Source: Natronogracilivirga saccharolytica
GTDB lineage: Bacteria > Bacteroidota > Rhodothermia > Balneolales > Natronogracilivirgulaceae
Reading direction: 5' to 3'
Assembly: GCF_017921895.1 (NCBI RefSeq)
Contig: NZ_JAFIDN010000002.1
Coordinates: 310,001 to 374,000 of the forward strand
Length of the DNA: 64,000 nt
Part shown: in pieces, positions 1 through 64,000 of the stretch
How positions within the stretch are numbered: position 1 is the first letter of the stretch
Layout of the letters: each line of letters starts with the position of its first letter
Notes under the pieces: generated by a model
What the model saw: the letters and a program-made list of their open reading frames with translations, nothing else
The model's database searches: none
What the model was told of the DNA's origin: nothing
Made by a program: the position numbers and the translations under genes

Positions 1-4
1 CATT

Positions 5-607
5 ATGATAATATTTTTGCTGATATCCTGTTCACAAGATACTGTCAATACCGAAGTATATGGTGATATCGAAGGTGTTGTTATAGATGCAAAAACCGAT
101 GAGCCCATTCGAAGCGCAAGCATTGCCACTTCTCCCGGAACGGTGGCCATTCTGACGGAAGATGACGGATCATTCTATATTGATGATGTTCCAACCGGAA
201 ACTACAATATCACAGCACGTAAAGACGGCTATAGCAATGCCTCGGTGAGTGTTGCTGTCCGCGAAAGCCGAGTGGCTACGGCAAGCATTACAATGAGGCC
301 TACCGATGAAGATACATCAGCTTCAACAGATGACCTTGAAGCCAATGTGACTTCCTGGTTCAACAGAGCAGATGGTGACTCCATGTTCGTTGATGTTGAA
401 TACAGTGTCAGTAATATTGGGGCTGATGCTGATATTGATGATTACGAAGTATATTTCGAGATCAAGACGGACAGCGTATCTTTTTTTTATGATGTAGCAG
501 GAACTGATTTAAAGAAAGGACAAAAGAGATTCAGGGAGTTCAGCAAGTATATTTATACAGCAACAGCTACCGATGTTGTGGTTCTTGAAACATGGGTCAA
601 GGAATAG
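5..607 (+). CDS. Lipoprotein with carboxypeptidase-regulatory-like domain, 5' end probably outside the window
   Basis: The first residues read MIIFLLISCSQD, the end of a lipoprotein signal with lipobox LISC and lipidated Cys9. Only eight residues precede that Cys, too few for a normal signal peptide, and the frame is open to the window edge, so the true start is probably upstream. Residues about 20-98 look like a carboxypeptidase regulatory-like (CarboxypepD_reg) beta-sandwich: GVVIDAKTDEPI, then a DGSFYIDDVPTGNY turn and TARKDGY. The remaining hundred residues are an acidic domain I do not recognise. A surface or periplasmic lipoprotein is likely. Its function is unknown. It converges with the secreted-protein gene to its right. 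Confidence 0.7.
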   Translation: MIIFLLISCSQDTVNTEVYGDIEGVVIDAKTDEPIRSASIATSPGTVAILTEDDGSFYIDDVPTGNYNITARKDGYSNASVSVAVRESRVATASITMRPTDEDTSASTDDLEANVTSWFNRADGDSMFVDVEYSVSNIGADADIDDYEVYFEIKTDSVSFFYDVAGTDLKKGQKRFREFSKYIYTATATDVVVLETWVKE

Positions 608-642
608 CAAAGCACAGAAAGCTTTGCAGCATAAAGTTTTTT
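608..642 (+). terminator. Possible intrinsic terminator of the first lipoprotein gene
   Basis: A 6-bp stem (CAAAGC at 608-613, GCTTTG at 621-626) with a 7-nt loop starts right after the stop codon. A run of six T lies about 10 nt further on. The stem is short and the T-run is not adjacent, so this is a weak candidate between two convergent genes. Confidence 0.3.
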
Positions 643-677
643 GGTAAATACGGAGCACAGAGGTAAGTTCGCCACCC

Positions 678-3422
678 CTATTTAATTATTGTCATCTGGC
701 GGGTTATGGATTTCTGACCGGCTGTCAGGCGGTACAGATAAATACCACTCGAGAGTTCAGCTGCGTCAAACTCAACACTGTGATACCCGGCCGTCTGTCT
801 TCTGTTTACCGGCACTCCGATTCGTTGCCCGGTGACGGTAAATATTTCCAGTTTTACTTCTGCCTCAGACGGAAGGGCATAGGTGATTGTTGTGACCGGA
901 TTGAACGGGTTGGGATAATTCTGATGCAATGTAACTGATGATGGTAACTCTTCTGTTGCTTCGATAAACGTCTCCATGACGGTCTGGAATGAAAACGTGT
1001 CAGACCATTCACTGGAAAGGGAGTCGCTATAAGCCCGCACCTGCCAGTAATAGTCAGTCATGTAATCCAGATCAGATACATTGTATGTGGTGTCTGAAAC
1101 CGTAACCTGATCGATCATCAGCTCGGAAAAGTCAGAATGTGCGGAAAGTTGAACGCGGTAACTGTCCGCTTCTGCCACAGAATACCATCGCAAGATAACA
1201 GCTGTTTCTACGTCTGCTGCACCATTATCCGGAAATGCAAGCTGAGGTGCCTCAGGAGGCACGGGAGAAGGCTCATCATCTTCCTGGATGGTGGTAAAGC
1301 TTCGGGGCCCTGACCAGTTACTTGTCCCCTGAAAATTGACACCGCGAACCCGCCACCAATATGTAGTCTCCTTCTCAAGTTCCATTTCCAACGTATATGT
1401 TTCAGATTCAATATCATTCAAATATGCAACCAGGTTTGAAAAATCACGGTCTGTTGCAATTTGAAGGTCATAAGTTTCCGCAAGTTCTCCCTCCCATGCA
1501 AATTCAGGTGTCAGCTCCACTTCAAGAGCGTCGTCTTCTGGCTGAACAAGTACAGGGACAGAAGGATCATCAGGGTCAGAAAAAGAGATTATGCCATCGT
1601 GCAAAAGAGCTGTAGGAGCTCCGGGCAGACCCGGATCATTGAAGGTGAGTTGCTGCAGATAGAGACCGGCAGAGGATCCGGCCGAAGCTTCCGGTCCTTC
1701 TGAAAATACAAGTTTTAAAAGCTGTCCCTCACCTTGCAATTCTTCAGTTCCGGCAGCCGCAATTTTCAACATGCCGTCACTGATATTAGAGCTGACGGAC
1801 ATGCCTTCGCTAATTGTTTCACCCGTTTCCAGACCCTGGAAATCAAGCATGGTCGTATCCAGTGCGATTTCCATTTCATAGGAAAAAATGCCCAGCCCGG
1901 ACACATCGTCAACGATCACGGGCAGTTCCGCTTCCAGGCCGGTGAAAAGGGTAATGTTTTTAAGCGAAGCGTTGATATCATGAACGACAATTTCGCTGGA
2001 ACTGGAAGTAAAACCTTCATCATCAATAGCAAAGACTTCCGCAGTCCCGCTGCCGGCAGCCGTTATTTCACCGGTTTGCTCGTCAATGGTGACAACGTCT
2101 TCATTAGTCGTCTGCCAGTTGAAGGGCGAGGTGCCCCCGGTTTCCACTGAAATGGTTGCGGTGTCACCAGTCACCAGCTCAATAAGCTCTTCCGTCAGTG
2201 TGATCTCCGGTGCATCCAGGATAGAGATGGTTCCGTAATCAAAATCCGGATCGATGTCCTCATTAAACATTAAAGTGGAGAATTCAGGAGTTCTGTTTCC
2301 GGAGGCGTCATTTCTGACACGAAACTGAAGCCAGATAAGCGGACCGGAGCCTTCCGGGGGATTTACACCGGCAGCTGCCACGCTCAGGGATCCGGAGCTG
2401 TGGTCATAATCCACAGATCCGAAGCCGGCGTCATCAAGAAGAGAGTTTTCGGTGCTGAGGGCCAGGAACTCGAGATGCTGGCCGGACCACCCAAGTTCGA
2501 ACTGCATTGAAGTGATATTCAGGTCCGTCACATCACTAACCGAAACCGGCCACCAAAAGTCCCGGGTCTGACTGACCGAAGTATCGGGTGTCGAAACAGT
2601 AAGGGTCTGCAAAACATCAGGCTGTACCCGGAAAAGATCCGTCGAATCTCTGAGGCCAATCTGATCCTCAACAAATACCCTGATTGTGCCCGGCTGGAGG
2701 CCCGTAAGCCAACCTTCCTGGCTGATTGATGCGCGCTCACTGTCACTAACACTCCATGTTACCGGTGGATGAACATCTCCACTGACAGAAAAACGGGTCG
2801 AGTCTCCCTCAATCAGTGTTACAGAGGAAGGTGAGACGGAAATGCCGGGAGATCGGATGACACCAGAAACAACCGTGTTTTCCGGAGTACCCTCATTGAA
2901 AAAGCCCTGCATTTCAAAATTTGTCTCATCGCCGCCGGAAGCATCATCGTCCATGATGATGGTCAGATAAAACAGGATATTATCATTGTCATCGCTGAAA
3001 GTCAGGGCTTCAGAAGAGGCAAAAGCAATACGGCCCGTAGTTGCATTATAATCCAGGCTAACTGATCCCTCCAGCAGGGAACCATCGGTTGCCACCGAGG
3101 TAACGGATATAAGTGAGCGGTCATAGTCCAGTGTGAACTCCCCTGACAACACGGAGTCATGCCCGTCATAAGTGTCGACCGTAACGGGCATCACAATCTG
3201 GTCACCGGGCAAAACAATGGTGTCAGGCATGGTAATATTCATCGTTTCAGCCCGGAGCCCGGATGACAGCATGGTCAGTATCAAGACGGAAGTGATAATC
3301 AGGCCGCGCATACAACCCGCAGCCAGCCTGAAGGGGAATAGAGACCGAATTAAATAAATCACGGGCCTTGTGTTACGATCGGGGCAAAGATCAGGATTGT
3401 AATTCATCACCCTGAGTGTCAT
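678..3422 (-). CDS. Secreted multi-cohesin/Ig-like/fibronectin III protein with type IX sorting domain
   Basis: The 914-residue product begins with a long basic leader. The hydrophobic signal segment lies at about 39-58 and ends SSGLRAE. The annotated start has a good ribosome site (AGAGGAG seven bases upstream). An internal ATG at residue 38 (3311) would give a standard signal peptide but has no clear site. Three cohesin-like beta-sandwiches are seen at about 60-195, 270-400 and 482-615, separated by Big_2-type Ig domains (about 196-265 and 405-480). Two fibronectin III domains follow (about 625-820). Residues 829-914 form a type IX sorting domain with NYPNPFNPVT. The protein is predicted to be exported and attached to the surface. 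It lies 29 bp downstream of the dockerin-bearing giant gene on the same strand, suggesting co-expression. Cohesin assignment is by pattern only; the binding partner is inferred. Confidence 0.75.
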   Translation of the reverse strand: MTLRVMNYNPDLCPDRNTRPVIYLIRSLFPFRLAAGCMRGLIITSVLILTMLSSGLRAETMNITMPDTIVLPGDQIVMPVTVDTYDGHDSVLSGEFTLDYDRSLISVTSVATDGSLLEGSVSLDYNATTGRIAFASSEALTFSDDNDNILFYLTIIMDDDASGGDETNFEMQGFFNEGTPENTVVSGVIRSPGISVSPSSVTLIEGDSTRFSVSGDVHPPVTWSVSDSERASISQEGWLTGLQPGTIRVFVEDQIGLRDSTDLFRVQPDVLQTLTVSTPDTSVSQTRDFWWPVSVSDVTDLNITSMQFELGWSGQHLEFLALSTENSLLDDAGFGSVDYDHSSGSLSVAAAGVNPPEGSGPLIWLQFRVRNDASGNRTPEFSTLMFNEDIDPDFDYGTISILDAPEITLTEELIELVTGDTATISVETGGTSPFNWQTTNEDVVTIDEQTGEITAAGSGTAEVFAIDDEGFTSSSSEIVVHDINASLKNITLFTGLEAELPVIVDDVSGLGIFSYEMEIALDTTMLDFQGLETGETISEGMSVSSNISDGMLKIAAAGTEELQGEGQLLKLVFSEGPEASAGSSAGLYLQQLTFNDPGLPGAPTALLHDGIISFSDPDDPSVPVLVQPEDDALEVELTPEFAWEGELAETYDLQIATDRDFSNLVAYLNDIESETYTLEMELEKETTYWWRVRGVNFQGTSNWSGPRSFTTIQEDDEPSPVPPEAPQLAFPDNGAADVETAVILRWYSVAEADSYRVQLSAHSDFSELMIDQVTVSDTTYNVSDLDYMTDYYWQVRAYSDSLSSEWSDTFSFQTVMETFIEATEELPSSVTLHQNYPNPFNPVTTITYALPSEAEVKLEIFTVTGQRIGVPVNRRQTAGYHSVEFDAAELSSGIYLYRLTAGQKSITRQMTIIK

Positions 3423-3451
3423 ATAATCTCCTCTGATGTGGCTGTTTCAAA

Positions 3452-6400
3452 TTACTTGACCAGAATCATTTTACCGTTGTCAATGAATGACTGATGGTCG
3501 TCACTCTGAATTTCAATGCGGTAAATGTATGTTCCGCTTGCCAGTCGGGAGGCGTCCAGCACAGCCTCATGATATCCGGCCTGCATCTCTTCCCGCACCA
3601 GAACCTGAACCTGCTGACCAAGAATGTTGTACACCGTCAGTGTGACATTGCCATCCACGGGAAGCTGAAACGGAATAGTAGTGGTCGGGTTGAATGGATT
3701 CGGATAATTCTGCTGCAATTTAAATTCATCCGGGATATCGGTAAGCTGTTCCGAAGCAGATGTGACCATATCACTGAAAATATGTGTCAGGTCATGACGG
3801 TTAAACCGGTAGGTATCAAGCGAGAAGAGATTGCGTCCACGCAGGTCTGTTTCCTGATCGAGGTGCAGGCGCAGGTGGATTATATCACCCGGCTGATTAA
3901 ACGGTTCGGATGCGGCTGCAGCAAGCATGAATTTCCCGTCCTTGTCGTTGGTAAACAGCGTAAAATGGTCACTGAATGAAGTTTTCAGATGTTCCACCTC
4001 TGATATGGCATCACTGTCATATTCCAGCACCAGATCCGTGGCAAATGCATCCCTTTCGGTTTCCAGTCCTATGGTGACATCCAGATACCGGTCAGTGGCT
4101 TCAGTCACAAGGAACAAGTCATCCCGGATATCCGGCTCCGGAAGCCTCCGGCCCATTCCGGGGAAGCCGCTGATTTTACCGACAACAAACTGAAGTATAT
4201 AGGATGCATCCATGGCAGTAACGGTTCCGGTGCCCATCACATCAGCCGCCTGAAGCTGGGATGTGCTAAGTTCAATGGCATCAACGAGGTATTGCAGCAC
4301 AAGGGAAGCATCAAAGGCAGATATCATCCCTGATTCGCTGACATCACCAAGAAGGATGCCGGTGCGGTCAGTAAGCCAGGGGTCATAATCTACATTCCCG
4401 GCACTGCCCATTCTGATTTCATTGCCTTCTCCACCCAGATTGGGTTTCTCGGAATCATCTACAAAAGGTCCGCTTTCGTGTCCCCAGTAATTATCGACGG
4501 CAGTAGTGGTATTGCCGGATGAGTTTTCAAGTCCGTAATCTTCATTATCCCTGATATTGCTGAGCCTGATGACAGGTTCTGAGCTGCCGGTTACAAAAAT
4601 ACCGGTGGGATTGGAGTGGATTTCAGAATAGTTGATGGTCGGAGAGGCATCCCGAATGTAAAGACCGTTGTTGCTGGCATGGGAGCTGAATAGCGAATCG
4701 ATAACCATTTCATTGTTCCGGATATCCAGGTTCCAGCTTGCATATCTGACAATGACATGACTCATGTAGGAATCGTCATCACTGCTGTATATGCGGAGGT
4801 TGCTCCAGTCTCCGGGCTCCGGCACTGTTGCCGTGCTGTCCGCATTGGTGTCGCCTCCATAGGTGTCGTCTTTCCAGGAGGTAAAGACAATTTTGTCCTC
4901 GGCCTTACCGGCAGCTGTTATTTTTCCGTCAATCTGCATTCTGCGTCCGTCAAGCTTGAAAATGGTACCGGGCGCAATATCAATTTCCCTGTTGCTGCTG
5001 ACAGAGACATGATGATTTTTTGCAACGAAAACAGGACGTTCGCCCGCTTCTCTGTCGATATCCTGAGGGGCGGTGTAGCCTATCCTTCCATATATGCTGC
5101 TGCCCAGTTTGATGGCACTGGCCGGATAGGTATTGTCCTGAATGCTGTTACCTGAATAGACGTTTCCGTACGGATTGCCGCTGTCTTCCAGTGAAAGCTG
5201 CTCCTGCACACCGAGGCCGAACCGGTTCCCGGAAATAGTATTGTCCGAAATAAGCGCCCTGGAGGAATAAATTCCGACATGGTCATTGTCAAGAACCTGG
5301 TTGCCGCTGATAACCAGAAGCGTATCAACGTCATTGTTCAGGCTGTTGATTCTCATTCCATGTCCGCTGTTTGTCTGGATGGTATTTCCGGAAAGGGTCT
5401 GAGGGATATTGGCCTGATCAATCAAAATACCGTCTCCGTCATTTCCTTCTATAACCGTTTCACTGACAACCCGGAAGGAACTGCCGGAGGTGCTTCTGAG
5501 TCCTTCGTCGCCATTGTTTCTGATGATACTGTTTCTGACGGAGGCCTCATTGTTTCCGAATATGTAGATACCCTCGTCACTGTTATTTTCTATGGTAGCG
5601 TATTCTAAAGACACTCGTCCGCTGGTTTGTACCTGAACGCCCCTGCCGGAAGAGTGGTGGCTGTGAAGATGCCGTACGGCATGCTCCATATTTTCTCTGA
5701 AAATAACGTTGTTGTTACCATAAGCGACTACTGCATGTTCGAGCCGGGATGAGGCAGCCCCGCTTCTGAAATCAAGCTGATCCCAGTCGCCCGGCTCAGC
5801 AACATCTGTATCATCGGGATGATGTGTCCAGCCACCCCTGGTGGTATCACGCCAGGAGGTGAATACAATCGGGTCTGTCTCATTTCCAACGGCTTCCAGC
5901 ACTGCCGAAACACGTATCCAGTTTGAGTCTTCCACTTTTATAATAACACCGGGATCAATTTCCAGATCATTGCTGATGGAGATATTCTGAACAGCGACAT
6001 AGACGGGTTCAGGTATACTCCCGGGAAAGTCAGCAGTAAGCCGGCTTCGGATACCGGAATAGACAGCAAGGGCTCTGTTGAAGACGTTATCTTCAATAAC
6101 ATTGTTGTCATTACCCTGGTTATCGGTGTAGATGTTTCCGGATCTGCCCATAACCCCTATCGGATACCTGTTTTCCCGGATGGAATTGTCAACAAACCGC
6201 GCGCGGGAAGAGACGATGCCCTCCCGGCTGTTTCCGGTCACAATGTTACCAATAAACTGCAGCTCCGTGGCAGCGGCAACCGAGTTGTTGTTCCAGATAC
6301 CCGAGTCCGAATTGTTCCGGATAATGTTGCCGGAGAAGGACTGCGGTATTGTGGAGTTGTCAACCCATACACCGTGACCGTCATTATCCTCAATCGTAGT

Positions 6401-8929
6401 GTTGGATACTTCCCGGAAGCTGCTGCCTGAGGTTGCGGCAAGACCGTTGTCTCCGTTGTTTCGGATATAACTGTTCCGGACAATCGCTTCATTATCGCCG
6501 AAAATATAAATGCCCTCACTGTCATTATTTTCGACGGTTATTGTATTGAAGGTGACCTGTCCTCTGGTCTGGAGCTGTATCCCGCGGTTGGATCCGTCAT
6601 GAACATGAATATTTCTGACTGTATACTCCATGTTTTCACGGAATATCAGATTGGTACGGCCATAGCTGACAATTACATGTTCCAGTCTGGAGTTTTCCGA
6701 ACCGCTGCGAAAGTCGAGCTCATCCCAGTCGCCCGGACCAACCGGTTCGTTATCATCCGAAGCCCGGGTTGCACCACCCCGTTCATCGTCACGCCACGAG
6801 GTGAACACAACAGGATCGTCACTTGTCCCGACGGCATTAAGTTCGGATGAAACCCGTATCCAATTGGATCCCTGTACTTTGAAAAAGACGCCCGGTTCAA
6901 TTTCAAGTCCGTTGCCAATACTGATATTTTCCACGGCTACATAAACCGGCTCGGGCATGGATTCCGGAAACACCGTTCCCATCGTGCCGCGAATTCCGGA
7001 GTACACGGAAATGGCATTGTCATATCTGTTGTCTTCAATGATATTTGTATCGTTTCCAAGGTCATCGGTATACGTATTTCCAAGGTAACTGACCACACCT
7101 ATAGGATAGCGGTTGCCACGGATTTCATTTGCCGTAAAGGATGCAGCCGTGCTTACGATACCATCGCGCTGATTGTCTTCGATTATATTGCCGTCAAATA
7201 CAATGGTTTCGCTGCTGTTCTCAACCCAGAGGCCGTACCGGTCATTTTCACGGATTTCATTTTCTGCAAATGTCTGCTCGCCGTCAGCTGTGGTGTTGGT
7301 GACCCCTCCGCTTCCATTTTCAGCGACTACGGAGTTTTGCAGCAATTGAATGCGCGCATTCTGACCGGATGCGTCGATTCCGTAGTCATCATTGAATTTG
7401 AATTCCGAGTCGGTTATTTCTAGCACATAATCGGAGACGGCACTGATGCCGGAACCGCGGTTATTGTTTGCTGTGATCCCGGACATGCTGACTGTTGCTT
7501 CACCGGAAAAGAACCTGATACCGTCGTTTCCACTGTTGAGAATCTCAAGATGATTCAGCGTATAGGAGCCGTCACGGGCATAAATAGCCGCATTATTCCC
7601 GCCGCCAAAACGGATCAGACTGTGCTCGATCACGGAACCGGGGTTCCGGAGATATATCTGGCTCCAGTCACCGGAGGATGGAATGCTCCCGGGATCATTA
7701 TTGGTGTCTCCTCCGTAACTGTCATCATTCTCTGATGTGAATACGATGCGATCCGACTCGGATCCCTGTGCTATGAGCTGTCCAAATACCTGAAGCCTGA
7801 CGCCGTTTCCAAGCTTAACTATTACACCCGGTTCAATCGTGAGCGTATTACCGGAAGTCACATTTACAGAACTCCGAATCCAGTAGACGCCTTCACTCCA
7901 GATCTGATCCGATTCGATGTCATTGGTTATTTCGGTGACATCAAGGTCATCTGCTTCAATCAGCCATGGATCATAATCCACAAAACTGCTGACCCGATCG
8001 CCTTCTCCGCTAGGGTTGGCAACGGGATCGAACGGCCCGGTATCATCCCCCCAGAAATTTCTTGTGGCATCAAGCTGCCTGCCTGCAGAGGTGGCATTTC
8101 TGATTCCGAACTCCGTGTTTCCTGCAATATGGTTGTTGCGAACGTCCGGACGGTCCGAACCCAGTTCCGTAAAATAAATACCTATGCGGTTGTCCAGTAT
8201 CTGATTGTCATGTATGGTTGTAGAGGCATCGTCACTGTTGTAGATTCCGTAGTCATTATTTTCAATAACGTTATCTGTGATGACGGGGGAGGTGTTGATG
8301 GGCACATGGACACCGCCAGCTGAGTTGCCGGATATTGTGGAGTTTGACAGCTCAAAGTTTGAGAAAAGGTCTGAAAAGACACCGTATCCGGCATTATCGG
8401 TAACGGTAAGGTTGGTCAGAACCGGACTCGAAGACCGGGTGTCAATACCGTTACCATCGCCGGACTGAATGGTTGTATGGCTTACGGGTACTCCGAAGGC
8501 TGATGTGCGATAATAGATGCTGCTGTTGGTGGAGCCATAGCCGGCATATTCCACCACGGCATATTCCAGTACGGATCCGGCATCATTCAGCCTTTCGAAA
8601 GTGATTCCCGCCCAGTCACCTGGTTCCGGACCGGAAGCAGCCGAAGTGAAAAGTACCGGTTCGCTGTCACTGCCCCCGGCGACAAGTGATCCGGCAACGA
8701 TCAGTGCTGTCTGCGGCTCAAAACGAACTTCCACGCCGGGATCAATAGTGAGAGTGGCATCTTCACCGATAATCAGACTGTCAGATACGGTAACCGGACT
8801 GTCGGAAATTGTCCAGTTTGCATCTTGTGTCAATGTTCCGCCTTCCTGTGCATACAGAAAGGAATTGAAGTGTGTTAAAAGAAAGAAAAGAGAGACAGGA
8901 AGTATCAATAACCGTATTTGTTTTACCAT
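3452..8929 (-). CDS. Giant secreted parallel beta-helix protein with dockerin-like repeats and type IX sorting domain
   Basis: The 1825-residue product has a signal peptide at 1-27 ending FLYAQEG. Residues about 30-1520 are right-handed beta-helix (PbH1/NosD-like) repeats with phrases such as ENNDYGIYNSDD. They are built as modules that each open with an EPGV..K strand, then VFTSW and GDWD. Residues 1526-1590 hold two dockerin-like calcium loops (DVSESGMISAFDA and DVMGTGTVTAMDA). Residues about 1600-1720 look cohesin-like, and 1735-1825 are a sorting domain with NYPNPFNPTT. Beta-helices of this kind are found in polysaccharide lyases and adhesins; no catalytic signature was recognised, so the ligand is unknown. 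It is first in a likely two-gene operon with the cohesin protein. Confidence 0.78.
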   Translation of the reverse strand: MVKQIRLLILPVSLFFLLTHFNSFLYAQEGGTLTQDANWTISDSPVTVSDSLIIGEDATLTIDPGVEVRFEPQTALIVAGSLVAGGSDSEPVLFTSAASGPEPGDWAGITFERLNDAGSVLEYAVVEYAGYGSTNSSIYYRTSAFGVPVSHTTIQSGDGNGIDTRSSSPVLTNLTVTDNAGYGVFSDLFSNFELSNSTISGNSAGGVHVPINTSPVITDNVIENNDYGIYNSDDASTTIHDNQILDNRIGIYFTELGSDRPDVRNNHIAGNTEFGIRNATSAGRQLDATRNFWGDDTGPFDPVANPSGEGDRVSSFVDYDPWLIEADDLDVTEITNDIESDQIWSEGVYWIRSSVNVTSGNTLTIEPGVIVKLGNGVRLQVFGQLIAQGSESDRIVFTSENDDSYGGDTNNDPGSIPSSGDWSQIYLRNPGSVIEHSLIRFGGGNNAAIYARDGSYTLNHLEILNSGNDGIRFFSGEATVSMSGITANNNRGSGISAVSDYVLEITDSEFKFNDDYGIDASGQNARIQLLQNSVVAENGSGGVTNTTADGEQTFAENEIRENDRYGLWVENSSETIVFDGNIIEDNQRDGIVSTAASFTANEIRGNRYPIGVVSYLGNTYTDDLGNDTNIIEDNRYDNAISVYSGIRGTMGTVFPESMPEPVYVAVENISIGNGLEIEPGVFFKVQGSNWIRVSSELNAVGTSDDPVVFTSWRDDERGGATRASDDNEPVGPGDWDELDFRSGSENSRLEHVIVSYGRTNLIFRENMEYTVRNIHVHDGSNRGIQLQTRGQVTFNTITVENNDSEGIYIFGDNEAIVRNSYIRNNGDNGLAATSGSSFREVSNTTIEDNDGHGVWVDNSTIPQSFSGNIIRNNSDSGIWNNNSVAAATELQFIGNIVTGNSREGIVSSRARFVDNSIRENRYPIGVMGRSGNIYTDNQGNDNNVIEDNVFNRALAVYSGIRSRLTADFPGSIPEPVYVAVQNISISNDLEIDPGVIIKVEDSNWIRVSAVLEAVGNETDPIVFTSWRDTTRGGWTHHPDDTDVAEPGDWDQLDFRSGAASSRLEHAVVAYGNNNVIFRENMEHAVRHLHSHHSSGRGVQVQTSGRVSLEYATIENNSDEGIYIFGNNEASVRNSIIRNNGDEGLRSTSGSSFRVVSETVIEGNDGDGILIDQANIPQTLSGNTIQTNSGHGMRINSLNNDVDTLLVISGNQVLDNDHVGIYSSRALISDNTISGNRFGLGVQEQLSLEDSGNPYGNVYSGNSIQDNTYPASAIKLGSSIYGRIGYTAPQDIDREAGERPVFVAKNHHVSVSSNREIDIAPGTIFKLDGRRMQIDGKITAAGKAEDKIVFTSWKDDTYGGDTNADSTATVPEPGDWSNLRIYSSDDDSYMSHVIVRYASWNLDIRNNEMVIDSLFSSHASNNGLYIRDASPTINYSEIHSNPTGIFVTGSSEPVIRLSNIRDNEDYGLENSSGNTTTAVDNYWGHESGPFVDDSEKPNLGGEGNEIRMGSAGNVDYDPWLTDRTGILLGDVSESGMISAFDASLVLQYLVDAIELSTSQLQAADVMGTGTVTAMDASYILQFVVGKISGFPGMGRRLPEPDIRDDLFLVTEATDRYLDVTIGLETERDAFATDLVLEYDSDAISEVEHLKTSFSDHFTLFTNDKDGKFMLAAAASEPFNQPGDIIHLRLHLDQETDLRGRNLFSLDTYRFNRHDLTHIFSDMVTSASEQLTDIPDEFKLQQNYPNPFNPTTTIPFQLPVDGNVTLTVYNILGQQVQVLVREEMQAGYHEAVLDASRLASGTYIYRIEIQSDDHQSFIDNGKMILVK
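5167..7082 (-). repeat. Long tandem modules inside the beta-helix gene
   Basis: The GN(T/I/V)Y motif that opens each module recurs with its plus-strand edge at 7082, 6139 and 5167, a period of about 943 and 972 bp. The first two copies match over about 310 residues, sharing PEPVYVAV, SNWIRVS, VFTSWRD, GDWD.LDFRSG and IRENRYPIGV. A third, weaker copy follows. This looks like internal duplication of a whole beta-helix segment. Confidence 0.7.
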
Positions 8930-9296
8930 GACCAGGACCCTTGAGTTTTATGTAAAAATCTGCAAGTGCAATTTAAGTAAGCACTTTGTTCGCACAGGCC
9001 TTAATTAACAGATATTTACGCGCAATAACAAAAAAGTAAATTAAATCTAATGTTTGCGGCAGTGTGGGACTGACCTTCAGAATTCCTTATTTTCCAATAT
9101 TGTTTTTGTAATTAAAATAGAAGCGGGGGCTGTACTGAATGTTGCCGGAAAAAGAACGTTGCAACTGGGGACATCGTTGATGGATAAACAACACAGAAGT
9201 GTCCGGGCAAGCTGATGAGAGAAAGGGTGATGCGGGAAACCCATTATCCTTGCCCGGTATTTCTTTCCCTGTTTTTTGTAAACCTGAAGATGCAGT
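8930..9296. other. Intergenic region between divergent beta-helix and FNR genes
   Basis: This 367-bp stretch separates two divergently transcribed genes and must hold promoters for both. It is AT-rich near 8940-9120. I saw no convincing consensus promoter, riboswitch or RNA. The short open frames in it have no recognisable content. Confidence 0.5.
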
Positions 9297-10250
9297 ATGA
9301 ACAGCAAGACACATAATCACTCTGAAGTATCCTTCCCGGATGTATCGGTGAATCTTTACAAACCCAACAATCCCGTTGAGGTCAGTGTGGTTGAAAACAA
9401 GCTGGCAACGCTTGAGGTCAGTCCGAATATCATCAGACATATCACATTTGATGTCAGCGGGACAGAGCTGGAAGGGAATATCCGGACGGGGCAAAGTATC
9501 GGCATCATTCCGGAAGGCTATACCGAGCATGACGGCAAACCGGCAAAAGTCAGATTATACTCTGTCTCGTCACCTTCGAGGGGTGAAGACGGCGAAGGAA
9601 AGCTGATTTCCACTACCGTAAAGCGCGTCATTGAGGAAGATCTGGATACCAATAATCTGTTTCTCGGCATTTGTTCGAATTATCTCAGCAGTCTCAAACC
9701 GGGTGACAAGGTAAAGATGACCGGTCCCAGCGGAAAAAGATTTGTCCTGCCCGAAAACAGCCATGATTTCAATTATGTGTTTTTTGCCACCGGAACCGGT
9801 ATTGCCCCCTATCGCGGCATGATCACCGATTTGTTCGAAAACGGTTTTGATAAACAGGCTGCACTGATTTTTGGCGCGCCTTATCGCACCGACCTGCTGT
9901 ATTACGATTTTTTCCAGGGGCTATCGGTCCGCAACGACAATTTTCATTACCTGACCTCTATTTCCCGCGAAGGAACGCGTCCCGACGGCACCAAACCCTA
10001 TGTCCAGTATCAGCTTATCGATTCGCGGGAGGTGCTGCGGCCGCTTCTTGAGCAGGATAATACGCTGATATATGTTTGCGGACTGAAGGGCATGGAGCTG
10101 GGGCTGTACCAGCTGCTGGCTCAGGAAGGCTACGAGGGCTATCTGCGGATTTCCGATGACATAAGGGACAAATCACCTGCGGAATGGGACCGGGATGATT
10201 TGAAAAAGCGGGTAAGACCATCCGGAAGGATGTTCCTTGAGGTGTATTAG
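9297..10250 (+). CDS. Plant-type ferredoxin-NADP(+) reductase (PetH-like)
   Basis: This FAD enzyme moves electrons between ferredoxin and NADP(H). The 317-residue sequence carries the FAD motif RLYSVSS (86-92), GICSNYL (124-130), the nucleotide motif GTGIAPYRG (166-174) and CGLKGME (261-267). It ends in a C-terminal tyrosine, as chloroplast and cyanobacterial FNRs do. S223-R224, K233 and Y235 align by eye with the residues of spinach FNR that bind the NADP 2'-phosphate, so NADPH specificity is predicted. No transit peptide, phycobilisome domain or ferredoxin domain is attached, and it should be cytosolic. It runs toward hypE and may feed or drain electrons of the neighbouring hydrogenases; that link is inferred from position only. 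The start ATG follows a weak ribosome site. Confidence 0.85.
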   Translation: MNSKTHNHSEVSFPDVSVNLYKPNNPVEVSVVENKLATLEVSPNIIRHITFDVSGTELEGNIRTGQSIGIIPEGYTEHDGKPAKVRLYSVSSPSRGEDGEGKLISTTVKRVIEEDLDTNNLFLGICSNYLSSLKPGDKVKMTGPSGKRFVLPENSHDFNYVFFATGTGIAPYRGMITDLFENGFDKQAALIFGAPYRTDLLYYDFFQGLSVRNDNFHYLTSISREGTRPDGTKPYVQYQLIDSREVLRPLLEQDNTLIYVCGLKGMELGLYQLLAQEGYEGYLRISDDIRDKSPAEWDRDDLKKRVRPSGRMFLEVY

Positions 10251-10311
10251 TGCAATCCGGATGAGCGGCAGGTCATTGTCCGGCAGGGGTGTGACAGTAA
10301 TGATGTATTGA

Positions 10312-11421
10312 TCAGCATATCCGAGGCAACTGTTCGCCGGCCAGCATATCCAGAAACCTTCTTCCGCCTATCTCTGTGCTGAGCACGACTTTCCCTGGTT
10401 GCCGGTCAGTAACAGTTCCAATAATGGCGCTGTTATTACCGAGCGGGTGATCCTGCATTACGGAAAGCACGCCGTCTGCCTGGTCGGGCGGAACAACCAT
10501 GACTACCTTTCCCTCGTTTGCCATATACAGGGGATCATAGCCGAAAACTTCGCAGATACCGCGAACCTCTTCATGGACCGGAATGGTGCTTTCATCAACA
10601 TGGACTCCGAATGCCGGCCGTGAGCTTTTGCTTTTGGCCATCCGGGCCAGTTCTGCCAGAACCGTTGCCAGACCTCCCCGGGTAGCATCACGCATGAAAT
10701 GCACGTCGTGGCCGGACAGAACATCTTCAATCAGACCATTCAGGCAGGCAGCATCCGACAGAACAGGAGAAGAGAATGACAATGATTCGCGCTCGCCGAG
10801 AATGGCGATGCCGTGATCGCCCACGTATCCGTTGACAATAATCTTGTCGCCGGTCCGGATGCGGTTTCCCTCCGGAATATGGGAAAACCGATGCTCAAGA
10901 AAACCCACCCCGGCAGTGGTGATGAACACCTTGTCGCATTTTCCCTTGTTCACAACCTTGGTATCGCCGGCGATGATCTGTACCCCCGCATCCCGCGCAA
11001 CCGTGCCCATCTCACGCACAATCGCCTCCAGCTGGTCCAGCGGAAGCCCCTCCTCAAGAATGAAAGCCGCAGACAAGTACAGCGGCCGGGCACCGGTTAC
11101 CGAAATGTCGTTGACCGTTCCGCTCACGGCCAGAGAACCGATATTGCCTCCGGGAAAAAAAATCGGATCTACAACATAGGCATCGGTGCTGAAGGCTATG
11201 CTTCCCCCCTGAAACCCGTTTACGTCACTCTGAGATTGTTTCTTGCCGCCCTGAAATTCTTCCCTTCTGCCCGGCTGCGGGAATATCCCGGAATCCCCCT
11301 GACGCCACAATATTTCGTTGTCAAAATGCTTCAGAAAAAGATCGTTGACCAGATCATGCGTCAGTTTTCCTCCGCTGCCGTGGCCAAGCCTGATATTTCG
11401 GTTCTGTTCCATTACTGCCAT
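10312..11421 (-). CDS. hypE: Hydrogenase maturation factor HypE
   Basis: HypE dehydrates the thiocarbamate that HypF places on its C-terminal Cys, making the cyanide ligand of the NiFe site. The product ends in the invariant PRIC, and the N-terminal IRLGHGSGGKLTHDL is typical. The ATP-binding core follows (FSTDAYVVDP, FFPGGNIG, IAGDTKVV, DATRGGL). The ATG at 11421 (or 11412) lies just after the hypD stop; the in-frame upstream start would overlap hypD by 95 bp and adds unrelated sequence. About 28 residues rich in Gln, Gly and Arg are inserted between the LWRQGD segment and the FSTDAY strand, where HypE proteins are normally shorter. It is the last gene of hypFCDE. Confidence 0.95.
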   Translation of the reverse strand: MAVMEQNRNIRLGHGSGGKLTHDLVNDLFLKHFDNEILWRQGDSGIFPQPGRREEFQGGKKQSQSDVNGFQGGSIAFSTDAYVVDPIFFPGGNIGSLAVSGTVNDISVTGARPLYLSAAFILEEGLPLDQLEAIVREMGTVARDAGVQIIAGDTKVVNKGKCDKVFITTAGVGFLEHRFSHIPEGNRIRTGDKIIVNGYVGDHGIAILGERESLSFSSPVLSDAACLNGLIEDVLSGHDVHFMRDATRGGLATVLAELARMAKSKSSRPAFGVHVDESTIPVHEEVRGICEVFGYDPLYMANEGKVVMVVPPDQADGVLSVMQDHPLGNNSAIIGTVTDRQPGKVVLSTEIGGRRFLDMLAGEQLPRIC

Positions 11422-11425
11422 TCCG

Positions 11426-12508
11426 TTACTGTGATCCGTATTTGTAGAACGCGTGGCACGCCCCCTCTTCCGAAACCATGCAGGTCCCGACCGGATTGGC
11501 CGGATCACAAACCGAATCATACAAAATGCAATCCGACGGATGCCTCACCCCTTTCAGCACGTCCCCGCAGATGCATCCTTCCGGCTCTTCAGCAGCATCC
11601 ACCTCGACCTCAAACCGGCGTCCGGCATCCCAACTTGCAAATTCCTCTCTGATTCCCAGACCGCTGAGCGGCAGAACACCCAGCCCGCGCCACCAGTCAT
11701 CGCGGTATTCAAAAACCTCATCCAAAAGTGCCTGCGCTTTCCGGTTGCCCTCGGGTTTTACCACACGCATGTACTGAATTTCGACCCCGGCCCGTTTCTT
11801 TTTCCGCTGTTCAAGCAGCATGTGAATCGACTGCAGGATATCAGCCGGTTCGAACCCGGAAACAACAACCGGCAAACTGTACTTTTCTGCAATGTCCCGG
11901 TAAATTTCGGATCCTGTAATTGTGCTTACATGGCCCGGCGCCAGATAGCCGCTGATCTTCACATTTTCATCCACGATGGCAGCCATGGCCGGCGGCATCA
12001 CTTTGTGCGCGCTGAGCAAATAGAAATTGGACAGGTTTTCCCGGCGGGCCTGAGTCAGTGCCACGGCACTTGCCGGCGAAGTCGTTTCGAATCCAATCCC
12101 CAAAAAAACCACGTTTTTGGATGGGTTGTCTCTGGCGATGGCCAGCGCCTCCAGAGTCGAGTAAACCATACGGATGTCCGAACCGCGCGATTTTTCCTGC
12201 TCGAGGGAAGATGAGCTGCCGGGGACGCGGATCAGGTCGCCGTAAGTGGTGATGATGACATCGCTGCGCCGCCCCAGTGCTATGGCGTGATCGACGAACT
12301 GAAGCGATGTTACGCAGACGGGACAACCCGGTCCCGACACCAGCGAAACATTATCAGGCAAAAGTGACGGAATCCCGAATTTCTGGATGGCCATGGTGTG
12401 ACCGCCGCACACCTCCATGAACCGCACAGGCGGGCCGTCATAGGCGTTGATCCGTTCCACCAGAATGTGCACCAGATCTTTGTCGCGGTATTCCTTGATG
12501 TATTTCAC
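11426..12508 (-). CDS. hypD: Hydrogenase maturation factor HypD
   Basis: HypD is the iron-sulfur scaffold that, with HypC, assembles the Fe(CN)2CO unit of NiFe hydrogenases. The 360 residues fit the family. EVCGGHTMAIQKFGI (32-46) with C34 and the SGPGCPVCVT motif (C62, C65) are the conserved active-site elements. A GFETTSPA segment follows, and the C-terminal region is Cys-rich (CICGDVL, DSVCDP, GTCMV, GACHAF), as needed for the 4Fe-4S cluster. The gene sits between hypC and hypE, all reading leftward; hypE starts five bases after its stop, suggesting coupled translation. Confidence 0.96.
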   Translation of the reverse strand: MKYIKEYRDKDLVHILVERINAYDGPPVRFMEVCGGHTMAIQKFGIPSLLPDNVSLVSGPGCPVCVTSLQFVDHAIALGRRSDVIITTYGDLIRVPGSSSSLEQEKSRGSDIRMVYSTLEALAIARDNPSKNVVFLGIGFETTSPASAVALTQARRENLSNFYLLSAHKVMPPAMAAIVDENVKISGYLAPGHVSTITGSEIYRDIAEKYSLPVVVSGFEPADILQSIHMLLEQRKKKRAGVEIQYMRVVKPEGNRKAQALLDEVFEYRDDWWRGLGVLPLSGLGIREEFASWDAGRRFEVEVDAAEEPEGCICGDVLKGVRHPSDCILYDSVCDPANPVGTCMVSEEGACHAFYKYGSQ

Positions 12509-12583
12509 GGGGCTGTTTCAGGTTAGTTGAGATTGTCCGGCCGGCTGTTCAGATAAAGCACTTGCCGGTACCCGGGAGTTCTG

Positions 12584-12844
12584 CTAATGCTGCTGATGAA
12601 GTCCGCCGGACGGCCCGTTTCCGGGATCTCCGGGCCCTTCCATTTCGCGGATGAGCTCGAGGGTGCGTTCCGCTTCTTCCTCACTGATTCGCTGCAGGGC
12701 AAAGCCGCTGTGGACAAGGACATAGTCTCCGATGCCGGCATCTTCAACAAGCTGCAGTCCCGCTTTCACTTTGCTTCCGCCAATGGATACCGTGGCAATA
12801 TCGTCATTGATTTCTATGATTTTTCCTGGAATGCTGAGGCACAT
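12584..12844 (-). CDS. hypC: Hydrogenase maturation chaperone HypC
   Basis: HypC carries the Fe(CN)2CO unit from the HypCD complex to the hydrogenase large-subunit precursor. The 86-residue protein opens with MCLSIPGKI, where Cys2 is the essential ligand once Met is removed, and continues with VSIGGSKVKAGLQLV and GDYVLVHSGFAL, the small beta-barrel of the family. The C-terminal 15 residues are Gly/Pro-rich and end in HQQH. This is the only HypC in the window, so it probably serves both large subunits. It lies between hypF and hypD. Confidence 0.95.
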   Translation of the reverse strand: MCLSIPGKIIEINDDIATVSIGGSKVKAGLQLVEDAGIGDYVLVHSGFALQRISEEEAERTLELIREMEGPGDPGNGPSGGLHQQH

Positions 12845-12973
12845 GATAGTGTTTTTTTGCCGTGAATGTTACTGCTGTTCGTGATTGTAATGTAATATTT
12901 TTTTTTGACCTGTTTCTGAGGCAGATGATGCTGCAGGGACCGGTCCGGCTGCGCTGCGTCCGGCCACGAAGGC

Positions 12974-15403
12974 TCAGATATTCCGGCGTGCGGCAACAGC
13001 AAGCTGCCCCAGCGCAATACCGGCATCATTGCAAGGTATTTTCAAAGGGGAGTAAACGTCAACAGATTTTTGCAGTTCGGACTCGGTTTTTTCCAGCAGG
13101 TAACGGTTTTGAAAAACCCCGCCGGAAAGTACGACTGTACTGGTGCCATAATGATCCTGCATTCTGGCTACCATATCAACAGCAATGGCTGCCAGCGTGT
13201 TGTGGAATCTGGCCGATATGACAGGCAGCGGTGTTTCCTGCTGCAGGTCAGCAACCATATCGCGGATCAGCGGAGCCGTGTTGACGACGGCCGGTCCGGA
13301 TTCTTCTCCGGCCGGCTGGATGGAGTAACGATAGGAATCGCTGACCGTGTGATCGATGGCGGATTCAAGCCTCATCGGCGCTTCGGCATGAAAGGAGTTG
13401 CGGCTGCAGAGCCCCGTGATGGCGGCAGCTGCGTCGAACAAGCGCCCCACGGATGATGACAGCGGTGCATTCAGCTTGCGGTCAATGGCCTGATACATGA
13501 GCGGCCATTCCGGTCTGTGCCGGACCTCATCCGCAAAGGGTAGCCGGAGTTTCCAGATATCATCACCATAGACCCGGTACAGCAGTGAAGCCCCGGTCCG
13601 CCAGATGTCTTCTGCGGCCTTGTCGCCGCCGGGCAGCGGAATGTGACCGAAGTGGCCATAACGTCCGAATGAGTAGAAATCGGCATGGAGAAATTCTCCG
13701 CCCCATATGGTGCCGTCGGTTCCCAGTCCGGTTCCGTCCCAGCAAATTCCAATAACAGATTTTTCAAGGTGGAATTCAGCCATTGCCGCGGCGATATGTG
13801 CATGATGATGCTGGACCTGCTCCACAGGCAGACGAAGATCATGGGCGTACCGGGTGGAGAGGTAGTCGGGATGGAGGTCGCAGGCCGCCCGCCCGGGCTC
13901 TACCCGGAACAACCGGCACAATCGCTGCGCCGATTCATCAAAAAATTCGTATGTAGCCGGATCCTTGAGGTCGCCGATATGCTGGCTGAGCAGGATTTCA
14001 TTACCTTTTCCTATAGCAAAGCAGTGATTCAGTTCGGCTCCGGCTGCGAAGATTCCGTCTGCCGGAAACGGCAGGTGAACCGGCTCGGGTACATAACCGC
14101 GGGAACGCCGGATCAGTCTGGGTTTGCCCCCCGATACGAAGGCAACCGAGTCGTCAGTACGGTTATGGATATCCCGGTTGTAGGTCAGAGTGGCATCAGC
14201 CATCCCGGAAAAAGTATCCAGGGCGGATTCGTTGTCCGTCACTATCGGTTCATCGGAGAGATTGCCGCTGGTCATAACGATGGCGCAGGGTCCTTCGGGA
14301 AGCAGCCTGTCGAATAGTTGGTGATGAAAGGGCATGTAAGGGAGCATCAGTCCTGCCGTGTCAAAGCCGGGGCTGATATCCTCTGCGAGGGGATTTCCGT
14401 TGACTGGCCGGACCTGCTTAAGCAGTACGATAGGACGTCTCCAGGATGTCAGCAGAGTGGCTTCTTCTGCGGATACATCGGCAAAACGGCGTGCCGAGGC
14501 GATGTCGGGTACCATAACCGCAAATGGCTTGCCGTTGCGCTGCTTGGCATTGCGCAATTTCCTGACGGCGGAATCGCTTGTCGCATCACACATCAAATGG
14601 AATCCGCCCAGACCCTTTACGGCCACCACGGCGTTGCTGCGGATCAGCCTGACACATTCATCCAGGATATTGCCGGTACCGGTGACGGGCTCCGGACGGT
14701 GCGGTTCCGGGTTGTCATATCGGGAGCCGGCTTTACCCGAATCAGATGGAGCATTTGTCCCGGAGTGAGCCTGGTGAGAAAATGAATCGCGGTGAGGTAA
14801 TGAATCGCAGAGAGGCAATGAATTGTGATGCACGTACAAGGTATACACCGGCCCGCAGTGATTGCAGGCGACGGGCTGGGCATGGAACCGCCGGTCATCC
14901 GGAAAATCATACTCACCCCGGCATACTTCACACATTTCAAAAGGAGCCATTGTGGTATTGGGCCGGTCATAGGGCAGTTCCCGGATAATGGTGAAACGCG
15001 GTCCGCAGTGCGTGCAATTGGTGAAGGGATAGCCGATCCGGTGATCCTGGGTATTCATGTCTGAAAGGCAATCCCGGCAGACTGCGATATCGGGGCTGAC
15101 TCTGGTAATGGAGTGGGATACTTTCCGGCTTTTTCTGATCCGGAAACCTGCGTGGTTTTCCGGTTCGGACTGATGAATTTCAAAGGAGTGTATATCTGAT
15201 GATGCCGGTGCCTTGTCCCGGATGTCTTTTATAAAAAGCGCAAGCTGCTCCCCGTCACCTTCGGCAAAAATATGCACCCCGTCGGAAGAGTTGTGCACCC
15301 ATCCTGCCAGGCCGTGCCGGCGGGCTATGCGGTAAATAAAAGGCCGGAATCCGACTCCCTGAACCAAACCTTTTACAGATATTTTCCTTGCCTGTATATC
15401 CAT
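12974..15403 (-). CDS. hypF: Carbamoyltransferase HypF
   Basis: HypF makes carbamoyl adenylate from carbamoyl phosphate and ATP and passes the carbamoyl group to HypE for cyanide synthesis. Domains in order: acylphosphatase (about 5-92, VQGVGFRPF), two Cys4 zinc fingers (CRDC at 109-112 with CTHC, then CEVC with CNHC at 158-183), a YrdC-like fold (about 245-430, with VKGLGGFHL) and a Kae1-like C-terminal domain with HHHAHIAAAMAE and GGVFQNRYL. At 809 residues it is longer than the usual 750-770. The extra length is a linker at about 191-242, partly made of three six-residue repeats. It is the first gene of hypFCDE and is divergent from hoxF. Confidence 0.95.
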   Translation of the reverse strand: MDIQARKISVKGLVQGVGFRPFIYRIARRHGLAGWVHNSSDGVHIFAEGDGEQLALFIKDIRDKAPASSDIHSFEIHQSEPENHAGFRIRKSRKVSHSITRVSPDIAVCRDCLSDMNTQDHRIGYPFTNCTHCGPRFTIIRELPYDRPNTTMAPFEMCEVCRGEYDFPDDRRFHAQPVACNHCGPVYTLYVHHNSLPLCDSLPHRDSFSHQAHSGTNAPSDSGKAGSRYDNPEPHRPEPVTGTGNILDECVRLIRSNAVVAVKGLGGFHLMCDATSDSAVRKLRNAKQRNGKPFAVMVPDIASARRFADVSAEEATLLTSWRRPIVLLKQVRPVNGNPLAEDISPGFDTAGLMLPYMPFHHQLFDRLLPEGPCAIVMTSGNLSDEPIVTDNESALDTFSGMADATLTYNRDIHNRTDDSVAFVSGGKPRLIRRSRGYVPEPVHLPFPADGIFAAGAELNHCFAIGKGNEILLSQHIGDLKDPATYEFFDESAQRLCRLFRVEPGRAACDLHPDYLSTRYAHDLRLPVEQVQHHHAHIAAAMAEFHLEKSVIGICWDGTGLGTDGTIWGGEFLHADFYSFGRYGHFGHIPLPGGDKAAEDIWRTGASLLYRVYGDDIWKLRLPFADEVRHRPEWPLMYQAIDRKLNAPLSSSVGRLFDAAAAITGLCSRNSFHAEAPMRLESAIDHTVSDSYRYSIQPAGEESGPAVVNTAPLIRDMVADLQQETPLPVISARFHNTLAAIAVDMVARMQDHYGTSTVVLSGGVFQNRYLLEKTESELQKSVDVYSPLKIPCNDAGIALGQLAVAARRNI
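14776..14829. repeat. Three in-frame 18-bp tandem repeats inside hypF
   Basis: Three imperfect 18-bp units lie at 14776-14793, 14794-14811 and 14812-14829, each containing AATGAAT. On the coding strand they encode the series SLPLCD, SLPHRD, SFSHQA in the linker after the second zinc finger. The length is a multiple of three, so copy-number changes would keep the frame. Confidence 0.75.
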
Positions 15404-15666
15404 GGCTGCCGCCTTTTATTAACAGTGATGATGGAGACCGGGTGTATGATAATATAAATGAATTGCGGTGTCTTTTATTGACATTATAAATACCACACAG
15501 GAAAAAGTCAGCTGTTAAGCAGTGTTAATCAAAAGATATCACCAAATATTTATGATGTATGAAGAATAGTAATTTATAATGGATATAAATGCTTTTTTAT
15601 ATTATTATGGTAGTAATAGTATTGAAGCAGAAAGCGCTTTTTTCAACTATTTAAACGGTGATTACG
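15404..15666. promoter_or_regulatory. AT-rich divergent control region between hypF and hoxF
   Basis: This 263-bp stretch lies between the divergent starts of hypFCDE and hoxFUYHW and is much more AT-rich than the genes beside it. It contains TTGACA at 15478-15483, a TATAAT at 15575-15580 without a well-placed -35 box, and a 10-bp palindrome AAAGCGCTTT at 15631-15640 just ahead of hoxF. None of these is proven. The position makes it the likely joint control region of hydrogenase and maturation genes. No sigma-54 type -24/-12 pair was seen. Confidence 0.4.
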
Positions 15667-17472
15667 ATGGAAGAAAGTATTGCATCCACACTCGAGAAGT
15701 ATCACCACGATCCCACCCGCCTGATGGATATTCTCATTGATGTGCAAAGCGAGTTCAGCTGCATCAGTGATTCCGCAATCAAGCAGATTTCCCGCGGACT
15801 TGATATATCGATAGCGGATGTTGAGCAGACGCGTTCGTTTTACCACTTTTTTTCAAAAAGACATACTGGCGAATTCTCCATCTTTTTGAATACGAGCGTG
15901 AATGCCTACATGATGGGACGTGATGCCGTTGCGCGGACCTTTGAGCAAGAAGCCGGCATACCGTTCAATGAAGTGACCCCGGACGGGCTGATCGGACTTT
16001 TTGATACGTCGTGTATCGGCATGAGTGATCAGGAACCCGCTGCCATCATCAACGGCAAGATCTTTCCCAACCTCACCCCCTTCCGGGTCAAGGAGCTGAT
16101 CCGTGATATCAGGGCCGGTAAAAGTATGGAGGAACTGGTCGTGGAAGGCTACGGGGACGGCGAAAACAGCAACGAGGACATTCGCGCCGTTGTAAACAAC
16201 AACATCAGGAAAATCGGACCGGTACTGGATCCGCAATATCGTCCCGGTGATGTGATCTGGAAAATACTTCCGGAAATGTCACCAGACAAGGTTATTGCTG
16301 AAATCAAGAAATCGAATATCCGTGGACGTGGCGGTGCCGGCTTTCCGACAGGTATGAAATGGGAGCTCGCCAGGCAGACAGAATCCGATGAAAAGTACAT
16401 CATATGCAATGCGGATGAGGGTGAGCCGGGCACGTTCAAGGACCGGGTGATTCTGACAGAGCGCCCCAAACTGCTGCTCGAAGGCATGGTTATCGCCGCA
16501 TATGCAACAGGAGCAAAAAAAGGCATATTGTATGTCCGGCATGAATACAAATACCTGAAAACGTATCTCGAGAACCTGATTAAGGGTGCCCACGAACGCA
16601 ATCTCATGGGCAAAGACATCGCAGGAATCAAGGGATTCGAATTTGATGTGCGTATTCAGTACGGCGCAGGTTCCTATGTGTGCGGTGAAGAATCGGCATT
16701 GATCGAATCGGCGGAAGGCAAGCGCGGAGAACCGCGTGACAAGCCTCCGTTTCCGGTAGAGCGCGGGTATCTGGGCAAGCCAACGGTAGTGAATAATGTT
16801 GAGACCTTCTGCTCCGCGGTGAAGGTGCTGCTCAACGGTGCGGACTGGTACCGGTCTTTCGGCACAAAAGATTCCACAGGCACAAAAGTGCTGAGCATAT
16901 CCGGAGACTGCCGGTATCCCGGAGTTTATGAAGTTGAGTGGGGATTTACGGTGCGTGATCTTTGCGAGATGTCCGGTGCTGTGGATGTGAAGGCAGTGCA
17001 GGTTGGCGGGCCGTCCGGTTCGCTCGTCGGTCCGGAAGATTTTGACCGGACCCTTTGCTTTGCTGACCTGTCAACCGGCGGATCGCTGATCATGTTCAAT
17101 TATTCCAGAGATCTGCTTCAGGATGTCGTGCTCAACTTCACTTCGTTCTTTATTGAGGAATCATGCGGCTCCTGCTCTACCTGCCGGGTGATGCCGGTTA
17201 TCCTGCGCGACAAATTGCAGAAAATTCTCAATGCACGCGGAGTGAAAAGCGATGTCAGCGATATGCTTGAATGGGCGAAAGTGCTCAAATCAAGCAGGTG
17301 CGGACTTGGCCAGACTGCGGCTAATCCGATTGTGACAAGTATCCGGAACTTCCCTGATCTGTACGACCAGAAGATCAGAGGCAAGGATGATTATGATACC
17401 GGTTTTGATCTGAACAGAGCTACCCGGGATGCCATGGCTGCAGCCGGAAGACTGCCGGTCAACGGGGGCTGA
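15667..17472 (+). CDS. hoxF: NAD-reducing hydrogenase diaphorase subunit HoxF (first hydrogenase)
   Basis: This flavoprotein exchanges electrons with NAD(H). It starts at the ATG at 15667 behind a GGTG site; the upstream GTG at 15658 is less likely. The roughly 600 residues match the Ralstonia-type HoxF, a NuoE-like domain fused to a NuoF-like one. In numbering from the GTG, the N-terminal domain (1-185) lacks the four-Cys pattern for a 2Fe-2S cluster and keeps only C119 in that area. FMN site GRGGAGFPTGMKW is at 223-235, NAD site GAGSYVCGEES at 337-346, and a 4Fe-4S cluster at C503, C506, C509 and C548. It heads the hoxFUYHW operon. Confidence 0.93.
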   Translation: MEESIASTLEKYHHDPTRLMDILIDVQSEFSCISDSAIKQISRGLDISIADVEQTRSFYHFFSKRHTGEFSIFLNTSVNAYMMGRDAVARTFEQEAGIPFNEVTPDGLIGLFDTSCIGMSDQEPAAIINGKIFPNLTPFRVKELIRDIRAGKSMEELVVEGYGDGENSNEDIRAVVNNNIRKIGPVLDPQYRPGDVIWKILPEMSPDKVIAEIKKSNIRGRGGAGFPTGMKWELARQTESDEKYIICNADEGEPGTFKDRVILTERPKLLLEGMVIAAYATGAKKGILYVRHEYKYLKTYLENLIKGAHERNLMGKDIAGIKGFEFDVRIQYGAGSYVCGEESALIESAEGKRGEPRDKPPFPVERGYLGKPTVVNNVETFCSAVKVLLNGADWYRSFGTKDSTGTKVLSISGDCRYPGVYEVEWGFTVRDLCEMSGAVDVKAVQVGGPSGSLVGPEDFDRTLCFADLSTGGSLIMFNYSRDLLQDVVLNFTSFFIEESCGSCSTCRVMPVILRDKLQKILNARGVKSDVSDMLEWAKVLKSSRCGLGQTAANPIVTSIRNFPDLYDQKIRGKDDYDTGFDLNRATRDAMAAAGRLPVNGG

Positions 17473-17487
17473 ATATTCATCCTGCGA

Positions 17488-17515
17488 CCGGCGGCGGAAG
17501 GAATCCAACCGCCGG
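17488..17515 (+). other. Hairpin in the hoxF-hoxU gap
   Basis: CCGGCGG (17488-17494) and CCGCCGG (17509-17515) can pair as a 7-bp GC stem with a 14-nt loop in the 85-bp gap after hoxF. No T-run follows. It may stabilise or process the operon transcript, or be incidental. Confidence 0.35.
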
Positions 17516-17557
17516 GAAGTGTGAACCGTAACATTGCATTAACATAAGAGATTACAT

Positions 17558-18253
17558 ATGAGCAGCCTTAACAGATTTAACCTCGACGGTGAGAAGTGCA
17601 TGGCCTGGGAAGGCGCCACGATTGTTGACGCTGCCAGGGAGAATGACAAGTATATCCCCACACTTTGCAACCTTGAGGGGGTGCCGCCCAAAGGCGCCTG
17701 CCGCGTGTGCACCGTCAAGGTGAACGGCAAGCTTATGACGGCGTGCACTACAAAAGTAACCCAGGGCATGCAGGTGGAAAGCGACACACCCGAACTGAAC
17801 GACCTGCGAAAATCGATAGTGGAAATGATGTTTGTAGAAGGAAATCATCTGTGCCCATCCTGCGAGAAAAGCGGTGATTGTGAGCTGCAGGCTCTGGGCT
17901 ACCGCTACAAGATGACCGTACCCCGCTATCCGTACTTTTTCCCGAAACGGGACATCGACTCCACCCATCCCAAAATTATCAAGGACCACAACCGGTGCAT
18001 TCTTTGCAAGCGATGTATCCGGGCTATAAAGGATAAAAACGGACAAAGTATTTTTGCATTTCTGGGGCGTGGCTTTGACACAAAAATCTATGTGGATCCG
18101 GATCTCGCGGAAAATCTGACCGATGAACTGGCCGATAAATCCGTAGAGGTTTGTCCGGTCGGCGCCATTATGAAGCGCGGTGTCGGGTTCAAAACACCGA
18201 TAGGCCAGCGCCGCTATGACCATCAGCCGATAGGAAGTGATATTGAGAAATAA
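17558..18253 (+). CDS. hoxU: Hydrogenase diaphorase iron-sulfur subunit HoxU (first hydrogenase)
   Basis: HoxU relays electrons between the hydrogenase module and HoxF. An N-terminal plant-type 2Fe-2S domain has C37, C48, C51 and C63. The NuoG-like cluster ligands H97, C99, C102 and C108 follow. Then CILCKRC (C147, C150, C153) and a single distal C199 form one ferredoxin-type 4Fe-4S site. The second ferredoxin-type cluster present in the other HoxU of this window is missing: the matching segments read IRAIKDK and ADKSVEVCP. The predicted complement is therefore one 2Fe-2S and two 4Fe-4S clusters, as in the soluble Ralstonia type. The 231-residue length fits, and a GGAGG site for hoxY follows closely. 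Confidence 0.92.
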   Translation: MSSLNRFNLDGEKCMAWEGATIVDAARENDKYIPTLCNLEGVPPKGACRVCTVKVNGKLMTACTTKVTQGMQVESDTPELNDLRKSIVEMMFVEGNHLCPSCEKSGDCELQALGYRYKMTVPRYPYFFPKRDIDSTHPKIIKDHNRCILCKRCIRAIKDKNGQSIFAFLGRGFDTKIYVDPDLAENLTDELADKSVEVCPVGAIMKRGVGFKTPIGQRRYDHQPIGSDIEK

Positions 18254-18268
18254 ACGGAGGTGAAAATT

Positions 18269-18820
18269 ATGAAAAAGCCCGTCGTTGCCACAGCTTCGCT
18301 GGCCGGATGTTTTGGGTGTCACATGTCCCTGCTGGACATTGACGAGCGCATTCTGGATCTGATCGAGCTGGTGGATTTCAACAAATCCCCGATAACTGAT
18401 ATCAAAAGTTTTACCGGAAAATGTGATATCGGGCTGATCGAAGGGGGATGCTGTCTGGATGAAAATGTGCATGTGCTCAAGGATTTCCGGAAACATTGCC
18501 GGATTCTGATTTCTGTCGGAGAGTGTGCTATTATGGGCGGTTTGCCGGCGATGCGCAACGGTATTCCGGTACAGGAGTGCCTGGAAGAAGCATACATCAG
18601 CGGCCCGTCGGTCAAGGATTCCAATCCGGAGAGAATCATACCGAATGACAAGGAGCTTCCGGTGCTGCTGGATCGTGTTTACCCTTGTCACGAAGTGGTC
18701 AAAATGGACTATTTCCTGCCCGGGTGTCCGCCAGATGCCGATCTCATCTGGAATGCCCTGACAGCCTTGCTTGAAAATCGAGAGATAGATCTTCCATACG
18801 AAGTATTCAAATTTGACTGA
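18269..18820 (+). CDS. hoxY: NiFe hydrogenase small subunit HoxY (first hydrogenase)
   Basis: This small subunit carries the 4Fe-4S cluster next to the NiFe site. The ATG at 18269 is chosen because GGAGG sits eight bases before it; the in-frame GTG at 18260 overlaps that site. Cluster ligands counted from this start are C14 and C17 (AGCFGC), C86 (GECA) and C153 (LPGCPP). It has no Tat signal and is short (183 residues), as in cytoplasmic group 3 enzymes. It lies between hoxU and hoxH. Confidence 0.94.
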   Translation: MKKPVVATASLAGCFGCHMSLLDIDERILDLIELVDFNKSPITDIKSFTGKCDIGLIEGGCCLDENVHVLKDFRKHCRILISVGECAIMGGLPAMRNGIPVQECLEEAYISGPSVKDSNPERIIPNDKELPVLLDRVYPCHEVVKMDYFLPGCPPDADLIWNALTALLENREIDLPYEVFKFD

Positions 18821-18873
18821 CAATATTGCAGTTAATAATCTGATAAAAAGTATTTGCAACCGAAGGTGTCTTT

Positions 18874-20349
18874 ATGGGACAGAAAATCACAATTTCTCCA
18901 GTTACCCGTGTTGAAGGACACGGCAAGGTGACCATCCATCTGAACGACAAAGGGCAGGTTACACAAAGCCGCCTGCACATTGTAGAATTCCGCGGCTTCG
19001 AGCGCTTTGTTCAGGGTCGGCCCTATTGGGAGGCGCCTGTGCTGGTGCAGCGCCTGTGCGGCATTTGTCCGGTGAGCCATCATCTCGCCGCAGCGAAAGC
19101 CATGGACGTCATCGTTGGTGCAGGTACGGGTGACGGACTTACCCCGACGGCCGACAAGGTGCGCCGCCTGATGCACTACGGACAGCTCTTCCAGTCTCAT
19201 TCCCTCCATTTTTTCCACCTCGTCTCCCCGGATATTCTTCTTGGCATAGATGCGGATCCGGCAATCCGGAACGTGATTGGCGTTGCAAAGTCATCCGAAT
19301 ACAAAGACCTGGCAGTTCAGGGGGTGATGATGCGCAAGTTTGGTCAGGAAATCATTCAGGCCACGGCAGGTAAAAAAATCCACGGAACCGGGGCGGTGCC
19401 CGGAGGTGTGAACAAGAGCCTGATTCCGGAAGACAGGGACCGGTTTCTGAATGGCGAAGACCCGATGAATATTGACAAAATGATCGAATGGGCGGAAGGT
19501 GCCATCGCACTGTTCCTTGATTATCACAAGAAGCACAAGGAGATGGTGGACAACTTCTCCAAATTTCCCTCCAACCATCTGAGCCTGGTCGGCAATGACG
19601 GGGCGCTTGATCTGTACCACGGCCGTCTGCGAGCGGTGGATCATGAGGGCAAGAAAATCCTGAATGACATTGATTATCAGAATTATCTGGATTATATCGG
19701 CGAAGAGGTGCGCTCCTGGAGCTACATGAAGTTTCCGTATCTTACGAATGTCGGCAAAGAGGAAGGATGGTACCGGGTGGGACCGCTAGCCCGGCTCAAT
19801 ACCTGTGATTACATTCCGACGCCCAAAGCGCAGAAAGCCTTTGAAACCTACAAGGCGTACACCGACGGCAAGCCGAACAACATGTGCATGCACACGCACT
19901 GGGCACGGCTCATTGAAACACTGTTTGCAGCCGAAATGATGAAGGAGCTGCTCAATGATCCGGATATCACGGGAAGCGACATCGAAGTTAAGGGTGATAA
20001 GATATTTGAGGGCATCGGCTTGCTGGAAGCGCCGCGCGGCACGCTTTTTCATCACTACCGCATCAATGAGTTCGACCAGATCACCATGGCCAATCTGATT
20101 GTCTCGACCACCAACAACAACGAGCCTATGAACCGGGCGGTCGGACAGGTGGCGAGGGAGCAGATGAACGGTCAGAAGGAGATTACGGAACCGATGATGA
20201 ATGCGGTGGAGGTGGCGATCCGCGCCTATGATCCGTGTCTGAGCTGTGCCACTCATGCGCTGGGCCAGATGCCGCTTGAGCTTGAGCTTTATGATGCAAC
20301 AGACCGGCTGATTGATCAGAAAGCCCGCTATATTGACACACCCGGCTGA
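18874..20349 (+). CDS. hoxH: NiFe hydrogenase large subunit HoxH (first hydrogenase)
   Basis: This catalytic subunit binds the NiFe centre that splits or forms H2. The L1 motif RLCGICPVSHH gives ligands C62 and C65, and the L2 motif DPCLSCATH gives C455 and C458. After H461 a 30-residue tail beginning ALGQMP should be removed by an endopeptidase after nickel insertion. The N-terminal TRVEGHGKVT is typical. The length of 491 residues and the soluble neighbours place it in group 3d (bidirectional NAD-linked). The protease gene hoxW follows 24 bp later. Confidence 0.96.
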   Translation: MGQKITISPVTRVEGHGKVTIHLNDKGQVTQSRLHIVEFRGFERFVQGRPYWEAPVLVQRLCGICPVSHHLAAAKAMDVIVGAGTGDGLTPTADKVRRLMHYGQLFQSHSLHFFHLVSPDILLGIDADPAIRNVIGVAKSSEYKDLAVQGVMMRKFGQEIIQATAGKKIHGTGAVPGGVNKSLIPEDRDRFLNGEDPMNIDKMIEWAEGAIALFLDYHKKHKEMVDNFSKFPSNHLSLVGNDGALDLYHGRLRAVDHEGKKILNDIDYQNYLDYIGEEVRSWSYMKFPYLTNVGKEEGWYRVGPLARLNTCDYIPTPKAQKAFETYKAYTDGKPNNMCMHTHWARLIETLFAAEMMKELLNDPDITGSDIEVKGDKIFEGIGLLEAPRGTLFHHYRINEFDQITMANLIVSTTNNNEPMNRAVGQVAREQMNGQKEITEPMMNAVEVAIRAYDPCLSCATHALGQMPLELELYDATDRLIDQKARYIDTPG

Positions 20350-20373
20350 CGGAGGCGGGATTAATTATACATC

Positions 20374-20877
20374 ATGGCTGAATCCGGCAACATATTGATT
20401 TACGGATACGGGAATCCCGGGCGGCAGGATGACGGCCTGGGCAATGAAATAATCGGGCTGGCCGGGGATTGGGCTAAACGCGAGGGGATCAAAGGTCTGG
20501 CGCTGGATTCAAACTATCAGCTGCAGGTTGAGGATGTGACCATGATCCACGACCGTGATCTGGTGATATTTGTGGATGCCAGTATGCGTCAGGATATTGC
20601 CGACTACCGGCTGGAGCCGGTTCAGGCCGATCCGCGGGCAACTTTCACCATGCACTCGGTGGCTCCCGGTTATATCCTCGCGCTGTGCCGGGAGATTTAC
20701 GGGCAGCATCCTCCCGCCTATTTGCTGCATATCCGCGGTCACGAGTGGGAAATAAACGAACCGATATCTGATAAGGCCAGGGAGAACCTGCAAAAAGCCT
20801 GGGTGCGGCTCCGAAGGCTTATCAGAAAACCGGAAAAAGCCATGTCAGCCATAGATGATTTCAATTCTGCGGAGTAA
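20374..20877 (+). CDS. hoxW: Hydrogenase maturation endopeptidase (HoxW/HyaD family)
   Basis: This nickel-dependent protease cuts the C-terminal tail of the large subunit once the NiFe centre is built. The N-terminal GYGNPGRQDDGLG is the family motif, with D20 at the usual metal-ligand position. D68 in FVDAS and H94 in TMHSVAP are the likely other ligands. The length of 167 residues is normal. It follows hoxH directly, as in hoxFUYHWI operons. It is the only such protease in the window, although two large subunits with different tails are encoded. Confidence 0.92.
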   Translation: MAESGNILIYGYGNPGRQDDGLGNEIIGLAGDWAKREGIKGLALDSNYQLQVEDVTMIHDRDLVIFVDASMRQDIADYRLEPVQADPRATFTMHSVAPGYILALCREIYGQHPPAYLLHIRGHEWEINEPISDKARENLQKAWVRLRRLIRKPEKAMSAIDDFNSAE

Positions 20878-20898
20878 ACCCTAACCGGAGGTGCCGTT

Positions 20899-21882
20899 AT
20901 GAAACTGTCGACACGTTATCTTGGACTCGAGTTGCGAAATCCGCTGGTCATGAGCGCATCGCCACTCAGCAGCAATATGGAAAATCTTCGTGCATGTGAT
21001 GAACACGGAATTGGCGCCGTGGTCTTCCAGTCCCTGTTCGAGGAGCAGATCCAGAATGAAATGGACATGATGCTGGATAAGGATGACATGTATTTCTGGT
21101 ATCCGGAAGCCGCTGAACTGGTAAAGGAGATCACAGGCGACCAGATGATCAGGCCCTATCTAAAGCGGATAGAGACTGCGAAAAAGGAGGTTTCAATGCC
21201 GGTGATCGCAAGCATCAACTGCCATAGTGCCGGCAGCTGGACCGCATTCGCCAAACAGATTGAGGATGCCGGAGCAGATGCCCTGGAGCTCAATATCGCG
21301 ACGCACCTGCCTTACGAAGATGAGATGGATGACCGCACAATTGAGCAGATACAGTCGGATATTGTCAGAGCAGTCAAAAAACAGACCAGCATACCGGTAG
21401 CGGTGAAAATGGGTCCGTATTACACCAATATCATCCGCGCCGCACGAAAACTGACGGATGCAGGCGCTGACGGCTTGGTTCTTTTCAACCGGTTTTATCA
21501 GCCGGATATCGACATTGAAAAAATTGCTTTAGGCTCTGACAATTACATGAGTGCTCCGGAGGAAATGCTTCAGTCACTCAGGTGGATAGGCATTCTTTCC
21601 CCGCAGCTGACGTGCGATTTTGCCGCATCAACCGGCATCCACAGCTATGAACAGGTGATCAAGCAGCTTCTGGCCGGTGCAACGGTCACCCAGATCTGCA
21701 CAACGCTCTACAAGCGGGGTTTTGATTATATTCCGTGGATACTGGAGGATCTCAGGGGATGGATGAAAGAGAAGGGCTACGCTTCGGTGGATGAATTCCG
21801 CGGAATCATTGCGGATGACAGACTGAGCTCGCCCAAATTTGAGCAAATTCAGTTTATCAGGAAAAACACGGTTCTTGACTGA
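20899..21882 (+). CDS. Dihydroorotate-dehydrogenase-like FMN protein in the hox operon
   Basis: The 327-residue protein is a TIM-barrel flavoprotein of the dihydroorotate dehydrogenase superfamily: N-terminal LGLELRNPLVMSASPLS, VIASINCHS, VAVKMGP with K170, and the C-terminal phosphate-binding GAT segment. The pyrimidine enzymes carry an N-x-S-C-P-N loop; here that position reads NIATHLP (132-138), so orotate chemistry is doubtful. The gene follows hoxW by 21 bp with a strong GGAGG site, so it belongs to the hydrogenase operon. A role in electron transfer from the hydrogenase to an unknown oxidised substrate is inference. Confidence 0.8.
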   Translation: MKLSTRYLGLELRNPLVMSASPLSSNMENLRACDEHGIGAVVFQSLFEEQIQNEMDMMLDKDDMYFWYPEAAELVKEITGDQMIRPYLKRIETAKKEVSMPVIASINCHSAGSWTAFAKQIEDAGADALELNIATHLPYEDEMDDRTIEQIQSDIVRAVKKQTSIPVAVKMGPYYTNIIRAARKLTDAGADGLVLFNRFYQPDIDIEKIALGSDNYMSAPEEMLQSLRWIGILSPQLTCDFAASTGIHSYEQVIKQLLAGATVTQICTTLYKRGFDYIPWILEDLRGWMKEKGYASVDEFRGIIADDRLSSPKFEQIQFIRKNTVLD

Positions 21883-21886
21883 TGCA

Positions 21887-21907
21887 GGCTGTTGATGTCA
21901 AACAGCC
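21887..21907. terminator. Hairpin between the convergent hox operon and hypB
   Basis: GGCTGTT (21887-21893) and AACAGCC (21901-21907) form a 7-bp stem with a 7-nt loop just after the stop of the dihydroorotate-dehydrogenase-like gene. No T-run follows on either strand. It could act as a bidirectional terminator between the two convergent operons. Confidence 0.4.
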
Positions 21908-21938
21908 CGGATGACGCGTAACCAGATCTTTCCGGACA

Positions 21939-22901
21939 TTAGTGGTTTTTGACCGCTTTCAGAGATTTCAGCCAGTCGGTCCAGGTGTCCATGCCTTCTC
22001 CTGTGTATGCCGATACCTCGAAGAAACGTATGCCGGGGTTGATGCGCCGGGCGTATTCCCTGGCTTTTTCAAGGTCAAAAGGCACATGCGGCAGCAGATC
22101 GATCTTGTTGATTATGCAGTAGTCCGCATTCCGGAAAATGGTGGGGTATTTTGCCGGCTTGTCATCGCCTTCGGGAACGCTGAACATAACGATCCGGTGC
22201 GACTCGCCGAGGTCGAAGAGCGCCGGACAGACAAGGTTTCCGACATTTTCAATCAGCAGCAACGACTCCGGTCCGGGATCAAGCTGCTTCATTGCGCTGT
22301 TGATCATTGAGGCATCCAGATGACATCCGCTGCCGGTATTGATCTGCACAACCGGCACGCCGGTGGCATCAATACGCTCGGCATCATTCATGGTCTGCTG
22401 ATCACCCTCGATGACAAAAAACGGGATTTTATCTTTGAGCTTCCCAAGGGTTTTTTCCAGCAGGGTTGTTTTTCCCGCGCCCGGTGAACTGATGAAATTC
22501 AGGGCGGTTATCCCTTTGGCCTCAAGATAGCCCCTGTTGCGCTCGGCCAGCAGATTGTTGTGCGATAAGATATCCTGCTCCAGACGTATTTCACGGGCTT
22601 TGGGCGAATCCTGATGTCCGTGATGATGCTCATGATTGTTATCATGGTGGTGATGATTGCCGTGGTGGTGAGCATGAATGTGACCGGTACGATCATGATG
22701 GTGATGATGATGGTCATGATGCACATGATCATGGCCATGCTCGTGAGCCCCGTGTTGGCCATGGTTGTGCGTATGTTGACCATGGGGACCGTGATGGTGG
22801 TGTGTCCCGTGGTGATGCTCATGGCCGTTGTCGTGTTTTTGTCCTGGCCGGCGAATGGTTACGCCGCCTTCGGTATCGCTGCATCCGCAAGTTCCGCACA
22901 T
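21939..22901 (-). CDS. hypB: Nickel-inserting GTPase HypB with long histidine-rich domain
   Basis: HypB delivers nickel to the hydrogenase large subunit with HypA, using GTP. It opens with MCGTCGC, the high-affinity nickel motif. Residues 23-97 then hold about 40 histidines in 75 residues, a likely nickel store. The GTPase domain follows: P-loop SSPGAGKTTLLEKT, EGDQQTMNDAERI, the metal-site GSGCHLDA, and the NKIDLLPH guanine motif. The total of 320 residues is long because of the His tract. It is the last gene of the fusion gene-hypA-hypB operon, separated from hypA by 134 bp with no other gene. Confidence 0.96.
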   Translation of the reverse strand: MCGTCGCSDTEGGVTIRRPGQKHDNGHEHHHGTHHHHGPHGQHTHNHGQHGAHEHGHDHVHHDHHHHHHDRTGHIHAHHHGNHHHHDNNHEHHHGHQDSPKAREIRLEQDILSHNNLLAERNRGYLEAKGITALNFISSPGAGKTTLLEKTLGKLKDKIPFFVIEGDQQTMNDAERIDATGVPVVQINTGSGCHLDASMINSAMKQLDPGPESLLLIENVGNLVCPALFDLGESHRIVMFSVPEGDDKPAKYPTIFRNADYCIINKIDLLPHVPFDLEKAREYARRINPGIRFFEVSAYTGEGMDTWTDWLKSLKAVKNH

Positions 22902-23035
22902 AAGGCGCTCCGATTTTTACGGTCTGAAGGGCTGGAAAAATAATATCTGATGCTTACAAGCAACATACACAATTCGCCGATTGAGTGCAACGAATCAGTG
23001 TGCATAACGTCCGTTTAAAACAGCTTTAAAGCAGC

Positions 23036-23377
23036 TCAGACCACGCTCAGTGATGCAACACGCAGCTCCTTGCCCTGTATGATTTCCAGAGAAGCCGACG
23101 GGCACTCCGGACACAAATCTATATAGTCGGATACCGGGTACTCCCTGCCGCACGTGCGGCACGATCCGCGCGCGGGGATCTCCCGGATCGAAATCCTGGC
23201 CTGCTCTGCCACCGAATTGCGGACTGCTTCCTGCAATGCAAACTCAAGGGCATCCACTACAACGCCCGACAGCGCCCCCACGTCAATCTGCAGATCTGTA
23301 ACCCGCTCTGCACCGGCCTTCCGGACTTCCAAAGTGGCAATATCAACGATATTTATCGCAATGGAGAGCTCATGCAT
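23036..23377 (-). CDS. hypA: Nickel metallochaperone HypA
   Basis: HypA binds nickel through His2 and the N-terminus and hands it over with HypB. The protein starts MHELSIA, as required, and carries a zinc site with two CxxC pairs, C73/C76 (CRTC) and C89/C92 (CPEC). Its 113 residues match the family. It begins nine bases after the stop of the TrmO-FmdE fusion and precedes hypB, so all three are probably co-transcribed. It should serve both hydrogenases of the window. Confidence 0.95.
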   Translation of the reverse strand: MHELSIAINIVDIATLEVRKAGAERVTDLQIDVGALSGVVVDALEFALQEAVRNSVAEQARISIREIPARGSCRTCGREYPVSDYIDLCPECPSASLEIIQGKELRVASLSVV

Positions 23378-23386
23378 GCAGACACC

Positions 23387-24592
23387 TCATGTTTGGTTTT
23401 CCAGACGGATGCCGCCGCCGTCCAGCGTTCCGGGACGAACACGGGCGCAGTCAAAGCAAAGAATGGCAGCGTTGTTGTGAGAATTTACCGGTTGCGGGGC
23501 TGCGGCGGATGGTGTTCCTGCGGATGTCTCCGGTTTTGATTCAGAACCCCCTGATCCGGCATTCGCTGGTACACGGACGGTACGGGTCGCCATGACATCT
23601 TCACCACAGTGATGGCACTTTTCGCTGTGATGCGACGGTGCATAATCCGGCACCGTCACGGTTACCCTTTTCGTATCAAACAACGTGTCAAAATCAAGTT
23701 CCAGGGTGCCGAAGGAGCGTTCTGTGCCACTTTGCTTGTAGGCCGCAACTGCTTCTTCAGAACGATCCTTATTTTTAATCACCTGCTCATAGAGCTCCTC
23801 GAATCCGGGAAAGGAAGACCGGATGTAATCGCGGGACTCCGGCCGCGAGATGATCCGCAGGCCATTGCCGCTTCGGTCAGCCAGCGTAAAGGCGGTTTTG
23901 CCGACATCCCGGAAAATGAGTCCGTTGTTTCCGAGAGAACATCCGGTAACTATCTGTACACCATCGGCAAAACAATTATTGGTTTCGACGATGGCGAGCA
24001 GGTCTTCCAGCCCGTCGGATTCCGGCCCGTTTTCATCGCGCAGATGACGCATGGCATGTGTGGCCGCCATAACTCCCATGGCCAGCCCGGGACAGTAATG
24101 TCCGTGCATGGCTGCAGCAGTCATGAGCAGTGACCGGGTGTCATTGGCCATGATCTGTTTGCGGATCGCCCGGCGTGGCTGTTTCTTCCGGATGGACTCG
24201 TGAACCGGTCCGGCAGCATCCAGCAGAGAGGTGTCAGGCGCCTTGATGTCCAGCACCGGTGTATTGTCAACTGCATCGAGACCGGTAACATAAAGAGTGT
24301 TGCCCTCACGGCGTTCCAGCTGTACTGTGGTGATGCCGATAGGATTGGGACGGACGGGCGACCGGCTGGCAAACGCGCCGTCAGGTTCCCGGCTGCGGGA
24401 TTGATGAAAGAAAAAAATGATGTCAATGTATTGATGCTGCTCCAGTCCGTGCAGACCTGCGGTCATTTCGTCATTCAGGATGATTCGGCTGGTTTTGTGC
24501 TTGTATTCATAAGCCCTGTCAACATCGGTTGCCTCATTCCGGATGACACCGACGGGAGTAAAAGTGCAGGAAGTTGTGTTCATGGCTGGCAT
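23387..24592 (-). CDS. Fusion of a TrmO-type methyltransferase domain with an FmdE domain
   Basis: Residues 8-140 match the TrmO/TsaA (tRNA m6t6A methyltransferase) family: FTPVGVIRNE, GLEQHQYIDIIFFFHQS, ASRSPVRPNPIG, and TPVLDIKAPD. Residues 150-312 match FmdE, named after subunit E of formylmethanofuran dehydrogenase: MHGHYCPGLAMG (162-173), NNCFADGVQ, TGCSLGNN and KTAFTL. A C-terminal zinc ribbon has CHHC at 326-329 and CFDC at 379-382. A Ser/Pro/Gly-rich stretch of roughly 40 residues is inserted between the two pairs. ATGs at residues 1 and 4 are both possible starts. It leads the hypAB operon. FmdE proteins outside methanogens have no settled role, so the function is unknown; metal or redox cofactor handling is a guess. 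Confidence 0.82.
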   Translation of the reverse strand: MPAMNTTSCTFTPVGVIRNEATDVDRAYEYKHKTSRIILNDEMTAGLHGLEQHQYIDIIFFFHQSRSREPDGAFASRSPVRPNPIGITTVQLERREGNTLYVTGLDAVDNTPVLDIKAPDTSLLDAAGPVHESIRKKQPRRAIRKQIMANDTRSLLMTAAAMHGHYCPGLAMGVMAATHAMRHLRDENGPESDGLEDLLAIVETNNCFADGVQIVTGCSLGNNGLIFRDVGKTAFTLADRSGNGLRIISRPESRDYIRSSFPGFEELYEQVIKNKDRSEEAVAAYKQSGTERSFGTLELDFDTLFDTKRVTVTVPDYAPSHHSEKCHHCGEDVMATRTVRVPANAGSGGSESKPETSAGTPSAAAPQPVNSHNNAAILCFDCARVRPGTLDGGGIRLENQT

Positions 24593-24725
24593 GTAATCTG
24601 ATGCGGATCTTTTGTGAAATATCAGAAATATCCCGGTGCAAGTCAGCAGTCCCGGACGAATTTTCCGGTTTTATGATGAGTTGCTGAATTTTTGGGGAGA
24701 GCCTTCTGCTTAAAAGTTTATGTAC

Positions 24726-25940
24726 TCACACAAAAACCCCGGCAACCAGTGCTGCAACGACAATCAGCGGTGCCGGAATCTTGCCGGATGCGAGCAGTAT
24801 GACAGAGATAACAACGGCAATAATGTTTTCCGGTTGGAAGCCACTGGCCTGCATCAGGATAATTGCCGCTGAAGCAATGAGTCCCCCGGCAACGGCATTG
24901 ATCCCTTTCAAAGAAATACGGATAGCATGAATTTGCTTGAGCTGTTCCCATACGGGATAAACAAAATAGATCAGAAGCAAACCCGGCAGGAAGATACCGA
25001 TACCACCGGCCATGGCTCCCCCGATCTGCAACAAGGCTGTTCCGTCACGAGCCGCCATGCCACCGGCATAAGCGGCAAAACTGAACATCGGTCCGGGCAG
25101 TCCCTGAACCAGACCATAACCGGTCAGAAACTCTTCGTTGGACAGGTATTCCCGAATTTGAACCAGTTCGGAATGTATCAGGGGAATGACAACCTGTCCG
25201 CCGCCGAAGACAAGATATCCGTACCGGTAAAAATGCTCGAAAAGCTGAACAATCCGGTTATCGGATACTCCGGCCACAATCAGAGCGCAAAAAGCCACTG
25301 CTGCAAATATAATAAAGTATCTCCATGGTGGATTGAGCCGCACACGGTTCCAGATGTCCGATTCCCGGGAAACAAGAATACTGATCAGCCCGCCTGTGAT
25401 CAGCACGACGGGAAATATCCAGGGATCGCGGAGGAACCATGTTGTTGCGGCACCAAATAACAGGAGCAGAGCCGTGGTGGTGTCGTTAACAACCTTTTTT
25501 CCAATCCGGAAGGTTGCAACAATGATAAATCCAACGGCCATCGGTCCGATGAATCGCAGGATGTCATCAGAAATCTCCCGGGCTGCGAGAAACTGATAAA
25601 GAAAGGAAAGTGCGGTCATTGCAGTGAGTACCGGCAAAGCCCAGACAAGCATTGTCAGGAAAGCGAGCAGGGGTCCTCCGGTTTTGTGCCCGACGGCGAT
25701 TATGGTCTGTGTACTGGTCGGACCCGGCAGTATGCTGCATAGTGCTATAAGTTCTACCAGTTCGTTTTCGGTCAGGTATTTTTTCCTGGCTACCAGCTGA
25801 TCAAGAAAAACACTGTAATGCGCTTCAGGCCCGCCGTAGGCACCCAGCGAGCAGATAAGGACATCCTTCAGAAAGGTACTTCTTTTTACAGGGTGCTCCG
25901 GTCCTGCTTCTTGTTCACCGGTTTGCGCAGAAACATTCAT
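24726..25940 (-). CDS. chrA: Chromate transporter, long two-domain form
   Basis: This is an inner-membrane protein of the CHR family, which exports chromate in resistant bacteria. The 404 residues contain two homologous halves with about ten to twelve hydrophobic segments. The N-terminal half has the family motif around LGAYGGPEAHY and LCSILPGPTSTQT; the second half repeats it as VFGGGQVVIPLI and GYGLVQGLPGPMF. It is transcribed leftward, upstream of the iron-type ABC genes' far end and 133 bp from the fusion gene. Nothing in the context ties it to hydrogen metabolism. Some family members move sulfate or other anions, so the substrate is tentative. Confidence 0.87.
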   Translation of the reverse strand: MNVSAQTGEQEAGPEHPVKRSTFLKDVLICSLGAYGGPEAHYSVFLDQLVARKKYLTENELVELIALCSILPGPTSTQTIIAVGHKTGGPLLAFLTMLVWALPVLTAMTALSFLYQFLAAREISDDILRFIGPMAVGFIIVATFRIGKKVVNDTTTALLLLFGAATTWFLRDPWIFPVVLITGGLISILVSRESDIWNRVRLNPPWRYFIIFAAVAFCALIVAGVSDNRIVQLFEHFYRYGYLVFGGGQVVIPLIHSELVQIREYLSNEEFLTGYGLVQGLPGPMFSFAAYAGGMAARDGTALLQIGGAMAGGIGIFLPGLLLIYFVYPVWEQLKQIHAIRISLKGINAVAGGLIASAAIILMQASGFQPENIIAVVISVILLASGKIPAPLIVVAALVAGVFV

Positions 25941-26033
25941 CTGTTAAAGTTGTGATGTGCTTTGGGAGTTTTTGCGGCCCGCCCGCTTATCAGCAAGTAC
26001 TGGCAAGAGTTGTCTGACGCTATGTCCGGCATG

Positions 26034-26831
26034 TTAATTATTGGTATGGTTTGAGTGCTGTGAAGCAGGTATCTCCCGCCGGGGCAGAACCCAGATGTAT
26101 TTGTCATCACGACGCACCTGCACCTGCACTCCGTACAGTTTCCGGATGTTGTTTTCGGTAATTATATCCGGTCCGCCATCGGCAAAAAGGCGCCCCTCTT
26201 TCATCATGAGAATCCGGGAGCTGTACATTGCGGCGGTATTAATATCGTGAATCGCCATGATGATGGTTATACCGCTCCGGGCCAGTGACTCCAGAAGCTC
26301 CAGCACCTCCATCTGGTATCTGAGGTCGAGGTTGGCTGTGGGTTCATCAAGCAGAAGGATTTTGGGTTCCTGAGCCAGTGCTCGTGCGATGAAAACCCGC
26401 TGCTGCTGTCCGCCACTCAGTTTGGTGATGTCGCGATCGGCAATATGTTCAAGGTTCAAGTCGTGCAGAATGCGGGAGGTTACCTGCAGATCGTGCTGAC
26501 CGGGTTTCCAGTGGATGTGAGGTTTGCGCCCGAGAAGCACCGCATCAAAAACCCGTGCCGGTACCATTTTTTGCTCTGTTTGCGGAACATAGGCGATCAT
26601 CCCGGCCCGTTCACGGGGACGGATATCCTGCAGTGTGCGATCGCCGAGTATGACACTTCCCTTTTGCGGTACCTGAATTCCGTTAAGACACTTTATCAGT
26701 GTACTTTTTCCGGAGCCGTTCGGGCCCACCAGCGCCGCAAATTCGCCGTCTTCAAAGTTCGTGGCAATATCCTGCAGTACCGGTATCCCTTTCTCGTATT
26801 GAAACGTGATATGTTCAAGTGTGATGCGCAT
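26034..26831 (-). CDS. ABC transporter ATP-binding protein (metal-chelate type)
   Basis: The protein hydrolyses ATP to drive import through the FecCD-type permease encoded just upstream. Counting from the ATG at 26831, Walker A GPNGSGKST is at 36-44, the signature LSGGQQQR at 138-145 and Walker B ILLLDEPT at 158-165, followed by the H-loop AIHDIN. The upstream in-frame start at 26867 is a TTG and adds a dozen unconserved residues, so it is rejected. The 265 residues fit FecE/BtuD/FhuC proteins. It is the last gene of the TonB receptor-binding protein-permease-ATPase set. Confidence 0.92.
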   Translation of the reverse strand: MRITLEHITFQYEKGIPVLQDIATNFEDGEFAALVGPNGSGKSTLIKCLNGIQVPQKGSVILGDRTLQDIRPRERAGMIAYVPQTEQKMVPARVFDAVLLGRKPHIHWKPGQHDLQVTSRILHDLNLEHIADRDITKLSGGQQQRVFIARALAQEPKILLLDEPTANLDLRYQMEVLELLESLARSGITIIMAIHDINTAAMYSSRILMMKEGRLFADGGPDIITENNIRKLYGVQVQVRRDDKYIWVLPRREIPASQHSNHTNN

Positions 26832-26888
26832 GTGTGATAATGTATGAGAGTCACGGTAAAGCGGCAATGTCGGGTTGATGCGTGCGTG

Positions 26889-27971
26889 TCAGGTCCAGTA
26901 ACCCCGTCCGACCCCCCTGATCAGCAGAAACAGGAACAGCGGTGCGCCAATGAACGATGTCAGAATGCCGACGGGCAGGATGACCGGGGAGAAAAGGGTG
27001 CGTGCCACCGTATCGGAAAGCAGCAAAAACATGCCTCCGAAAACTGCGGTGGCCGGAATGAGAAACGATTCGTCCCCGCCGATTATACGCCGGACAATGT
27101 GCGGAACCACCAGTCCTACAAACGCAATTATCCCGTAATAGCTGACCACAACAGCTGTGGCCAGGGAAGCGGCAAGCATTCCGCTCAGCCGGATACGGTC
27201 CGGATTTACGCCAACACTGCGTGCATATTCGTCCCCGGATTGCAGCGCCTTGTAATTCCAGGTCATAAACATGAAGAAAACCATTATGGGCGTGAGGATC
27301 AGCGCAAGCATGCCGATGTCGGTCCAGCCGGCACGACCCAGGTCGCCGAACATCCAGAAAACGATAGCGGCGAGTTCGATATCCGTGGCGATGTACTGCA
27401 GGGCCGATAATCCGGCGCTGAACAGCGATCCGATTGCGATGCCGGCCAGGATCAGGATTTCCGGGGTAATCCCGCGGAATCTGGCAATGGCCAGGATCAG
27501 ACCGGTACCTGCCAGACTCCATATAAACGCCGAACCCATCACCGCGTAGCGATCCTGAAATACCGAAAAAAGACGAATGGCTGCTTCTCCGTCACCGCCG
27601 GCAATGTGTCCGGAACCCAGGAAGACGATGCCGAAAGCGGCTCCGAAAGCGGCGGCGCCCGATATCCCGAGCGTGTAGGGTGAGGCCAGCGGGTTTCGCA
27701 GCAGGCTCTGCATCACAGCTCCTGAAACCGATAGTGCGAGTCCGCCAAGCAGTGCTGCCAGCACCCTCGGAAGCCGGATATGTATAACAATCTGTTCCGT
27801 GACGGTATCACCGCGTCCGGTTACGGCCAGGATCACATCGCGCCATGACAGTCCCGCAGCACCGCTGGACATGGCATAGACAGCGACAAGCAGTGTCGCC
27901 AGGAAGATCAATGCCAGAAACAGCAGTCGCTTGCGGATATGATGATGATATTGGCGGATGACCTGGTTCAT
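26889..27971 (-). CDS. FecCD-family ABC permease
   Basis: This inner-membrane permease belongs to the iron-siderophore, heme and cobalamin importer family. The 360 residues show roughly ten hydrophobic helices. Family signatures include IRLPRVLAALLGGLALSVSGA near 75-100, NPLASPYTLGISGAAAFGA and, near the C-terminus, FVGLVVPHIVRRIIG, the loop that contacts the ATPase. It lies 57 bp upstream of the ATPase start and 248 bp downstream of the binding-protein gene, a gap that holds a 29-bp direct repeat. Confidence 0.93.
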   Translation of the reverse strand: MNQVIRQYHHHIRKRLLFLALIFLATLLVAVYAMSSGAAGLSWRDVILAVTGRGDTVTEQIVIHIRLPRVLAALLGGLALSVSGAVMQSLLRNPLASPYTLGISGAAAFGAAFGIVFLGSGHIAGGDGEAAIRLFSVFQDRYAVMGSAFIWSLAGTGLILAIARFRGITPEILILAGIAIGSLFSAGLSALQYIATDIELAAIVFWMFGDLGRAGWTDIGMLALILTPIMVFFMFMTWNYKALQSGDEYARSVGVNPDRIRLSGMLAASLATAVVVSYYGIIAFVGLVVPHIVRRIIGGDESFLIPATAVFGGMFLLLSDTVARTLFSPVILPVGILTSFIGAPLFLFLLIRGVGRGYWT

Positions 27972-28015
27972 GCCGGAAGGTAGGCTGCTATTGTTTCTGT
28001 TTCAAATAAACAGGG

Positions 28016-28110
28016 TAAAGAGCTGCGGATTTTTCTGTGTGAACACAATCTTGCCTCGTCCGTAAATTCCCCCTTAACTTCTAAAGAGCTGCGGATTTTT
28101 CTGTGCGAAC
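28016..28110. repeat. Pair of 29-bp direct repeats between binding-protein and permease genes
   Basis: Copies at 28016-28044 and 28082-28110 start TAAAGAGCTGCGGA and differ at one base; 37 bp separate them. They lie in the only large gap of the importer operon. Read on the minus strand they end in a GC-poor stretch with no clear terminator. This could be a dispersed intergenic repeat or a control site that adjusts expression of the distal two genes. Confidence 0.6.
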
Positions 28111-28219
28111 CCGTTTGGGTGGGATCCATGTTATGTTCGGTTGAGTGTCGGCCGGATCCGGCAATTCGCCTGAAAGAAGCCTCCTGCAGCAGGATGGTGC
28201 AGACAGCCATCGGGGAAAC

Positions 28220-29392
28220 TCACAGTTCACCGGACAGACTGCGAAGCCCGCCGTTCATGGTTCCGGACACCTGGTCATACACCCCCCGTCCCAAAAAAGC
28301 TTTGTAAACGGAGTCCGCTTTATCGGCCATGTCAATATCGTCGAACCGCCCGGGGTATAGTTGTTTGCCGGCATACCAGGCGTTGATGAGCATGTGCTCG
28401 TAGTTTGCGGCGTAGTTGTTGTAGGGCAGCAGACCGTAAACGCGGCCCTCCCCGATAGCGGAGAGGCCGTTATACAGCGGTGTGCCGGACCGGATTTCCG
28501 GCTGTACCACCTGCCAGCTCGATAAATCGACAAACAGCACATCCGGATTCCACATCAGAAGCTGTTCCTTGTCTATGAATGTGCCGTCTATGGGATTGAT
28601 AAGCTGTTCATCGAGATCTGCGGCGACATTGTCGATTCCGGCAAACCGGAACGGCGGATAATGAGGCTCGGTGGCATTGATGCCCTGTGCACCGCGATAG
28701 GATATGCCGCCGACATAGGCGCGCGGACGTTCACCGGAGTTTACATCTCCGGTGCGGTCTTTCAGATCGCGGATGGATGAGCGGATGAAGCGGGTAAGTT
28801 CTTCGGCACGCTCCTCCCTGCCAAGCACGCGCCCCATAAGTTCCAGCGACTCCAGAAGCACGCCGCGGCGTTCGGCAAAATCGCCGTAATCCAAGACCAC
28901 GACCGGGATGCCGGTTTGATTTTGCAGCTCATCCGCCTGTCCTGAAGTGGCGAATGTCATGAAGATAACATCCGGGCGGGCTGCAACCAGCAGCTCGGCA
29001 TCTCCTCCCATCAGCGGACCAATGACCGGACGTTCGCGCAGTTCGGGATGGGCGAACAGATAGGGCCGGTCGGCATTGCGTTCCGGCTCTTCAATCCCGG
29101 CAACCATATCAGATGCATTCAGCCAGGTAATCAAACGCAGCGCACCTGCGCGCAGGCCGATGATGCGTTCGGGCGTACGGTCGAATGTGATTTCACGACC
29201 GGCCATGTCGCGAACGGTTATGGAGGTATCTTCCCGGGCATCTGTGACGTCCCTTGCGGGTTCAGAAGAACTGCCGCCGTCGCGCCCACCGTTTTTGCAG
29301 GTCGATGTCACAAAAAGGAATGTGAGCAGGAGCGCAATGGCGGCCGTCATTTCCAGAAATCTTCCGTTGTTTTTGCTATTGCGGCCAGTCAT
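28220..29392 (-). CDS. Periplasmic metal-chelate binding protein of the importer (cobalamin/Fe3+-siderophore family)
   Basis: This class III binding protein (periplasmic-binding family PF01497) captures a metal complex. The signal segment is at about 15-30, with a possible but atypical lipobox before C32. The mature part shows RDMAGREITFDRTPERIIGL, PDVIFMTFA, a long central helix and GISYRGAQG with TEPHYPPF, a variant unlike classic FepB or BtuF. The last 17 bp of the receptor gene overlap its start, giving translational coupling. The substrate cannot be read from sequence. Siderophore iron, a corrinoid, a nickel chelate or an oxyanion (some relatives bind molybdate) are all possible. Confidence 0.85.
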   Translation of the reverse strand: MTGRNSKNNGRFLEMTAAIALLLTFLFVTSTCKNGGRDGGSSSEPARDVTDAREDTSITVRDMAGREITFDRTPERIIGLRAGALRLITWLNASDMVAGIEEPERNADRPYLFAHPELRERPVIGPLMGGDAELLVAARPDVIFMTFATSGQADELQNQTGIPVVVLDYGDFAERRGVLLESLELMGRVLGREERAEELTRFIRSSIRDLKDRTGDVNSGERPRAYVGGISYRGAQGINATEPHYPPFRFAGIDNVAADLDEQLINPIDGTFIDKEQLLMWNPDVLFVDLSSWQVVQPEIRSGTPLYNGLSAIGEGRVYGLLPYNNYAANYEHMLINAWYAGKQLYPGRFDDIDMADKADSVYKAFLGRGVYDQVSGTMNGGLRSLSGEL

Positions 29393-31508
29393 AACTTAGC
29401 GTCAGGTTCAGCATGCGGCCCGGAGACATGTCCTCGGTTGTTTCCATGCGGCGGTTATCAGCGATATCAAGAACCTCCAGTGACGCCGAAACTCCGTAAC
29501 CGATATCGCGGGCCACCATCAGATCAAATGTAACATAGCTGTCAAGTGATGCCGTGTTGTCATCGGATGTGTACTGCCGGCTTTTGTACAGGGCGGAAAG
29601 TCCGAACTTTGCAGGGGCGCCCCGCCACTGGAGGCGGCCTTTGATCTGATGTTCGGGCGAATAGGTCAGCCTGTTGCCTTCAAGGTCTTCGCGCTCGGGA
29701 AAGGACAGGATACGCGTGTGATTGTAGCCGTAGTTGGCACTCAGATGCAGGCGCTCCCCGGCAATCCAGTTAACGTCGAATTCGGCTCCGGCAACCTGCA
29801 CTGCGGAGACATTCTGGCGCTGATGAATCATCGGACCGTTTTCCCATAACCGGTCACCTGTGGCGACGTAATAGAGAAAATCACGGCCATAGGAGTAGAA
29901 CAGCGAAGGCGCCAGCTGCCAGCGCCAGTGGGGGCGCCATTCGCCGCCGGTTTCCCAGGTATCGACGGTCTCGGGTCCGAGGCGGGGATTGGCAATTTTC
30001 GGACCGACACGGCTCCAGCCGGTTCGGGTCAGGTCATCCAGTACCGAGGCGCGGAATCCCCTTCCGTATGACAAATAAGAAGAAGCATTCGGTTGTGGTG
30101 AAAAGCGAATAGCAATGCGGGGACTGAACGTGGACCAGGTGTGCTCATCCAGCTCGCCGTTCCAACCGGCAAAATCGCTGACCTCATCACCATCCGCCCA
30201 AAAATATCCGTCGTAAAAGCTGACGTGATCGTACCGGAGTCCGAGCTGCAAGTGCATCGTTTCGTCGCGCATGGAAATTTCGTCCTGCACGTATCCGGCC
30301 AGAAATCGCATGGTTCCCCGGTTGACGACCTGGTCAGGCGAGGTCTGATAAAAATCTCCGCCGTCAATAGAGCCGCGCCGGACATCGAATCCTGCCGTGA
30401 GTTCATGATTTGCGTTCCCGGTAAGCGACGGGATCGTTCCGGTCTGATGGAACAGATCGAGCGTCAGGCCCATGTCATCCCGGTCCGAGTCGACATCAAA
30501 CCGCTCATAGTTATCGCCGCGCATGCGCTCGCTGATCCGGAAATAGTCCTCACGCTGGAAAAATACGTTGAGCCGGTAGCCGAGATCGGCGCGCTCTCCC
30601 CTGGCCTGCAGCCTCATGCGTGTCATGTCAAAATTGCGATGCATTCCGTCCGGAGCCTGAATTTCCGTGCCCTCGCCACGCTTGTCGCGGTAAATATCCA
30701 GCCCGGCATCCAGTTCAAGAAGACTACCGGCCCGGTAGGTGGCCCGTCCCTGAACGCCGCCTTCCCGCAGGAATCGGGGGACACTGTATTCGTAGCCCGG
30801 TTCGGACCGAAGGGAGTCCGGGGTGGTGTTGTAGCCGTCACTGTAATTGAAGAAACCGCTGATGCGGAAATCGAACGAATCGGATGGGCGTCCGGAAAGC
30901 GTGAGGCTGCTTTTAGAGGTGTTGAACGTTCCGTACGATACAGCGGCGGATGCGGCAAGCGGCTCCTCCGGAGTTCTTGTGACAATGTTGATCACACCGC
31001 TCATGGCATTGCTTCCGTAAAGAGACGAACCGGGGCCTTTGAACACCTCGACCTGCTCGATGGTCCGGGTACTGATGCTGTTCCAGTTGACTCCTCCGGA
31101 ATCCGAGGTGTTTACCGGCATGCCGTCCAGCAGCACCAGTGTGCGGCTTTGCTCATCGGCGGAGATGCCGCGTATGCTGACGCGCGGGCGCATGGTAAAC
31201 ATACCCATGGAACTGTTGACATTGACACCGGAAACGGTACGGAGCTTGTCATCGAGGCCCCGGGCGGGTGTCAGATCCCAGTCACGTGACGACAGCACAT
31301 CAACCCTCGCCGGCACACTGCGTGCCGGGCGGGCTGTTTTTGTTGCGGTGATTTCGATGTCAAGAAATTTGTGAAAAAGCGTGTCGATGCGATCTGTTTC
31401 GGCTGTTGCATTACCCGGACTGGCTGACAGGGAACCGGAAAAGGCGAAAGCAGACAGCATCACCGGGATTATGGCAGGCACAGAAGACTTCAGTATCGTA
31501 CGTATCAT
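29376..31508 (-). CDS. TonB-dependent outer-membrane receptor
   Basis: This 22-stranded gated channel imports a scarce ligand using TonB energy. The 710 residues have a signal peptide (1-30), a plug at about 60-178 with EITATKTARPARSVPARVDVL at its start, SIRGISADEQSRTLVLLDG and VEVFKGPGSSLYGSNAMSGVINIVT. The barrel ends at LTLSYDWPQ with no terminal aromatic Phe. It lacks the N-terminal carboxypeptidase-like domain of SusC proteins, so it resembles siderophore, heme or corrinoid receptors. It is the first gene of the importer set. No cobalamin-riboswitch pattern was seen in the 117 bp upstream. Confidence 0.93.
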   Translation of the reverse strand: MIRTILKSSVPAIIPVMLSAFAFSGSLSASPGNATAETDRIDTLFHKFLDIEITATKTARPARSVPARVDVLSSRDWDLTPARGLDDKLRTVSGVNVNSSMGMFTMRPRVSIRGISADEQSRTLVLLDGMPVNTSDSGGVNWNSISTRTIEQVEVFKGPGSSLYGSNAMSGVINIVTRTPEEPLAASAAVSYGTFNTSKSSLTLSGRPSDSFDFRISGFFNYSDGYNTTPDSLRSEPGYEYSVPRFLREGGVQGRATYRAGSLLELDAGLDIYRDKRGEGTEIQAPDGMHRNFDMTRMRLQARGERADLGYRLNVFFQREDYFRISERMRGDNYERFDVDSDRDDMGLTLDLFHQTGTIPSLTGNANHELTAGFDVRRGSIDGGDFYQTSPDQVVNRGTMRFLAGYVQDEISMRDETMHLQLGLRYDHVSFYDGYFWADGDEVSDFAGWNGELDEHTWSTFSPRIAIRFSPQPNASSYLSYGRGFRASVLDDLTRTGWSRVGPKIANPRLGPETVDTWETGGEWRPHWRWQLAPSLFYSYGRDFLYYVATGDRLWENGPMIHQRQNVSAVQVAGAEFDVNWIAGERLHLSANYGYNHTRILSFPEREDLEGNRLTYSPEHQIKGRLQWRGAPAKFGLSALYKSRQYTSDDNTASLDSYVTFDLMVARDIGYGVSASLEVLDIADNRRMETTEDMSPGRMLNLTLSYDWPQ

Positions 31509-31625
31509 GACAGATAACCTCGGTGTGTCGGGTTGTTGTATCTGCTTTCAAAATACGATTTTGTGTGAAATCTCTGTGAAATACCATTCAGCAGATACCG
31601 ATGCTGCTGAGATTAAACATCAACA

Positions 31626-32105
31626 TTATTCGATAACTTCTGTAATAATGTCCTCTATTTCACTTGTAGCCCTGGCCATGACATCCTCTATGACACCGCT
31701 GAAGGAACGGGCAATTGCCTCATTGTCCATCCGGGATATGTAAGTGTTGCCGTTGCTTTTTTCGTAGACGGCAATGCGGCACGGCATCAGGGGTGAGATG
31801 ATCCGTTCGTCGTCGAGCTCAAGGATCCGGGCAGCATAGTGTGATGAACACAGTTCCAGTATCTGAATATTCTGAACGTCATGACCGTGACCGGCCAGAG
31901 TGGATTTCATGTCGTGTACGTTGACGATACCCCATCCGGCATCATCCACTTTCTTTTCAATCTGTTCGATGGTTGTGTCGAAGTCAAAACGGGAACGGTC
32001 TTCCATCAGGATGTGATCATCGGTGGAGCTGAAGGCGAAGATACCGGAGAAAATCAGTGCGAACAGAGCACCTGAAAATGTAAATAATGCTGTATTTTTA
32101 ATCAT
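31626..32105 (-). CDS. DUF302 domain protein with signal peptide
   Basis: The 159-residue protein has an N-terminal hydrophobic signal or anchor (about 4-26). It is followed by a DUF302 fold: RFDFDTTIEQIEKKVDDAGWG, then LCSSHYAARIL and the MPCRIAVYEKSNG strand. DUF302 proteins are small, often periplasmic and of unknown biochemistry; several occur beside thiol or metal genes. It is 117 bp upstream of the TonB receptor on the same strand and could share its transcript. The two cysteines C86 and C108 (approximate positions) are the only chemically notable residues. Confidence 0.82.
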   Translation of the reverse strand: MIKNTALFTFSGALFALIFSGIFAFSSTDDHILMEDRSRFDFDTTIEQIEKKVDDAGWGIVNVHDMKSTLAGHGHDVQNIQILELCSSHYAARILELDDERIISPLMPCRIAVYEKSNGNTYISRMDNEAIARSFSGVIEDVMARATSEIEDIITEVIE

Positions 32106-32536
32106 TTTTATATGTAGTTGCTTGTTGTTGGTTAATTTGTATTATAAAATATATATAAATATATAAGTATATGCAATAGCTGTCTCCTTATCTTCTGCAA
32201 GGCAGGAAGAGATTGGAATTCCGGAACCGGAACATGATTAAAAAAGAGTGAACTTTTAGCATAACAAGGGCCGGATAATGCATGGTAATATTAAATACTC
32301 TTAATGACCGACGGCAATTATTAGACCGCTGTAACATTGAGCCGGGCAAAACGGCGATTTTGAAGCGAAATAATGTGACTTTATCAGAACAGCGCTCTGG
32401 CAACCCGCTGTCGGTCCAATTCGCTTAAGGTATTCTAATTTGGAGACTGAGGGCGACGGTTTTAGATTACCTCCAGAATTTAAAAAGCGCTGTACAGATG
32501 CAGCGTAATTACTGAAGAGCAGAATGTGAAACAGCG

Positions 32537-32570
32537 GGTGACCAACCCACAGAAATAAAGGTGACCAACC
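32537..32570. repeat. Duplicated 11-bp sequence GGTGACCAACC
   Basis: GGTGACCAACC occurs at 32537-32547 and again at 32560-32570, with 12 bp between copies. It lies within the gene-poor region. It could be a binding-site pair or the end of a decayed element; nothing further is visible. Confidence 0.45.
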
Positions 32571-32651
32571 TGACGTCTTGGAAAACTGATTAATGTTGCG
32601 GTATGCAACCCGAAAATCAGGAGAAGTAACTATTACTCAAGACTATGTTAA

Positions 32652-32684
32652 AAAGCCCCGGTATCATGCAGATGCCGGGGCTTT
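32652..32684. terminator. Strong bidirectional hairpin terminator
   Basis: A 14-bp stem with one G-T pair runs from AAAGCCCCGG at 32652 to CCGGGGCTTT ending at 32684, closed by a 5-nt loop. On the plus strand it is followed by TTTATATTTT. On the minus strand the stem runs into five T. It has the form of an intrinsic terminator usable in both directions, yet no gene is recognised on either side within 280 bp. Confidence 0.75.
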
Positions 32685-32970
32685 ATATTTTAGCACTTCG
32701 TCAGCATTTCAATGCCGTAGTGTCATGTCCGGATACAAGAAGAGGACAAGCTTTTCGTTTGAAGATGAGCAACGGAATCTTGTCAGGCCGGCAACTGTTT
32801 CATACTCCATCACTAATGATAGTTCACACTGTTAAGGAAACAGCCCGATTCTCAGCAATGAGATCGGCAGCTGCTCAAACAAACCGGACGGCAGGTTATT
32901 AACGACAGGTCATTAACGAAACGATATATTCTTATGGCATCCTGTTTTACCGGGCAAGCACGGAGGAAGT

Positions 32971-34347
32971 TTGAGCGACGATAAGAGGGACGCTTTCGGC
33001 ACGCAGCCCCTTGGTCAGCTGCTTCGCAAACAGGCGGTACCGGCATCAGCCGGAATCCTGGTGATGTCAATCTATGGTATCGTAGATACATTGTTTGTCG
33101 GACTCTGGGTCGGATCGCTCGGCATAGGAGCAATCACCGTGGTACTGCCAATCTCATTCCTGATAGCCAGCATCGGCATGGCAATAGGCATCGGTGGCGC
33201 ATCGGTCATATCCCGTGCATTCGGCGCCGGTGATGACGAGAAAGCATATCACACTTTCGGCAATCAGATGGGGATGACATTTACCCTTTCAGTGGTCTTC
33301 ATGGCTGCCGGGTTTCTGTTTATGGATTCCATTCTCAGCTTGTTTGGCGGCCGTGGTGACGTTGCCGAGTTTGCCCGCACGTACTTCGGGATCATCCTGC
33401 TGGGTGTTCCCTTTCTGGCGTGGGCGATGATGAGCAATAATGTAATCCGCGCAGAGGGACACCCGCGCACTGCGATGCTGATCATCATGATCCCCGCTGT
33501 TGTCAACATCATACTCGATCCGATTCTGATTGTATATCTGGACATGGGTCTTGCCGGGGCTGCCTGGGCAACTACATTGTCCTACATGTGCAGTGCCGTT
33601 TTCGCCACCTGGTTTTTTCTCAGGGGAAAGTCCCGGATGAAGCTGCGGGCAGAGTATTTGCGTCCGGATCCAACTATCGTTCGTGAAGTGTCATCACTGG
33701 GGGCCGTCTCATTCGCCCGCCAGGGTACCATCACGTTACTGTCGCTGGTTCTGAACAACTCGCTGTTTATCTATGGCGGAGAAATGGGGCTGTCCATATA
33801 CGGGATCATAAACCGGCTGCTGATGTTTGCAAACTTCCCCGTAATTGGCATCACGCAGGGATTTGTCCCCATTTGCGGATATAACTACGGTGCCCGGCTC
33901 ATGAAAAGAGTACGCCGGCTGACCCGTATGGCCATAACATCAGCCGTGCTTATATCACTGGGCATATTCACCATCATTATGACAATGGCTCCTCATATCG
34001 TCTCCATTTTTACCAACAACCAGGAGCTTATTGAGCAAACAACCCCCGCCCTTCGCTGGGTTTTTCTCGGCATTCCGCTCATAGGCATCAATCTGATCGG
34101 CAGTGCCTATTTTCAGGCCATTGGAAAAGCACGTCCGGCACTGGTGCTGGCACTTGCAAAACAGGGCATATTGCTGATTCCGCTCGTTCTGATGCTGCCG
34201 CTTGTTTTTGGAATCAATGGCATATGGTACGCGTTTCCGCTTGCAGACCTTGGTGCTGCATTGATTACACTTGTGTTTTTCCGCTACATGGGAAAGAAAC
34301 AGGAGTATCCGGTCGAAGCAAAAACTGAAGCTGTTGCAGGGAATTAA
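32971..34347 (+). CDS. MATE-family multidrug efflux transporter
   Basis: This is an inner-membrane antiporter that exports organic cations using a Na+ or H+ gradient. The 458 residues show twelve hydrophobic segments in two homologous halves, with PASAGILVMSIYGIVDTLFVG at the start of the first and SFARQGTITLLSLVLNNSLF opening the second. PVIGITQGFVPICGYNYGA is a typical MATE segment. The start is a TTG with GGAGG four bases upstream; no better ATG exists nearby. It is a single-gene unit beside the gene-poor region. Substrates cannot be told from sequence. Confidence 0.9.
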   Translation: MSDDKRDAFGTQPLGQLLRKQAVPASAGILVMSIYGIVDTLFVGLWVGSLGIGAITVVLPISFLIASIGMAIGIGGASVISRAFGAGDDEKAYHTFGNQMGMTFTLSVVFMAAGFLFMDSILSLFGGRGDVAEFARTYFGIILLGVPFLAWAMMSNNVIRAEGHPRTAMLIIMIPAVVNIILDPILIVYLDMGLAGAAWATTLSYMCSAVFATWFFLRGKSRMKLRAEYLRPDPTIVREVSSLGAVSFARQGTITLLSLVLNNSLFIYGGEMGLSIYGIINRLLMFANFPVIGITQGFVPICGYNYGARLMKRVRRLTRMAITSAVLISLGIFTIIMTMAPHIVSIFTNNQELIEQTTPALRWVFLGIPLIGINLIGSAYFQAIGKARPALVLALAKQGILLIPLVLMLPLVFGINGIWYAFPLADLGAALITLVFFRYMGKKQEYPVEAKTEAVAGN

Positions 34348-34471
34348 AAACCGGTTGTCTGATGATGACTTCCCGGTCTGAGAATATGAAGTTGCGGCAA
34401 CTGCTGAATCAAAGATAAGCTTCGATGTCCGGCAAGATTGAAGCCACAGTCGCGGCATTCACATCAGTTAA

Positions 34472-35776
34472 TCACAGATAGGCTCCGATGGTGCCGCGGA
34501 CAATCCATCCCCATGTTTTGTGCCGCAGTGGCCTGTTGCTGAGATCTTCCAGAGTGAGTCGTTCGGATTGTGCCAGATCCCGCTCATAATGCTGCACCAT
34601 TTCTCTGGCAAAAGTGGAATCCAGTGCGTTGACGTTCATTTCATCATTGATCCGGAACGAGCGGTTGTCAAAGTTCGTCGAGCCAACAGACACAAAATAA
34701 TCATCGATAATCAGCATTTTTGCATGATACATTGACGGCTTGAACTCGTAAATGGCCACACCGTCTTCGATCAGACCGGTATAAAGCGTATGGGCAGCAT
34801 GCCGGATGTATTTCTGGTCAATGTGTTCACCGGGCGTAAGGATAGTGACGTCTACTCCGCGGCGGGAGGCATCACGAATGGCATCCAGAAAGAAACGGTC
34901 CGGGAAAAAGTAAGCGGAGCTGATACGGATGGAGTTTTCAGCCGAAGCGATGGCGTGCAAAAGCATTTTCCGCATTCGTTTTTCACCTTCCCTGGGCCGG
35001 CTGCTGACTACCTGCATGGCAGCGGTACCGACGGAGTCGGAATTCGGATAATATTGTTCACCAAGGAGCAGCTCGCCGCGGGCAGACACCCAGTTTTCAG
35101 AAAAAGCGCCCTGTATTTCTCTGACGACCGGACCGCTGATCCGGAAGTGGTAGTCCCGATACCCGCCGTCCACCGGGTCGGGAAGCCAGCTGTCGGCTGT
35201 ATTGACGCCGCCGGTGTAGGCAACACGGCCATCCAGAACCATAATTTTCCGGTGAGTACGGTGATTGAACCGGGACAGATGATACCATGCAGGTTCGCGC
35301 CATCGCTCGAGGTCGACTCCGGCTTGCTGCAGTGTGTCCAGCTGTGCCCGTGTTGCGGCAACGGAGCCGATGAAATCCATCAGGAAATGAATATCGACCC
35401 CGCGGCGTGATGCGGAAGCAAGTTCCGCGGCAAACCGGGTGGCCACCTCATCGCCTCTGAAATTGTAGGTCTCCTTGGTGATACAGCACCCGGCCTCACC
35501 AATGTCACGGATCATCGCATCAAAGATATCCTTGCCGCGATCCAGAACCTCAATGTGATTGCCGTTTACCCAGTCACGTCCGGTCAGCCGCCCGCTGTCC
35601 CGCCGGAACTGGGGATCACTGACGGAATAGGATGTTATTACCGGTTCGGTTACACGAAATTCCTTTGGTGTGGCATTGAAAAAGACCAGGGACCCCAGCA
35701 AATACAGGAACAACAAACCTGCCGCAAAGGCAAGCAGTTTCAACAGGCGTTTCGATATGCGAACGCGTTTCAGCAT
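34472..35776 (-). CDS. Phospholipase D-family protein, probable cardiolipin synthase
   Basis: The enzyme would condense phosphatidylglycerol to cardiolipin at the inner membrane. One transmembrane helix is at about 10-33. Two HKD motifs are complete: H175, K177, D182 (HRKIMVLDG) and H351, K353, D358 (HAKMLIIDD followed by GSTNFD). The length of 434 residues fits ClsB/YwnE-like enzymes with a single anchor. Other PLD-superfamily phosphodiesterases cannot be excluded. It stands between two unrelated transcription units on the minus strand. Confidence 0.82.
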   Translation of the reverse strand: MLKRVRISKRLLKLLAFAAGLLFLYLLGSLVFFNATPKEFRVTEPVITSYSVSDPQFRRDSGRLTGRDWVNGNHIEVLDRGKDIFDAMIRDIGEAGCCITKETYNFRGDEVATRFAAELASASRRGVDIHFLMDFIGSVAATRAQLDTLQQAGVDLERWREPAWYHLSRFNHRTHRKIMVLDGRVAYTGGVNTADSWLPDPVDGGYRDYHFRISGPVVREIQGAFSENWVSARGELLLGEQYYPNSDSVGTAAMQVVSSRPREGEKRMRKMLLHAIASAENSIRISSAYFFPDRFFLDAIRDASRRGVDVTILTPGEHIDQKYIRHAAHTLYTGLIEDGVAIYEFKPSMYHAKMLIIDDYFVSVGSTNFDNRSFRINDEMNVNALDSTFAREMVQHYERDLAQSERLTLEDLSNRPLRHKTWGWIVRGTIGAYL

Positions 35777-35885
35777 AGAGAGCGGTAATAAATCCCAATG
35801 TTAGCAGATACTGCAGATACAGAAATAATAACGGATTCCGAGATTAAAAAAGGATACACAAAATTGCAGCATTAAGCGTTCCCTG

Positions 35886-37814
35886 CTACCGGTTACGTGA
35901 CACCTGCGGGTTCAGATCTGCCATTCTTTTACGGGCAATCCGCTGAGCGCGAATCCATTCCTGTTTTACAGGATCAACAGCGGGAGGGCGTTCACTCAGA
36001 TAGCTGACCGGATGTTCGGTCATTTTTTCCCGCATGTCGAGCAGTTCCAGTACTTCTGTACGTGCGCCATATGTGTAGTGCAGGAAGTCCCGTTGATCTT
36101 CTCCCAGCTCCACATCATATAACCGGACCAGTGTCTCTGCCATCTGTTCAGCGGCATACCCCAGGCGGTTGTCGGCATCTTTTGCCATCCGTTTGCCCAG
36201 TTCGGCCTTCCTTACGGCATTCATGTCCGGAGCCAGTTCACCAAGGTAAATTGCTTTGGTAGCGTTTATATTTCGCTGCACTTCGGGTCTGGAGAGTTTA
36301 ATGTGCGGTTCAAGGGCGAGGGCAATCTCAATCGCCAGCCGGCGCGCGGCCATCGCTCCGGAGGTATACGTGCCGGTTTCATGATCCAAATCATCCGGGA
36401 AAAGTGTTTCGTTATTGGCTGATGCAAAGGCAAAGCCGGTTTTGTGCACATCCAGCCGCTCAAAGTACCAGGCCAGATGCCGGCAAACCTCAAGCCTTTC
36501 ATCATCATCCAGAAAGATCATATCCTCTTTTATGCGGATACCCCTTCGCCCCGAACCCAGTCGCAGACTTGCGGGATCACCGTACGCCTGCGAGGTTATC
36601 TCCTCCCATTTCCGGGAAGCTTCGATCATGCTGGCATGACGTCTGCCGGTCTCGTTATAGGCCCGGTGCGCCATGCTGTAAAGCTCCAGCCCGGTTTTCA
36701 TAATACGTACCAGGCGCTGCAGTTCATCTTTAGATGTATTGGGATCCATTGCTGATCGCCGGAGCTCTCCGGCAAGCTGGTCCATCATCCGGGTGACATG
36801 GTCAATAAGCTGATGGATGGTCAGGCCTTCCGGCAAATCCTCAACGGTGGCATAGCCCGATTCGATCAGAAAAGCCGAAAGAGCCCGGATCCGGTTGCCT
36901 CCGCGGGCCTGATATACCCGGTATTCACTGCGTTTTTGCTCCAGTTCATCCAGCGCACGGGCATATTTCCATCTTCCGGAGTACTGGAAAACAAGCATGG
37001 GGATTTCCCTTCCGCTGATCAGTTCATAGGCCAGAATGATCATCTCCTCGACATCGCGGAAAGTCATCAGCCGGGGATTGTTGTTTTCGATGGAGGACAT
37101 GATACGCTGAAGGAAGTGCGGCTCTCTGGCTATCCCGAACCGAGAAGAGCCGAAGGTCAGGCCGGTAAACCAGTCATGCAGTTCTTTGGCGGCTTCAGGG
37201 GCGTCATCTTCGAGTTCCTGTTCGATCTGCCTTATCTGTTCCCGGTATCGGGCATACAACTCCCTGACCCGGGAGTAGAGTCCGATGCGCCTGTAGGTAT
37301 AGATCTGACCCATGATATCACCGATCTCCCGTCTGCCGGTGAGATCACTAAATGCAATGGTCACGCCGTAGGATGTCAGGTCAACCCGCCTCAGCAGCTG
37401 CAGGGCCGCTTCACGCTTGCGTGCGTCTCCTTCATAAGCCTGTACGTTCATATCACGGGCTGCAAGGATCAGATCTCCCAGTTTGTCTGTGACATCGAGC
37501 ACATCCCGCTCCCCCTGCTCCTCAAGATGACCACGGGTTATATTGTAGAATATACGGGCAATCAAACCGATCAGTCCGGAAAGCACCGTGAAGCTGATGA
37601 AATAAATCAGCAGATTAAGGTCGGGAAACTGACCGAAACCAATGTAATAGCCGCCGATCAGCCCCAGTCCGGTCACCGGGCCGGCGGTCCAGAACAACTG
37701 CATCAGGGTGCGGGACACGCGCACCTGGTTCAGGCTGCGCTTGAATCGCAGGGAATGCGAACTTATATCCCGCTCAATGGAAATGCGGTTTGATTTGCTT
37801 TCTCTTTGATTCAC
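35886..37814 (-). CDS. Unrecognised two-helix membrane protein
   Basis: I do not recognise this 642-residue protein. It has a basic N-terminus, two hydrophobic helices at about 37-60 and 70-92 and a long helical, charged cytoplasmic-looking portion. Notable segments are YRRIGLYSRVRELYARYREQIR, a D/E-rich stretch near 205-215 and a C-terminal RTEVLELLDMREKM. There is no Walker, HD or kinase motif. It starts 14 bp from the stop of the lipoprotein gene upstream on the same strand, so the two probably form an operon. Confidence 0.6.
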   Translation of the reverse strand: MNQRESKSNRISIERDISSHSLRFKRSLNQVRVSRTLMQLFWTAGPVTGLGLIGGYYIGFGQFPDLNLLIYFISFTVLSGLIGLIARIFYNITRGHLEEQGERDVLDVTDKLGDLILAARDMNVQAYEGDARKREAALQLLRRVDLTSYGVTIAFSDLTGRREIGDIMGQIYTYRRIGLYSRVRELYARYREQIRQIEQELEDDAPEAAKELHDWFTGLTFGSSRFGIAREPHFLQRIMSSIENNNPRLMTFRDVEEMIILAYELISGREIPMLVFQYSGRWKYARALDELEQKRSEYRVYQARGGNRIRALSAFLIESGYATVEDLPEGLTIHQLIDHVTRMMDQLAGELRRSAMDPNTSKDELQRLVRIMKTGLELYSMAHRAYNETGRRHASMIEASRKWEEITSQAYGDPASLRLGSGRRGIRIKEDMIFLDDDERLEVCRHLAWYFERLDVHKTGFAFASANNETLFPDDLDHETGTYTSGAMAARRLAIEIALALEPHIKLSRPEVQRNINATKAIYLGELAPDMNAVRKAELGKRMAKDADNRLGYAAEQMAETLVRLYDVELGEDQRDFLHYTYGARTEVLELLDMREKMTEHPVSYLSERPPAVDPVKQEWIRAQRIARKRMADLNPQVSRNR

Positions 37815-37828
37815 TTCAGCGGAAAAAA

Positions 37829-39298
37829 TTAAAACGCGTTATCCAGCAGCTCAAGATGGTCGAAAGAAATATCGAAAAGCTCTTTGCTGCGACCGGAAAT
37901 TTCTTCGGAGACGGAATCCCAGTCGGAGGCGCGTTCAAAGGCATCGCCTTTCCGGTACATATTGCCTGCCATGGTGATGAACATTGCGGCGGTTGAAACG
38001 GTCAGCCGGTCGTCGGTCACGGATCCGTCGGAAAAGTCCAGCTCCGTCACAAGCCGGCCGTCTATGAGATGGTATTCCATCGCTCCGAGAAGCGCCTCAT
38101 CAGAAATTTCGCCAATCAGGTCAAAGACGTCAGAACGGTGTTCGGTCAGGTACATGGAGGTTCCTTCCCGTTCGCGGTCAAGGGCATAGCCGCCTCCGAG
38201 GTGATTGAGAAACTGATACCAGTCATAAAGGGAGACGGTTCCGGAGGCCGGGCGGGTGCCATCCGGGGTGAATGAAATGCGTTCGGGAAGGCCCCATGGT
38301 TCGGCAAGCGGTGCAATAGCTTCCAGCATGGCAACGGTACGGTCAAATATGGTCCGGGACAGTTCCGCATCATCCTCATCGCCAAACATGTAAAGAAAGT
38401 CATACATTGCTTTTTTACCGCGGATCATAGCACCGGCGGCGTCCAGATCCCACTCGGTGCCGTCGCCGAAATCGTAGACGGACCTGTCACTGTCCCAGGC
38501 ATCGTCTAGCACAGCGGCAGCCCCGCGGTATATAGCCACCATGTCGTCGGGAGTGTGTCCCATATGATGACCCAGCGCCTGTTCCGAGAGCACACCCATA
38601 TCATCTGCCCCGCCCGGTTTTTTCCAGGCAACCCATGCATAGGCATTGGCATGCAGTGCGCCGAGGGCATAACTCATGCTTTGATGATCCATGACACCAC
38701 TGTCATCATAAAACGCACCATCGCGGTAGTGTTCATTCATGATATACCGGCCGGGAGTGACCAGGTAATTTGTTGGTTCGCGGTTCAGCCGGTTGTACAG
38801 GACTTCATTGTCTTCAAAGCGGCCGCTCCGGTGGTGGATGTGATAGGCATAAACAAGATGGGGGTAAAGTGAGAGATCAAGCTCTCCGGAGGCTTCATAT
38901 ACCCCTGCGGATTCTTCCAGCCAGGGGGTGATCCTGCCCTCTTCGTTGAAATAGTCATCGATCTGTACAACCATGGAAAGCCATTGCTCCGCACGCTCCA
39001 TCATGGCATCAGGGTAGAGTTCTGGCCGGTAGGCTTCATTGCCGTACTCGGAATCTCGGGAAACCGTAGCAATCACAGATATGGCATTGAGCACATTGCT
39101 GTAGTCCCTGAAGCGAAGCTGGTCCTGCCTGAATCCGGGCACTCCTTCGGCGTCAATGGTGTAAGGCACCAGTATATCGGGCGCACCTGCTTCCGGAACC
39201 GCCTCACCGGGGTCTCTTTCACGGTCAGCATCATTACCGCAGGAAAAAACGATAAGGGGTACTATCAGGATGAGGATGAAAGCGTTGAAATAATTCAT
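37829..39298 (-). CDS. Lipoprotein of unknown function, helical repeat fold likely
   Basis: The 489-residue product has a lipoprotein signal (IVPLIVFSC, Cys20). The mature part is aromatic- and acid-rich with repeated helix pairs, such as RAEQWLSMVVQIDDYF, YPHLVYAYHIHHRSG, MDHQSMSYALGALHANAYAW and AMYDFLYMFGDEDDAE. The pattern suggests an alpha-alpha barrel like those of glycoside hydrolases or glycan-binding proteins, but no family signature was recognised. It is first in a two-gene unit with the membrane protein that follows. Confidence 0.6.
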   Translation of the reverse strand: MNYFNAFILILIVPLIVFSCGNDADRERDPGEAVPEAGAPDILVPYTIDAEGVPGFRQDQLRFRDYSNVLNAISVIATVSRDSEYGNEAYRPELYPDAMMERAEQWLSMVVQIDDYFNEEGRITPWLEESAGVYEASGELDLSLYPHLVYAYHIHHRSGRFEDNEVLYNRLNREPTNYLVTPGRYIMNEHYRDGAFYDDSGVMDHQSMSYALGALHANAYAWVAWKKPGGADDMGVLSEQALGHHMGHTPDDMVAIYRGAAAVLDDAWDSDRSVYDFGDGTEWDLDAAGAMIRGKKAMYDFLYMFGDEDDAELSRTIFDRTVAMLEAIAPLAEPWGLPERISFTPDGTRPASGTVSLYDWYQFLNHLGGGYALDREREGTSMYLTEHRSDVFDLIGEISDEALLGAMEYHLIDGRLVTELDFSDGSVTDDRLTVSTAAMFITMAGNMYRKGDAFERASDWDSVSEEISGRSKELFDISFDHLELLDNAF

Positions 39299-39349
39299 GT
39301 AAATTGGCTGTTTTTGGTGATTTGTTTGGAAAAATCGAACCGGGATTAT

Positions 39350-42106
39350 TCAGAATAAGGGTAGCTGTGATGGCGGGTTGTCCGACAATCCGGATGATCC
39401 GTTTTCCGCATCACTATTTTCGTCATCATCATTGCTGAGTGTATTTCCGATTCCTGAAATATCTTTCTTGGTGAATGTAAGGTCAAATACGGTGCCGTTT
39501 CCGGAATTGTATAATTTGTGCTGCGCCTTTAGCTGCTGCACCAGGGTCTGAATAATTTGAAGACCAAGAGATTCAGATGAATTTGCATTTTCGGGGATAC
39601 CGACGCCATCGTCATGAATGGAAATGCCAACCTCATTTCCGTTTTCCTGCAGTCTGACCGTTATTCTTCCATGCTCTCTGCCTTTGAAGGCGTGTTTGTA
39701 GCAGTTGGTGAGCACCTCGTTAATGATCAGTGAACACGGAATGGCCTGATTAATATTGAGTTCCAGGGGGATGAGATGCACTTCCTTTTCAACCGTCACC
39801 TCGTCGGGAAGAACCTGTTCAATGGTGTTCATCAGTTTTTTGATGATATCGGTAAAACTCAGGCGGGAGAAATTTTCGGACTGATAGAGCAGTTCGTGGA
39901 TGGTGGCCATGGTTTGAATGCGCAGGGTACTGTCATGCAGCTTTTCACGAACGACGGCATTGGGTTCTTCCATGGCCTGCAGCTGCATCATGCCGGAAAC
40001 AACGGCCAGGTTGTTTTTTACCCGATGATGTATCTCCGAAAGCAGCGTCTCTTTTTCCCGGAGTGAATTCCTCAGTTTTTCTTCTTGATATTTTTTGTCG
40101 GAGATGTCCCGGAGTGCACCTATCATGCGGACAGCCTGATGATTATCATCCCTGATAATGTATCCGTTTTCGTAAACATAGGCATAACGGCCACTCTGTT
40201 TTTCGAAACGGTACTCACAGGTCCATTTTGACTGACCGGGAGTGTCAATTGCCTTTTCAAGGCTCTCTTTTACGGCAGTGACATCATCCGGGTGGATCAA
40301 TGAGTACCAGTTTTCGATAGGAAACGGCTTGCCATGAACCTGATAGCCGAACTGACGGCGAAATCCGTCACCCCATTGCAGGTGGTTCTGCAGCAAATCC
40401 CAGTCGTATATGGCATCATCGGTTGCTTTGTTTACATACCGGAACCGTTCATTGCTTCCCTTGAGAGCCTTGTCCTTGATCTCACTTTCAAGGATTAGTC
40501 TGAGCAGTTCGCATATGCGTTCCACCGTTCGTTCTTCCTGGTCGGACGGGGTTTTGGGCTGATCATAGTAGACAGCCAGTGCTGCAAGTATGTCACTTGT
40601 GTTGGAGTCAATTATGGGGTGGGACCATGAAGCCCGGATATTTTCGTTTTGTGCAAATTCCCGGTACGGTTCCCAGCGGGGGTCGTTCATGGTATCATCG
40701 ACAAATACTTTTTCACCGGAAATTATGGCAACACCTGTGGTTCCCTGATCTTTGCCGATGACAAAAGACGCCACGTGCCGGATCAGATCGTCGCCAAATG
40801 ATGGCGCGGAAAGGACTTTCATCTGTTTTCCCTGTACCTGAATAAATGCATAACGGATACCGGGATAGAGTTCTTCCATACCGGTCAGCAGTTCATCAAA
40901 AATTGAGGCAAGAGGTTTATCTTCAGCAAAACTTTTGAGTGTCTTGCGCTCGAGTTTGTCCAGCTCCTGAAAAAAAACCGAATGGGTTATATCCTGTGAG
41001 TTGACGATGAATCCCCTGACGGCCGGATCCTCCCGCAGATCTGTAATGGTGCTTTCGAACCACAGGAAATCGGAACAGTCCGGTTCGTTGTAACAGAAGC
41101 GGTAGGGACTGGTTTTGAGTCTGTTTTCCTTATCCAGTTCAGAAATTTCGGAAAGAAGCTGCCGCCGGTCGTTTTTATGGATGAAGTCTGCGACCGGCCG
41201 CCCGATCAGCTCTTCAGAAGGAATGTCAAGCAGCTGTTCGTATGAGGGGCTGACATATATGAACAGGCCCTGTTCGTCGATAATCCCGAAGTAATCGTAT
41301 CCGCCCTGGACCAGGGCACGAAACCTCTGCTCGTTGATCCTGACCAGTCGCTGTGACTCTTTTTGATCCGTGATATCAAACCGGATGGCCAGGAAGTGCT
41401 CGGGATTGCCGCCGGAATCCATAAAAGGCACAATGGTAGTATCAACCCAGTAAAAAGAGCCGTTTTTTGTTTTGTTCCTGATTTCCCCCCTCCAGACTTC
41501 ACCTTTTAAAATGGTGTTCCAAAGCTCTTTAAAAAACGAATCGGGATGATAGCCGGAATTGTTGATATTTGTGTGGCTTCCGATGAGTTCCTCTTCTGCG
41601 TACCCGGAAAGTTTGCATGTATGTTCGTTGACTTCCGTAATGTAACCTTCAACATCCGTGATCACGATATTTGCAGCCTGGTCCAGCGCATACTTGTATT
41701 CGGAAAGATGCTTCAGCGACTTTTTCAATTCAATATCGGTCGCTTTTCGCCCGGAAATATCCAGCAGTGTCGTGGAAGTGAAAGCTTCTCCCGATTCGTC
41801 GTGAAAAATTGCCGAGTAGAACTCGCAGGGAAAAGTCTCGCCGTTTTTTCGAATGGCGGTCAGCTCGCCCCGGGCACTTCCGGCTTTTTCGCGCTCCTGC
41901 AGAAAACCGGATAATCCGGGACTGTCGGTATGGATGATTCCGCTCCTGCCGATTTGCCGCAGCTGCTCAACAGTATAGCCGAACATGTCGCAGGCAGCAG
42001 GATTGGCAGTGATGATGGTACCGTCAGGTCGCGTGATCAGAGTGGCCGTCAGTGAATGCTCGAATGCTGTCTTGTATCTGATTTGTTGATCCTTTTCCTG
42101 CGACAT
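39350..42106 (-). CDS. Soluble multi-PAS/GAF sensor histidine kinase, HisKA_2 type
   Basis: No membrane segment is seen, so signals are sensed in the cytoplasm. Domains in order: three PAS domains (about 1-120, 125-255, 257-380), a GAF domain (about 390-540), a fourth PAS (about 555-675), the HisKA_2 dimerisation domain with LLSEIHHRVKNNLAVVSGMMQLQ near 690-715, and a HATPase domain (about 775-880) with NEVLTNCYKHAF and DDGVGIPE. The last forty residues are acidic and Ser-rich. HisKA_2 kinases pair with distinct regulators; none is encoded next to it, so it is an orphan. PAS plus GAF suggests redox, oxygen or small-ligand sensing, not determinable here. Confidence 0.9.
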   Translation of the reverse strand: MSQEKDQQIRYKTAFEHSLTATLITRPDGTIITANPAACDMFGYTVEQLRQIGRSGIIHTDSPGLSGFLQEREKAGSARGELTAIRKNGETFPCEFYSAIFHDESGEAFTSTTLLDISGRKATDIELKKSLKHLSEYKYALDQAANIVITDVEGYITEVNEHTCKLSGYAEEELIGSHTNINNSGYHPDSFFKELWNTILKGEVWRGEIRNKTKNGSFYWVDTTIVPFMDSGGNPEHFLAIRFDITDQKESQRLVRINEQRFRALVQGGYDYFGIIDEQGLFIYVSPSYEQLLDIPSEELIGRPVADFIHKNDRRQLLSEISELDKENRLKTSPYRFCYNEPDCSDFLWFESTITDLREDPAVRGFIVNSQDITHSVFFQELDKLERKTLKSFAEDKPLASIFDELLTGMEELYPGIRYAFIQVQGKQMKVLSAPSFGDDLIRHVASFVIGKDQGTTGVAIISGEKVFVDDTMNDPRWEPYREFAQNENIRASWSHPIIDSNTSDILAALAVYYDQPKTPSDQEERTVERICELLRLILESEIKDKALKGSNERFRYVNKATDDAIYDWDLLQNHLQWGDGFRRQFGYQVHGKPFPIENWYSLIHPDDVTAVKESLEKAIDTPGQSKWTCEYRFEKQSGRYAYVYENGYIIRDDNHQAVRMIGALRDISDKKYQEEKLRNSLREKETLLSEIHHRVKNNLAVVSGMMQLQAMEEPNAVVREKLHDSTLRIQTMATIHELLYQSENFSRLSFTDIIKKLMNTIEQVLPDEVTVEKEVHLIPLELNINQAIPCSLIINEVLTNCYKHAFKGREHGRITVRLQENGNEVGISIHDDGVGIPENANSSESLGLQIIQTLVQQLKAQHKLYNSGNGTVFDLTFTKKDISGIGNTLSNDDDENSDAENGSSGLSDNPPSQLPLF

Positions 42107-42205
42107 GCCGCTTCCTTACAGAATATGACAGAAGGTATTTCTGCGAAAACTTTTTTCGCCCAGGTTGCTTATCCTGATCAATATATCCAAATTAACTGAT
42201 ATAAA

Positions 42206-42916
42206 TCAGAAATAAATTCCGGCCGTAATGGTGAAGACCCGGTTTTTTGAATCGGGATCTGTGACAAAATCATCATCTAAATCATTATTGAAGTCGTTGA
42301 AATCGTCAAAATCATCATTATTGGAATCATCGAAAATATCAACAAGGCCGAGCGAGTATCGGGCCTGAACGTTAAGTTTCGTCACACCGACATTGAAGTC
42401 CACTCCGACTCCTGCGATCAGGCCGAAATCCAGTGATTCCGTCTCGTCACTGATATCACCCGAAATGGTCATGCCATTCATAGTGACTTCAGACTCGGCG
42501 TCCAGCAGATAAGCAAAATAGGGGCCGGCAACTATGTGGGGACTTATGGGACCCGGAGGGCCGAAATACAGTTTGCCCAGCACCGGTATGGTCAGGTAAT
42601 CAAGTGAAAGTGTGCTTTCGAAATCAAATGTTTCACCAAACTCTTCAAAACTTTCGGAAATGGTGGCACCCTGCTGTGAGTAGTAGAGGCCGGTTTCAAG
42701 GCCGACCGGCAGCATGGGCAGTCCGATATCCACAACACCACCGATAATGATTCCGGTTCGTGAATCGGCATCGTCGAAGGCATCGCCACTGACATTGGCG
42801 ATATTGATTCCGGCTTTGGCTCCGAAAGAGAGCGGACTTTGTGCATGGGCGGACTGAGCAAACAGTACCATCGCCAGCAGAGTAGCAAGTGTTATACAGA
42901 AGAGGTTGCGTATCAT
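42206..42916 (-). CDS. Outer-membrane beta-barrel protein, PorT/OmpA-barrel like
   Basis: A signal peptide covers 1-25, ending QSAHAQ. The mature protein begins LSFGAKAGINIANVSGDAF, a typical start of small barrels of the Bacteroidota outer membrane. It alternates hydrophobic beta strands such as GLETGLYYSQQGA, LDYLTIPVLGKLYF and LNVQARYSLGLVDI, and ends in VFTITAGIYF with a terminal Phe. A 25-residue stretch of Asp and Asn (about 200-225) lies between the last strands and may be an extracellular acidic loop. Function is unknown. It is monocistronic and divergent from the sugar dehydrogenase gene. Confidence 0.8.
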   Translation of the reverse strand: MIRNLFCITLATLLAMVLFAQSAHAQSPLSFGAKAGINIANVSGDAFDDADSRTGIIIGGVVDIGLPMLPVGLETGLYYSQQGATISESFEEFGETFDFESTLSLDYLTIPVLGKLYFGPPGPISPHIVAGPYFAYLLDAESEVTMNGMTISGDISDETESLDFGLIAGVGVDFNVGVTKLNVQARYSLGLVDIFDDSNNDDFDDFNDFNNDLDDDFVTDPDSKNRVFTITAGIYF

Positions 42917-42977
42917 GGCAGTGTGGTTTGGTTACGGATGAAAAGTGACAGTGAGACGGCGAAATGAACAGATCAAA

Positions 42978-42989
42978 ACAACATGTTGT
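42978..42989. promoter_or_regulatory. 12-bp palindrome in the divergent promoter region
   Basis: ACAACATGTTGT is a perfect inverted repeat lying between the divergent outer-membrane barrel and sugar dehydrogenase genes. It could be an operator for a dimeric regulator. It may also be chance in an AT-rich spacer. Confidence 0.3.
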
Positions 42990-43149
42990 TAGTGAGTTAG
43001 TTAACAAACTGAAATTAATGCGTTTTGGCATAGAGGCAAAGTGAAATCTGCTCTTCGCCATGTTAAACTTAAAGGGGATCAGATTCAAGAAACTGCACTC
43101 CTTATTTTCAGAAGCCGAATTTATCTCTTAAAAAACGGGGGAAGACATC

Positions 43150-44334
43150 ATGAAACTATCTGCATATTCACCAGTTCTGATTACAGCACTGCTTGTTCTG
43201 CCCGCACTGATTCTGACCTCTTGTGATGACCGGGTCAGTATCGAAACCAATGCATCGCCGGACGGCGATGTGGTCATTGAGTCCGTAGAGTCCGAAGATG
43301 CCGACTTCAGGCTGGTCCGCGTTCTGGGCGGCCTTGAGAACCCCTGGGCAGTGGCCTGGCTGCCGGATGATCGCATGATCATCACGGAACGCCCCGGGCG
43401 TATGAACCTTTTTGACGGCGAGACGGTAACAGAATTGTCCGGATTGCCGGATATTCATTCCCGCAGTCAGGGTGGCTTGCTGGATGTTGCGCTGCATCCT
43501 GATTACGAGGATAACGGCTGGATCTATTTCACATACTCCAAAGCGGATAACGGCAATACCGGAACCGCGCTCGGACGAGCCAGGCTGGATGGTGAGCAAC
43601 TGGTTGATGTTGAGGAGCTGTACGTCGAGGAACCTGCCAAAAATCCGGGCCGGCATTACGGATCACGTATAGCTTTCCCGGGGGACGGAACGGTTCTCTT
43701 TACAATCGGAGATCGCGGGGAGCGTACACCATCGCAGGATCTTCAGGACCCTGCAGGTTCTACCATCCGCCTGAATTACGATGGGTCAGTCCCCGAAGAC
43801 AATCCGTTTGCAGGAAGCGATGAAGCACTGCCGAAAATCTATTCCTACGGCCATCGCAATGCGCAGGGCATGGTCATCCACCCGGAAACCGGAGCGATAT
43901 GGCAGCATGAGCATGGCCCGCAGGGTGGAGACGAACTGAATATAATTCAAGCCGGAGGCAATTACGGATGGCCTGATGCCACTTATGGTGATGAGTACGG
44001 CAGCGGGCAACCGATTGGCATTGAACCTCATGAAGATCCGGATATTGTCAATCCGCTGGTTCACTGGTCACCGACATCCATAGCCCCGTCGGGAATGGCT
44101 TTTTTCTACGGAAATAACTTTCCCGGCTGGCATGGTGATGTATTTATCGGCGCACTGGCCCAGCAGCATGTCCGGCGTGTGGTCGTCGATGGCGAGGAGG
44201 TTGTTCGTCAGGAAGAGCTGCTGAGCGGGGAGCCCGGGCGTATCCGGGATATCCGGCAGGGTCCGGACGGCAATCTCTACTTGCTTACAGACCACTCGGA
44301 TGGAGGCTTGTATCGTATCGAGCCGCTTGACTGA
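43150..44334 (+). CDS. PQQ-type aldose sugar dehydrogenase, lipoprotein
   Basis: This belongs to the soluble six-bladed beta-propeller glucose/sorbosone dehydrogenase family, which oxidises aldoses with PQQ. A lipobox LTSC places C25 as the lipid anchor. The core has GGLENPWAVAWLPDDRMIITERPGRM, DVALHPDYEDNGWIYF, GRHYGSRIAFPGDG, FTIGDRG and EHGPQGGDELNII. The length of 394 residues fits. No PQQ synthesis genes are in the window. It should act in the periplasm or on the outer membrane. Its neighbours downstream are amidohydrolases on the same strand with a 69-bp gap. Confidence 0.83.
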   Translation: MKLSAYSPVLITALLVLPALILTSCDDRVSIETNASPDGDVVIESVESEDADFRLVRVLGGLENPWAVAWLPDDRMIITERPGRMNLFDGETVTELSGLPDIHSRSQGGLLDVALHPDYEDNGWIYFTYSKADNGNTGTALGRARLDGEQLVDVEELYVEEPAKNPGRHYGSRIAFPGDGTVLFTIGDRGERTPSQDLQDPAGSTIRLNYDGSVPEDNPFAGSDEALPKIYSYGHRNAQGMVIHPETGAIWQHEHGPQGGDELNIIQAGGNYGWPDATYGDEYGSGQPIGIEPHEDPDIVNPLVHWSPTSIAPSGMAFFYGNNFPGWHGDVFIGALAQQHVRRVVVDGEEVVRQEELLSGEPGRIRDIRQGPDGNLYLLTDHSDGGLYRIEPLD

Positions 44335-44403
44335 TGCACGGTTGGTGATGTTTGACTATATTCCCTCTTCCTGCAATAAAGTCAAATCAACTAGTGTCCT
44401 GGT

Positions 44404-45993
44404 ATGATAATCAAAAACCTGTTCCGTTTTGTTAAGGTGGCACGCCTGAACCTCCCGCTGGTGATGGCCTCCCTGATGCTTCTAACAGTTTCATGTAATT
44501 CGCAAAATGACGCGGATCTGCATGATCTGTTGATTAAAAATGCAAAAATAATCGATGGAACCGGCTCTGAATCGTTTGCAGGGCATGTTGTTGTTGATGA
44601 GGGGGTTATTGTGAACGTCGGTGAATTTGACGCAGAGATTGTGCAGTCAAAAAAAACCATTGACGCAGAAGGGCGCGTACTTTCTCCGGGCTTCATCGAT
44701 GCCCATTCACACGGCGATCCCCTGGAAACGCCCCGTTTCCACAATTTTCTGGCCATGGGTGTGACCTCGGTCAGTCTGGGTCAGGATGGCCGCAGCCCTG
44801 GTGGAAGAGATGTGGCCGCCTGGATGGACAAGGTGGATTCGTCAGGAACCGGACCCAACATCGTACACTTTGTCGGACACAGTACATTGCGCGAACTCAT
44901 CGATGCTCCCCGCGAGTCAGGACTGGACCAAAGCTATATAGAACAGATGCTGGAGATACTCGGCCGCTCTCTGCAAGCCGGATCCTTCGGACTGACTACC
45001 GGTCTTGAATATGATCACGGAATGTTTGCTGATTCTGACGAGCTGGCAGCTCTTGCCGGTCCGGTAGCGGAAGCGAACGGATTGGTCATGAGTCACATGC
45101 GAAGTGAGGACGACGATAAAATTCTGGATTCCGTTACTGAACTGCTGAACCAGGGGCGCGAATCAGGAGCGCATGTCCACGTTTCTCATATAAAAATAGT
45201 TTTTGGTGATGATCCCGCGCTGGCAGGCGAAGTGTTGGGATTGATGGATGAGACCAGGAAGGAAGGCCTGCGGGTGACAGCTGACGTCTATCCCTATGTC
45301 GCAAGTTTTACCGGTATTGGGATTGTCTTTCCGGAATGGGCGCTGCCTCCCAATGATTTCGATGAAGTGGTGGAGAACCGGCGTGATGAACTGGAAGAAT
45401 ATCTTCGCAACAGAGTTGCCATGAGAAACGGACCGGAAGCAACACTGTTCGGCACAGATCAATGGGCCGGAAAAACGCTGGCCGAAGTTGCCGAAGAGAA
45501 GGGCAAGCCCTTTGAACAGGTACTGATCGATGATATCGGTCCCCGTGGCGCCAGCGCAGCCTATTTTGTAATGGATGAGGATGTTATGCAGCGTTTTCTT
45601 ACCGATCCTCATGTGATGGTCAGTTCCGACGGAAGCCCGACTATGCGCCATCCCCGCGGCTACGGAAGCTTCGCTCGCATTATCCGGAAATATGTCAATG
45701 AAAAAGAGCTGCTGACACTGGAAGAGGCCATCCATAAAATGTCCGGACTCACTGCCGAAACCATCGGTCTGTCTGATCCCGGCCGGGTTGAAACGCCGCG
45801 GGGGATCATCCGGGAGGGATATGCCGCAGATCTGCTGCTGTTTGATCCCGGTCAGATCCGGGACCTGGCAACATTTGAAGAACCGCACACCTATGCCAAG
45901 GGCTTTGACCGGGTATTCGTTAACGGCACAGCCGTGGTGGAAAATGGAAATAAAAACACGGAACTCCCGGGCCGGGTCCTGCGGAGAAGATAA
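44404..45993 (+). CDS. N-acyl-D-amino-acid deacylase-like amidohydrolase (first tandem copy)
   Basis: The enzyme family removes acyl groups from N-acyl-D-amino acids using zinc. A lipoprotein-like signal ends near C31. The TIM-barrel metal residues visible are H101 and H103 (DAHSHGD), and His in SHMRSEDDD and VHVSHIK; the probable catalytic Asp is in VSSDGSPTMRHPRG. The cysteine that bridges zinc in the studied D-aminoacylase is replaced in LGQDGRS. The C-terminal urease-like beta domain is present (GYAADLLLFDP). The length of 529 residues fits. It is followed within 13 bp by a close paralogue. Substrate is inferred from family only. Confidence 0.82.
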   Translation: MIIKNLFRFVKVARLNLPLVMASLMLLTVSCNSQNDADLHDLLIKNAKIIDGTGSESFAGHVVVDEGVIVNVGEFDAEIVQSKKTIDAEGRVLSPGFIDAHSHGDPLETPRFHNFLAMGVTSVSLGQDGRSPGGRDVAAWMDKVDSSGTGPNIVHFVGHSTLRELIDAPRESGLDQSYIEQMLEILGRSLQAGSFGLTTGLEYDHGMFADSDELAALAGPVAEANGLVMSHMRSEDDDKILDSVTELLNQGRESGAHVHVSHIKIVFGDDPALAGEVLGLMDETRKEGLRVTADVYPYVASFTGIGIVFPEWALPPNDFDEVVENRRDELEEYLRNRVAMRNGPEATLFGTDQWAGKTLAEVAEEKGKPFEQVLIDDIGPRGASAAYFVMDEDVMQRFLTDPHVMVSSDGSPTMRHPRGYGSFARIIRKYVNEKELLTLEEAIHKMSGLTAETIGLSDPGRVETPRGIIREGYAADLLLFDPGQIRDLATFEEPHTYAKGFDRVFVNGTAVVENGNKNTELPGRVLRRR

Positions 45994-46006
45994 TGACAGC
46001 CAGAAA

Positions 46007-47593
46007 ATGACTTTTACTGCAAGATGTACTGCTTTGTTTTTGATGCTCGTGTCGTTTGCAGCCGCAACGTGCTGTTCTCCGGACCAGCAAGAAAATGAAT
46101 CCACGGTTCTGATCACAAATGCCCGCATTATCGACGGAACAGGTTCACCGGCATTTGACGGATCAGTTCTGATCCGGGATGAAAAAATCGCCGGGGTCAC
46201 TAAGGCAGGTTCGGGCGAAAATGAGGGATCTGAAGATGTGAGCCGTGTTATTGACGCCGGCGGAGATGTTCTTGCTCCCGGTTTCATCGATGCGCATTCA
46301 CGGGGCAACCCTTTTGAAACTCCGCGATTTGATAACTTCCTCTCGATGGGGGTTACAACCATCACTCTCGGTCTTGTCGGGACCCATCCCGGCGGCGAAG
46401 ATGCAGCATCATGGCTGGATGATGTCAATGCGCGCGGAACAGGTCCCAATATAATCCATTTTACCGGACACAGCACACTCAGGGAGATCGTTGATGCCCC
46501 GGATGAGGGAGATCTTGATGCCGCATATATCAGCGCTATGGCAGACATCCTCTCCGGTGCCATGAATGCGGGATCATTCGGCCTTTCGCTCGGACTGGAG
46601 TTCGAGCCCGGGAGTTATGCCGGCCGGCAGGAGCTGACGGCTTTGGCCGAAGCGGTTAACGACCACGGCGGAATACTCATGGCCCACGTCCGAAGCGAGG
46701 ATGACGACCGGATTGAAGCTTCCGTGCAGGAAGTGCTTGATGCGGGGCGGGGATCGGGGGTGCCGGTCCACTTTTCACATCTGAAGATCGTGTACGCCAA
46801 TGAAGTTGAGCGGGCAGAAGACATTCTCGGAATCCTTCAGGAGGCCCGGGATGAAGGGCTGACTGTCACCGCCGATGTCTATCCCTACGTTGCGAGTTTT
46901 ACAGGTATAAGTATCGTTTTCCCGGAATGGGCGCGGTCGGAACAGGATTTCGAAACGGCCGTCTCTGAACGCCGGGAAGAGCTGGAGGAGTACCTTCGCG
47001 CCCGGATTACCCTCAGAAACGGTCCGGAAGCCACACTTTTCGGGTCAGGGCCCTGGACCGGTAAAACACTTGCGGAAGTGGCCGAAGAGCTGGATATGCC
47101 ATTTGAAAACGTGCTCATTGATGAGGTTGGTCCGGATGGAGCCAGCGCAGCCTATTTTGTTATGAACGAAGATGTGATGCGGCGTTTTCTTCAGGATCCC
47201 CATGTTATGATCGGATCAGATGGCGGCCCGGAAATGCGTCATCCGAGAGGGTATGGTTCATTTGCCAGGATTATCCGCAAGTATGTCCGGGAAGAAGGAT
47301 TGCTCACCCTTGAGGAGGCGGTTCATAAAATGAGCGGCCTGACTGCTGCCACACTGGGTCTTTCGGATGACGGGATAGTCGATACTCCCCGGGGGTTGAT
47401 CAGGGAGGGATATGCCGCAGATCTGCTGATTTTTGATCCTTCAAAAGTGCAGGACCGGGCCGTGTTCGAGGATCCGCACCGCTATGCTGCCGGCTTTGAC
47501 CATGTTTTTGTTAACGGGGAACATGTCATTGCAGACGGTGAAAACGACCACCTGCCCGGAAAGGTGATCAGAAGGCAGGTTCAGGCCGAATAA
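46007..47593 (+). CDS. N-acyl-D-amino-acid deacylase-like amidohydrolase (second tandem copy)
   Basis: A close paralogue of the preceding gene, 528 residues from the ATG at 46007; the longer frame to 45788 overlaps the first copy and is rejected. A signal segment ends at the CC near 22-23, suggesting export. The first metal motif reads DAHSRGN: the second His of the H-x-H pair is Arg99. The Cys-equivalent segment reads LGLVGTH. The other ligands are kept: His in MAHVRSEDDD and VHFSHLK, and Asp in IGSDGGP. The active site is thus partly lost, or binds a single metal. It probably shares a transcript with the first copy. Confidence 0.82.
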   Translation: MTFTARCTALFLMLVSFAAATCCSPDQQENESTVLITNARIIDGTGSPAFDGSVLIRDEKIAGVTKAGSGENEGSEDVSRVIDAGGDVLAPGFIDAHSRGNPFETPRFDNFLSMGVTTITLGLVGTHPGGEDAASWLDDVNARGTGPNIIHFTGHSTLREIVDAPDEGDLDAAYISAMADILSGAMNAGSFGLSLGLEFEPGSYAGRQELTALAEAVNDHGGILMAHVRSEDDDRIEASVQEVLDAGRGSGVPVHFSHLKIVYANEVERAEDILGILQEARDEGLTVTADVYPYVASFTGISIVFPEWARSEQDFETAVSERREELEEYLRARITLRNGPEATLFGSGPWTGKTLAEVAEELDMPFENVLIDEVGPDGASAAYFVMNEDVMRRFLQDPHVMIGSDGGPEMRHPRGYGSFARIIRKYVREEGLLTLEEAVHKMSGLTAATLGLSDDGIVDTPRGLIREGYAADLLIFDPSKVQDRAVFEDPHRYAAGFDHVFVNGEHVIADGENDHLPGKVIRRQVQAE

Positions 47594-47652
47594 TACCATC
47601 CGGCATTCCAAATGTAAGGCGATTTTCATATTTTATGCCGCTTTCACCAACT

Positions 47653-47712
47653 GTAAGCAGAGTACCAGTATGCAGGTAATATTTCGCAGATAATATGCAG
47701 GTAAGCAGAGTA
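47653..47712. repeat. Short interspersed direct repeats before the channel gene
   Basis: GTAAGCAGAGTA occurs at 47653-47664 and 47701-47712, and TATGCAGGTAA at 47669-47679 and 47694-47704. The second pair runs together. The block sits in the 181 bp between the amidohydrolase and ion-channel genes. Confidence 0.5.
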
Positions 47713-47774
47713 TCCGCATTCAGAGTGCGTTGGTCAATTACAGGTCTCTTAGATAACATCAGAGCAGCAACCCC

Positions 47775-48719
47775 ATGAGCAGCTTTTCAGAATTATCCAG
47801 GAAAATTGCAGAGTCGTCCTGGTTCAATCAGTTTATTCTTATCGTGATTCTTGCAGCCGGTGTGGTTGTCGGTATCCAGACCTACGGTGAAAAAGTAGCG
47901 GACTACAAGGAGCTGTTATGGACGCTCGATCAGATCATCCTGTTCATCTTTCTGGTCGAGGTGATTATTAAAATGTCCGCCGAGGGAAACAAGCCGCTGC
48001 GCTATTTCAATGATCCCTGGAATGTCTTCGATTTTACAATCGTGACGGTCTGCTACCTGGCGCTGCTTTTTCCGGAGGTGGAGGGTGCGTTTGTGGCGGT
48101 ATTCCGCCTGGCACGCGTGATGAGGGTTTTCCGGATCGTCCGAACCATACCAAAGCTCCGGCTTCTGGTCAATACGCTGCTCAAATCCATACCCTCCATC
48201 GGATACATCGGAATTCTGCTCAGCGTCATTTTCTATATTTACGCCACGATGGGTGTGTTTCTGTTCCGGGAAAATGATCCTGTTCATTTCGGGAATCTGC
48301 AGTTGAGCCTGCTGTCGCTTTTCCGGGTGGTAACGCTGGAGGACTGGACCAATATCATGTACATCAACATGTACGGATGTGATCACGCCATCTGGGGATA
48401 CGGTGAGGAGAACGGCTGTACGGATCCGCAGGCATTCGGCTTTGGGGCAGCGCTTTATTTTGTGACTTTTGTGCTTATCGGCACCATGATTGTGCTTAAT
48501 CTGTTCATCGGCGTAATTATGAACAGCATGGATGAGGCCAAGCGTGATGCCCGCGATGAAGCGGAAAGGGCGATCGGCCTGAGGGAGCGGTCACTGCAGG
48601 AAGAGTTGTCACGCGTTTCAGGTGAGCTGGATGAGATGAAGCAGCGCATTGACACCCTGGCCAGGCGCCATTCTGTTACAAAAGACACAAAAGACGGCCC
48701 GGACCGACACCGGTCATGA
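47775..48719 (+). CDS. Single-domain voltage-gated cation channel (NaChBac/BacNav type)
   Basis: This six-helix channel works as a homotetramer in the inner membrane. The S4 voltage sensor carries five arginines at every third position (R111, R114, R117, R120, R123). The selectivity filter is T187-L188-E189-D190-W191-T192-N193, where NavAb has TLESWSM and the engineered calcium-selective CavAb TLDDWSD. A turret between filter and S6 holds two cysteines (C202, C215) that could form an extracellular disulfide. A coiled coil follows S6 (about 265-298). The length of 314 residues is normal. Sodium, calcium or mixed permeability cannot be decided by sequence. Its end overlaps convergent glgC by 6 bp. 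Confidence 0.88.
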   Translation: MSSFSELSRKIAESSWFNQFILIVILAAGVVVGIQTYGEKVADYKELLWTLDQIILFIFLVEVIIKMSAEGNKPLRYFNDPWNVFDFTIVTVCYLALLFPEVEGAFVAVFRLARVMRVFRIVRTIPKLRLLVNTLLKSIPSIGYIGILLSVIFYIYATMGVFLFRENDPVHFGNLQLSLLSLFRVVTLEDWTNIMYINMYGCDHAIWGYGEENGCTDPQAFGFGAALYFVTFVLIGTMIVLNLFIGVIMNSMDEAKRDARDEAERAIGLRERSLQEELSRVSGELDEMKQRIDTLARRHSVTKDTKDGPDRHRS

Positions 48720-50051
48720 CTCTCCGGAAATGTTCAGGCGCATGGCAAGGTATTGGCTGTCGGATGTTCTTCGATACTTCTCCCGGGTGTTGAGCATTTC
48801 CGGTGTCACGAGGACGATTCCGCCGTCAGTGATGTGAAACCACTTTCCGTCTTCTTCCACTGATTCACCGATGACTATACCTTCAGGAATGACGCAGTAT
48901 TTGTCGATTATAGCATTTCGGATTCGCGCATTATTGTTGATTACCACATCAGGCAGAATTACCGAGTCGCTGATCCGTGCGTCCATGATGTATACATTGG
49001 TGGATATCAGCGAGCGTTCCACAAGTGATCCGGAAATAATACTTCCTTCAGAAACGAGTGAATCCACAGCCATGCCGCGCCGGTTGCTGTCATTAAAGAC
49101 AAATTTTGCCGGCGGGAACTGGGCAAGGCAGGAGCGAATCGGCCAGCTGCGGTCGTAAAGATTGAATTCAGGGGAGACACTGACCAGATCCATATTGGCT
49201 TTCCAATAGGAGTCAACGGTACCCACATCCCTCCAGTATCCGGGCCTGTTCTGCTCCTCATTCCAGAAAGTCCATGAAAATACCCGGTCTGACGGGTTTG
49301 TTACTGACGCGGGTAAAATATCACGTCCAAAATCATGCGCGGTCCCCGGTTTTTTGTCATTTTCAATAAGTTTTCTGGTGAGGAATTGCGTGTTGAAAAC
49401 ATAAATACCCATGGAGGCGAGACAATAATCGGGTTGATCCGGAATAGGAACGGGTTTTTCAGGCTTTTCCACGAACCGTTCAACATGGCCGGAATCATCA
49501 ATTTCCAGCACGCCGCACGCAGATCCCTCCTTGAGTGTAACCGGTACGCTGGCAATGGTAACATCGGCATTCCGCTCTCTGTGAAACTGCAGGATGTAAT
49601 TGTAGTCCATGCTGTAGACATGATCGCCGCCAAGAACAAGCACCCATTGCGGGTTGTTGCGGACGATGAAATCCATGTTCTGAAATACGGCATCTGCCGT
49701 GCCACGGAACCAGTCATTTCGGTTTCTCTGCTGTGCGGGGACAACTTCAATGAATTCGCCGAACTCTGAATTGAAAACATTCCAGCCATGATAGATATGC
49801 CGGATCAGTGACTGTGATTTATACTGTGTCAGTACGGCTATTTTTCGCAGATCCGAATTGATGCAATTGGAGAGTGTAAAATCGATGATCCGGTATTTTC
49901 CGCCAAAAGGGACAGCAGGTTTGACACGCCAACGGGTGAGATCGGCCAGACGTGATCCGCGTCCGCCGGCCAGGATCATGCACAGCACAGATCCCTTTTT
50001 GGGTGGTGGCGTGCTGAGAGAAGGTTTTGCTGTATGCATCACAGGGCGCAA
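48714..50051 (-). CDS. glgC: Glucose-1-phosphate adenylyltransferase
   Basis: GlgC makes ADP-glucose from ATP and glucose-1-phosphate, the committed step of glycogen synthesis. The N-terminal nucleotidyltransferase has [34 protein letters not shown] with the effector-binding arginines, the substrate segment [14 protein letters not shown] and [14 protein letters not shown]. The C-terminal part is a left-handed beta-helix hexapeptide domain from about 290. The 445 residues are slightly above average. No glgA, glgB or glgP is adjacent. The gene runs toward the ion-channel gene. Confidence 0.94.
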
Positions 50052-50185
50052 GAGGTGATTAGTGTCTGAGAACCCATGCTATCTACTGGAAATATAGTGA
50101 GGAAAGCATAAAATAAGGTTATATTAATTTGCTGTTTATGGATAACAACAGTGTCGCTGAATGACTGTTTGCACGATGAGAATTC

Positions 50186-50248
50186 ATGAGTAAAACAGAG
50201 CCACCTTTTCCAATATCATTTTTTAATCACTATTTTGGTCTGAAATGA
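50186..50248 (+). other. Short frame duplicating the start of the downstream HAD gene
   Basis: An ATG at 50186 opens a 20-codon frame, MSKTEPPFPISFFNHYFGLK, ended by TGA. The bases TGAGTAAAACAG at its start recur at the start of the HAD gene 93 bp downstream. It may be a leader peptide or the remnant of a duplicated start. No family is recognised. Confidence 0.3.
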
Positions 50249-50278
50249 ACTGCGCATTAGCGATAAAGACACAAAGCC

Positions 50279-50968
50279 GTGAGTAAAACAGTGATAGAAG
50301 CCGTTATTTTCGACATGGACGGACTGATGATCGATACCGAACCCATGTATAAGACGGCGCTGCAGGAGACAGCCCGACAGTTTGGATATGAAATGGAGGA
50401 TGCATTTTTCTACCAGCTCGTTGGGCTTCCCAATACCGCATGCAAGAAGGTAATTGCAGGGAAAATGGGGCCGGGCTTTCCGCTTGATGAGTTTTGGGCC
50501 TGGTGGCCGGGAATCTGGAAAACAGAGGCCAGAAAAAACGGGATTGATAAAAAAAGCGGTCTTGATGAATTTTTGAGCTGGCTGTCAGGAACCGGGCTGC
50601 CGGCAGCAGTTGCCACATCCAGCACACGCAAACAGGCTTCATTCAGCCTGGAGGCAGCAGGCGTTGACTATCCGTTTGAACATATTGTAACCGGCGATGA
50701 CGTTAAACACGGCAAGCCCGAACCGGATATCTATATTGAGACAGCTGAAAGACTTGGAGTGCCGGCCCGCAATTGTGCGGCACTGGAAGACTCGGAAAAT
50801 GGTGTCCGGGCTGCATCATCAGCCGGAATGCTGACCATCATGATCCCCGATTTGAAACAGCCCGGACCGGAGGTGCGCAATGAGGCCGATTATATTCTGA
50901 ATTCACTTCATGAAGCACGTGATATTTTGTCGGAATTGCACGGGCAATATTCAAAGAGCAGCAAGTAG
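50279..50968 (+). CDS. HAD-superfamily phosphatase, beta-phosphoglucomutase-like
   Basis: A Rossmann-fold hydrolase with FDMDGLMIDTEPM near 10-22 (nucleophile and acid Asp pair), VATSSTRKQA as the second motif, and GKPEPDIYIETAERLGV with LEDSENGVRAASSAGM as motifs III and IV. The cap domain follows the first motif. Family members remove phosphate from sugar phosphates or convert beta-glucose-1-phosphate. The start is a GTG (50279) sharing its first codons with the short frame upstream. Divergent to glgC; a link with sugar-phosphate metabolism is possible but unproven. A terminator lies just after the stop. Confidence 0.85.
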   Translation: MSKTVIEAVIFDMDGLMIDTEPMYKTALQETARQFGYEMEDAFFYQLVGLPNTACKKVIAGKMGPGFPLDEFWAWWPGIWKTEARKNGIDKKSGLDEFLSWLSGTGLPAAVATSSTRKQASFSLEAAGVDYPFEHIVTGDDVKHGKPEPDIYIETAERLGVPARNCAALEDSENGVRAASSAGMLTIMIPDLKQPGPEVRNEADYILNSLHEARDILSELHGQYSKSSK

Positions 50969-50979
50969 TTTCAGGATGG

Positions 50980-51027
50980 AATCAGGTGGCGCGCAGGTGC
51001 CACCGGTGATTTTGGTTCATTTTTTTT
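50980..51027 (+). terminator. Intrinsic terminator after the HAD gene
   Basis: GGTGGC and GCCACC pair around an 8-nt loop, and AATCA with TGATT extend the stem past a GG bulge (50980-51011). A run of eight T follows at 51020-51027. Placement directly after the HAD stop supports it. Confidence 0.7.
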
Positions 51028-51034
51028 GTTCTGT

Positions 51035-51063
51035 TTGACAGAAAAATTGTATTATGATATAAG
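51035..51063 (+). promoter_or_regulatory. Near-consensus sigma-70 type promoter for hoxEFUYH
   Basis: TTGACA at 51035-51040, a 17-bp spacer and TATAAG at 51058-51063 (one base from TATAAT). Transcription would start near 51070, some 295 bp before hoxE. Bacteroidota usually use a different promoter form, so the match is suggestive only. Confidence 0.55.
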
Positions 51064-51363
51064 TACATGGCTGCCGGATGAATACTGACTATTTCCCCGT
51101 CCGGTAAATCATGTAATTTCAGAATGTTATTTCGCAAGATTATTGAAAAGAAGTTATACGCGGTTTTTGTAAAGCGAATTTGGCAGAACATCAGCAGCAC
51201 AGACGCACGACCGACGCAGCAGGAAACACAAATTATTGTACCCGGTACTGCCGCACAGTGTCGTCTCTATCCTGGGAATCACAGGAGAATCAGGCAGTAA
51301 TTATTGCAGTACGTTCAGCAAATTCATTTGAACGGAAACAAAATTCGGTACAGGGAGTTCACT

Positions 51364-51945
51364 ATGGAACAGGGTCAGGCAGCAAAAGAAAGCAACAGAA
51401 GCAGCAAAAGCTCACCGGTGTCTGCATCAGAAAGAAGGCGATCAGCCGGTCGCAAAGGCTCTAAGGTAGCACAGAAAGACAAGCGCCGCAAACTGGTGGA
51501 TGCCACCATGCGCCGATACGGACATTCCACCTATGCACTGATTGAGACGCTGCATACCGTCCAGGAGGCTTATGGTTATCTCGATGATGACAATCTGAAG
51601 TATGTGGCTCATTCACTTCGGGTTCCGCTCAGCAAAGTTTACGGGGTTGCTACTTTCTATCATTTCTTCACCCTTAAACCACAGGGAGATCACACTGCGG
51701 TTGTGTGCACCGGAACGGCGTGCTATATCAAAGGCGTGCCCGCCATTATGAAAGCATTTAAGAAGAATTTTGATGTCGAACCCGGTGAAACGACCGCCGA
51801 CGGCAAGCTGTCACTGCTCACTGCCAGGTGCATAGGATCATGCGGACTCGCACCCGCCATGGTCTATGACGGAGAAATTGCCGGAATGCAGGAGCCGGAG
51901 GATATCGTGAGCAAAGTCCGGGCGATGATCCGGAACGGGAACTGA
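51364..51945 (+). CDS. hoxE: Hydrogenase subunit HoxE, NuoE-like 2Fe-2S protein (second hydrogenase)
   Basis: HoxE is a thioredoxin-fold subunit that carries a 2Fe-2S cluster and links the diaphorase to other partners. From the ATG at 51364 the protein has 193 residues. The cluster ligands are C115, C120, C156 and C160 (VCTGTAC and RCIGSC). The helix VPLSKVYGVATFYHFF is typical of NuoE. The first 45 residues are a Ser/Lys/Arg-rich, probably disordered extension. An upstream in-frame ATG at 51304 adds only unconserved sequence. The gene opens the hoxEFUYH operon. Confidence 0.9.
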   Translation: MEQGQAAKESNRSSKSSPVSASERRRSAGRKGSKVAQKDKRRKLVDATMRRYGHSTYALIETLHTVQEAYGYLDDDNLKYVAHSLRVPLSKVYGVATFYHFFTLKPQGDHTAVVCTGTACYIKGVPAIMKAFKKNFDVEPGETTADGKLSLLTARCIGSCGLAPAMVYDGEIAGMQEPEDIVSKVRAMIRNGN

Positions 51946-51966
51946 TCAAAGTAAAGGTGAATCACT

Positions 51967-53616
51967 ATGACACCGGAAGAATTCAATAAAATCGGGGAAA
52001 CACACAGAAAAAAACGCAAAGAGTATCCCCAGAATATCAATGTCTGTACGGCAGCGGCTTGTGTCTCTCTTCAGAGTGAGTCCGTAAAGGAGGCGATTGA
52101 GGAGGAAGTAAAAAAGCAGGGCAGGGAGAAGACCTGCAGGGTCAGTGGAACAGGATGTCTTGGTCCCTGTGCCACCGGTCCGCTTATTTCCATCAATGAC
52201 GGAGAGGCACTCTATGCCGGAGTATCGGTCGGTGATGCTCCGGAAATCGTGAAAAATATCGACAAAAAACCGGTCAGCCGCCTTGTCGTGTCCCCGGATT
52301 CACCGTTTTTCACCCACCAGGAACGAGTGGCGCTTGAACACTGCGGCAACATCGATCCGGAAAGCCTGAACGACTATCTGGCCCTGGAGGGATATGAGGC
52401 GCTTTATGAAGTGCTGACAACCATGACTCCGGTGGAAGTAATTGAAGTGATCGTGCAGAGCGGGCTTCGCGGCCGTGGCGGGGGGGGGTATCCGACCGGC
52501 CTGAAGTGGAGCACGGTAGAAAAAGCCGTAGGGGAAAAAAAGTTTGTGATCTGCAATGCGGATGAGGGAGACCCCGGCGCCTTCATGGATCGCAGCATGC
52601 TTGAGAGCGATCCGCACAGCATCGTGGAAGGCATGGCCATTGCCGGATATGCCGTTGGTGCATCGAAGGGTTATGTGTACATTCGCGGCGAGTATCCGCT
52701 GGCAATTAAGCGGCTGAGAAATGCCATAAAACAGGCAGAAAAACGGGATTTGCTGGGGAAAAACATATGCGGCACTCCGTTCAGTTTTGATATTGAGCTC
52801 CGGCTTGGAGCCGGAGCCTTCGTTTGCGGAGAGGAAACCGCTCTTATCGCTTCTATTGAAGGTCGCCGCGGTGCTCCCCGGTCCCGTCCTCCCTATCCTG
52901 CAGAATACGGACTCTGGGGCCACCCCACGCTTATCAATAATGTGGAGACATTCGCCAATGTGAGTCCGATCATCCGCAGAGGCGCGGATTTTTATGCTGC
53001 GATCGGAGCAGGAAAGAGCAAGGGCACCAAGGTCTTTGCGCTTGCGGGCAGCATCCGGAATACCGGACTTATTGAAGTGCCCATGGGGATATCACTCCGG
53101 GAAATTGTGTATGAAATCGGCAGCGGAATTGTCGATGACCGAAAATTCAAGGCTGTTCAGACCGGCGGGCCTTCCGGTGGATGTATCCCGGAAGAATATC
53201 TGGATATGCCGGTCGATTACGAATCGTTGGCCGAGGCAGGGTCGATCATGGGGTCCGGGGGCATGATTGTGATGGACGAAACATCGTGCATGGTCGATGT
53301 GGCCAGGTATTTCATGGATTTCTGCCGTACCGAGTCTTGCGGCAAATGTGTACCCTGCCGCGTAGGTACAGCACAGATGTACAACATGCTGACAAACATA
53401 TCGACCGGAAAAGGGACGATGCACGATCTGCAGCTGCTTGAGGAGCTGTGTGATGTGCTGAAACATACCAGCTTGTGCGGACTCGGACAGACATCCGCAA
53501 ATCCGGTGCTGAGTACCATCCGGTTTTTCAGGGATGAATACACGGCACATATCAGGGACAAAAAATGTCCGGCCGGTGTATGCACTATGGAACATGAAAA
53601 CGAGGTTGTGTCATGA
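51967..53616 (+). CDS. hoxF: Hydrogenase diaphorase subunit HoxF (second hydrogenase)
   Basis: This NAD(P)H-binding flavoprotein has 549 residues. The N-terminal thioredoxin-like ferredoxin domain has an intact 2Fe-2S set (C27, C32, C64, C68). The FMN motif GRGGGGYPTGLKW is at 169-181, the NAD motif GAGAFVCGEETA at 281-292, and the 4Fe-4S ligands C458, C461, C464 and C504. Near the C-terminus CPAGVC adds two further cysteines. It resembles HoxF of cyanobacterial-type HoxEFUYH and HndC. The stop overlaps the start of hoxU (ATGA), so translation is coupled. Confidence 0.93.
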   Translation: MTPEEFNKIGETHRKKRKEYPQNINVCTAAACVSLQSESVKEAIEEEVKKQGREKTCRVSGTGCLGPCATGPLISINDGEALYAGVSVGDAPEIVKNIDKKPVSRLVVSPDSPFFTHQERVALEHCGNIDPESLNDYLALEGYEALYEVLTTMTPVEVIEVIVQSGLRGRGGGGYPTGLKWSTVEKAVGEKKFVICNADEGDPGAFMDRSMLESDPHSIVEGMAIAGYAVGASKGYVYIRGEYPLAIKRLRNAIKQAEKRDLLGKNICGTPFSFDIELRLGAGAFVCGEETALIASIEGRRGAPRSRPPYPAEYGLWGHPTLINNVETFANVSPIIRRGADFYAAIGAGKSKGTKVFALAGSIRNTGLIEVPMGISLREIVYEIGSGIVDDRKFKAVQTGGPSGGCIPEEYLDMPVDYESLAEAGSIMGSGGMIVMDETSCMVDVARYFMDFCRTESCGKCVPCRVGTAQMYNMLTNISTGKGTMHDLQLLEELCDVLKHTSLCGLGQTSANPVLSTIRFFRDEYTAHIRDKKCPAGVCTMEHENEVVS

Positions 53617-54332
53617 GTTCATCCGTAAAAATCAAAACCCTTATCATTGACGACCGGCACGTTGGTGCACGGGAAGATCAGAACATTCTTGAAGTGGCAA
53701 GGGAAAACGGAATCGATATACCCACGCTTTGCAGCATCGACGGTCTGTCAGCATACGGCGGATGCCGGCTCTGCATGGTGGAGGTTGCCGGTACACCAAA
53801 ACTGCTTCCGGCCTGCATGACAACGGTGGAAGAGGGTATGCAGGTTTTCACCCAAACCGAACGCCTCCGGAAGCTTCGCAAGAATCTGCTTGAACTCTAT
53901 TTTTCAGAGCGAAATCATGTCTGCTCGGTGTGCGTGTCCAACGATAATTGTGACCTGCAGGCGATGGCACAGAAAGTGGGAATGGATCATGTCCACTATC
54001 CCTATATCTATCCCGATCTGGAGGTGGATGTGACCAGTGAGCGCTTTGTCATGGATCATAACAGGTGCATCATGTGTACCCGGTGCGTGCGGGTGTGTGA
54101 TGAGATCGAAGGTGCCCACACGCTTGATATCAAAGACCGCGGTATTGAAGCCAGAATAGTTACTGACCTCGATCAGCCATGGGGTGAATCCGAAACATGC
54201 ACGCTCTGCGGAAAATGTGTACACGTCTGTCCGACAGGCGCGCTTTTTGAAAAAGGAAAATCGGTGGGTGAAATGTCGAAACGCAGGCAATTCCTGCCTT
54301 ATCTGTCATTAATGCGGGGAGAGAAGAAATGA
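53613..54332 (+). CDS. hoxU: Hydrogenase diaphorase iron-sulfur subunit HoxU (second hydrogenase)
   Basis: This 239-residue electron-relay subunit carries all the NuoG-type clusters: 2Fe-2S (C40, C51, C54, C68), His-Cys 4Fe-4S (H102, C104, C107, C113), and two ferredoxin-type 4Fe-4S sites (C152/C155/C158 with C206, and C196/C199/C202 with C162). This is one cluster more than in the first hydrogenase's HoxU. Overlapping start and stop codons join it to both hoxF and hoxY. Confidence 0.93.
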   Translation: MSSSVKIKTLIIDDRHVGAREDQNILEVARENGIDIPTLCSIDGLSAYGGCRLCMVEVAGTPKLLPACMTTVEEGMQVFTQTERLRKLRKNLLELYFSERNHVCSVCVSNDNCDLQAMAQKVGMDHVHYPYIYPDLEVDVTSERFVMDHNRCIMCTRCVRVCDEIEGAHTLDIKDRGIEARIVTDLDQPWGESETCTLCGKCVHVCPTGALFEKGKSVGEMSKRRQFLPYLSLMRGEKK

Positions 54333-54859
54333 AGAAACTGAGTCTTGCAACACTTTGGCTCGACGGCTGCTCCGGCTGCCACATGTCCCTCATCGACATT
54401 GATGAACGCATCATCCAGCTGACCGAGTCCTATGATATTCTGTACAGTCCGCTGGTGGACTACAAGGAATTTCCCGCGAAGGTGGATGTTACGCTGCTTG
54501 AAGGGGCTATCAGCACCGATGAGGATCTGGAAATGGTCAAAAAGATCCGCACAAGCACCGATATGCTGATATGCTTCGGAGATTGTGCCGTAACCGGAAA
54601 CGTTCCGGCCATGCGCAACCGGTTTAAAGTTGAACAGGTGCTGAATCGCGGCTATGTAGAAACGACGCCGGATAACAAGACGATGCCGGATCAGTACGTG
54701 CCGAAGCTGCTGGACAAAGCCTATCCGGTCCATCATTTTGTGGATGTGGACCTGTTTCTGCAGGGGTGTCCGCCATCTGCGGATGTCATTTTTTATACAC
54801 TTAGCGAAATTGCCGCAGGCAGGACTCCCGACCTCAGGGAACGTACAAAATTCGGATAA
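54329..54859 (+). CDS. hoxY: NiFe hydrogenase small subunit HoxY (second hydrogenase)
   Basis: The 176-residue small subunit has the proximal 4Fe-4S ligands C14 and C17 (DGCSGC), C86 (FGDCAVTG) and C147 (QGCPPS). No export signal is present, so it works in the cytoplasm. It resembles the first HoxY throughout but differs in the middle (its LLEGAIST replaces LIEGGCCLD). It overlaps hoxU by four bases and precedes hoxH by 16. Confidence 0.94.
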   Translation: MKKLSLATLWLDGCSGCHMSLIDIDERIIQLTESYDILYSPLVDYKEFPAKVDVTLLEGAISTDEDLEMVKKIRTSTDMLICFGDCAVTGNVPAMRNRFKVEQVLNRGYVETTPDNKTMPDQYVPKLLDKAYPVHHFVDVDLFLQGCPPSADVIFYTLSEIAAGRTPDLRERTKFG

Positions 54860-54875
54860 AAGGAGATGTTGATTC

Positions 54876-56348
54876 ATGGCTAAAACCATCACTATTAACC
54901 CACTGACCCGGATCGAGGGGCACGGCAAAGTGACCATTCACCTCAATGACAAGGGAACGGTTGAGAATGCACTGTTTCATGTTACCCAGTTCAGGGGCTT
55001 TGAAAAACTGTGCGAGGGCCGTCCGTTTCGTGAAATGCCGTCACTGATGGCGCGCATATGCGGAATTTGTCCGGTCGCGCATCTCATTGCGGGTGCAAAG
55101 GCCTGTGACCGGATTCTGGCCGTTCAGATACCCGAAACAGGCGTGAAGCTGCGGCGGGCAATCAATCTGGCCCAGATAATCCAGTCGCATGCACTGAGCT
55201 TTTTCTATCTCTCGTCGCCTGATATGGTTTTAGGCATGGATGCCGATCCCGCCAAACGCAACATATTCGGGGTAATGAAGGAAAACCCGCAAATGGCCCG
55301 TGACGGCATTCGCTTGCGCAAGTTTGGCCAGACTGTCATTGAAAAGCTGGCAGGTCAGCGGGTCCATCCTTCCTGGATTGTGGCCGGAGGCGTCAGTGAA
55401 CCCTGCCGGGAGGAGGTCCGGGATGAAATTCTGGCGCAGATTCCGGAAATGCAGAAGATTATCCTGCGAAATCTGGACTGGTTCAAGACATCGCTGCTGA
55501 TTGACGGACAGCAATCGGTTCGGGTGAGCAAGTTCCGGGATGAAATCCGGAGTTTTGCAAATATTCAGTCGCTGTTCCTCGGGTTGGTCAATGATGAAGG
55601 CGAACTTGATTTCTATGACGGAAAAATCCGTGTTGTGGATGCATCGGGAAAGATTATCGCCGACAGGCTTGAGCCGGAAAATTACCAGGAGTACATCGGT
55701 GAAAAGGTGGAAGACTGGTCCTATCTCAAATTTCCGTATTACAAGCCGAAAGGGTATCCGGACGGGATGTACCGGGTCGGGCCTCTGGCCAGGCTGAATA
55801 TTGTCGACCGGTGCGGGACTCCACAGGCCGATCAGGAGCTGACCGAATTCCGAAGTTTATCGCGCGGGTCGGTGCTGAGCTCGTTTTACTACCACTATGC
55901 GCGCCTGATCGAAATTTTGTTTGCCATTGAGAAACTTGAGCAAATTCTCGATGATCCGGGAATTCTGAACAAAAATGTAAAAGCCCGGGCAGGGCGAAAC
56001 AATACCGAAGGTGTCGGGGTTGCCGAAGCTCCGCGGGGCACCTTGTTCCACCACTACAAGGTCAGGGAAGACCATGGAATCATGGAATGGGCCAATCTGA
56101 TCATCGCAACCGGGAATAACAACCTGGCAATGAACAAGGGGATACTGCAGGTAGCAAAGCAGTTTGTCAAGGGAGAAAAATTTGTGAAAGACGGAAGTGT
56201 TGACCAGGGGGCACTGAATCGTGTGGAAGCGGTGATCCGCGCCTTTGACCCTTGCCTGAGCTGTTCCACCCATGCTGCAGGACAGATGCCGCTGCGGATG
56301 GAACTGGTAGGTCAAAACGGGGAAGTCCTTGATACATTAAGGCGTTAG
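54876..56348 (+). CDS. hoxH: NiFe hydrogenase large subunit HoxH (second hydrogenase)
   Basis: This second catalytic NiFe subunit has 490 residues. L1 motif RICGICPVAHL gives C62 and C65; L2 motif DPCLSCSTH gives C460 and C463. The tail after H466 has 24 residues (AAGQMP first), the length removed in the Ralstonia enzyme. It aligns with the first HoxH over its length with shared TR(V/I)EGHGKVT, SPD, GPLARLN and APRGTLFHHY. No endopeptidase gene follows; the hoxW near 20.4 kb may act on it, or a gene elsewhere. It closes the operon. Confidence 0.96.
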   Translation: MAKTITINPLTRIEGHGKVTIHLNDKGTVENALFHVTQFRGFEKLCEGRPFREMPSLMARICGICPVAHLIAGAKACDRILAVQIPETGVKLRRAINLAQIIQSHALSFFYLSSPDMVLGMDADPAKRNIFGVMKENPQMARDGIRLRKFGQTVIEKLAGQRVHPSWIVAGGVSEPCREEVRDEILAQIPEMQKIILRNLDWFKTSLLIDGQQSVRVSKFRDEIRSFANIQSLFLGLVNDEGELDFYDGKIRVVDASGKIIADRLEPENYQEYIGEKVEDWSYLKFPYYKPKGYPDGMYRVGPLARLNIVDRCGTPQADQELTEFRSLSRGSVLSSFYYHYARLIEILFAIEKLEQILDDPGILNKNVKARAGRNNTEGVGVAEAPRGTLFHHYKVREDHGIMEWANLIIATGNNNLAMNKGILQVAKQFVKGEKFVKDGSVDQGALNRVEAVIRAFDPCLSCSTHAAGQMPLRMELVGQNGEVLDTLRR

Positions 56349-56598
56349 AATTTTCTCATAGAACGTCCGCGCCATTATCTTTTACAGAGAAACAATTATA
56401 TTTGATTCAGAATTAGAATCGAGGTCGGGTGTAAATTATTTCATTCGATATATCCGGTCACGGAGATATCCGTGATGCTCTCAATTTGGCAATAAGATCG
56501 ATTTGGGTTCGGTTGCAATGGGCCACAGCACGGGCAGCCGAGCCGATGCGTACAAACGTAATGGATCTGACTCAACACTTTCCGCATAACCGGTATTT
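56349..56598. other. Spacer after the second hydrogenase operon
   Basis: This 250-bp gap holds an inverted repeat TCACGGA/TCCGTGA at 56458-56475 with a 4-nt centre. No T-run follows it. No gene is seen. The repeat is a possible operator or transcript hairpin ahead of the histidine kinase gene. Confidence 0.4.
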
Positions 56599-58944
56599 AT
56601 GAAAGGTCGTGATTACAAATCACTGATACACAATTCACCTTTCGGTTTCGTATATCACGAATCGACGGACAGCGGTAAAGGAACACCCTCAGACTTTCGA
56701 ATAACAGAGGTTAATGCCGCTTTTGAGGCACTTTCTGGATGCAGCAGCAAGATGCTTGAAGGCCGGACGACCGGTGAACTCGCCTCCCGCCGGGAAGGAA
56801 AGGGATTTGACTGGGCCGGATACCACGATGCTGTTTCAAACCGCCGGGATGAGGGTGAGTTTGAATTCTATTCCGAACCTTCTGACAAGTGGTTCAAGGT
56901 ACAATTGTATCGATCGGAAGAGGGGTGTTTTGCCGCTGCGTTTACGGATATTACTGATCAGAAGCGAAACAATGAAAACCTGAAGACCAGTGAAAAGCGG
57001 TATCGCGGACTTCTGGAGTCGCAAAACGACCTTATTGTGCGGGTGGATCGTGAAAACCGGTTTACATATGTCAATGATGCTTACTGCCGGATGTTCGGAA
57101 AGTCACGGGAAGAGTTGATCGGGCGGACATTCATGCCTTTTGTGCATGAAGACGACCTGCCGCAGACACTTGCGTCCATGGAGCAGCTGAAGCATCATCC
57201 ATGGCGGGCGCAGATGATACAGCGCGCAATGACACGGGATGGCTGGCGCTGGCTGCACTGGGAAGACAGTGCCGTACTGGATGAACATGGAGATATCAGG
57301 GAAATCCAGGGGGTCGGACGGGACATAACAGAGCTGAAAAAGGCCGAATCAAAATTTAAGAAGGCTCAGACACAGCTCAAGTCACTGCTCTCAGAGGTGC
57401 CGGCAGTAGTCTATACCATAAAAAACTGTGATGGTATCCCGAAAATCGCCTATGTGAACAAAAATGTAAAAAACATTCTGGGATATCCGCCCGAGAAGTA
57501 CATTGAAGATTTCGAATTCTGGAAAGCACAGGTGCATCCGGCCGACAAAGAAAAGCTGTTGAAACGATTTGCAGAACATGCTAAGACTGATTTGGCAGGA
57601 GAAGAAAAGACCATCGAATATCGGTTCCGGGATCGTGAGGGCCGGTATCACTGGCTCTTTGACCGGTATCGTGTAATTTCCGGGGAGGATGGAACGACCG
57701 AGATTGTCGGTGCCTGGCTTGATATCACGCACCAGAAAGAAGAACAGCAGGCGCTCGAAAACGAGCAGAGGCTCAGGGATATCGTCGAAAATATTGACGA
57801 AGCATTCTGGCTTTGGTCATCAGACATGACAGTGCTGCTTTATGCCAGTGAAAAGTTTGAAGATGTATTCGATATTTCGCCGGAAGAGCTGACCAATGAC
57901 CCCGACGCATTTTTCAGAGTCATTCATGAGAATGATCTCTCCCGGATCCGTGACGCCTTGAATCAGGGAGGTAATGCCGGGTACTTTCACGAAGAGTACC
58001 GTATCTATGACAAAAAGGGCAATGTTCGCTGGATAGAGTTCAAGAGATTTCCGGTAACAAACGAGGAGGGAGAAGCTGTACGCTTTGTCGGTCTTGCCAG
58101 CGACATCACCAGTCGCAAAGAGGCCGAAATCGAACTGCAGCTGGCCAAAGAAAAAGCCGAGGAGAGCAACAGGCTGAAATCCGCTTTTCTTGCCACCATC
58201 AGCCATGAACTTCGTACGCCTCTGACATCCATTATCGGTTTCAGCCAGATCATCAAATCATCCACTGAAAATCCGGAAGAGGCGAAATACGCGTCCATTA
58301 TCAATGAAAGCGGCAGGCAGTTCCTCGGGATGATAGAGGATATTTTCGATATTGCATTGACCGAGCAGGGAGCGGTGACCATCCGGGATCAGTCCTTCGA
58401 TCTTGAAACCTTTGCAAGAGAGAAGCTCCAGGGCCTTGAGGAGCTGCTGAACGAATCGGGCAAGGGAGACCGCATTGCCGTCATTTATGATCCGGATGAA
58501 AAGCTGCTGAAAACTCAGATCTCCTGTGACCGGATGAAGGTCGGACAGGTGCTGACCAATCTGTTTCGCAATGCCGTCAAGTTCACGGAAAGCGGGACCC
58601 TGACCTTCGGGTTCCGGAAAGAACAGGATAATGAAATCAGGTTTTTTGTCAGTGATACGGGAATAGGAATCCCGGAAGAGAAACTTGACGTCATTTTTGA
58701 TTTTTTCAGACAGGCTGATGATTCCACAACACGTAAATACGAAGGGCTTGGTCTTGGGCTGGCCATATCCCGGAATATCACCCAGGCAATGGGAGGCAGT
58801 CTTTCGGTGATCTCCACTCCCGGCAAGGGATCCGTGTTCTCCCTCCGCGTGCCGGTCAACGAGGTTAGTACGGCTCCAAACAATGCGGGCGGAAATAATG
58901 AACCTGCCAGGGTTCACAAGCGGTCGAGAATCGGGACATTCTGA
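56599..58944 (+). CDS. Soluble PAS-domain sensor histidine kinase, HisKA type
   Basis: No membrane helix is visible. Four PAS domains lie at about 1-120, 130-250, 255-380 and 385-505, each ending in a PAC-like IT(D/E/S) segment. They are followed by HisKA (about 515-580, AFLATISHELRTPLTSIIGF with the phosphorylated His) and HATPase (about 620-760: NLFRNAVKFT, DTGIGIPEEK, GLGLGLAIS). The C-terminal 25 residues are unstructured. No response regulator is adjacent, so its partner is elsewhere. The position after the second hydrogenase operon suggests, but does not show, a link with its control. Confidence 0.9.
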   Translation: MKGRDYKSLIHNSPFGFVYHESTDSGKGTPSDFRITEVNAAFEALSGCSSKMLEGRTTGELASRREGKGFDWAGYHDAVSNRRDEGEFEFYSEPSDKWFKVQLYRSEEGCFAAAFTDITDQKRNNENLKTSEKRYRGLLESQNDLIVRVDRENRFTYVNDAYCRMFGKSREELIGRTFMPFVHEDDLPQTLASMEQLKHHPWRAQMIQRAMTRDGWRWLHWEDSAVLDEHGDIREIQGVGRDITELKKAESKFKKAQTQLKSLLSEVPAVVYTIKNCDGIPKIAYVNKNVKNILGYPPEKYIEDFEFWKAQVHPADKEKLLKRFAEHAKTDLAGEEKTIEYRFRDREGRYHWLFDRYRVISGEDGTTEIVGAWLDITHQKEEQQALENEQRLRDIVENIDEAFWLWSSDMTVLLYASEKFEDVFDISPEELTNDPDAFFRVIHENDLSRIRDALNQGGNAGYFHEEYRIYDKKGNVRWIEFKRFPVTNEEGEAVRFVGLASDITSRKEAEIELQLAKEKAEESNRLKSAFLATISHELRTPLTSIIGFSQIIKSSTENPEEAKYASIINESGRQFLGMIEDIFDIALTEQGAVTIRDQSFDLETFAREKLQGLEELLNESGKGDRIAVIYDPDEKLLKTQISCDRMKVGQVLTNLFRNAVKFTESGTLTFGFRKEQDNEIRFFVSDTGIGIPEEKLDVIFDFFRQADDSTTRKYEGLGLGLAISRNITQAMGGSLSVISTPGKGSVFSLRVPVNEVSTAPNNAGGNNEPARVHKRSRIGTF

Positions 58945-59065
58945 TTTTTTCCCGTTTAGCCTGAAGCAATTCACTGAGTAAGTGAACCGGGGTATGCCTT
59001 CCTTCGTATAATCTGGTGAACCCGGCATGGCCGGATATCACTCATTTTAACTGCGGAATGTCCTT

Positions 59066-59749
59066 ATGAAAACATCTTTTGCCTTTTTTATTACACTTAT
59101 CTTTGTATTGTCGGGCTTTTCTTATGCACAGGCCGATATGATTCCGGGTAAAATTTCCGATACGCAATCCATCAAGAAGGGGATGGCGAATGAGCAGACA
59201 CCCGGATTTTCCGGTCAGCGCGGCATGCGTCCGTCAGCGGATAACCGCCTCATTATGCAGCTCGATGATATTACGGACGAGCAGCGTGAACACATCAACG
59301 AGCTTCATGAGTCTCACCGCGCTGAAATGCAGCAACTGATATCGAAGATGAGAAAAGAGGACATTGACAGAGAGGAGTACACCAGTCGCCGCAGAGAACT
59401 GTACAGAGGCCACCAGCAGGATCTCAGAAAAATTCTCTCGGAGAAGCAATGGGAGCAGCTTCAGACGTTGCGCTCCGAACGACGCCCGGAGCGCAGATCG
59501 GAACGGGGATATCGGCAGTCATCATACCAGCCGGACAGAAGCCCGGTGATCATACCGGACCTCGACAGGAATGGAGAGTCTGCCGGTGAGCAGGCTTCTG
59601 CGACTGAATTGCATCAGGAAATGACCGAAGAAGCGCGGATCTGGAATCAGAGAAGATTCTTCGGAAGAATAAATCCAAAGGATATTCAGCGAAATATATT
59701 CAAAGCTCATCTGGACTGTCAGGTACAGCCGCACGGTATCACCGGTTGA
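59066..59749 (+). CDS. Secreted Spy/CpxP-like small protein
   Basis: A signal peptide (1-22, ending SYAQA) precedes a helical, highly charged protein. Two segments, ITDEQREHINELHESHRAEM and LSEKQWEQLQTLRSERRPE, resemble the LTxxQ repeats of Spy/CpxP/ZraP-type periplasmic proteins that bind zinc or act as chaperones. A low-complexity Arg/Glu/Ser region and an unrecognised C-terminal part with one Cys follow. At 227 residues it is longer than Spy. The family call is by short motifs only. Confidence 0.6.
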   Translation: MKTSFAFFITLIFVLSGFSYAQADMIPGKISDTQSIKKGMANEQTPGFSGQRGMRPSADNRLIMQLDDITDEQREHINELHESHRAEMQQLISKMRKEDIDREEYTSRRRELYRGHQQDLRKILSEKQWEQLQTLRSERRPERRSERGYRQSSYQPDRSPVIIPDLDRNGESAGEQASATELHQEMTEEARIWNQRRFFGRINPKDIQRNIFKAHLDCQVQPHGITG

Positions 59750-59858
59750 TGAAACTTTTGTGGTTAATTTCCCGGATTATCATTTAAATTGTGGTCAGGA
59801 GTTTATGACTACAGTTGCGGTAATCTTTTAACCTCATATCACCGGGGGGTGGAAGTGT

Positions 59859-60833
59859 ATGGCAGAAAAAACAATCGTCACGGGAAGACTTGAATTTCTC
59901 ATCAGGAGCAGTCCGTTCGCAATTGCCGGGCTGTATATCATAATCAGTTTTTTGTGGATCTTTTTCTCGGATGCGGCTGTGCTTGCGATGTTTAATGACC
60001 CGGAACAGATCACACGGATCCAGTCGATCAAAGGAACATTTTTTGTTCTGGCGAGCGGTTTTTTGATATTTATCCTGGTATGGAAAAACAATACTGTTAT
60101 GGACAGGGCGATTCATGATCTTGAGCGGAGCCGGATAATGAACCGCAAGTCTGCTGATGAAAAGGAAGTGCTGCTTTCGGAGGTGCATCACCGGGTAAAA
60201 AACAACCTGGCACTCATTTCAGCCATGCTGGACTTAAACAACATGCACTATGATGACAAACGGATCAATGCCATCATCCAGAATTATATCAAGCGTCTGA
60301 AAAGCCTGTCGCTGACCCATGAGCTCTTTTCTTATGAGGGTAGTGCGATGCACGTTGATTTCAGCCGTTCTTTAAGCCAGCTGGCCGATCTTTATGTTTC
60401 AGATGATGAACAGAACATGGGCATAACGCTTGAAAAGAACCTGTCATCCGTTATGCTTAACATTAATCAGGCCATTCCGTTTATTCTTCTTTGCAATGAA
60501 TTGCTGGTGAAGGAATCCAGGGAAGGTCACAGCCCGGAAGAGGATGAGCAGGAAACGACTGCAAGAGGGGGAATGGTTGCCATTTCGCTGAATGAGAAGA
60601 ACGGACATATTACTCTTAACTTGCGCGACGACGGTCCGGGCCTGCTGGACAGTCATGATATTTTTAACGCGGAATCATTCAGTCACATGATTGCGCAGGC
60701 TCTTGTATCGCAGCTTGGCGGTTCAATGGAACTGGATCCTGACAAATCGGGCACTTCTGTTTCTGTGACCTTCGCAAAGAAAACAAAAAAAGGTGCTTCC
60801 AGTACGATAACCGGCAGCGCAACCATCTTTTAG
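59859..60833 (+). CDS. Membrane HisKA_2 histidine kinase with degenerate ATP-binding domain
   Basis: Two transmembrane helices lie at about 21-45 and 62-85 and no sensor domain is obvious between them. The HisKA_2 part is intact (LLSEVHHRVKNNLALISAMLDL, with the phospho-His). The ATP-binding part looks altered: the N-box that reads NEVLTNCYKHAF in the other HisKA_2 kinase of this window is NELLVKESREGH here. An insert of acidic residues follows, and the last glycine box reads SFSHMIAQALVSQLGG. The DDGPGLLD box is kept. A reduced or absent kinase activity is possible. Confidence 0.75.
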   Translation: MAEKTIVTGRLEFLIRSSPFAIAGLYIIISFLWIFFSDAAVLAMFNDPEQITRIQSIKGTFFVLASGFLIFILVWKNNTVMDRAIHDLERSRIMNRKSADEKEVLLSEVHHRVKNNLALISAMLDLNNMHYDDKRINAIIQNYIKRLKSLSLTHELFSYEGSAMHVDFSRSLSQLADLYVSDDEQNMGITLEKNLSSVMLNINQAIPFILLCNELLVKESREGHSPEEDEQETTARGGMVAISLNEKNGHITLNLRDDGPGLLDSHDIFNAESFSHMIAQALVSQLGGSMELDPDKSGTSVSVTFAKKTKKGASSTITGSATIF

Positions 60834-60858
60834 AAAGCAGTTAATTTGCCGCCAACGC

Positions 60859-63120
60859 TCAGTCGAACGGATTAAGCCCCATGGTGAACCAGGCAAAGGC
60901 ATACCGGTCGGCCCATTCACTGATCCTCGAATCGGTTGTACGTCCGGCGCCGTGTCCCGCCCGGGTTTCCACACGCAAAAGTACGGGATTGTCGCCGTTA
61001 TGGCTGTTCTGCAGTTCAGCAGCAAATTTGTAAGAATGCGCCGGCACCACCCGGTCATCATGGTCCCCCGTGGTTATCAGGGTGGAAGGAAAGGTCACCC
61101 CCTCTTCAACATTGTGCACCGGAGAATAACCAAGCAGATACCGGAACATCTCCTCGCTTTCATCGGCCGTGCCGTAATCATAAGCCCAGCCGGCTCCGGC
61201 AGTAAAGGTGTGATAGCGAAGCATATCCAGCACCCCGACAGCCGGAAAGGCAACCCCCGCCAGATCCGGACGCTGTGTCATTACGGCACCGACCAGCAAG
61301 CCACCGTTTGAACCGCCTGCAATTGCCAGCCGCTCGCTGGAGGTATAATTATTATCGATGAGATATTCGCCGGCTGCAATGAAGTCATCAAATACGTTCT
61401 GCCTGTTTTTCCGGATTCCGGCATGATGCCAGCTTCTGCCATATTCACCGCCACCGCGTATGTTGGGTTGCGCGTAAATACCGCCGTTCTCCAGCCAGAT
61501 CAGCCGGGCTACGCTGAACGACGGACGAAGACTGACATTGAATCCGCCGTATCCGAACATGTAAGCCGGGTTGCTGCCATCCAGTTCAAGTCCCTTTTTG
61601 TATGTGATGAACATCGGAACTTCGGTGCCGTCCTTGCTTTCATAAAAAATTTGTTCGGTGACATACTGCTCCGGATCAAAGTCGATGTCGGGCATCCAGT
61701 ACAGTTCAGATTCGCCTGAGGCGATATCGTATTGAAAAATCGTGGATGGATAGGTGAAGGAAGTGAACGTGTAATACAGGACGGTGTCCTCCCTTTCGGC
61801 AGAAAAACCGCTGGCCGTACCGATTCCGGGCAGCTCCGCCTTGCGTATCAGGTTGCCGTTGTAATCAAACTGATGGATTTCGGTCTGCACGTCTACGAGG
61901 TAGTTGCCGAACAGATATCCGCCTGCAGTGCTGACATTCAGGACATGTTCGGTTTCCGGGATGACATCCTCCCAGTGCTCCGGTCCGGGATTACCGGCAT
62001 CGGCCTCGACAAGGCGGTAGTTCGGGGCATCGAGGTTGGTGTAAATCAGCAGCCGGTCTCCGTCAGCGTCCACGATGCTGTGGTCGTGCTCGAAATCATC
62101 AACTACCGGCACGAGTTTGCCGTTTTCATCCTCCAGGTCCTTGATGTAAAGTTCATTGTTGCTGGTGGTTTCACGGGCGGAGACAACCAGAAAGCGCTGA
62201 TCATTGGTCACACCACCGGATACATACCGCCGGCGCTGATCTTCACCAAAAACCAGTTCATCCTCACTTTGCGGAGTTCCGACACGATGAAAAAAGAGCC
62301 GATGCTGATCGGTCCGGGCCGAAAGCTGGCTGCCTTCCGGTGTTTCGTAGCTGCTGTAATAAAACCCTTCGTTTTTATACCAGGAAATGCCGGAAAATTT
62401 GATGTCCGTCAGCGTGTCGCCGATCTGCTCCATAGTCCGGGTGTTGAGGACGATGAACTTTCGCCAGTCTGATCCCCCTTCGGATATTGCATATGTTGCA
62501 AGTGAGCCGTCTTTGGTAAAACTCAGGCCGGCCAGTGAGGTAGTCCCGTCATCGGAAAAGGTGTTGGGGTCAAGAAAGATCTCGGCATCGTCCGGATCAG
62601 ACCCGGTGTCTTCGCTGCTTCCTCTCCGGCTCTCATCATCTTCGGAAACCGGTGTGCGATAGATCACAGAATGGTTCTGCAAACCGTCATTGCGGGAGAA
62701 GTACACATAATCACCGCGCTGACTTGGTGAGCTCAGGCGCTCATAATTCCAGTCTTCTTCAAGCCGCTCCCTGATTCGTTCACGGAAGGGTATCTGCTCA
62801 AGATAGTCGAAGGTGACCTTGTTCTGTGCCTCAATCCAGGCCGACGTTTCATCGGAAAGGTCATTCTCAAGCCAGCGATAGGGGTCCGGCACTTCAACAT
62901 CGAAGTAGACATCCACCGTATCGTCACGCCGGGTTTCGGGATAGTCGAGCAGGCGGGCAGTGGAACGGGTAACCTCACCGGAGGAGGCTGCTTGTTCAAC
63001 GTTGGAGGGTGTTTCTGTATCTGATGGTGCCTGTGCCGATTCGTGCTGTTTGCAGCCGCTGATAATCAGGAAAAATGAAAAAAGCAGCAGAGAGCGTCTT
63101 GTGACGGATAATAGTTGCAT
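60859..63120 (-). CDS. Prolyl oligopeptidase family serine protease (S9A), lipoprotein
   Basis: This exported serine peptidase cuts short peptides after proline. A lipobox gives C23 (IISGC). The N-terminal propeller is about 75-480 and the catalytic alpha/beta-hydrolase domain about 490-753. The triad is Ser604 in GGSNGG, Asp near 688 in DHDDRV and His723 in TRAGHGAG. IRGGGEYGRSWHHAG is a family signature before the Ser. The length of 753 residues matches PREP/S9A enzymes. It converges with the histidine kinase gene, 25 bp apart. Confidence 0.92.
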   Translation of the reverse strand: MQLLSVTRRSLLLFSFFLIISGCKQHESAQAPSDTETPSNVEQAASSGEVTRSTARLLDYPETRRDDTVDVYFDVEVPDPYRWLENDLSDETSAWIEAQNKVTFDYLEQIPFRERIRERLEEDWNYERLSSPSQRGDYVYFSRNDGLQNHSVIYRTPVSEDDESRRGSSEDTGSDPDDAEIFLDPNTFSDDGTTSLAGLSFTKDGSLATYAISEGGSDWRKFIVLNTRTMEQIGDTLTDIKFSGISWYKNEGFYYSSYETPEGSQLSARTDQHRLFFHRVGTPQSEDELVFGEDQRRRYVSGGVTNDQRFLVVSARETTSNNELYIKDLEDENGKLVPVVDDFEHDHSIVDADGDRLLIYTNLDAPNYRLVEADAGNPGPEHWEDVIPETEHVLNVSTAGGYLFGNYLVDVQTEIHQFDYNGNLIRKAELPGIGTASGFSAEREDTVLYYTFTSFTYPSTIFQYDIASGESELYWMPDIDFDPEQYVTEQIFYESKDGTEVPMFITYKKGLELDGSNPAYMFGYGGFNVSLRPSFSVARLIWLENGGIYAQPNIRGGGEYGRSWHHAGIRKNRQNVFDDFIAAGEYLIDNNYTSSERLAIAGGSNGGLLVGAVMTQRPDLAGVAFPAVGVLDMLRYHTFTAGAGWAYDYGTADESEEMFRYLLGYSPVHNVEEGVTFPSTLITTGDHDDRVVPAHSYKFAAELQNSHNGDNPVLLRVETRAGHGAGRTTDSRISEWADRYAFAWFTMGLNPFD

Positions 63121-63331
63121 AATAAATTTTGATATGGTAGAGGCTGTACCGGCGGGACCGTTTATGGTTTTTTATTTATCATCTTAAGTTCATCTTAATG
63201 ATGACTGTATAACCTAAAAAAATACAAAAAGTTCACATTTTTTTACACTTTTTATTGCAATCACACCTGTTACCTGCTGCAGAATGTGATTAATGGTTGA
63301 TGTGAACTGCACCGGGTGCGGGAGAGCGGCA

Positions 63332-64000
63332 TCAGAATGGGCGCCGGTTGCAGTAGTTCCGAATAGCCAGATCCGCTGCGTGGTTCTCAAGCGAACTTGC
63401 GGTGCGCAGGTCCCGGCAGCCACCATACCAGTTACCCTGGTCGAGTTTGATCAGGCCGCGGTAGAGCCATGCACTGGCATAGGAATCGTCAATCGCGATA
63501 GCCTGGTTGTAGGCATTCCGGGCCCTGACCGGCTGCCGGAGCATTTCATGACACCGGCCGGCATACATCCATGCGGCAGCGTGACGGCGGTTGTGATTAA
63601 CGGCGGCGCGGAAATGAACAAGGGCGCTTTCATAATCATCCTGAAAATAGGCCAGAAAACCGCGTGTCAGCTCCCGGGCTGTATCAAGGGTGACCGCATC
63701 AAGCAGGGTGTCGATATGACTAGGGTCAAGTTCTCCGTCCTTTTCAAGCAGGGGCAGGATGTATCGGATGAAATATCCGGAACCGATGGTCCTGTGCAGA
63801 TCCATCACCTTGTGAAACTCTTCCAGGGCAACCATTACCAGGCCCTTCTGATAAAAAATCAGACCGCGGTAATGATAGACCTTTTGCATGTCCGGGTACT
63901 GTTCTGCCAGCCGGTTGAAGTAGTATAGTGCCTTCCGGTCCTGATGCCGGTAATAGTGGATTTTCCCGAGATAGAAAGGAACCAGCCGGCAATCCGGTGC
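63332..64000 (-). CDS. TPR-repeat protein, 5' end beyond the window
   Basis: The frame is open from the right edge; the window holds the last 223 codons, beginning APDCRLVPFYLGKI. Repeats of the tetratricopeptide type are visible, for example KVYHYRGLIFYQKGL, AAAWMYAGRCHEMLRQPVRARNAYNQAIAI and ASAWLYRGLIKLDQGNW. The C-terminus reads RNYCNRRPF. Such proteins mediate protein contacts; a complete start and any signal peptide are not in view. Confidence 0.82.
   Translation of the reverse strand, partial: APDCRLVPFYLGKIHYYRHQDRKALYYFNRLAEQYPDMQKVYHYRGLIFYQKGLVMVALEEFHKVMDLHRTIGSGYFIRYILPLLEKDGELDPSHIDTLLDAVTLDTARELTRGFLAYFQDDYESALVHFRAAVNHNRRHAAAWMYAGRCHEMLRQPVRARNAYNQAIAIDDSYASAWLYRGLIKLDQGNWYGGCRDLRTASSLENHAADLAIRNYCNRRPF

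Follow-up and report, generated by a model that had tools for sequence, protein, structure and literature searches.

The FmdE family (PF02663) takes its name from a methanogen enzyme whose solved structure is without FmdE (PMC11237513). A solved FmdE protein held mixed zinc and nickel at a His-His-Cys-Cys site, the C-terminal C4 zinc module, a feature of part of the family, is a treble clef in the solved proteins, and metal-ion transporters neighbour most members of the family (PMC2954224). An architecture joining PF02663 to UPF0066 was already noted in 2010 (PMC2954224), and FmdE–tRNA methyltransferase fusions were noted in Methanosarcinales and Archaeoglobales in 2024 (PMC11237513). Neither report assigned a function to the architecture, the 2024 authors proposing for the fusions a regulatory role in formylmethanofuran dehydrogenase, and neither made a link to nickel.

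TrmO (YaeB, UPF0066) is a tRNA m6t6A37 methyltransferase. The SAM contacts are R82, D111 and K122 in AF0241 and Q25, R92, D125 and K136 in E. coli numbering, and a C-terminal domain with a DPRxxY motif is required by E. coli for tRNA methylation; archaeal TrmO homologues are without this domain, and m6t6A was not found in archaeal tRNA (PMC4132733). On the transport side, the nickel ABC importer NiuBDE of Helicobacter pylori depends on the cytosolic metal-binding chaperone SlyD (PMC7840056), and NikR sites of the form GTGTTAC-N13/14-GTAACAC have been described from delta-proteobacteria (PMC545781).

Here we analyse a 64,000-nucleotide stretch of the genome of Natronogracilivirga saccharolytica (contig NZ_JAFIDN010000002.1, positions 310,001 to 374,000; hereafter the window), which holds a gene for a protein with a domain pair identical to that of the published fusions. 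The original prediction stated that no function was described for this architecture; this still holds for the function, but the architecture itself had been published (PMC2954224; PMC11237513).

The TrmO–FmdE fusion protein

The gene (23387..24592, minus strand), defined by its open reading frame, translation and Pfam matches, encodes a protein of 401 residues (P0001) with TrmO_N at residues 31–117 (E 4.8e-22) and FmdE at residues 162–305 (E 6.7e-32; 110.8 bits against a cut-off of 22.9). The predicted fusion of a TrmO-type domain, FmdE and a set of four cysteines in one open reading frame is therefore real; its strand had not been stated. An AlphaFold2 model based on a 28-row alignment has a mean pLDDT of 83.3, and Foldseek searches with this model find both parent folds. 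A weak likeness to siderophore-interacting proteins (E 0.05–0.09) was kept out of the evidence.

The FmdE core domain (residues 162–305; 23678..24109, minus strand) was delimited from Pfam, the alignment and Foldseek, where it matches 2gvi (E 7.3e-10) and 2glz (E 6.3e-9). Its metal site, H163-x-H165-x-C167...C207, is equivalent to the zinc- and nickel-holding site of the solved protein, and all four ligands are identical in 28 of 28 aligned proteins. The C-terminal zinc module (C326xxC329 and C379xxC382; 23447..23617, minus strand) keeps its four cysteines in 27 of the 28 rows. Within it lies an insert rich in Ser/Pro (Ser/Pro/Gly/Ala; approximately residues 338–374; 23471..23581, minus strand), which is predicted to be disordered from the alignment and from the pLDDT, with values below 50 at residues 352–372. 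As the insert is short or absent in most relatives in the alignment, we regard it as an embellishment in the style of the Balneolaceae. The module had been predicted to be a zinc ribbon whose two CxxC pairs are split by a Ser/Pro-rich insert; the pairs and the insert are as described, but in the solved relatives the fold is a treble clef and not a ribbon. Overall, the window protein has the core fold, the His-His-Cys-Cys site and the C-terminal C4 module in common with 2gvi, 2glz and 3d00, and differs from these three unfused proteins in its N-terminal TrmO domain and its specific nickel context.

The TrmO-like barrel (UPF0066, class VIII SAM; residues 8–118; 24239..24571, minus strand) was assigned from NCBIfam, conservation and Foldseek. 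The best structural match is 2nv4 (AF0241 with bound SAM, E 5.4e-10), and 7btz, the TrmO of P. aeruginosa, is also found (E 3.5e-9). The NCBIfam TrmO equivalog model, TIGR00104, covers residues 8–118 with 85.4 bits, which is under its cut-off of 93.25. R77, D106 and K117, the equivalents of three of the SAM contacts, are invariant in 22 of 22 fusions. The contact Gln, on the other hand, is replaced in most of them: 13 of the 22 have Asp in its place and the window protein has Arg (R26/A27 at the equivalent place), so that catalysis by the domain is not assured; this Gln is retained in the unfused Thermococcal TrmO neighbours described below. Thus, while P0001 shares with TrmO/YaeB the β-barrel SAM domain and the three contact equivalents, it differs in its score below the equivalog cut-off, in the replaced Gln and in its C-terminal part, which is FmdE, the TrmO C-terminal domain with DPRxxY being absent from P0001. 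Residues 138–143, between the TrmO and FmdE domains, form a nearly invariant [NS]PRxxI stretch that is also present in the FmdE-only locus L029. This stretch is reminiscent of DPRxxY in E. coli TrmO, though the resemblance could be due to chance.

These features bear on whether the fusion might still be a tRNA m6t6A37 methyltransferase, with FmdE only tethering it or regulating it by metal. In the window genome no TrmO_N protein other than P0001 was found, P0001 keeps the three SAM residues, and the TrmO domain of another fusion, at locus L070, clears the equivalog cut-off (187.7 against 93.25 bits). However, as the protein lacks the tRNA-binding C-terminal domain, and as several genomes with the fusion or the gene pair (those of L018, L021 and L023 and several Thermococci) hold a separate TrmO gene besides, we consider a tRNA role unlikely. 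The score of the window protein under TIGR00104 also argues against it, as does a cassette context ill-suited to a housekeeping tRNA gene.

The operon around the fusion gene

The fusion gene lies, as predicted, 9 bp upstream of hypA (23036..23377, minus strand; PF01155, TIGR00100) and is co-directional with it; hypB (21939..22901, minus strand; TIGR00073), with a His-rich N-terminus evident in its sequence, comes next. It had also been proposed that the fusion leads a hypAB operon. This was not borne out, since further co-directional genes are found upstream. In the direction of transcription these encode a TonB-dependent outer-membrane receptor (29376..31508; PF00593/PF07715), a PF01497 substrate-binding lipoprotein (28220..29392), an importer permease of the FecCD family (26889..27971; PF01032), a FepC-like importer ATPase (26034..26867; PF00005) and a ChrA-type chromate transporter family protein (24726..25940; PF02417), all on the minus strand. 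The best PDB match of the binding protein is 2etv (E 9e-77), and it matches MolA (HI_1472) at 4.8e-16. A ChrA-type gene separates the fusion from the importer ATPase gene in the window and likewise in the Balneolaceae loci L013, L014, L016 and L020.

Beyond the receptor gene, a DUF302 gene (31626..32105, minus strand; PF03625) occupies the position that NikR has in the relative L016; neither a NikR gene nor a NikR-type box was found near the operon within the window. On the other side of the operon, a dihydroorotate-dehydrogenase-like gene (20899–21882) stands after the hydrogenase protease, and such a gene is beside hypB in L013, L014, L016 and L017. The window also has a second HoxFUYH-like gene set (51967–56348) besides that at 15658–20349, as judged by eye from the translated reading frames.

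In architecture, the transporter of the window is like NiuBDE: its operon encodes a PF01497 binding protein together with a FecCD permease and an ABC ATPase, and NiuBDE likewise combines a periplasmic binding protein with permease and ATPase subunits. The cytosolic partners are unlike, SlyD being a prolyl-isomerase chaperone unrelated to FmdE, and neither FmdE nor TrmO has been reported for the H. pylori system.

Distribution of the fusion and the cassette

The fusion is found in Balneolaceae, Marinilabiliaceae, other Bacteroidota-type MAGs, Spirochaetota and several archaea, but it is rare: a phylum sample of 396 genomes yielded it only in the window genome and in G230. The constant partner in the fusion loci is the transporter, rather than hyp. 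The exceptions are L019 with no transporter adjacent, L027 with one of the ZnuABC type, L071, where just a TonB receptor and a binding protein are present, and contigs that break off too soon. The cassette, in which the TonB receptor, PF01497 binding protein, FecCD permease and ATPase are followed by FmdE or TrmO–FmdE, was seen in Balneolaceae, Marinilabiliaceae, Spirochaetota and several archaeal lineages.

In the Thermococcaceae-type loci (L031, L072–L087 and L100–L107) FmdE is unfused, and the binding-protein gene is directly preceded by FmdE or by FmdE and TrmO in 25 of 25 cases. In six of these (L072–L077) the gene between those for FmdE and the binding protein is a separate TrmO, which either overlaps FmdE or is at most 5 bp away from it, and four of the six genomes with such adjacent genes also hold another TrmO elsewhere. 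In L070 a fused gene stands at the corresponding position of the cassette. From the pattern in L070 and L072–L077 we conclude that TrmO and FmdE pair in two forms, fused and adjacent. In a tree of TrmO sequences L070 groups with the unfused Thermococcal neighbours (100/99), apart from the main fusion clade, and for the TrmO domain a single origin of all the fusions was rejected (p-AU 0.014). A single clade made up of the fusions and the unfused Thermococcal neighbours was not rejected (p 0.26), which leaves room for one TrmO subfamily associated with FmdE, in which genes were later split or joined. TrmO_N is also seen in a different setting in a Spirochaetales genome (G437), where a 1165-residue reading frame (L094:4878–8888) with an N-terminal TrmO_N and UvrA-type ATPase domains comes directly after a second TrmO_N gene.

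The combination of a TonB receptor with a PF01497 binding protein implies that the substrate is chelated. Metallophores such as the relatives of nicotianamine are known to be built from SAM, and the TrmO domain could on these grounds be imagined to make a SAM-derived nickelophore that is exported and then re-imported. Given that we recognised no further gene for metallophore biosynthesis in the cassette and that FmdE and TrmO are kept in archaea, which have no outer membrane to cross, this seems most improbable.

Nickel-specific neighbours and NikR-type operators

A NikR gene (NikR_C, Pfam) heads or adjoins the cassette in nine loci (L016, L021, L022, L023, L027, L031, L081, L100 and L105). 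In L016, from a Balneolaceae relative, the order is nikR-TonB-ABC-ChrA-fusion-hypA-hypB, such that NikR heads an operon of the window type. Genes for other nickel systems are found as well. LarE, LarB and LarC, all above their NCBIfam cut-offs, come before FmdE-FepBDC in L093, and in L069 the fusion is followed by CfbE-CfbD-CfbB/C-like genes, of which CfbD scores 404.9 bits against a cut-off of 268.4 while the CfbE-, CfbB- and CfbC-like genes are under their own cut-offs. Among the 25 Thermococcaceae-type loci, nine have hypA no more than 4 kb away.

Paired GTAACAC half-sites were sought across 860 kb of loci. Five exact pairs and 16 with one mismatch were observed, compared with 0 and 0.67 in shuffled sequences that kept 2-mers only in part, a count of 21 that overstates the number of independent events because many of the loci are close relatives. 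The pairs, mostly direct repeats, are at the first gene of the cassette in 19 of the 21 cases, from 220 bp inside to 75 bp upstream of the called start (for NikR in L016 and L021 the start was called too early); the other two are upstream of TonB-receptor genes. The loci with exact pairs include ones from Marinilabiliaceae, Spirochaetota and Thermoplasmatota. Taken with the neighbouring genes, this makes a nickel context of the cassette in the relatives very probable. In the window itself the metal would also be nickel, judging from the hypAB neighbours and from these relatives.

The name FmdE and the match of the binding protein to MolA raise the question of whether molybdate or tungstate might be the substrate of the cassette. 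FmdE first came to notice in operons of molybdenum formylmethanofuran dehydrogenase, and a fusion to a molybdopterin-binding domain has been reported (PMC2954224). The NikR, LarEBC, Cfb and HypAB neighbours and the NikR-type boxes are, however, specific to nickel, and 2etv, the closest solved relative of the binding protein, is annotated just as a putative iron-binding protein. We therefore think it very unlikely that either oxyanion is the substrate.

A broader possibility is that the fusion serves as an intake factor for cobalt and nickel, or for divalent metals in general, with a substrate that varies by lineage. In L068 there are CbiJ-CbiM-CbiQ and ATPase genes upstream, in L027 the fusion is paired with ZnuA/ABC-3 transport genes, and the solved FmdE site held zinc as well as nickel (PMC2954224). 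Yet L027 also has NikR and an exact pair of boxes, and a search for riboswitches (cobalamin, NiCo, Moco) gave no Rfam match in the window and just tRNAs in seven relatives. A general role of this kind appears rather unlikely.

Association with hydrogenase genes

The original prediction tied the fusion to a step in the hyp operon or in hydrogenase maturation. Among the fusion loci, however, hyp adjacency is limited to the Balneolaceae (the window, L013, L014, L016, L017 and L026). HypD was not found in the fusion-carrying genomes G430, G433–G436 and G230, nor in G438; the Marinilabiliaceae fusion genomes gave no HypD. A role in hydrogenase maturation only was accordingly rejected. Since homologues are mostly unlinked to hyp, which was the outcome named in advance as counting against the idea, the hyp-specific form fails and the metal form survives: our results support the suggestion that a step in metal handling has gone unrecognised, and NikR, HypA/HypB, LarEBC, the F430 genes and the operator half-sites, found with the cassette in separate lineages, sharpen it to nickel.

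Within the Balneolales HypD and FmdE are associated. In 60 genomes HypD is present in 8 of 10 with FmdE and in 7 of 50 without it (Fisher p 9e-5), and within the family in 8 of 10 against 2 of 10 (p 0.023), both p values being rough because the genomes are related and partly incomplete. We also considered whether the FmdE cassette replaces a CbiM-type importer. The Thermococci phylum sample showed no anticorrelation of FmdE with CbiM (p 0.45), so in the Thermococci FmdE is no simple substitute for an importer of the Cbi or Nik type.

Discussion

We propose that the fusion is probably the cytoplasmic component of a nickel-uptake cassette, in which FmdE has a role in nickel intake. The sequences show that it belongs to the cassette, that the cassette has a nickel-specific context and operators in the relatives, and that the metal ligands and most of the SAM residues are conserved. 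From this we infer that FmdE may be a nickel intake factor or chaperone, and the chemistry suggested here for the TrmO domain is likewise conditional. The TonB receptor and an ABC importer of the Niu/FepBDC type would carry a nickel complex into the cell, where the FmdE core would hold the nickel, or strip it from its ligand, at the His-His-Cys-Cys site and pass it on to its users. In the window these would be HypA and HypB, and elsewhere the Lar or F430 enzymes. The SAM-binding TrmO barrel, rather than serving tRNA, may act on the imported nickel ligand, for example by a methylation that leads to release of the nickel; alternatively, it may report the SAM status of the cell. That FmdE is a nickel intake family and its TrmO-fused form a SAM-dependent enzyme acting on the imported nickel complex is put forward tentatively, as one possible form of the proposal.

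No paper linking FmdE to NikR or to nickel uptake was found in a search without subscription papers, and the novelty of the link is provisional to that extent. Structures of FmdE proteins have been available since 2010, and the nickel context makes a direct test of their role possible. It also suggests caution with some TrmO annotations, which may not denote tRNA enzymes, especially for the short archaeal proteins without the C-terminal domain. The prediction is of a cassette for nickel uptake, common to bacteria and archaea and equipped with its own receiver in the cytosol; it would feed [NiFe] hydrogenases, the nickel-pincer cofactor of Lar and F430. If, in addition, the TrmO-fused form does act as an enzyme on the imported complex, a novel type of step would link transport across the membrane to the nickel chaperones, with FmdE and TrmO as partners in both bacteria and archaea.

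What the first reader, a model, noticed from the sequence alone, without database searches (positions are those of the whole stretch)
44404..47593. Tandem amidohydrolases with diverging metal sites
The first copy keeps H101-x-H103; in the second the latter His is Arg99 (codon at 46301-46303). Both lack the Cys that ligates zinc in characterised D-aminoacylase. The copies are 13 bp apart and similar throughout, so one may have a new reaction or be inactive.
Basis: partly seen in the sequence, partly recalled or inferred. Interest (0 to 1): 0.5.

Follow-up and report, generated by a model that had tools for sequence, protein, structure and literature searches.

The report
Conserved amidohydrolase twin with dismantled metal site
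Two neighbouring genes encode look-alike enzymes of the D-aminoacylase type, and the second belongs to a small, conserved branch that has lost part of the metal site such enzymes normally need while keeping the rest of the pocket, so it probably binds the same kind of molecule without cutting it in the usual way.

Summary
Copy 1 (44404-45993) has H101-x-H103; copy 2 (46007-47593) has H97-x-R99. Cys-to-Asp is ordinary here: 74 of 74 homologues in hand with HxH have Asp. The Arg copy recurs in five more genomes of the order, each with Val/Ile at the second position and each with an HxH copy too; the six form one clade (support 100/99), and five of six lie directly downstream of the HxH copy. They keep both beta-site His, the catalytic Asp and the substrate Lys/Tyr/Arg. 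Four of six evolve no faster than their HxH partners; the window's and G082's copies do, and G082's has an in-frame stop. This is a conserved, remodelled paralogue rather than plain decay. It most likely cannot run one-zinc hydrolysis; whether it is a ligand-binding partner or catalyses something else is open. It was found in only 6 of 56 genomes with a match, so it is dispensable. New variant of a known kind; moderate interest.

The parts
44404..45993 (+). copy 1, D-aminoacylase-like amidohydrolase (529 aa), HxH/Asp type; N-terminal hydrophobic segment followed by Cys (lipoprotein-like, own reading)
44704..44712 (+). codons of H101-S-H103 (alpha-site HxH)
44785..44787 (+). codon of D128, position of the D-aminoacylase zinc Cys
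46007..47593 (+). copy 2, paralogue with HxR and Val (528 aa), same fold predicted
46295..46303 (+). codons of H97-S-R99; Arg codon CGG at 46301-46303
46376..46378 (+). codon of V124, second lost ligand position (Asp in HxH copies, Cys in D-aminoacylase)
46685..46687 (+). codon of H227, equivalent of beta-site His220 of D-aminoacylase, kept
46778..46786 (+). codons of H258-L-K260, equivalents of beta-site His250 and substrate Lys252, kept
47219..47221 (+). codon of D405, equivalent of catalytic Asp366, kept
47246..47248 (+). codon of R414, equivalent of substrate-binding Arg377, kept

Best explanation
The locus holds an old tandem duplicate. Copy 1 is most likely a working exported amidase of the D-aminoacylase fold that has Asp in place of the zinc Cys. 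Copy 2 belongs to a conserved sister clade in which the second His of HxH became Arg and the strand-2 Asp became Val/Ile, while both beta-site His, the general-base Asp and the Lys/Tyr/Arg of the substrate site are kept. Shown: the residues, the single clade, the conservation, the predicted fold. Inferred: Arg99 sits in the former alpha site next to Asp405 and pairs with it; with only two protein ligands left the zinc is lost or weak; ordinary one-zinc hydrolysis is gone; the pocket still binds a ligand related to that of copy 1, so copy 2 serves as a ligand-binding partner or does different chemistry on it. Between those two I lean slightly to the hydrolysis-deficient ligand binder.
For: HxR plus V/I in 6 rows and HxH plus D in 74 of 74 HxH rows, of 90 examined. 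The six are one clade, 100/99. Seven of 144 residues invariant in 25 HxH comparators are replaced in every Arg copy: P2 positions 99, 124, 195, 199, 226, 246, 407. Nine pocket positions (97, 198, 227, 258, 260, 292, 294, 405, 414) are invariant in every Arg copy that covers them, against 235 of 494 columns overall (chance about 0.001 if sites were independent). Neutrality (omega=1) rejected for all 10 pairs of the five intact Arg copies (2dlnL 261-481); dN among the four outside the window is 0.171-0.215 against 0.204-0.235 for the HxH copies of the same genomes. Copy 2 model pLDDT 90.8, TM-score by target 0.83-0.85 to the nine best chains, all D-aminoacylase-type. In PpOngB, H68A and H70A abolish activity, and alanine at Cys97, His222 or His252 leaves very little or none.
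Against: No biochemistry; metal content unknown. Enrichment of the replaced residues near the active site is modest (4 of 7 within 2 residues, p=0.027) and vanishes if any change in any Arg copy is counted (6 of 26, p=0.39). The G082 copy has an in-frame stop. Two of six Arg copies sit on longer branches than their HxH partners: window 0.65 against 0.38, G082 0.57 against 0.28; window dN 0.287-0.320 against 0.230-0.248 for copy 1. The kept His, Asp, Lys and Arg could equally mean that catalysis goes on. Synonymous sites are saturated, so the omega values themselves are not usable.
Confidence: 0.6

Rival explanations
1. Copy 2 is an active enzyme with a new mechanism: Arg99 replaces the alpha-site group electrostatically, polarises the carbonyl or holds the general base, with no metal or with a metal held by the two His only.
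For: Both beta His, the general-base Asp and the substrate residues are unchanged in every Arg copy that covers them, and several residues close by in sequence are replaced together. A related family (7 of 7 rows, one in the window's own genome) also lacks HxH (L-S-W) yet keeps the same His, His, Lys, Tyr and Asp. The PpOngB paper names a metal-independent subset of amidohydrolases.
Against: No substrate and no genome context that names a reaction. The listings showed no paper on metal-free amide hydrolysis at such a site.
Confidence: 0.3
2. Copy 2 is a structural or regulatory pseudoenzyme that works through contact with copy 1, like the inactive dihydroorotase subunit of Pseudomonas ATCase.
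For: All 6 genomes with the Arg copy also hold an HxH copy, directly upstream on the same strand in 5 of 6. The P. aeruginosa pDHO chain is inactive but required for ATCase activity. A second tandem pair of an intact and a ligand-less amidohydrolase lies in the same genome.
Against: The Arg copy was found in only 6 of the 56 order genomes (of 128) with a strong match (many are drafts and the pattern is exact), so copy 1's family works without it; one Arg copy is not beside its partner. PpOngB formed monomers. The pseudo-domain of the yeast-type multifunctional protein is described as lacking zinc ligands and substrate residues, whereas copy 2 keeps the latter.
Confidence: 0.2
3. Copy 2 is still an ordinary zinc hydrolase; another residue (Glu198, Asp405 or water) fills the missing ligand.
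For: Glu198 is present in 6 of 6 Arg copies and 65 of 74 HxH rows.
Against: The Glu is present in copy 1 too, beside the Asp, so it is not a compensating change. Alanine in place of either HxH His abolishes activity in PpOngB.
Confidence: 0.1
4. Copy 2 is a decaying duplicate.
For: In-frame stop in the G082 copy; longer branches of the window and G082 copies; patchy presence.
Against: Open reading frame in 5 of 6; omega=1 rejected for all 10 pairs of these five; dN no higher than for HxH copies in the four genomes outside the window; same replacements in all six.
Confidence: 0.05

Closest known systems
D-aminoacylase of Alcaligenes faecalis (PDB 1m7j, mutant 1rjq) and N-acyl-D-glutamate deacylase of Bordetella (3gip)
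   Same: Fold (TM-score by target 0.84-0.85, 29-30% identity to copy 2); the two beta-site His, catalytic Asp, substrate Lys and Arg
   Different: Zinc Cys is Asp in copy 1 and Val in copy 2; second His of HxH is Arg in copy 2
PpOngB, GlcNAc1A deacetylase (PDB 9kb1, 9kb3; PMC12017989, passages and section 6 read)
   Same: Same fold; shows what each position does: one zinc on Cys97/His222/His252, His68 and His70 needed, Lys254/Tyr285/Arg379 contact a sulfate in the substrate site
   Different: 25-26% identical to copy 2; HxH, Cys and both His present
Pseudo-dihydroorotase of Pseudomonas ATCase (PMC7053772, passages read)
   Same: Amidohydrolase-fold protein without activity that is paired with an active enzyme
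   Different: Partner is an unrelated enzyme; the related yeast-type pseudo-domain is said to lack substrate residues too, which copy 2 keeps
L-S-W family of D-aminoacylase-like proteins (own genome, locus L002; 7 rows)
   Same: Also lacks HxH while keeping the His, His, Lys, Tyr and Asp
   Different: Separate clade (100/100); strand-2 motif GEG may keep an acidic residue; below the cut-off of the nearest NCBIfam model (217.7 against 340)

Membership tests
Amidohydro_3 (PF07969) | score above Pfam cut-off 29.7 | tested here: met
   70.8 and 67.8 bits
D-aminoacylase, subtype V beta-mononuclear site | D-aminoacylase fold | tested here: met
   copy 2 model, TM-score by target 0.83-0.85 to the nine best chains; copy 1 by sequence, E 7.9e-57 to 3gip, model pLDDT 90.9 (no fold search made with it)
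D-aminoacylase, subtype V beta-mononuclear site | zinc-ligating Cys on strand 2 | tested here: not met
   Asp128 in copy 1, Val124 in copy 2
D-aminoacylase, subtype V beta-mononuclear site | HxH on strand 1 | tested here: not met
   not met in copy 2 (H97, R99); met in copy 1 (H101, H103)
D-aminoacylase, subtype V beta-mononuclear site | two beta-site His, catalytic Asp, substrate Lys/Tyr/Arg | tested here: met
   copy 2 H227, H258, D405, K260, Y292/Y294, R414; copy 1 H231, H262, D409, K264, Y296/Y298, R418
D-aminoacylase, subtype V beta-mononuclear site | hydrolysis of N-acyl-D-amino acids; one zinc per chain | not testable with these tools
   needs protein
NCBIfam NF006560 (PRK09061.1) | score above cut-off 340 | tested here: not met
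   210.9 and 189.2 bits; 205.6 for the Arg copy of G095
pseudoenzyme partner, as pseudo-dihydroorotase | loss of zinc ligands | tested here: inconclusive
   two ligand positions lost, two beta His kept
pseudoenzyme partner, as pseudo-dihydroorotase | loss of substrate residues | tested here: not met
   Lys, Tyr, Arg kept in every Arg copy that covers them
pseudoenzyme partner, as pseudo-dihydroorotase | complex with the active partner | not tested
   no complex prediction or assay made

The most novel reading that the evidence does not exclude
Copy 2 stands for a new catalytic type in the amidohydrolase superfamily: an enzyme of the D-aminoacylase fold in which an arginine has taken over the alpha-metal place and the strand-2 ligand is gone, working without metal or with a metal on two His only, kept in tandem with its HxH parent.
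Probability: 0.22. Interest if true: 0.65.

Novelty: new variant of a known kind. Interest (0 to 1): 0.45.

Why it matters
The pair is a natural before-and-after of a presumed metalloenzyme losing part of its metal site while the gene stays under selection, side by side with its HxH relative and with a defined set of co-changed residues. It makes a testable case of how a zinc hydrolase turns into something else. HxH loss also looks recurrent in this order: the window's clade, the L-S-W family, a second intact-plus-degenerate pair in the same genome, and fused double proteins in three other genomes. The general family models call these amidohydrolases.

Tried and rejected
Sequencing error or private mutation: rejected, six genomes share it. 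Decay: disfavoured, though one copy carries a stop and two sit on longer branches. HxR in other families: an exact pattern for PGF[IMV]DxHx[R/S] hit 11 of 128 order genomes; 6 are this clade, 3 are fused ~1000-aa double amidohydrolases, 2 had no open frame of 60 aa or more with the motif. A stricter HSRG-type pattern hit 2 of 395 genomes drawn over the phylum, both already known. These are exact patterns and a sample, so absence elsewhere is not shown. The 50 other order genomes with a strong match were not each inspected at the motif; the pattern covered all of them.

Genome context as a clue to substrate: the window's upstream glucose/sorbosone dehydrogenase (PF07995) and downstream ion channel (PF00520) have no match at E <= 1e-3 in the stretches fetched around the Arg copies (5 stretches) and around G096's HxH copy. 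Related genes, one of them scanned as DUF1684, lie divergently beside the HxH copy in G082, G068, G096 and G078, 58-70% identical to each other. No reaction could be named.

The dN/dS values: synonymous sites saturated (fitted time at its bound in most pairs), so only dN and the rejection of omega=1 are used. Site geometry: the structure tool gave no coordinates, so the Arg99-Asp405 contact is inference. Papers: search listings showed nothing on an HxR D-aminoacylase (one search returned none); they cover only open-licence PMC text. The metalloBSH preprint (PMC13081902; outline and sections 7 and 9) was read as a possible relative; it predicts a two-metal site with a carboxylated Lys and was not used further.

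Rows dropped: 10 fragments of 90 rows left out of the tree. The 25 HxH comparators were picked by hand from the nearest clades of the tree. The G082 fragment was kept and left out of the pairwise dN. Structure alignments A3 and A4 used only rows from the window and the genome-contig scan, so the G095 Arg copy is not in them.

Full report
Observation. Copy 1 is 44404-45993 (529 aa), copy 2 is 46007-47593 (528 aa), 13 bp apart on the + strand, 310/522 (59%) identical. Copy 1 has H101-S-H103, copy 2 H97-S-R99 with CGG at 46301-46303. Aligned to solved D-aminoacylase, the zinc Cys falls on D128 of copy 1 and V124 of copy 2. The beta-site His pair, the catalytic Asp (its place shown by the D366A mutant chain 1rjq), the Lys and the Arg are present in copy 2. 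D-aminoacylase residue numbers are recalled.

What it is. Both proteins match Amidohydro_3 and are closest among solved structures to N-acyl-D-glutamate deacylase and D-aminoacylase. Both start with a hydrophobic segment followed by Cys, lipoprotein-like (own reading; no predictor was run). AlphaFold2 models are confident (pLDDT 90.8 and 90.9), and copy 2's model matches D-aminoacylase-type chains, PpOngB among them, with TM-scores by target of 0.83-0.85. Neither reaches the cut-off of the best-scoring NCBIfam model.

Relatives. In the order, 56 of 128 genomes have a match to copy 2 at E <= 1e-100. Of 90 distinct homologues from these searches and a scan of genome contigs, 74 show HxH and all 74 have Asp at the Cys position; 3 fragments lack the HxH columns; 7 have L-S-W; 6 have HxR with Val (2) or Ile (4). 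So Asp for Cys is the rule among the HxH rows, which include named records of Bacteroidota, Gammaproteobacteria, Gemmatimonadota and Sumerlaeota, and HxR is a small, defined group. Its members are the window, G095, G067, G068, G096 and G082.

Linkage. In five of six the HxH copy lies directly upstream on the same strand; by first-ATG starts the gaps are 13 bp (window), 117 (G067), 8 (G095), 156 (G068) and 817 (G082). In G096 the two are on different contigs. All six genomes hold both. The other 50 genomes with a strong match gave no Arg copy in the exact-pattern search.

History. A tree of 80 proteins (10 fragments of 90 left out) puts the six Arg copies in one clade (100/99), beside a 19-row clade that contains copy 1 (94/96, not starred). 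I infer that the duplication predates the split of these lineages and that the Arg copy was lost in many. The window's genome belongs to another family of the order than the other five, yet both its copies group with theirs, while most members of its own family in the tree carry a more distant HxH gene; transfer of the pair is possible and was not tested.

Constraint. Pairwise codon models reject omega=1 for all 10 pairs of the five intact Arg copies (2dlnL 261-481). Synonymous change is saturated, so only dN is compared: 0.171-0.215 among the four Arg copies outside the window, 0.204-0.235 among the HxH copies of the same genomes; the window's Arg copy is faster (0.287-0.320 against 0.230-0.248 for copy 1). 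In the tree two Arg copies, the window's and G082's, have longer end branches than their partners (0.65 against 0.38, 0.57 against 0.28); the other four do not. Of 144 residues invariant in 25 hand-picked HxH comparators, seven are replaced in every Arg copy (P2 positions 99, 124, 195, 199, 226, 246, 407); four lie within two residues of nine active-site positions (p=0.027). Counting any change in any Arg copy gives 6 of 26 near the site (p=0.39), so this support is modest. Nine pocket positions are invariant in every Arg copy that covers them, against a background of 235 of 494 columns. The G082 copy has one in-frame stop, with the catalytic Asp and substrate Arg still readable beyond it.

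How it probably works. PpOngB, of the same fold, binds one zinc by Cys97, His222 and His252; Asp368 is the base; alanine at His68 or His70 abolishes activity, and alanine at a zinc ligand leaves very little or none; Lys254, Tyr285 and Arg379 contact a sulfate in the substrate site (PMC12017989, passages, section 6). Carried over, copy 1 has a full set with Asp for Cys and is probably an active amidase. Copy 2 has two of these protein ligands left and an Arg where a needed His should be. Ordinary hydrolysis is therefore unlikely. The kept His pair, base and carboxylate-site residues argue that a ligand is still bound. That Arg99 pairs with Asp405 is inference.

Comparison. Loss of HxH is not unique to this pair. 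The window's own genome has an L-S-W protein of the same superfamily and a second tandem pair (C1, about 478.5-481.2 kb) of an intact amidohydrolase and a neighbour, 32% identical to it, in which HxH reads A-R-T and the aligned His and Asp motifs are gone. Three other genomes of the order have a fused protein with HAR or HSR in the first amidohydrolase domain and HLH in the second. Copy 2 differs from the A-R-T neighbour in keeping most of its pocket. An inactive amidohydrolase-fold subunit needed by an active enzyme is known from Pseudomonas ATCase (PMC7053772, passages).

Verdict. Observation confirmed; interpretation partly supported and sharpened. I rate it a new variant of a known kind, interest 0.45.

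Noticed in passing
own genome G000:C1 about 478530-481200 (loci L005, L006): A second tandem amidohydrolase pair: an intact copy (HSH) and a following copy with HxH replaced by A-R-T and the other aligned ligand motifs lost, 32% identical. The cut listing shows adjacent match pairs in at least G018, G092, G057 and G041; motifs there were not checked.
   Followed up: partly
L135 (G115), L136 (G097), L137 (G112): Fused proteins of about 1000 aa with two amidohydrolase domains, HAR or HSR in the first and HLH in the second: another case of HxR paired with HxH.
   Followed up: partly
L002 (own genome C1 about 296 kb) and 6 further rows: Separate D-aminoacylase-like family with L-S-W in place of HxH and GEG at strand 2; His, His, Lys, Tyr and Asp kept in 7 of 7 rows.
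   Followed up: partly
window 47775-48719: Single-domain ion channel (PF00520) with pore motif TLEDWTN. A paper describes NavPp with TLEDWTD, a sodium channel blocked by calcium, and artificial calcium-selective TLEDWSD and TLEDWAD mutants (PMC7041947, passages).
   Followed up: partly
L066, about 1838-3403, - strand (G082): Arg-type copy interrupted by one in-frame TGA, remainder still alignable; could be decay or an assembly error.
   Followed up: partly
L066 6014-6925, L067 3411-4325, L069 4426-5334, L071 1244-2167: Related genes (58-70% identical) lie divergently upstream of the HxH copy in four genomes; the L066 one is DUF1684, the others were not scanned.
   Followed up: partly
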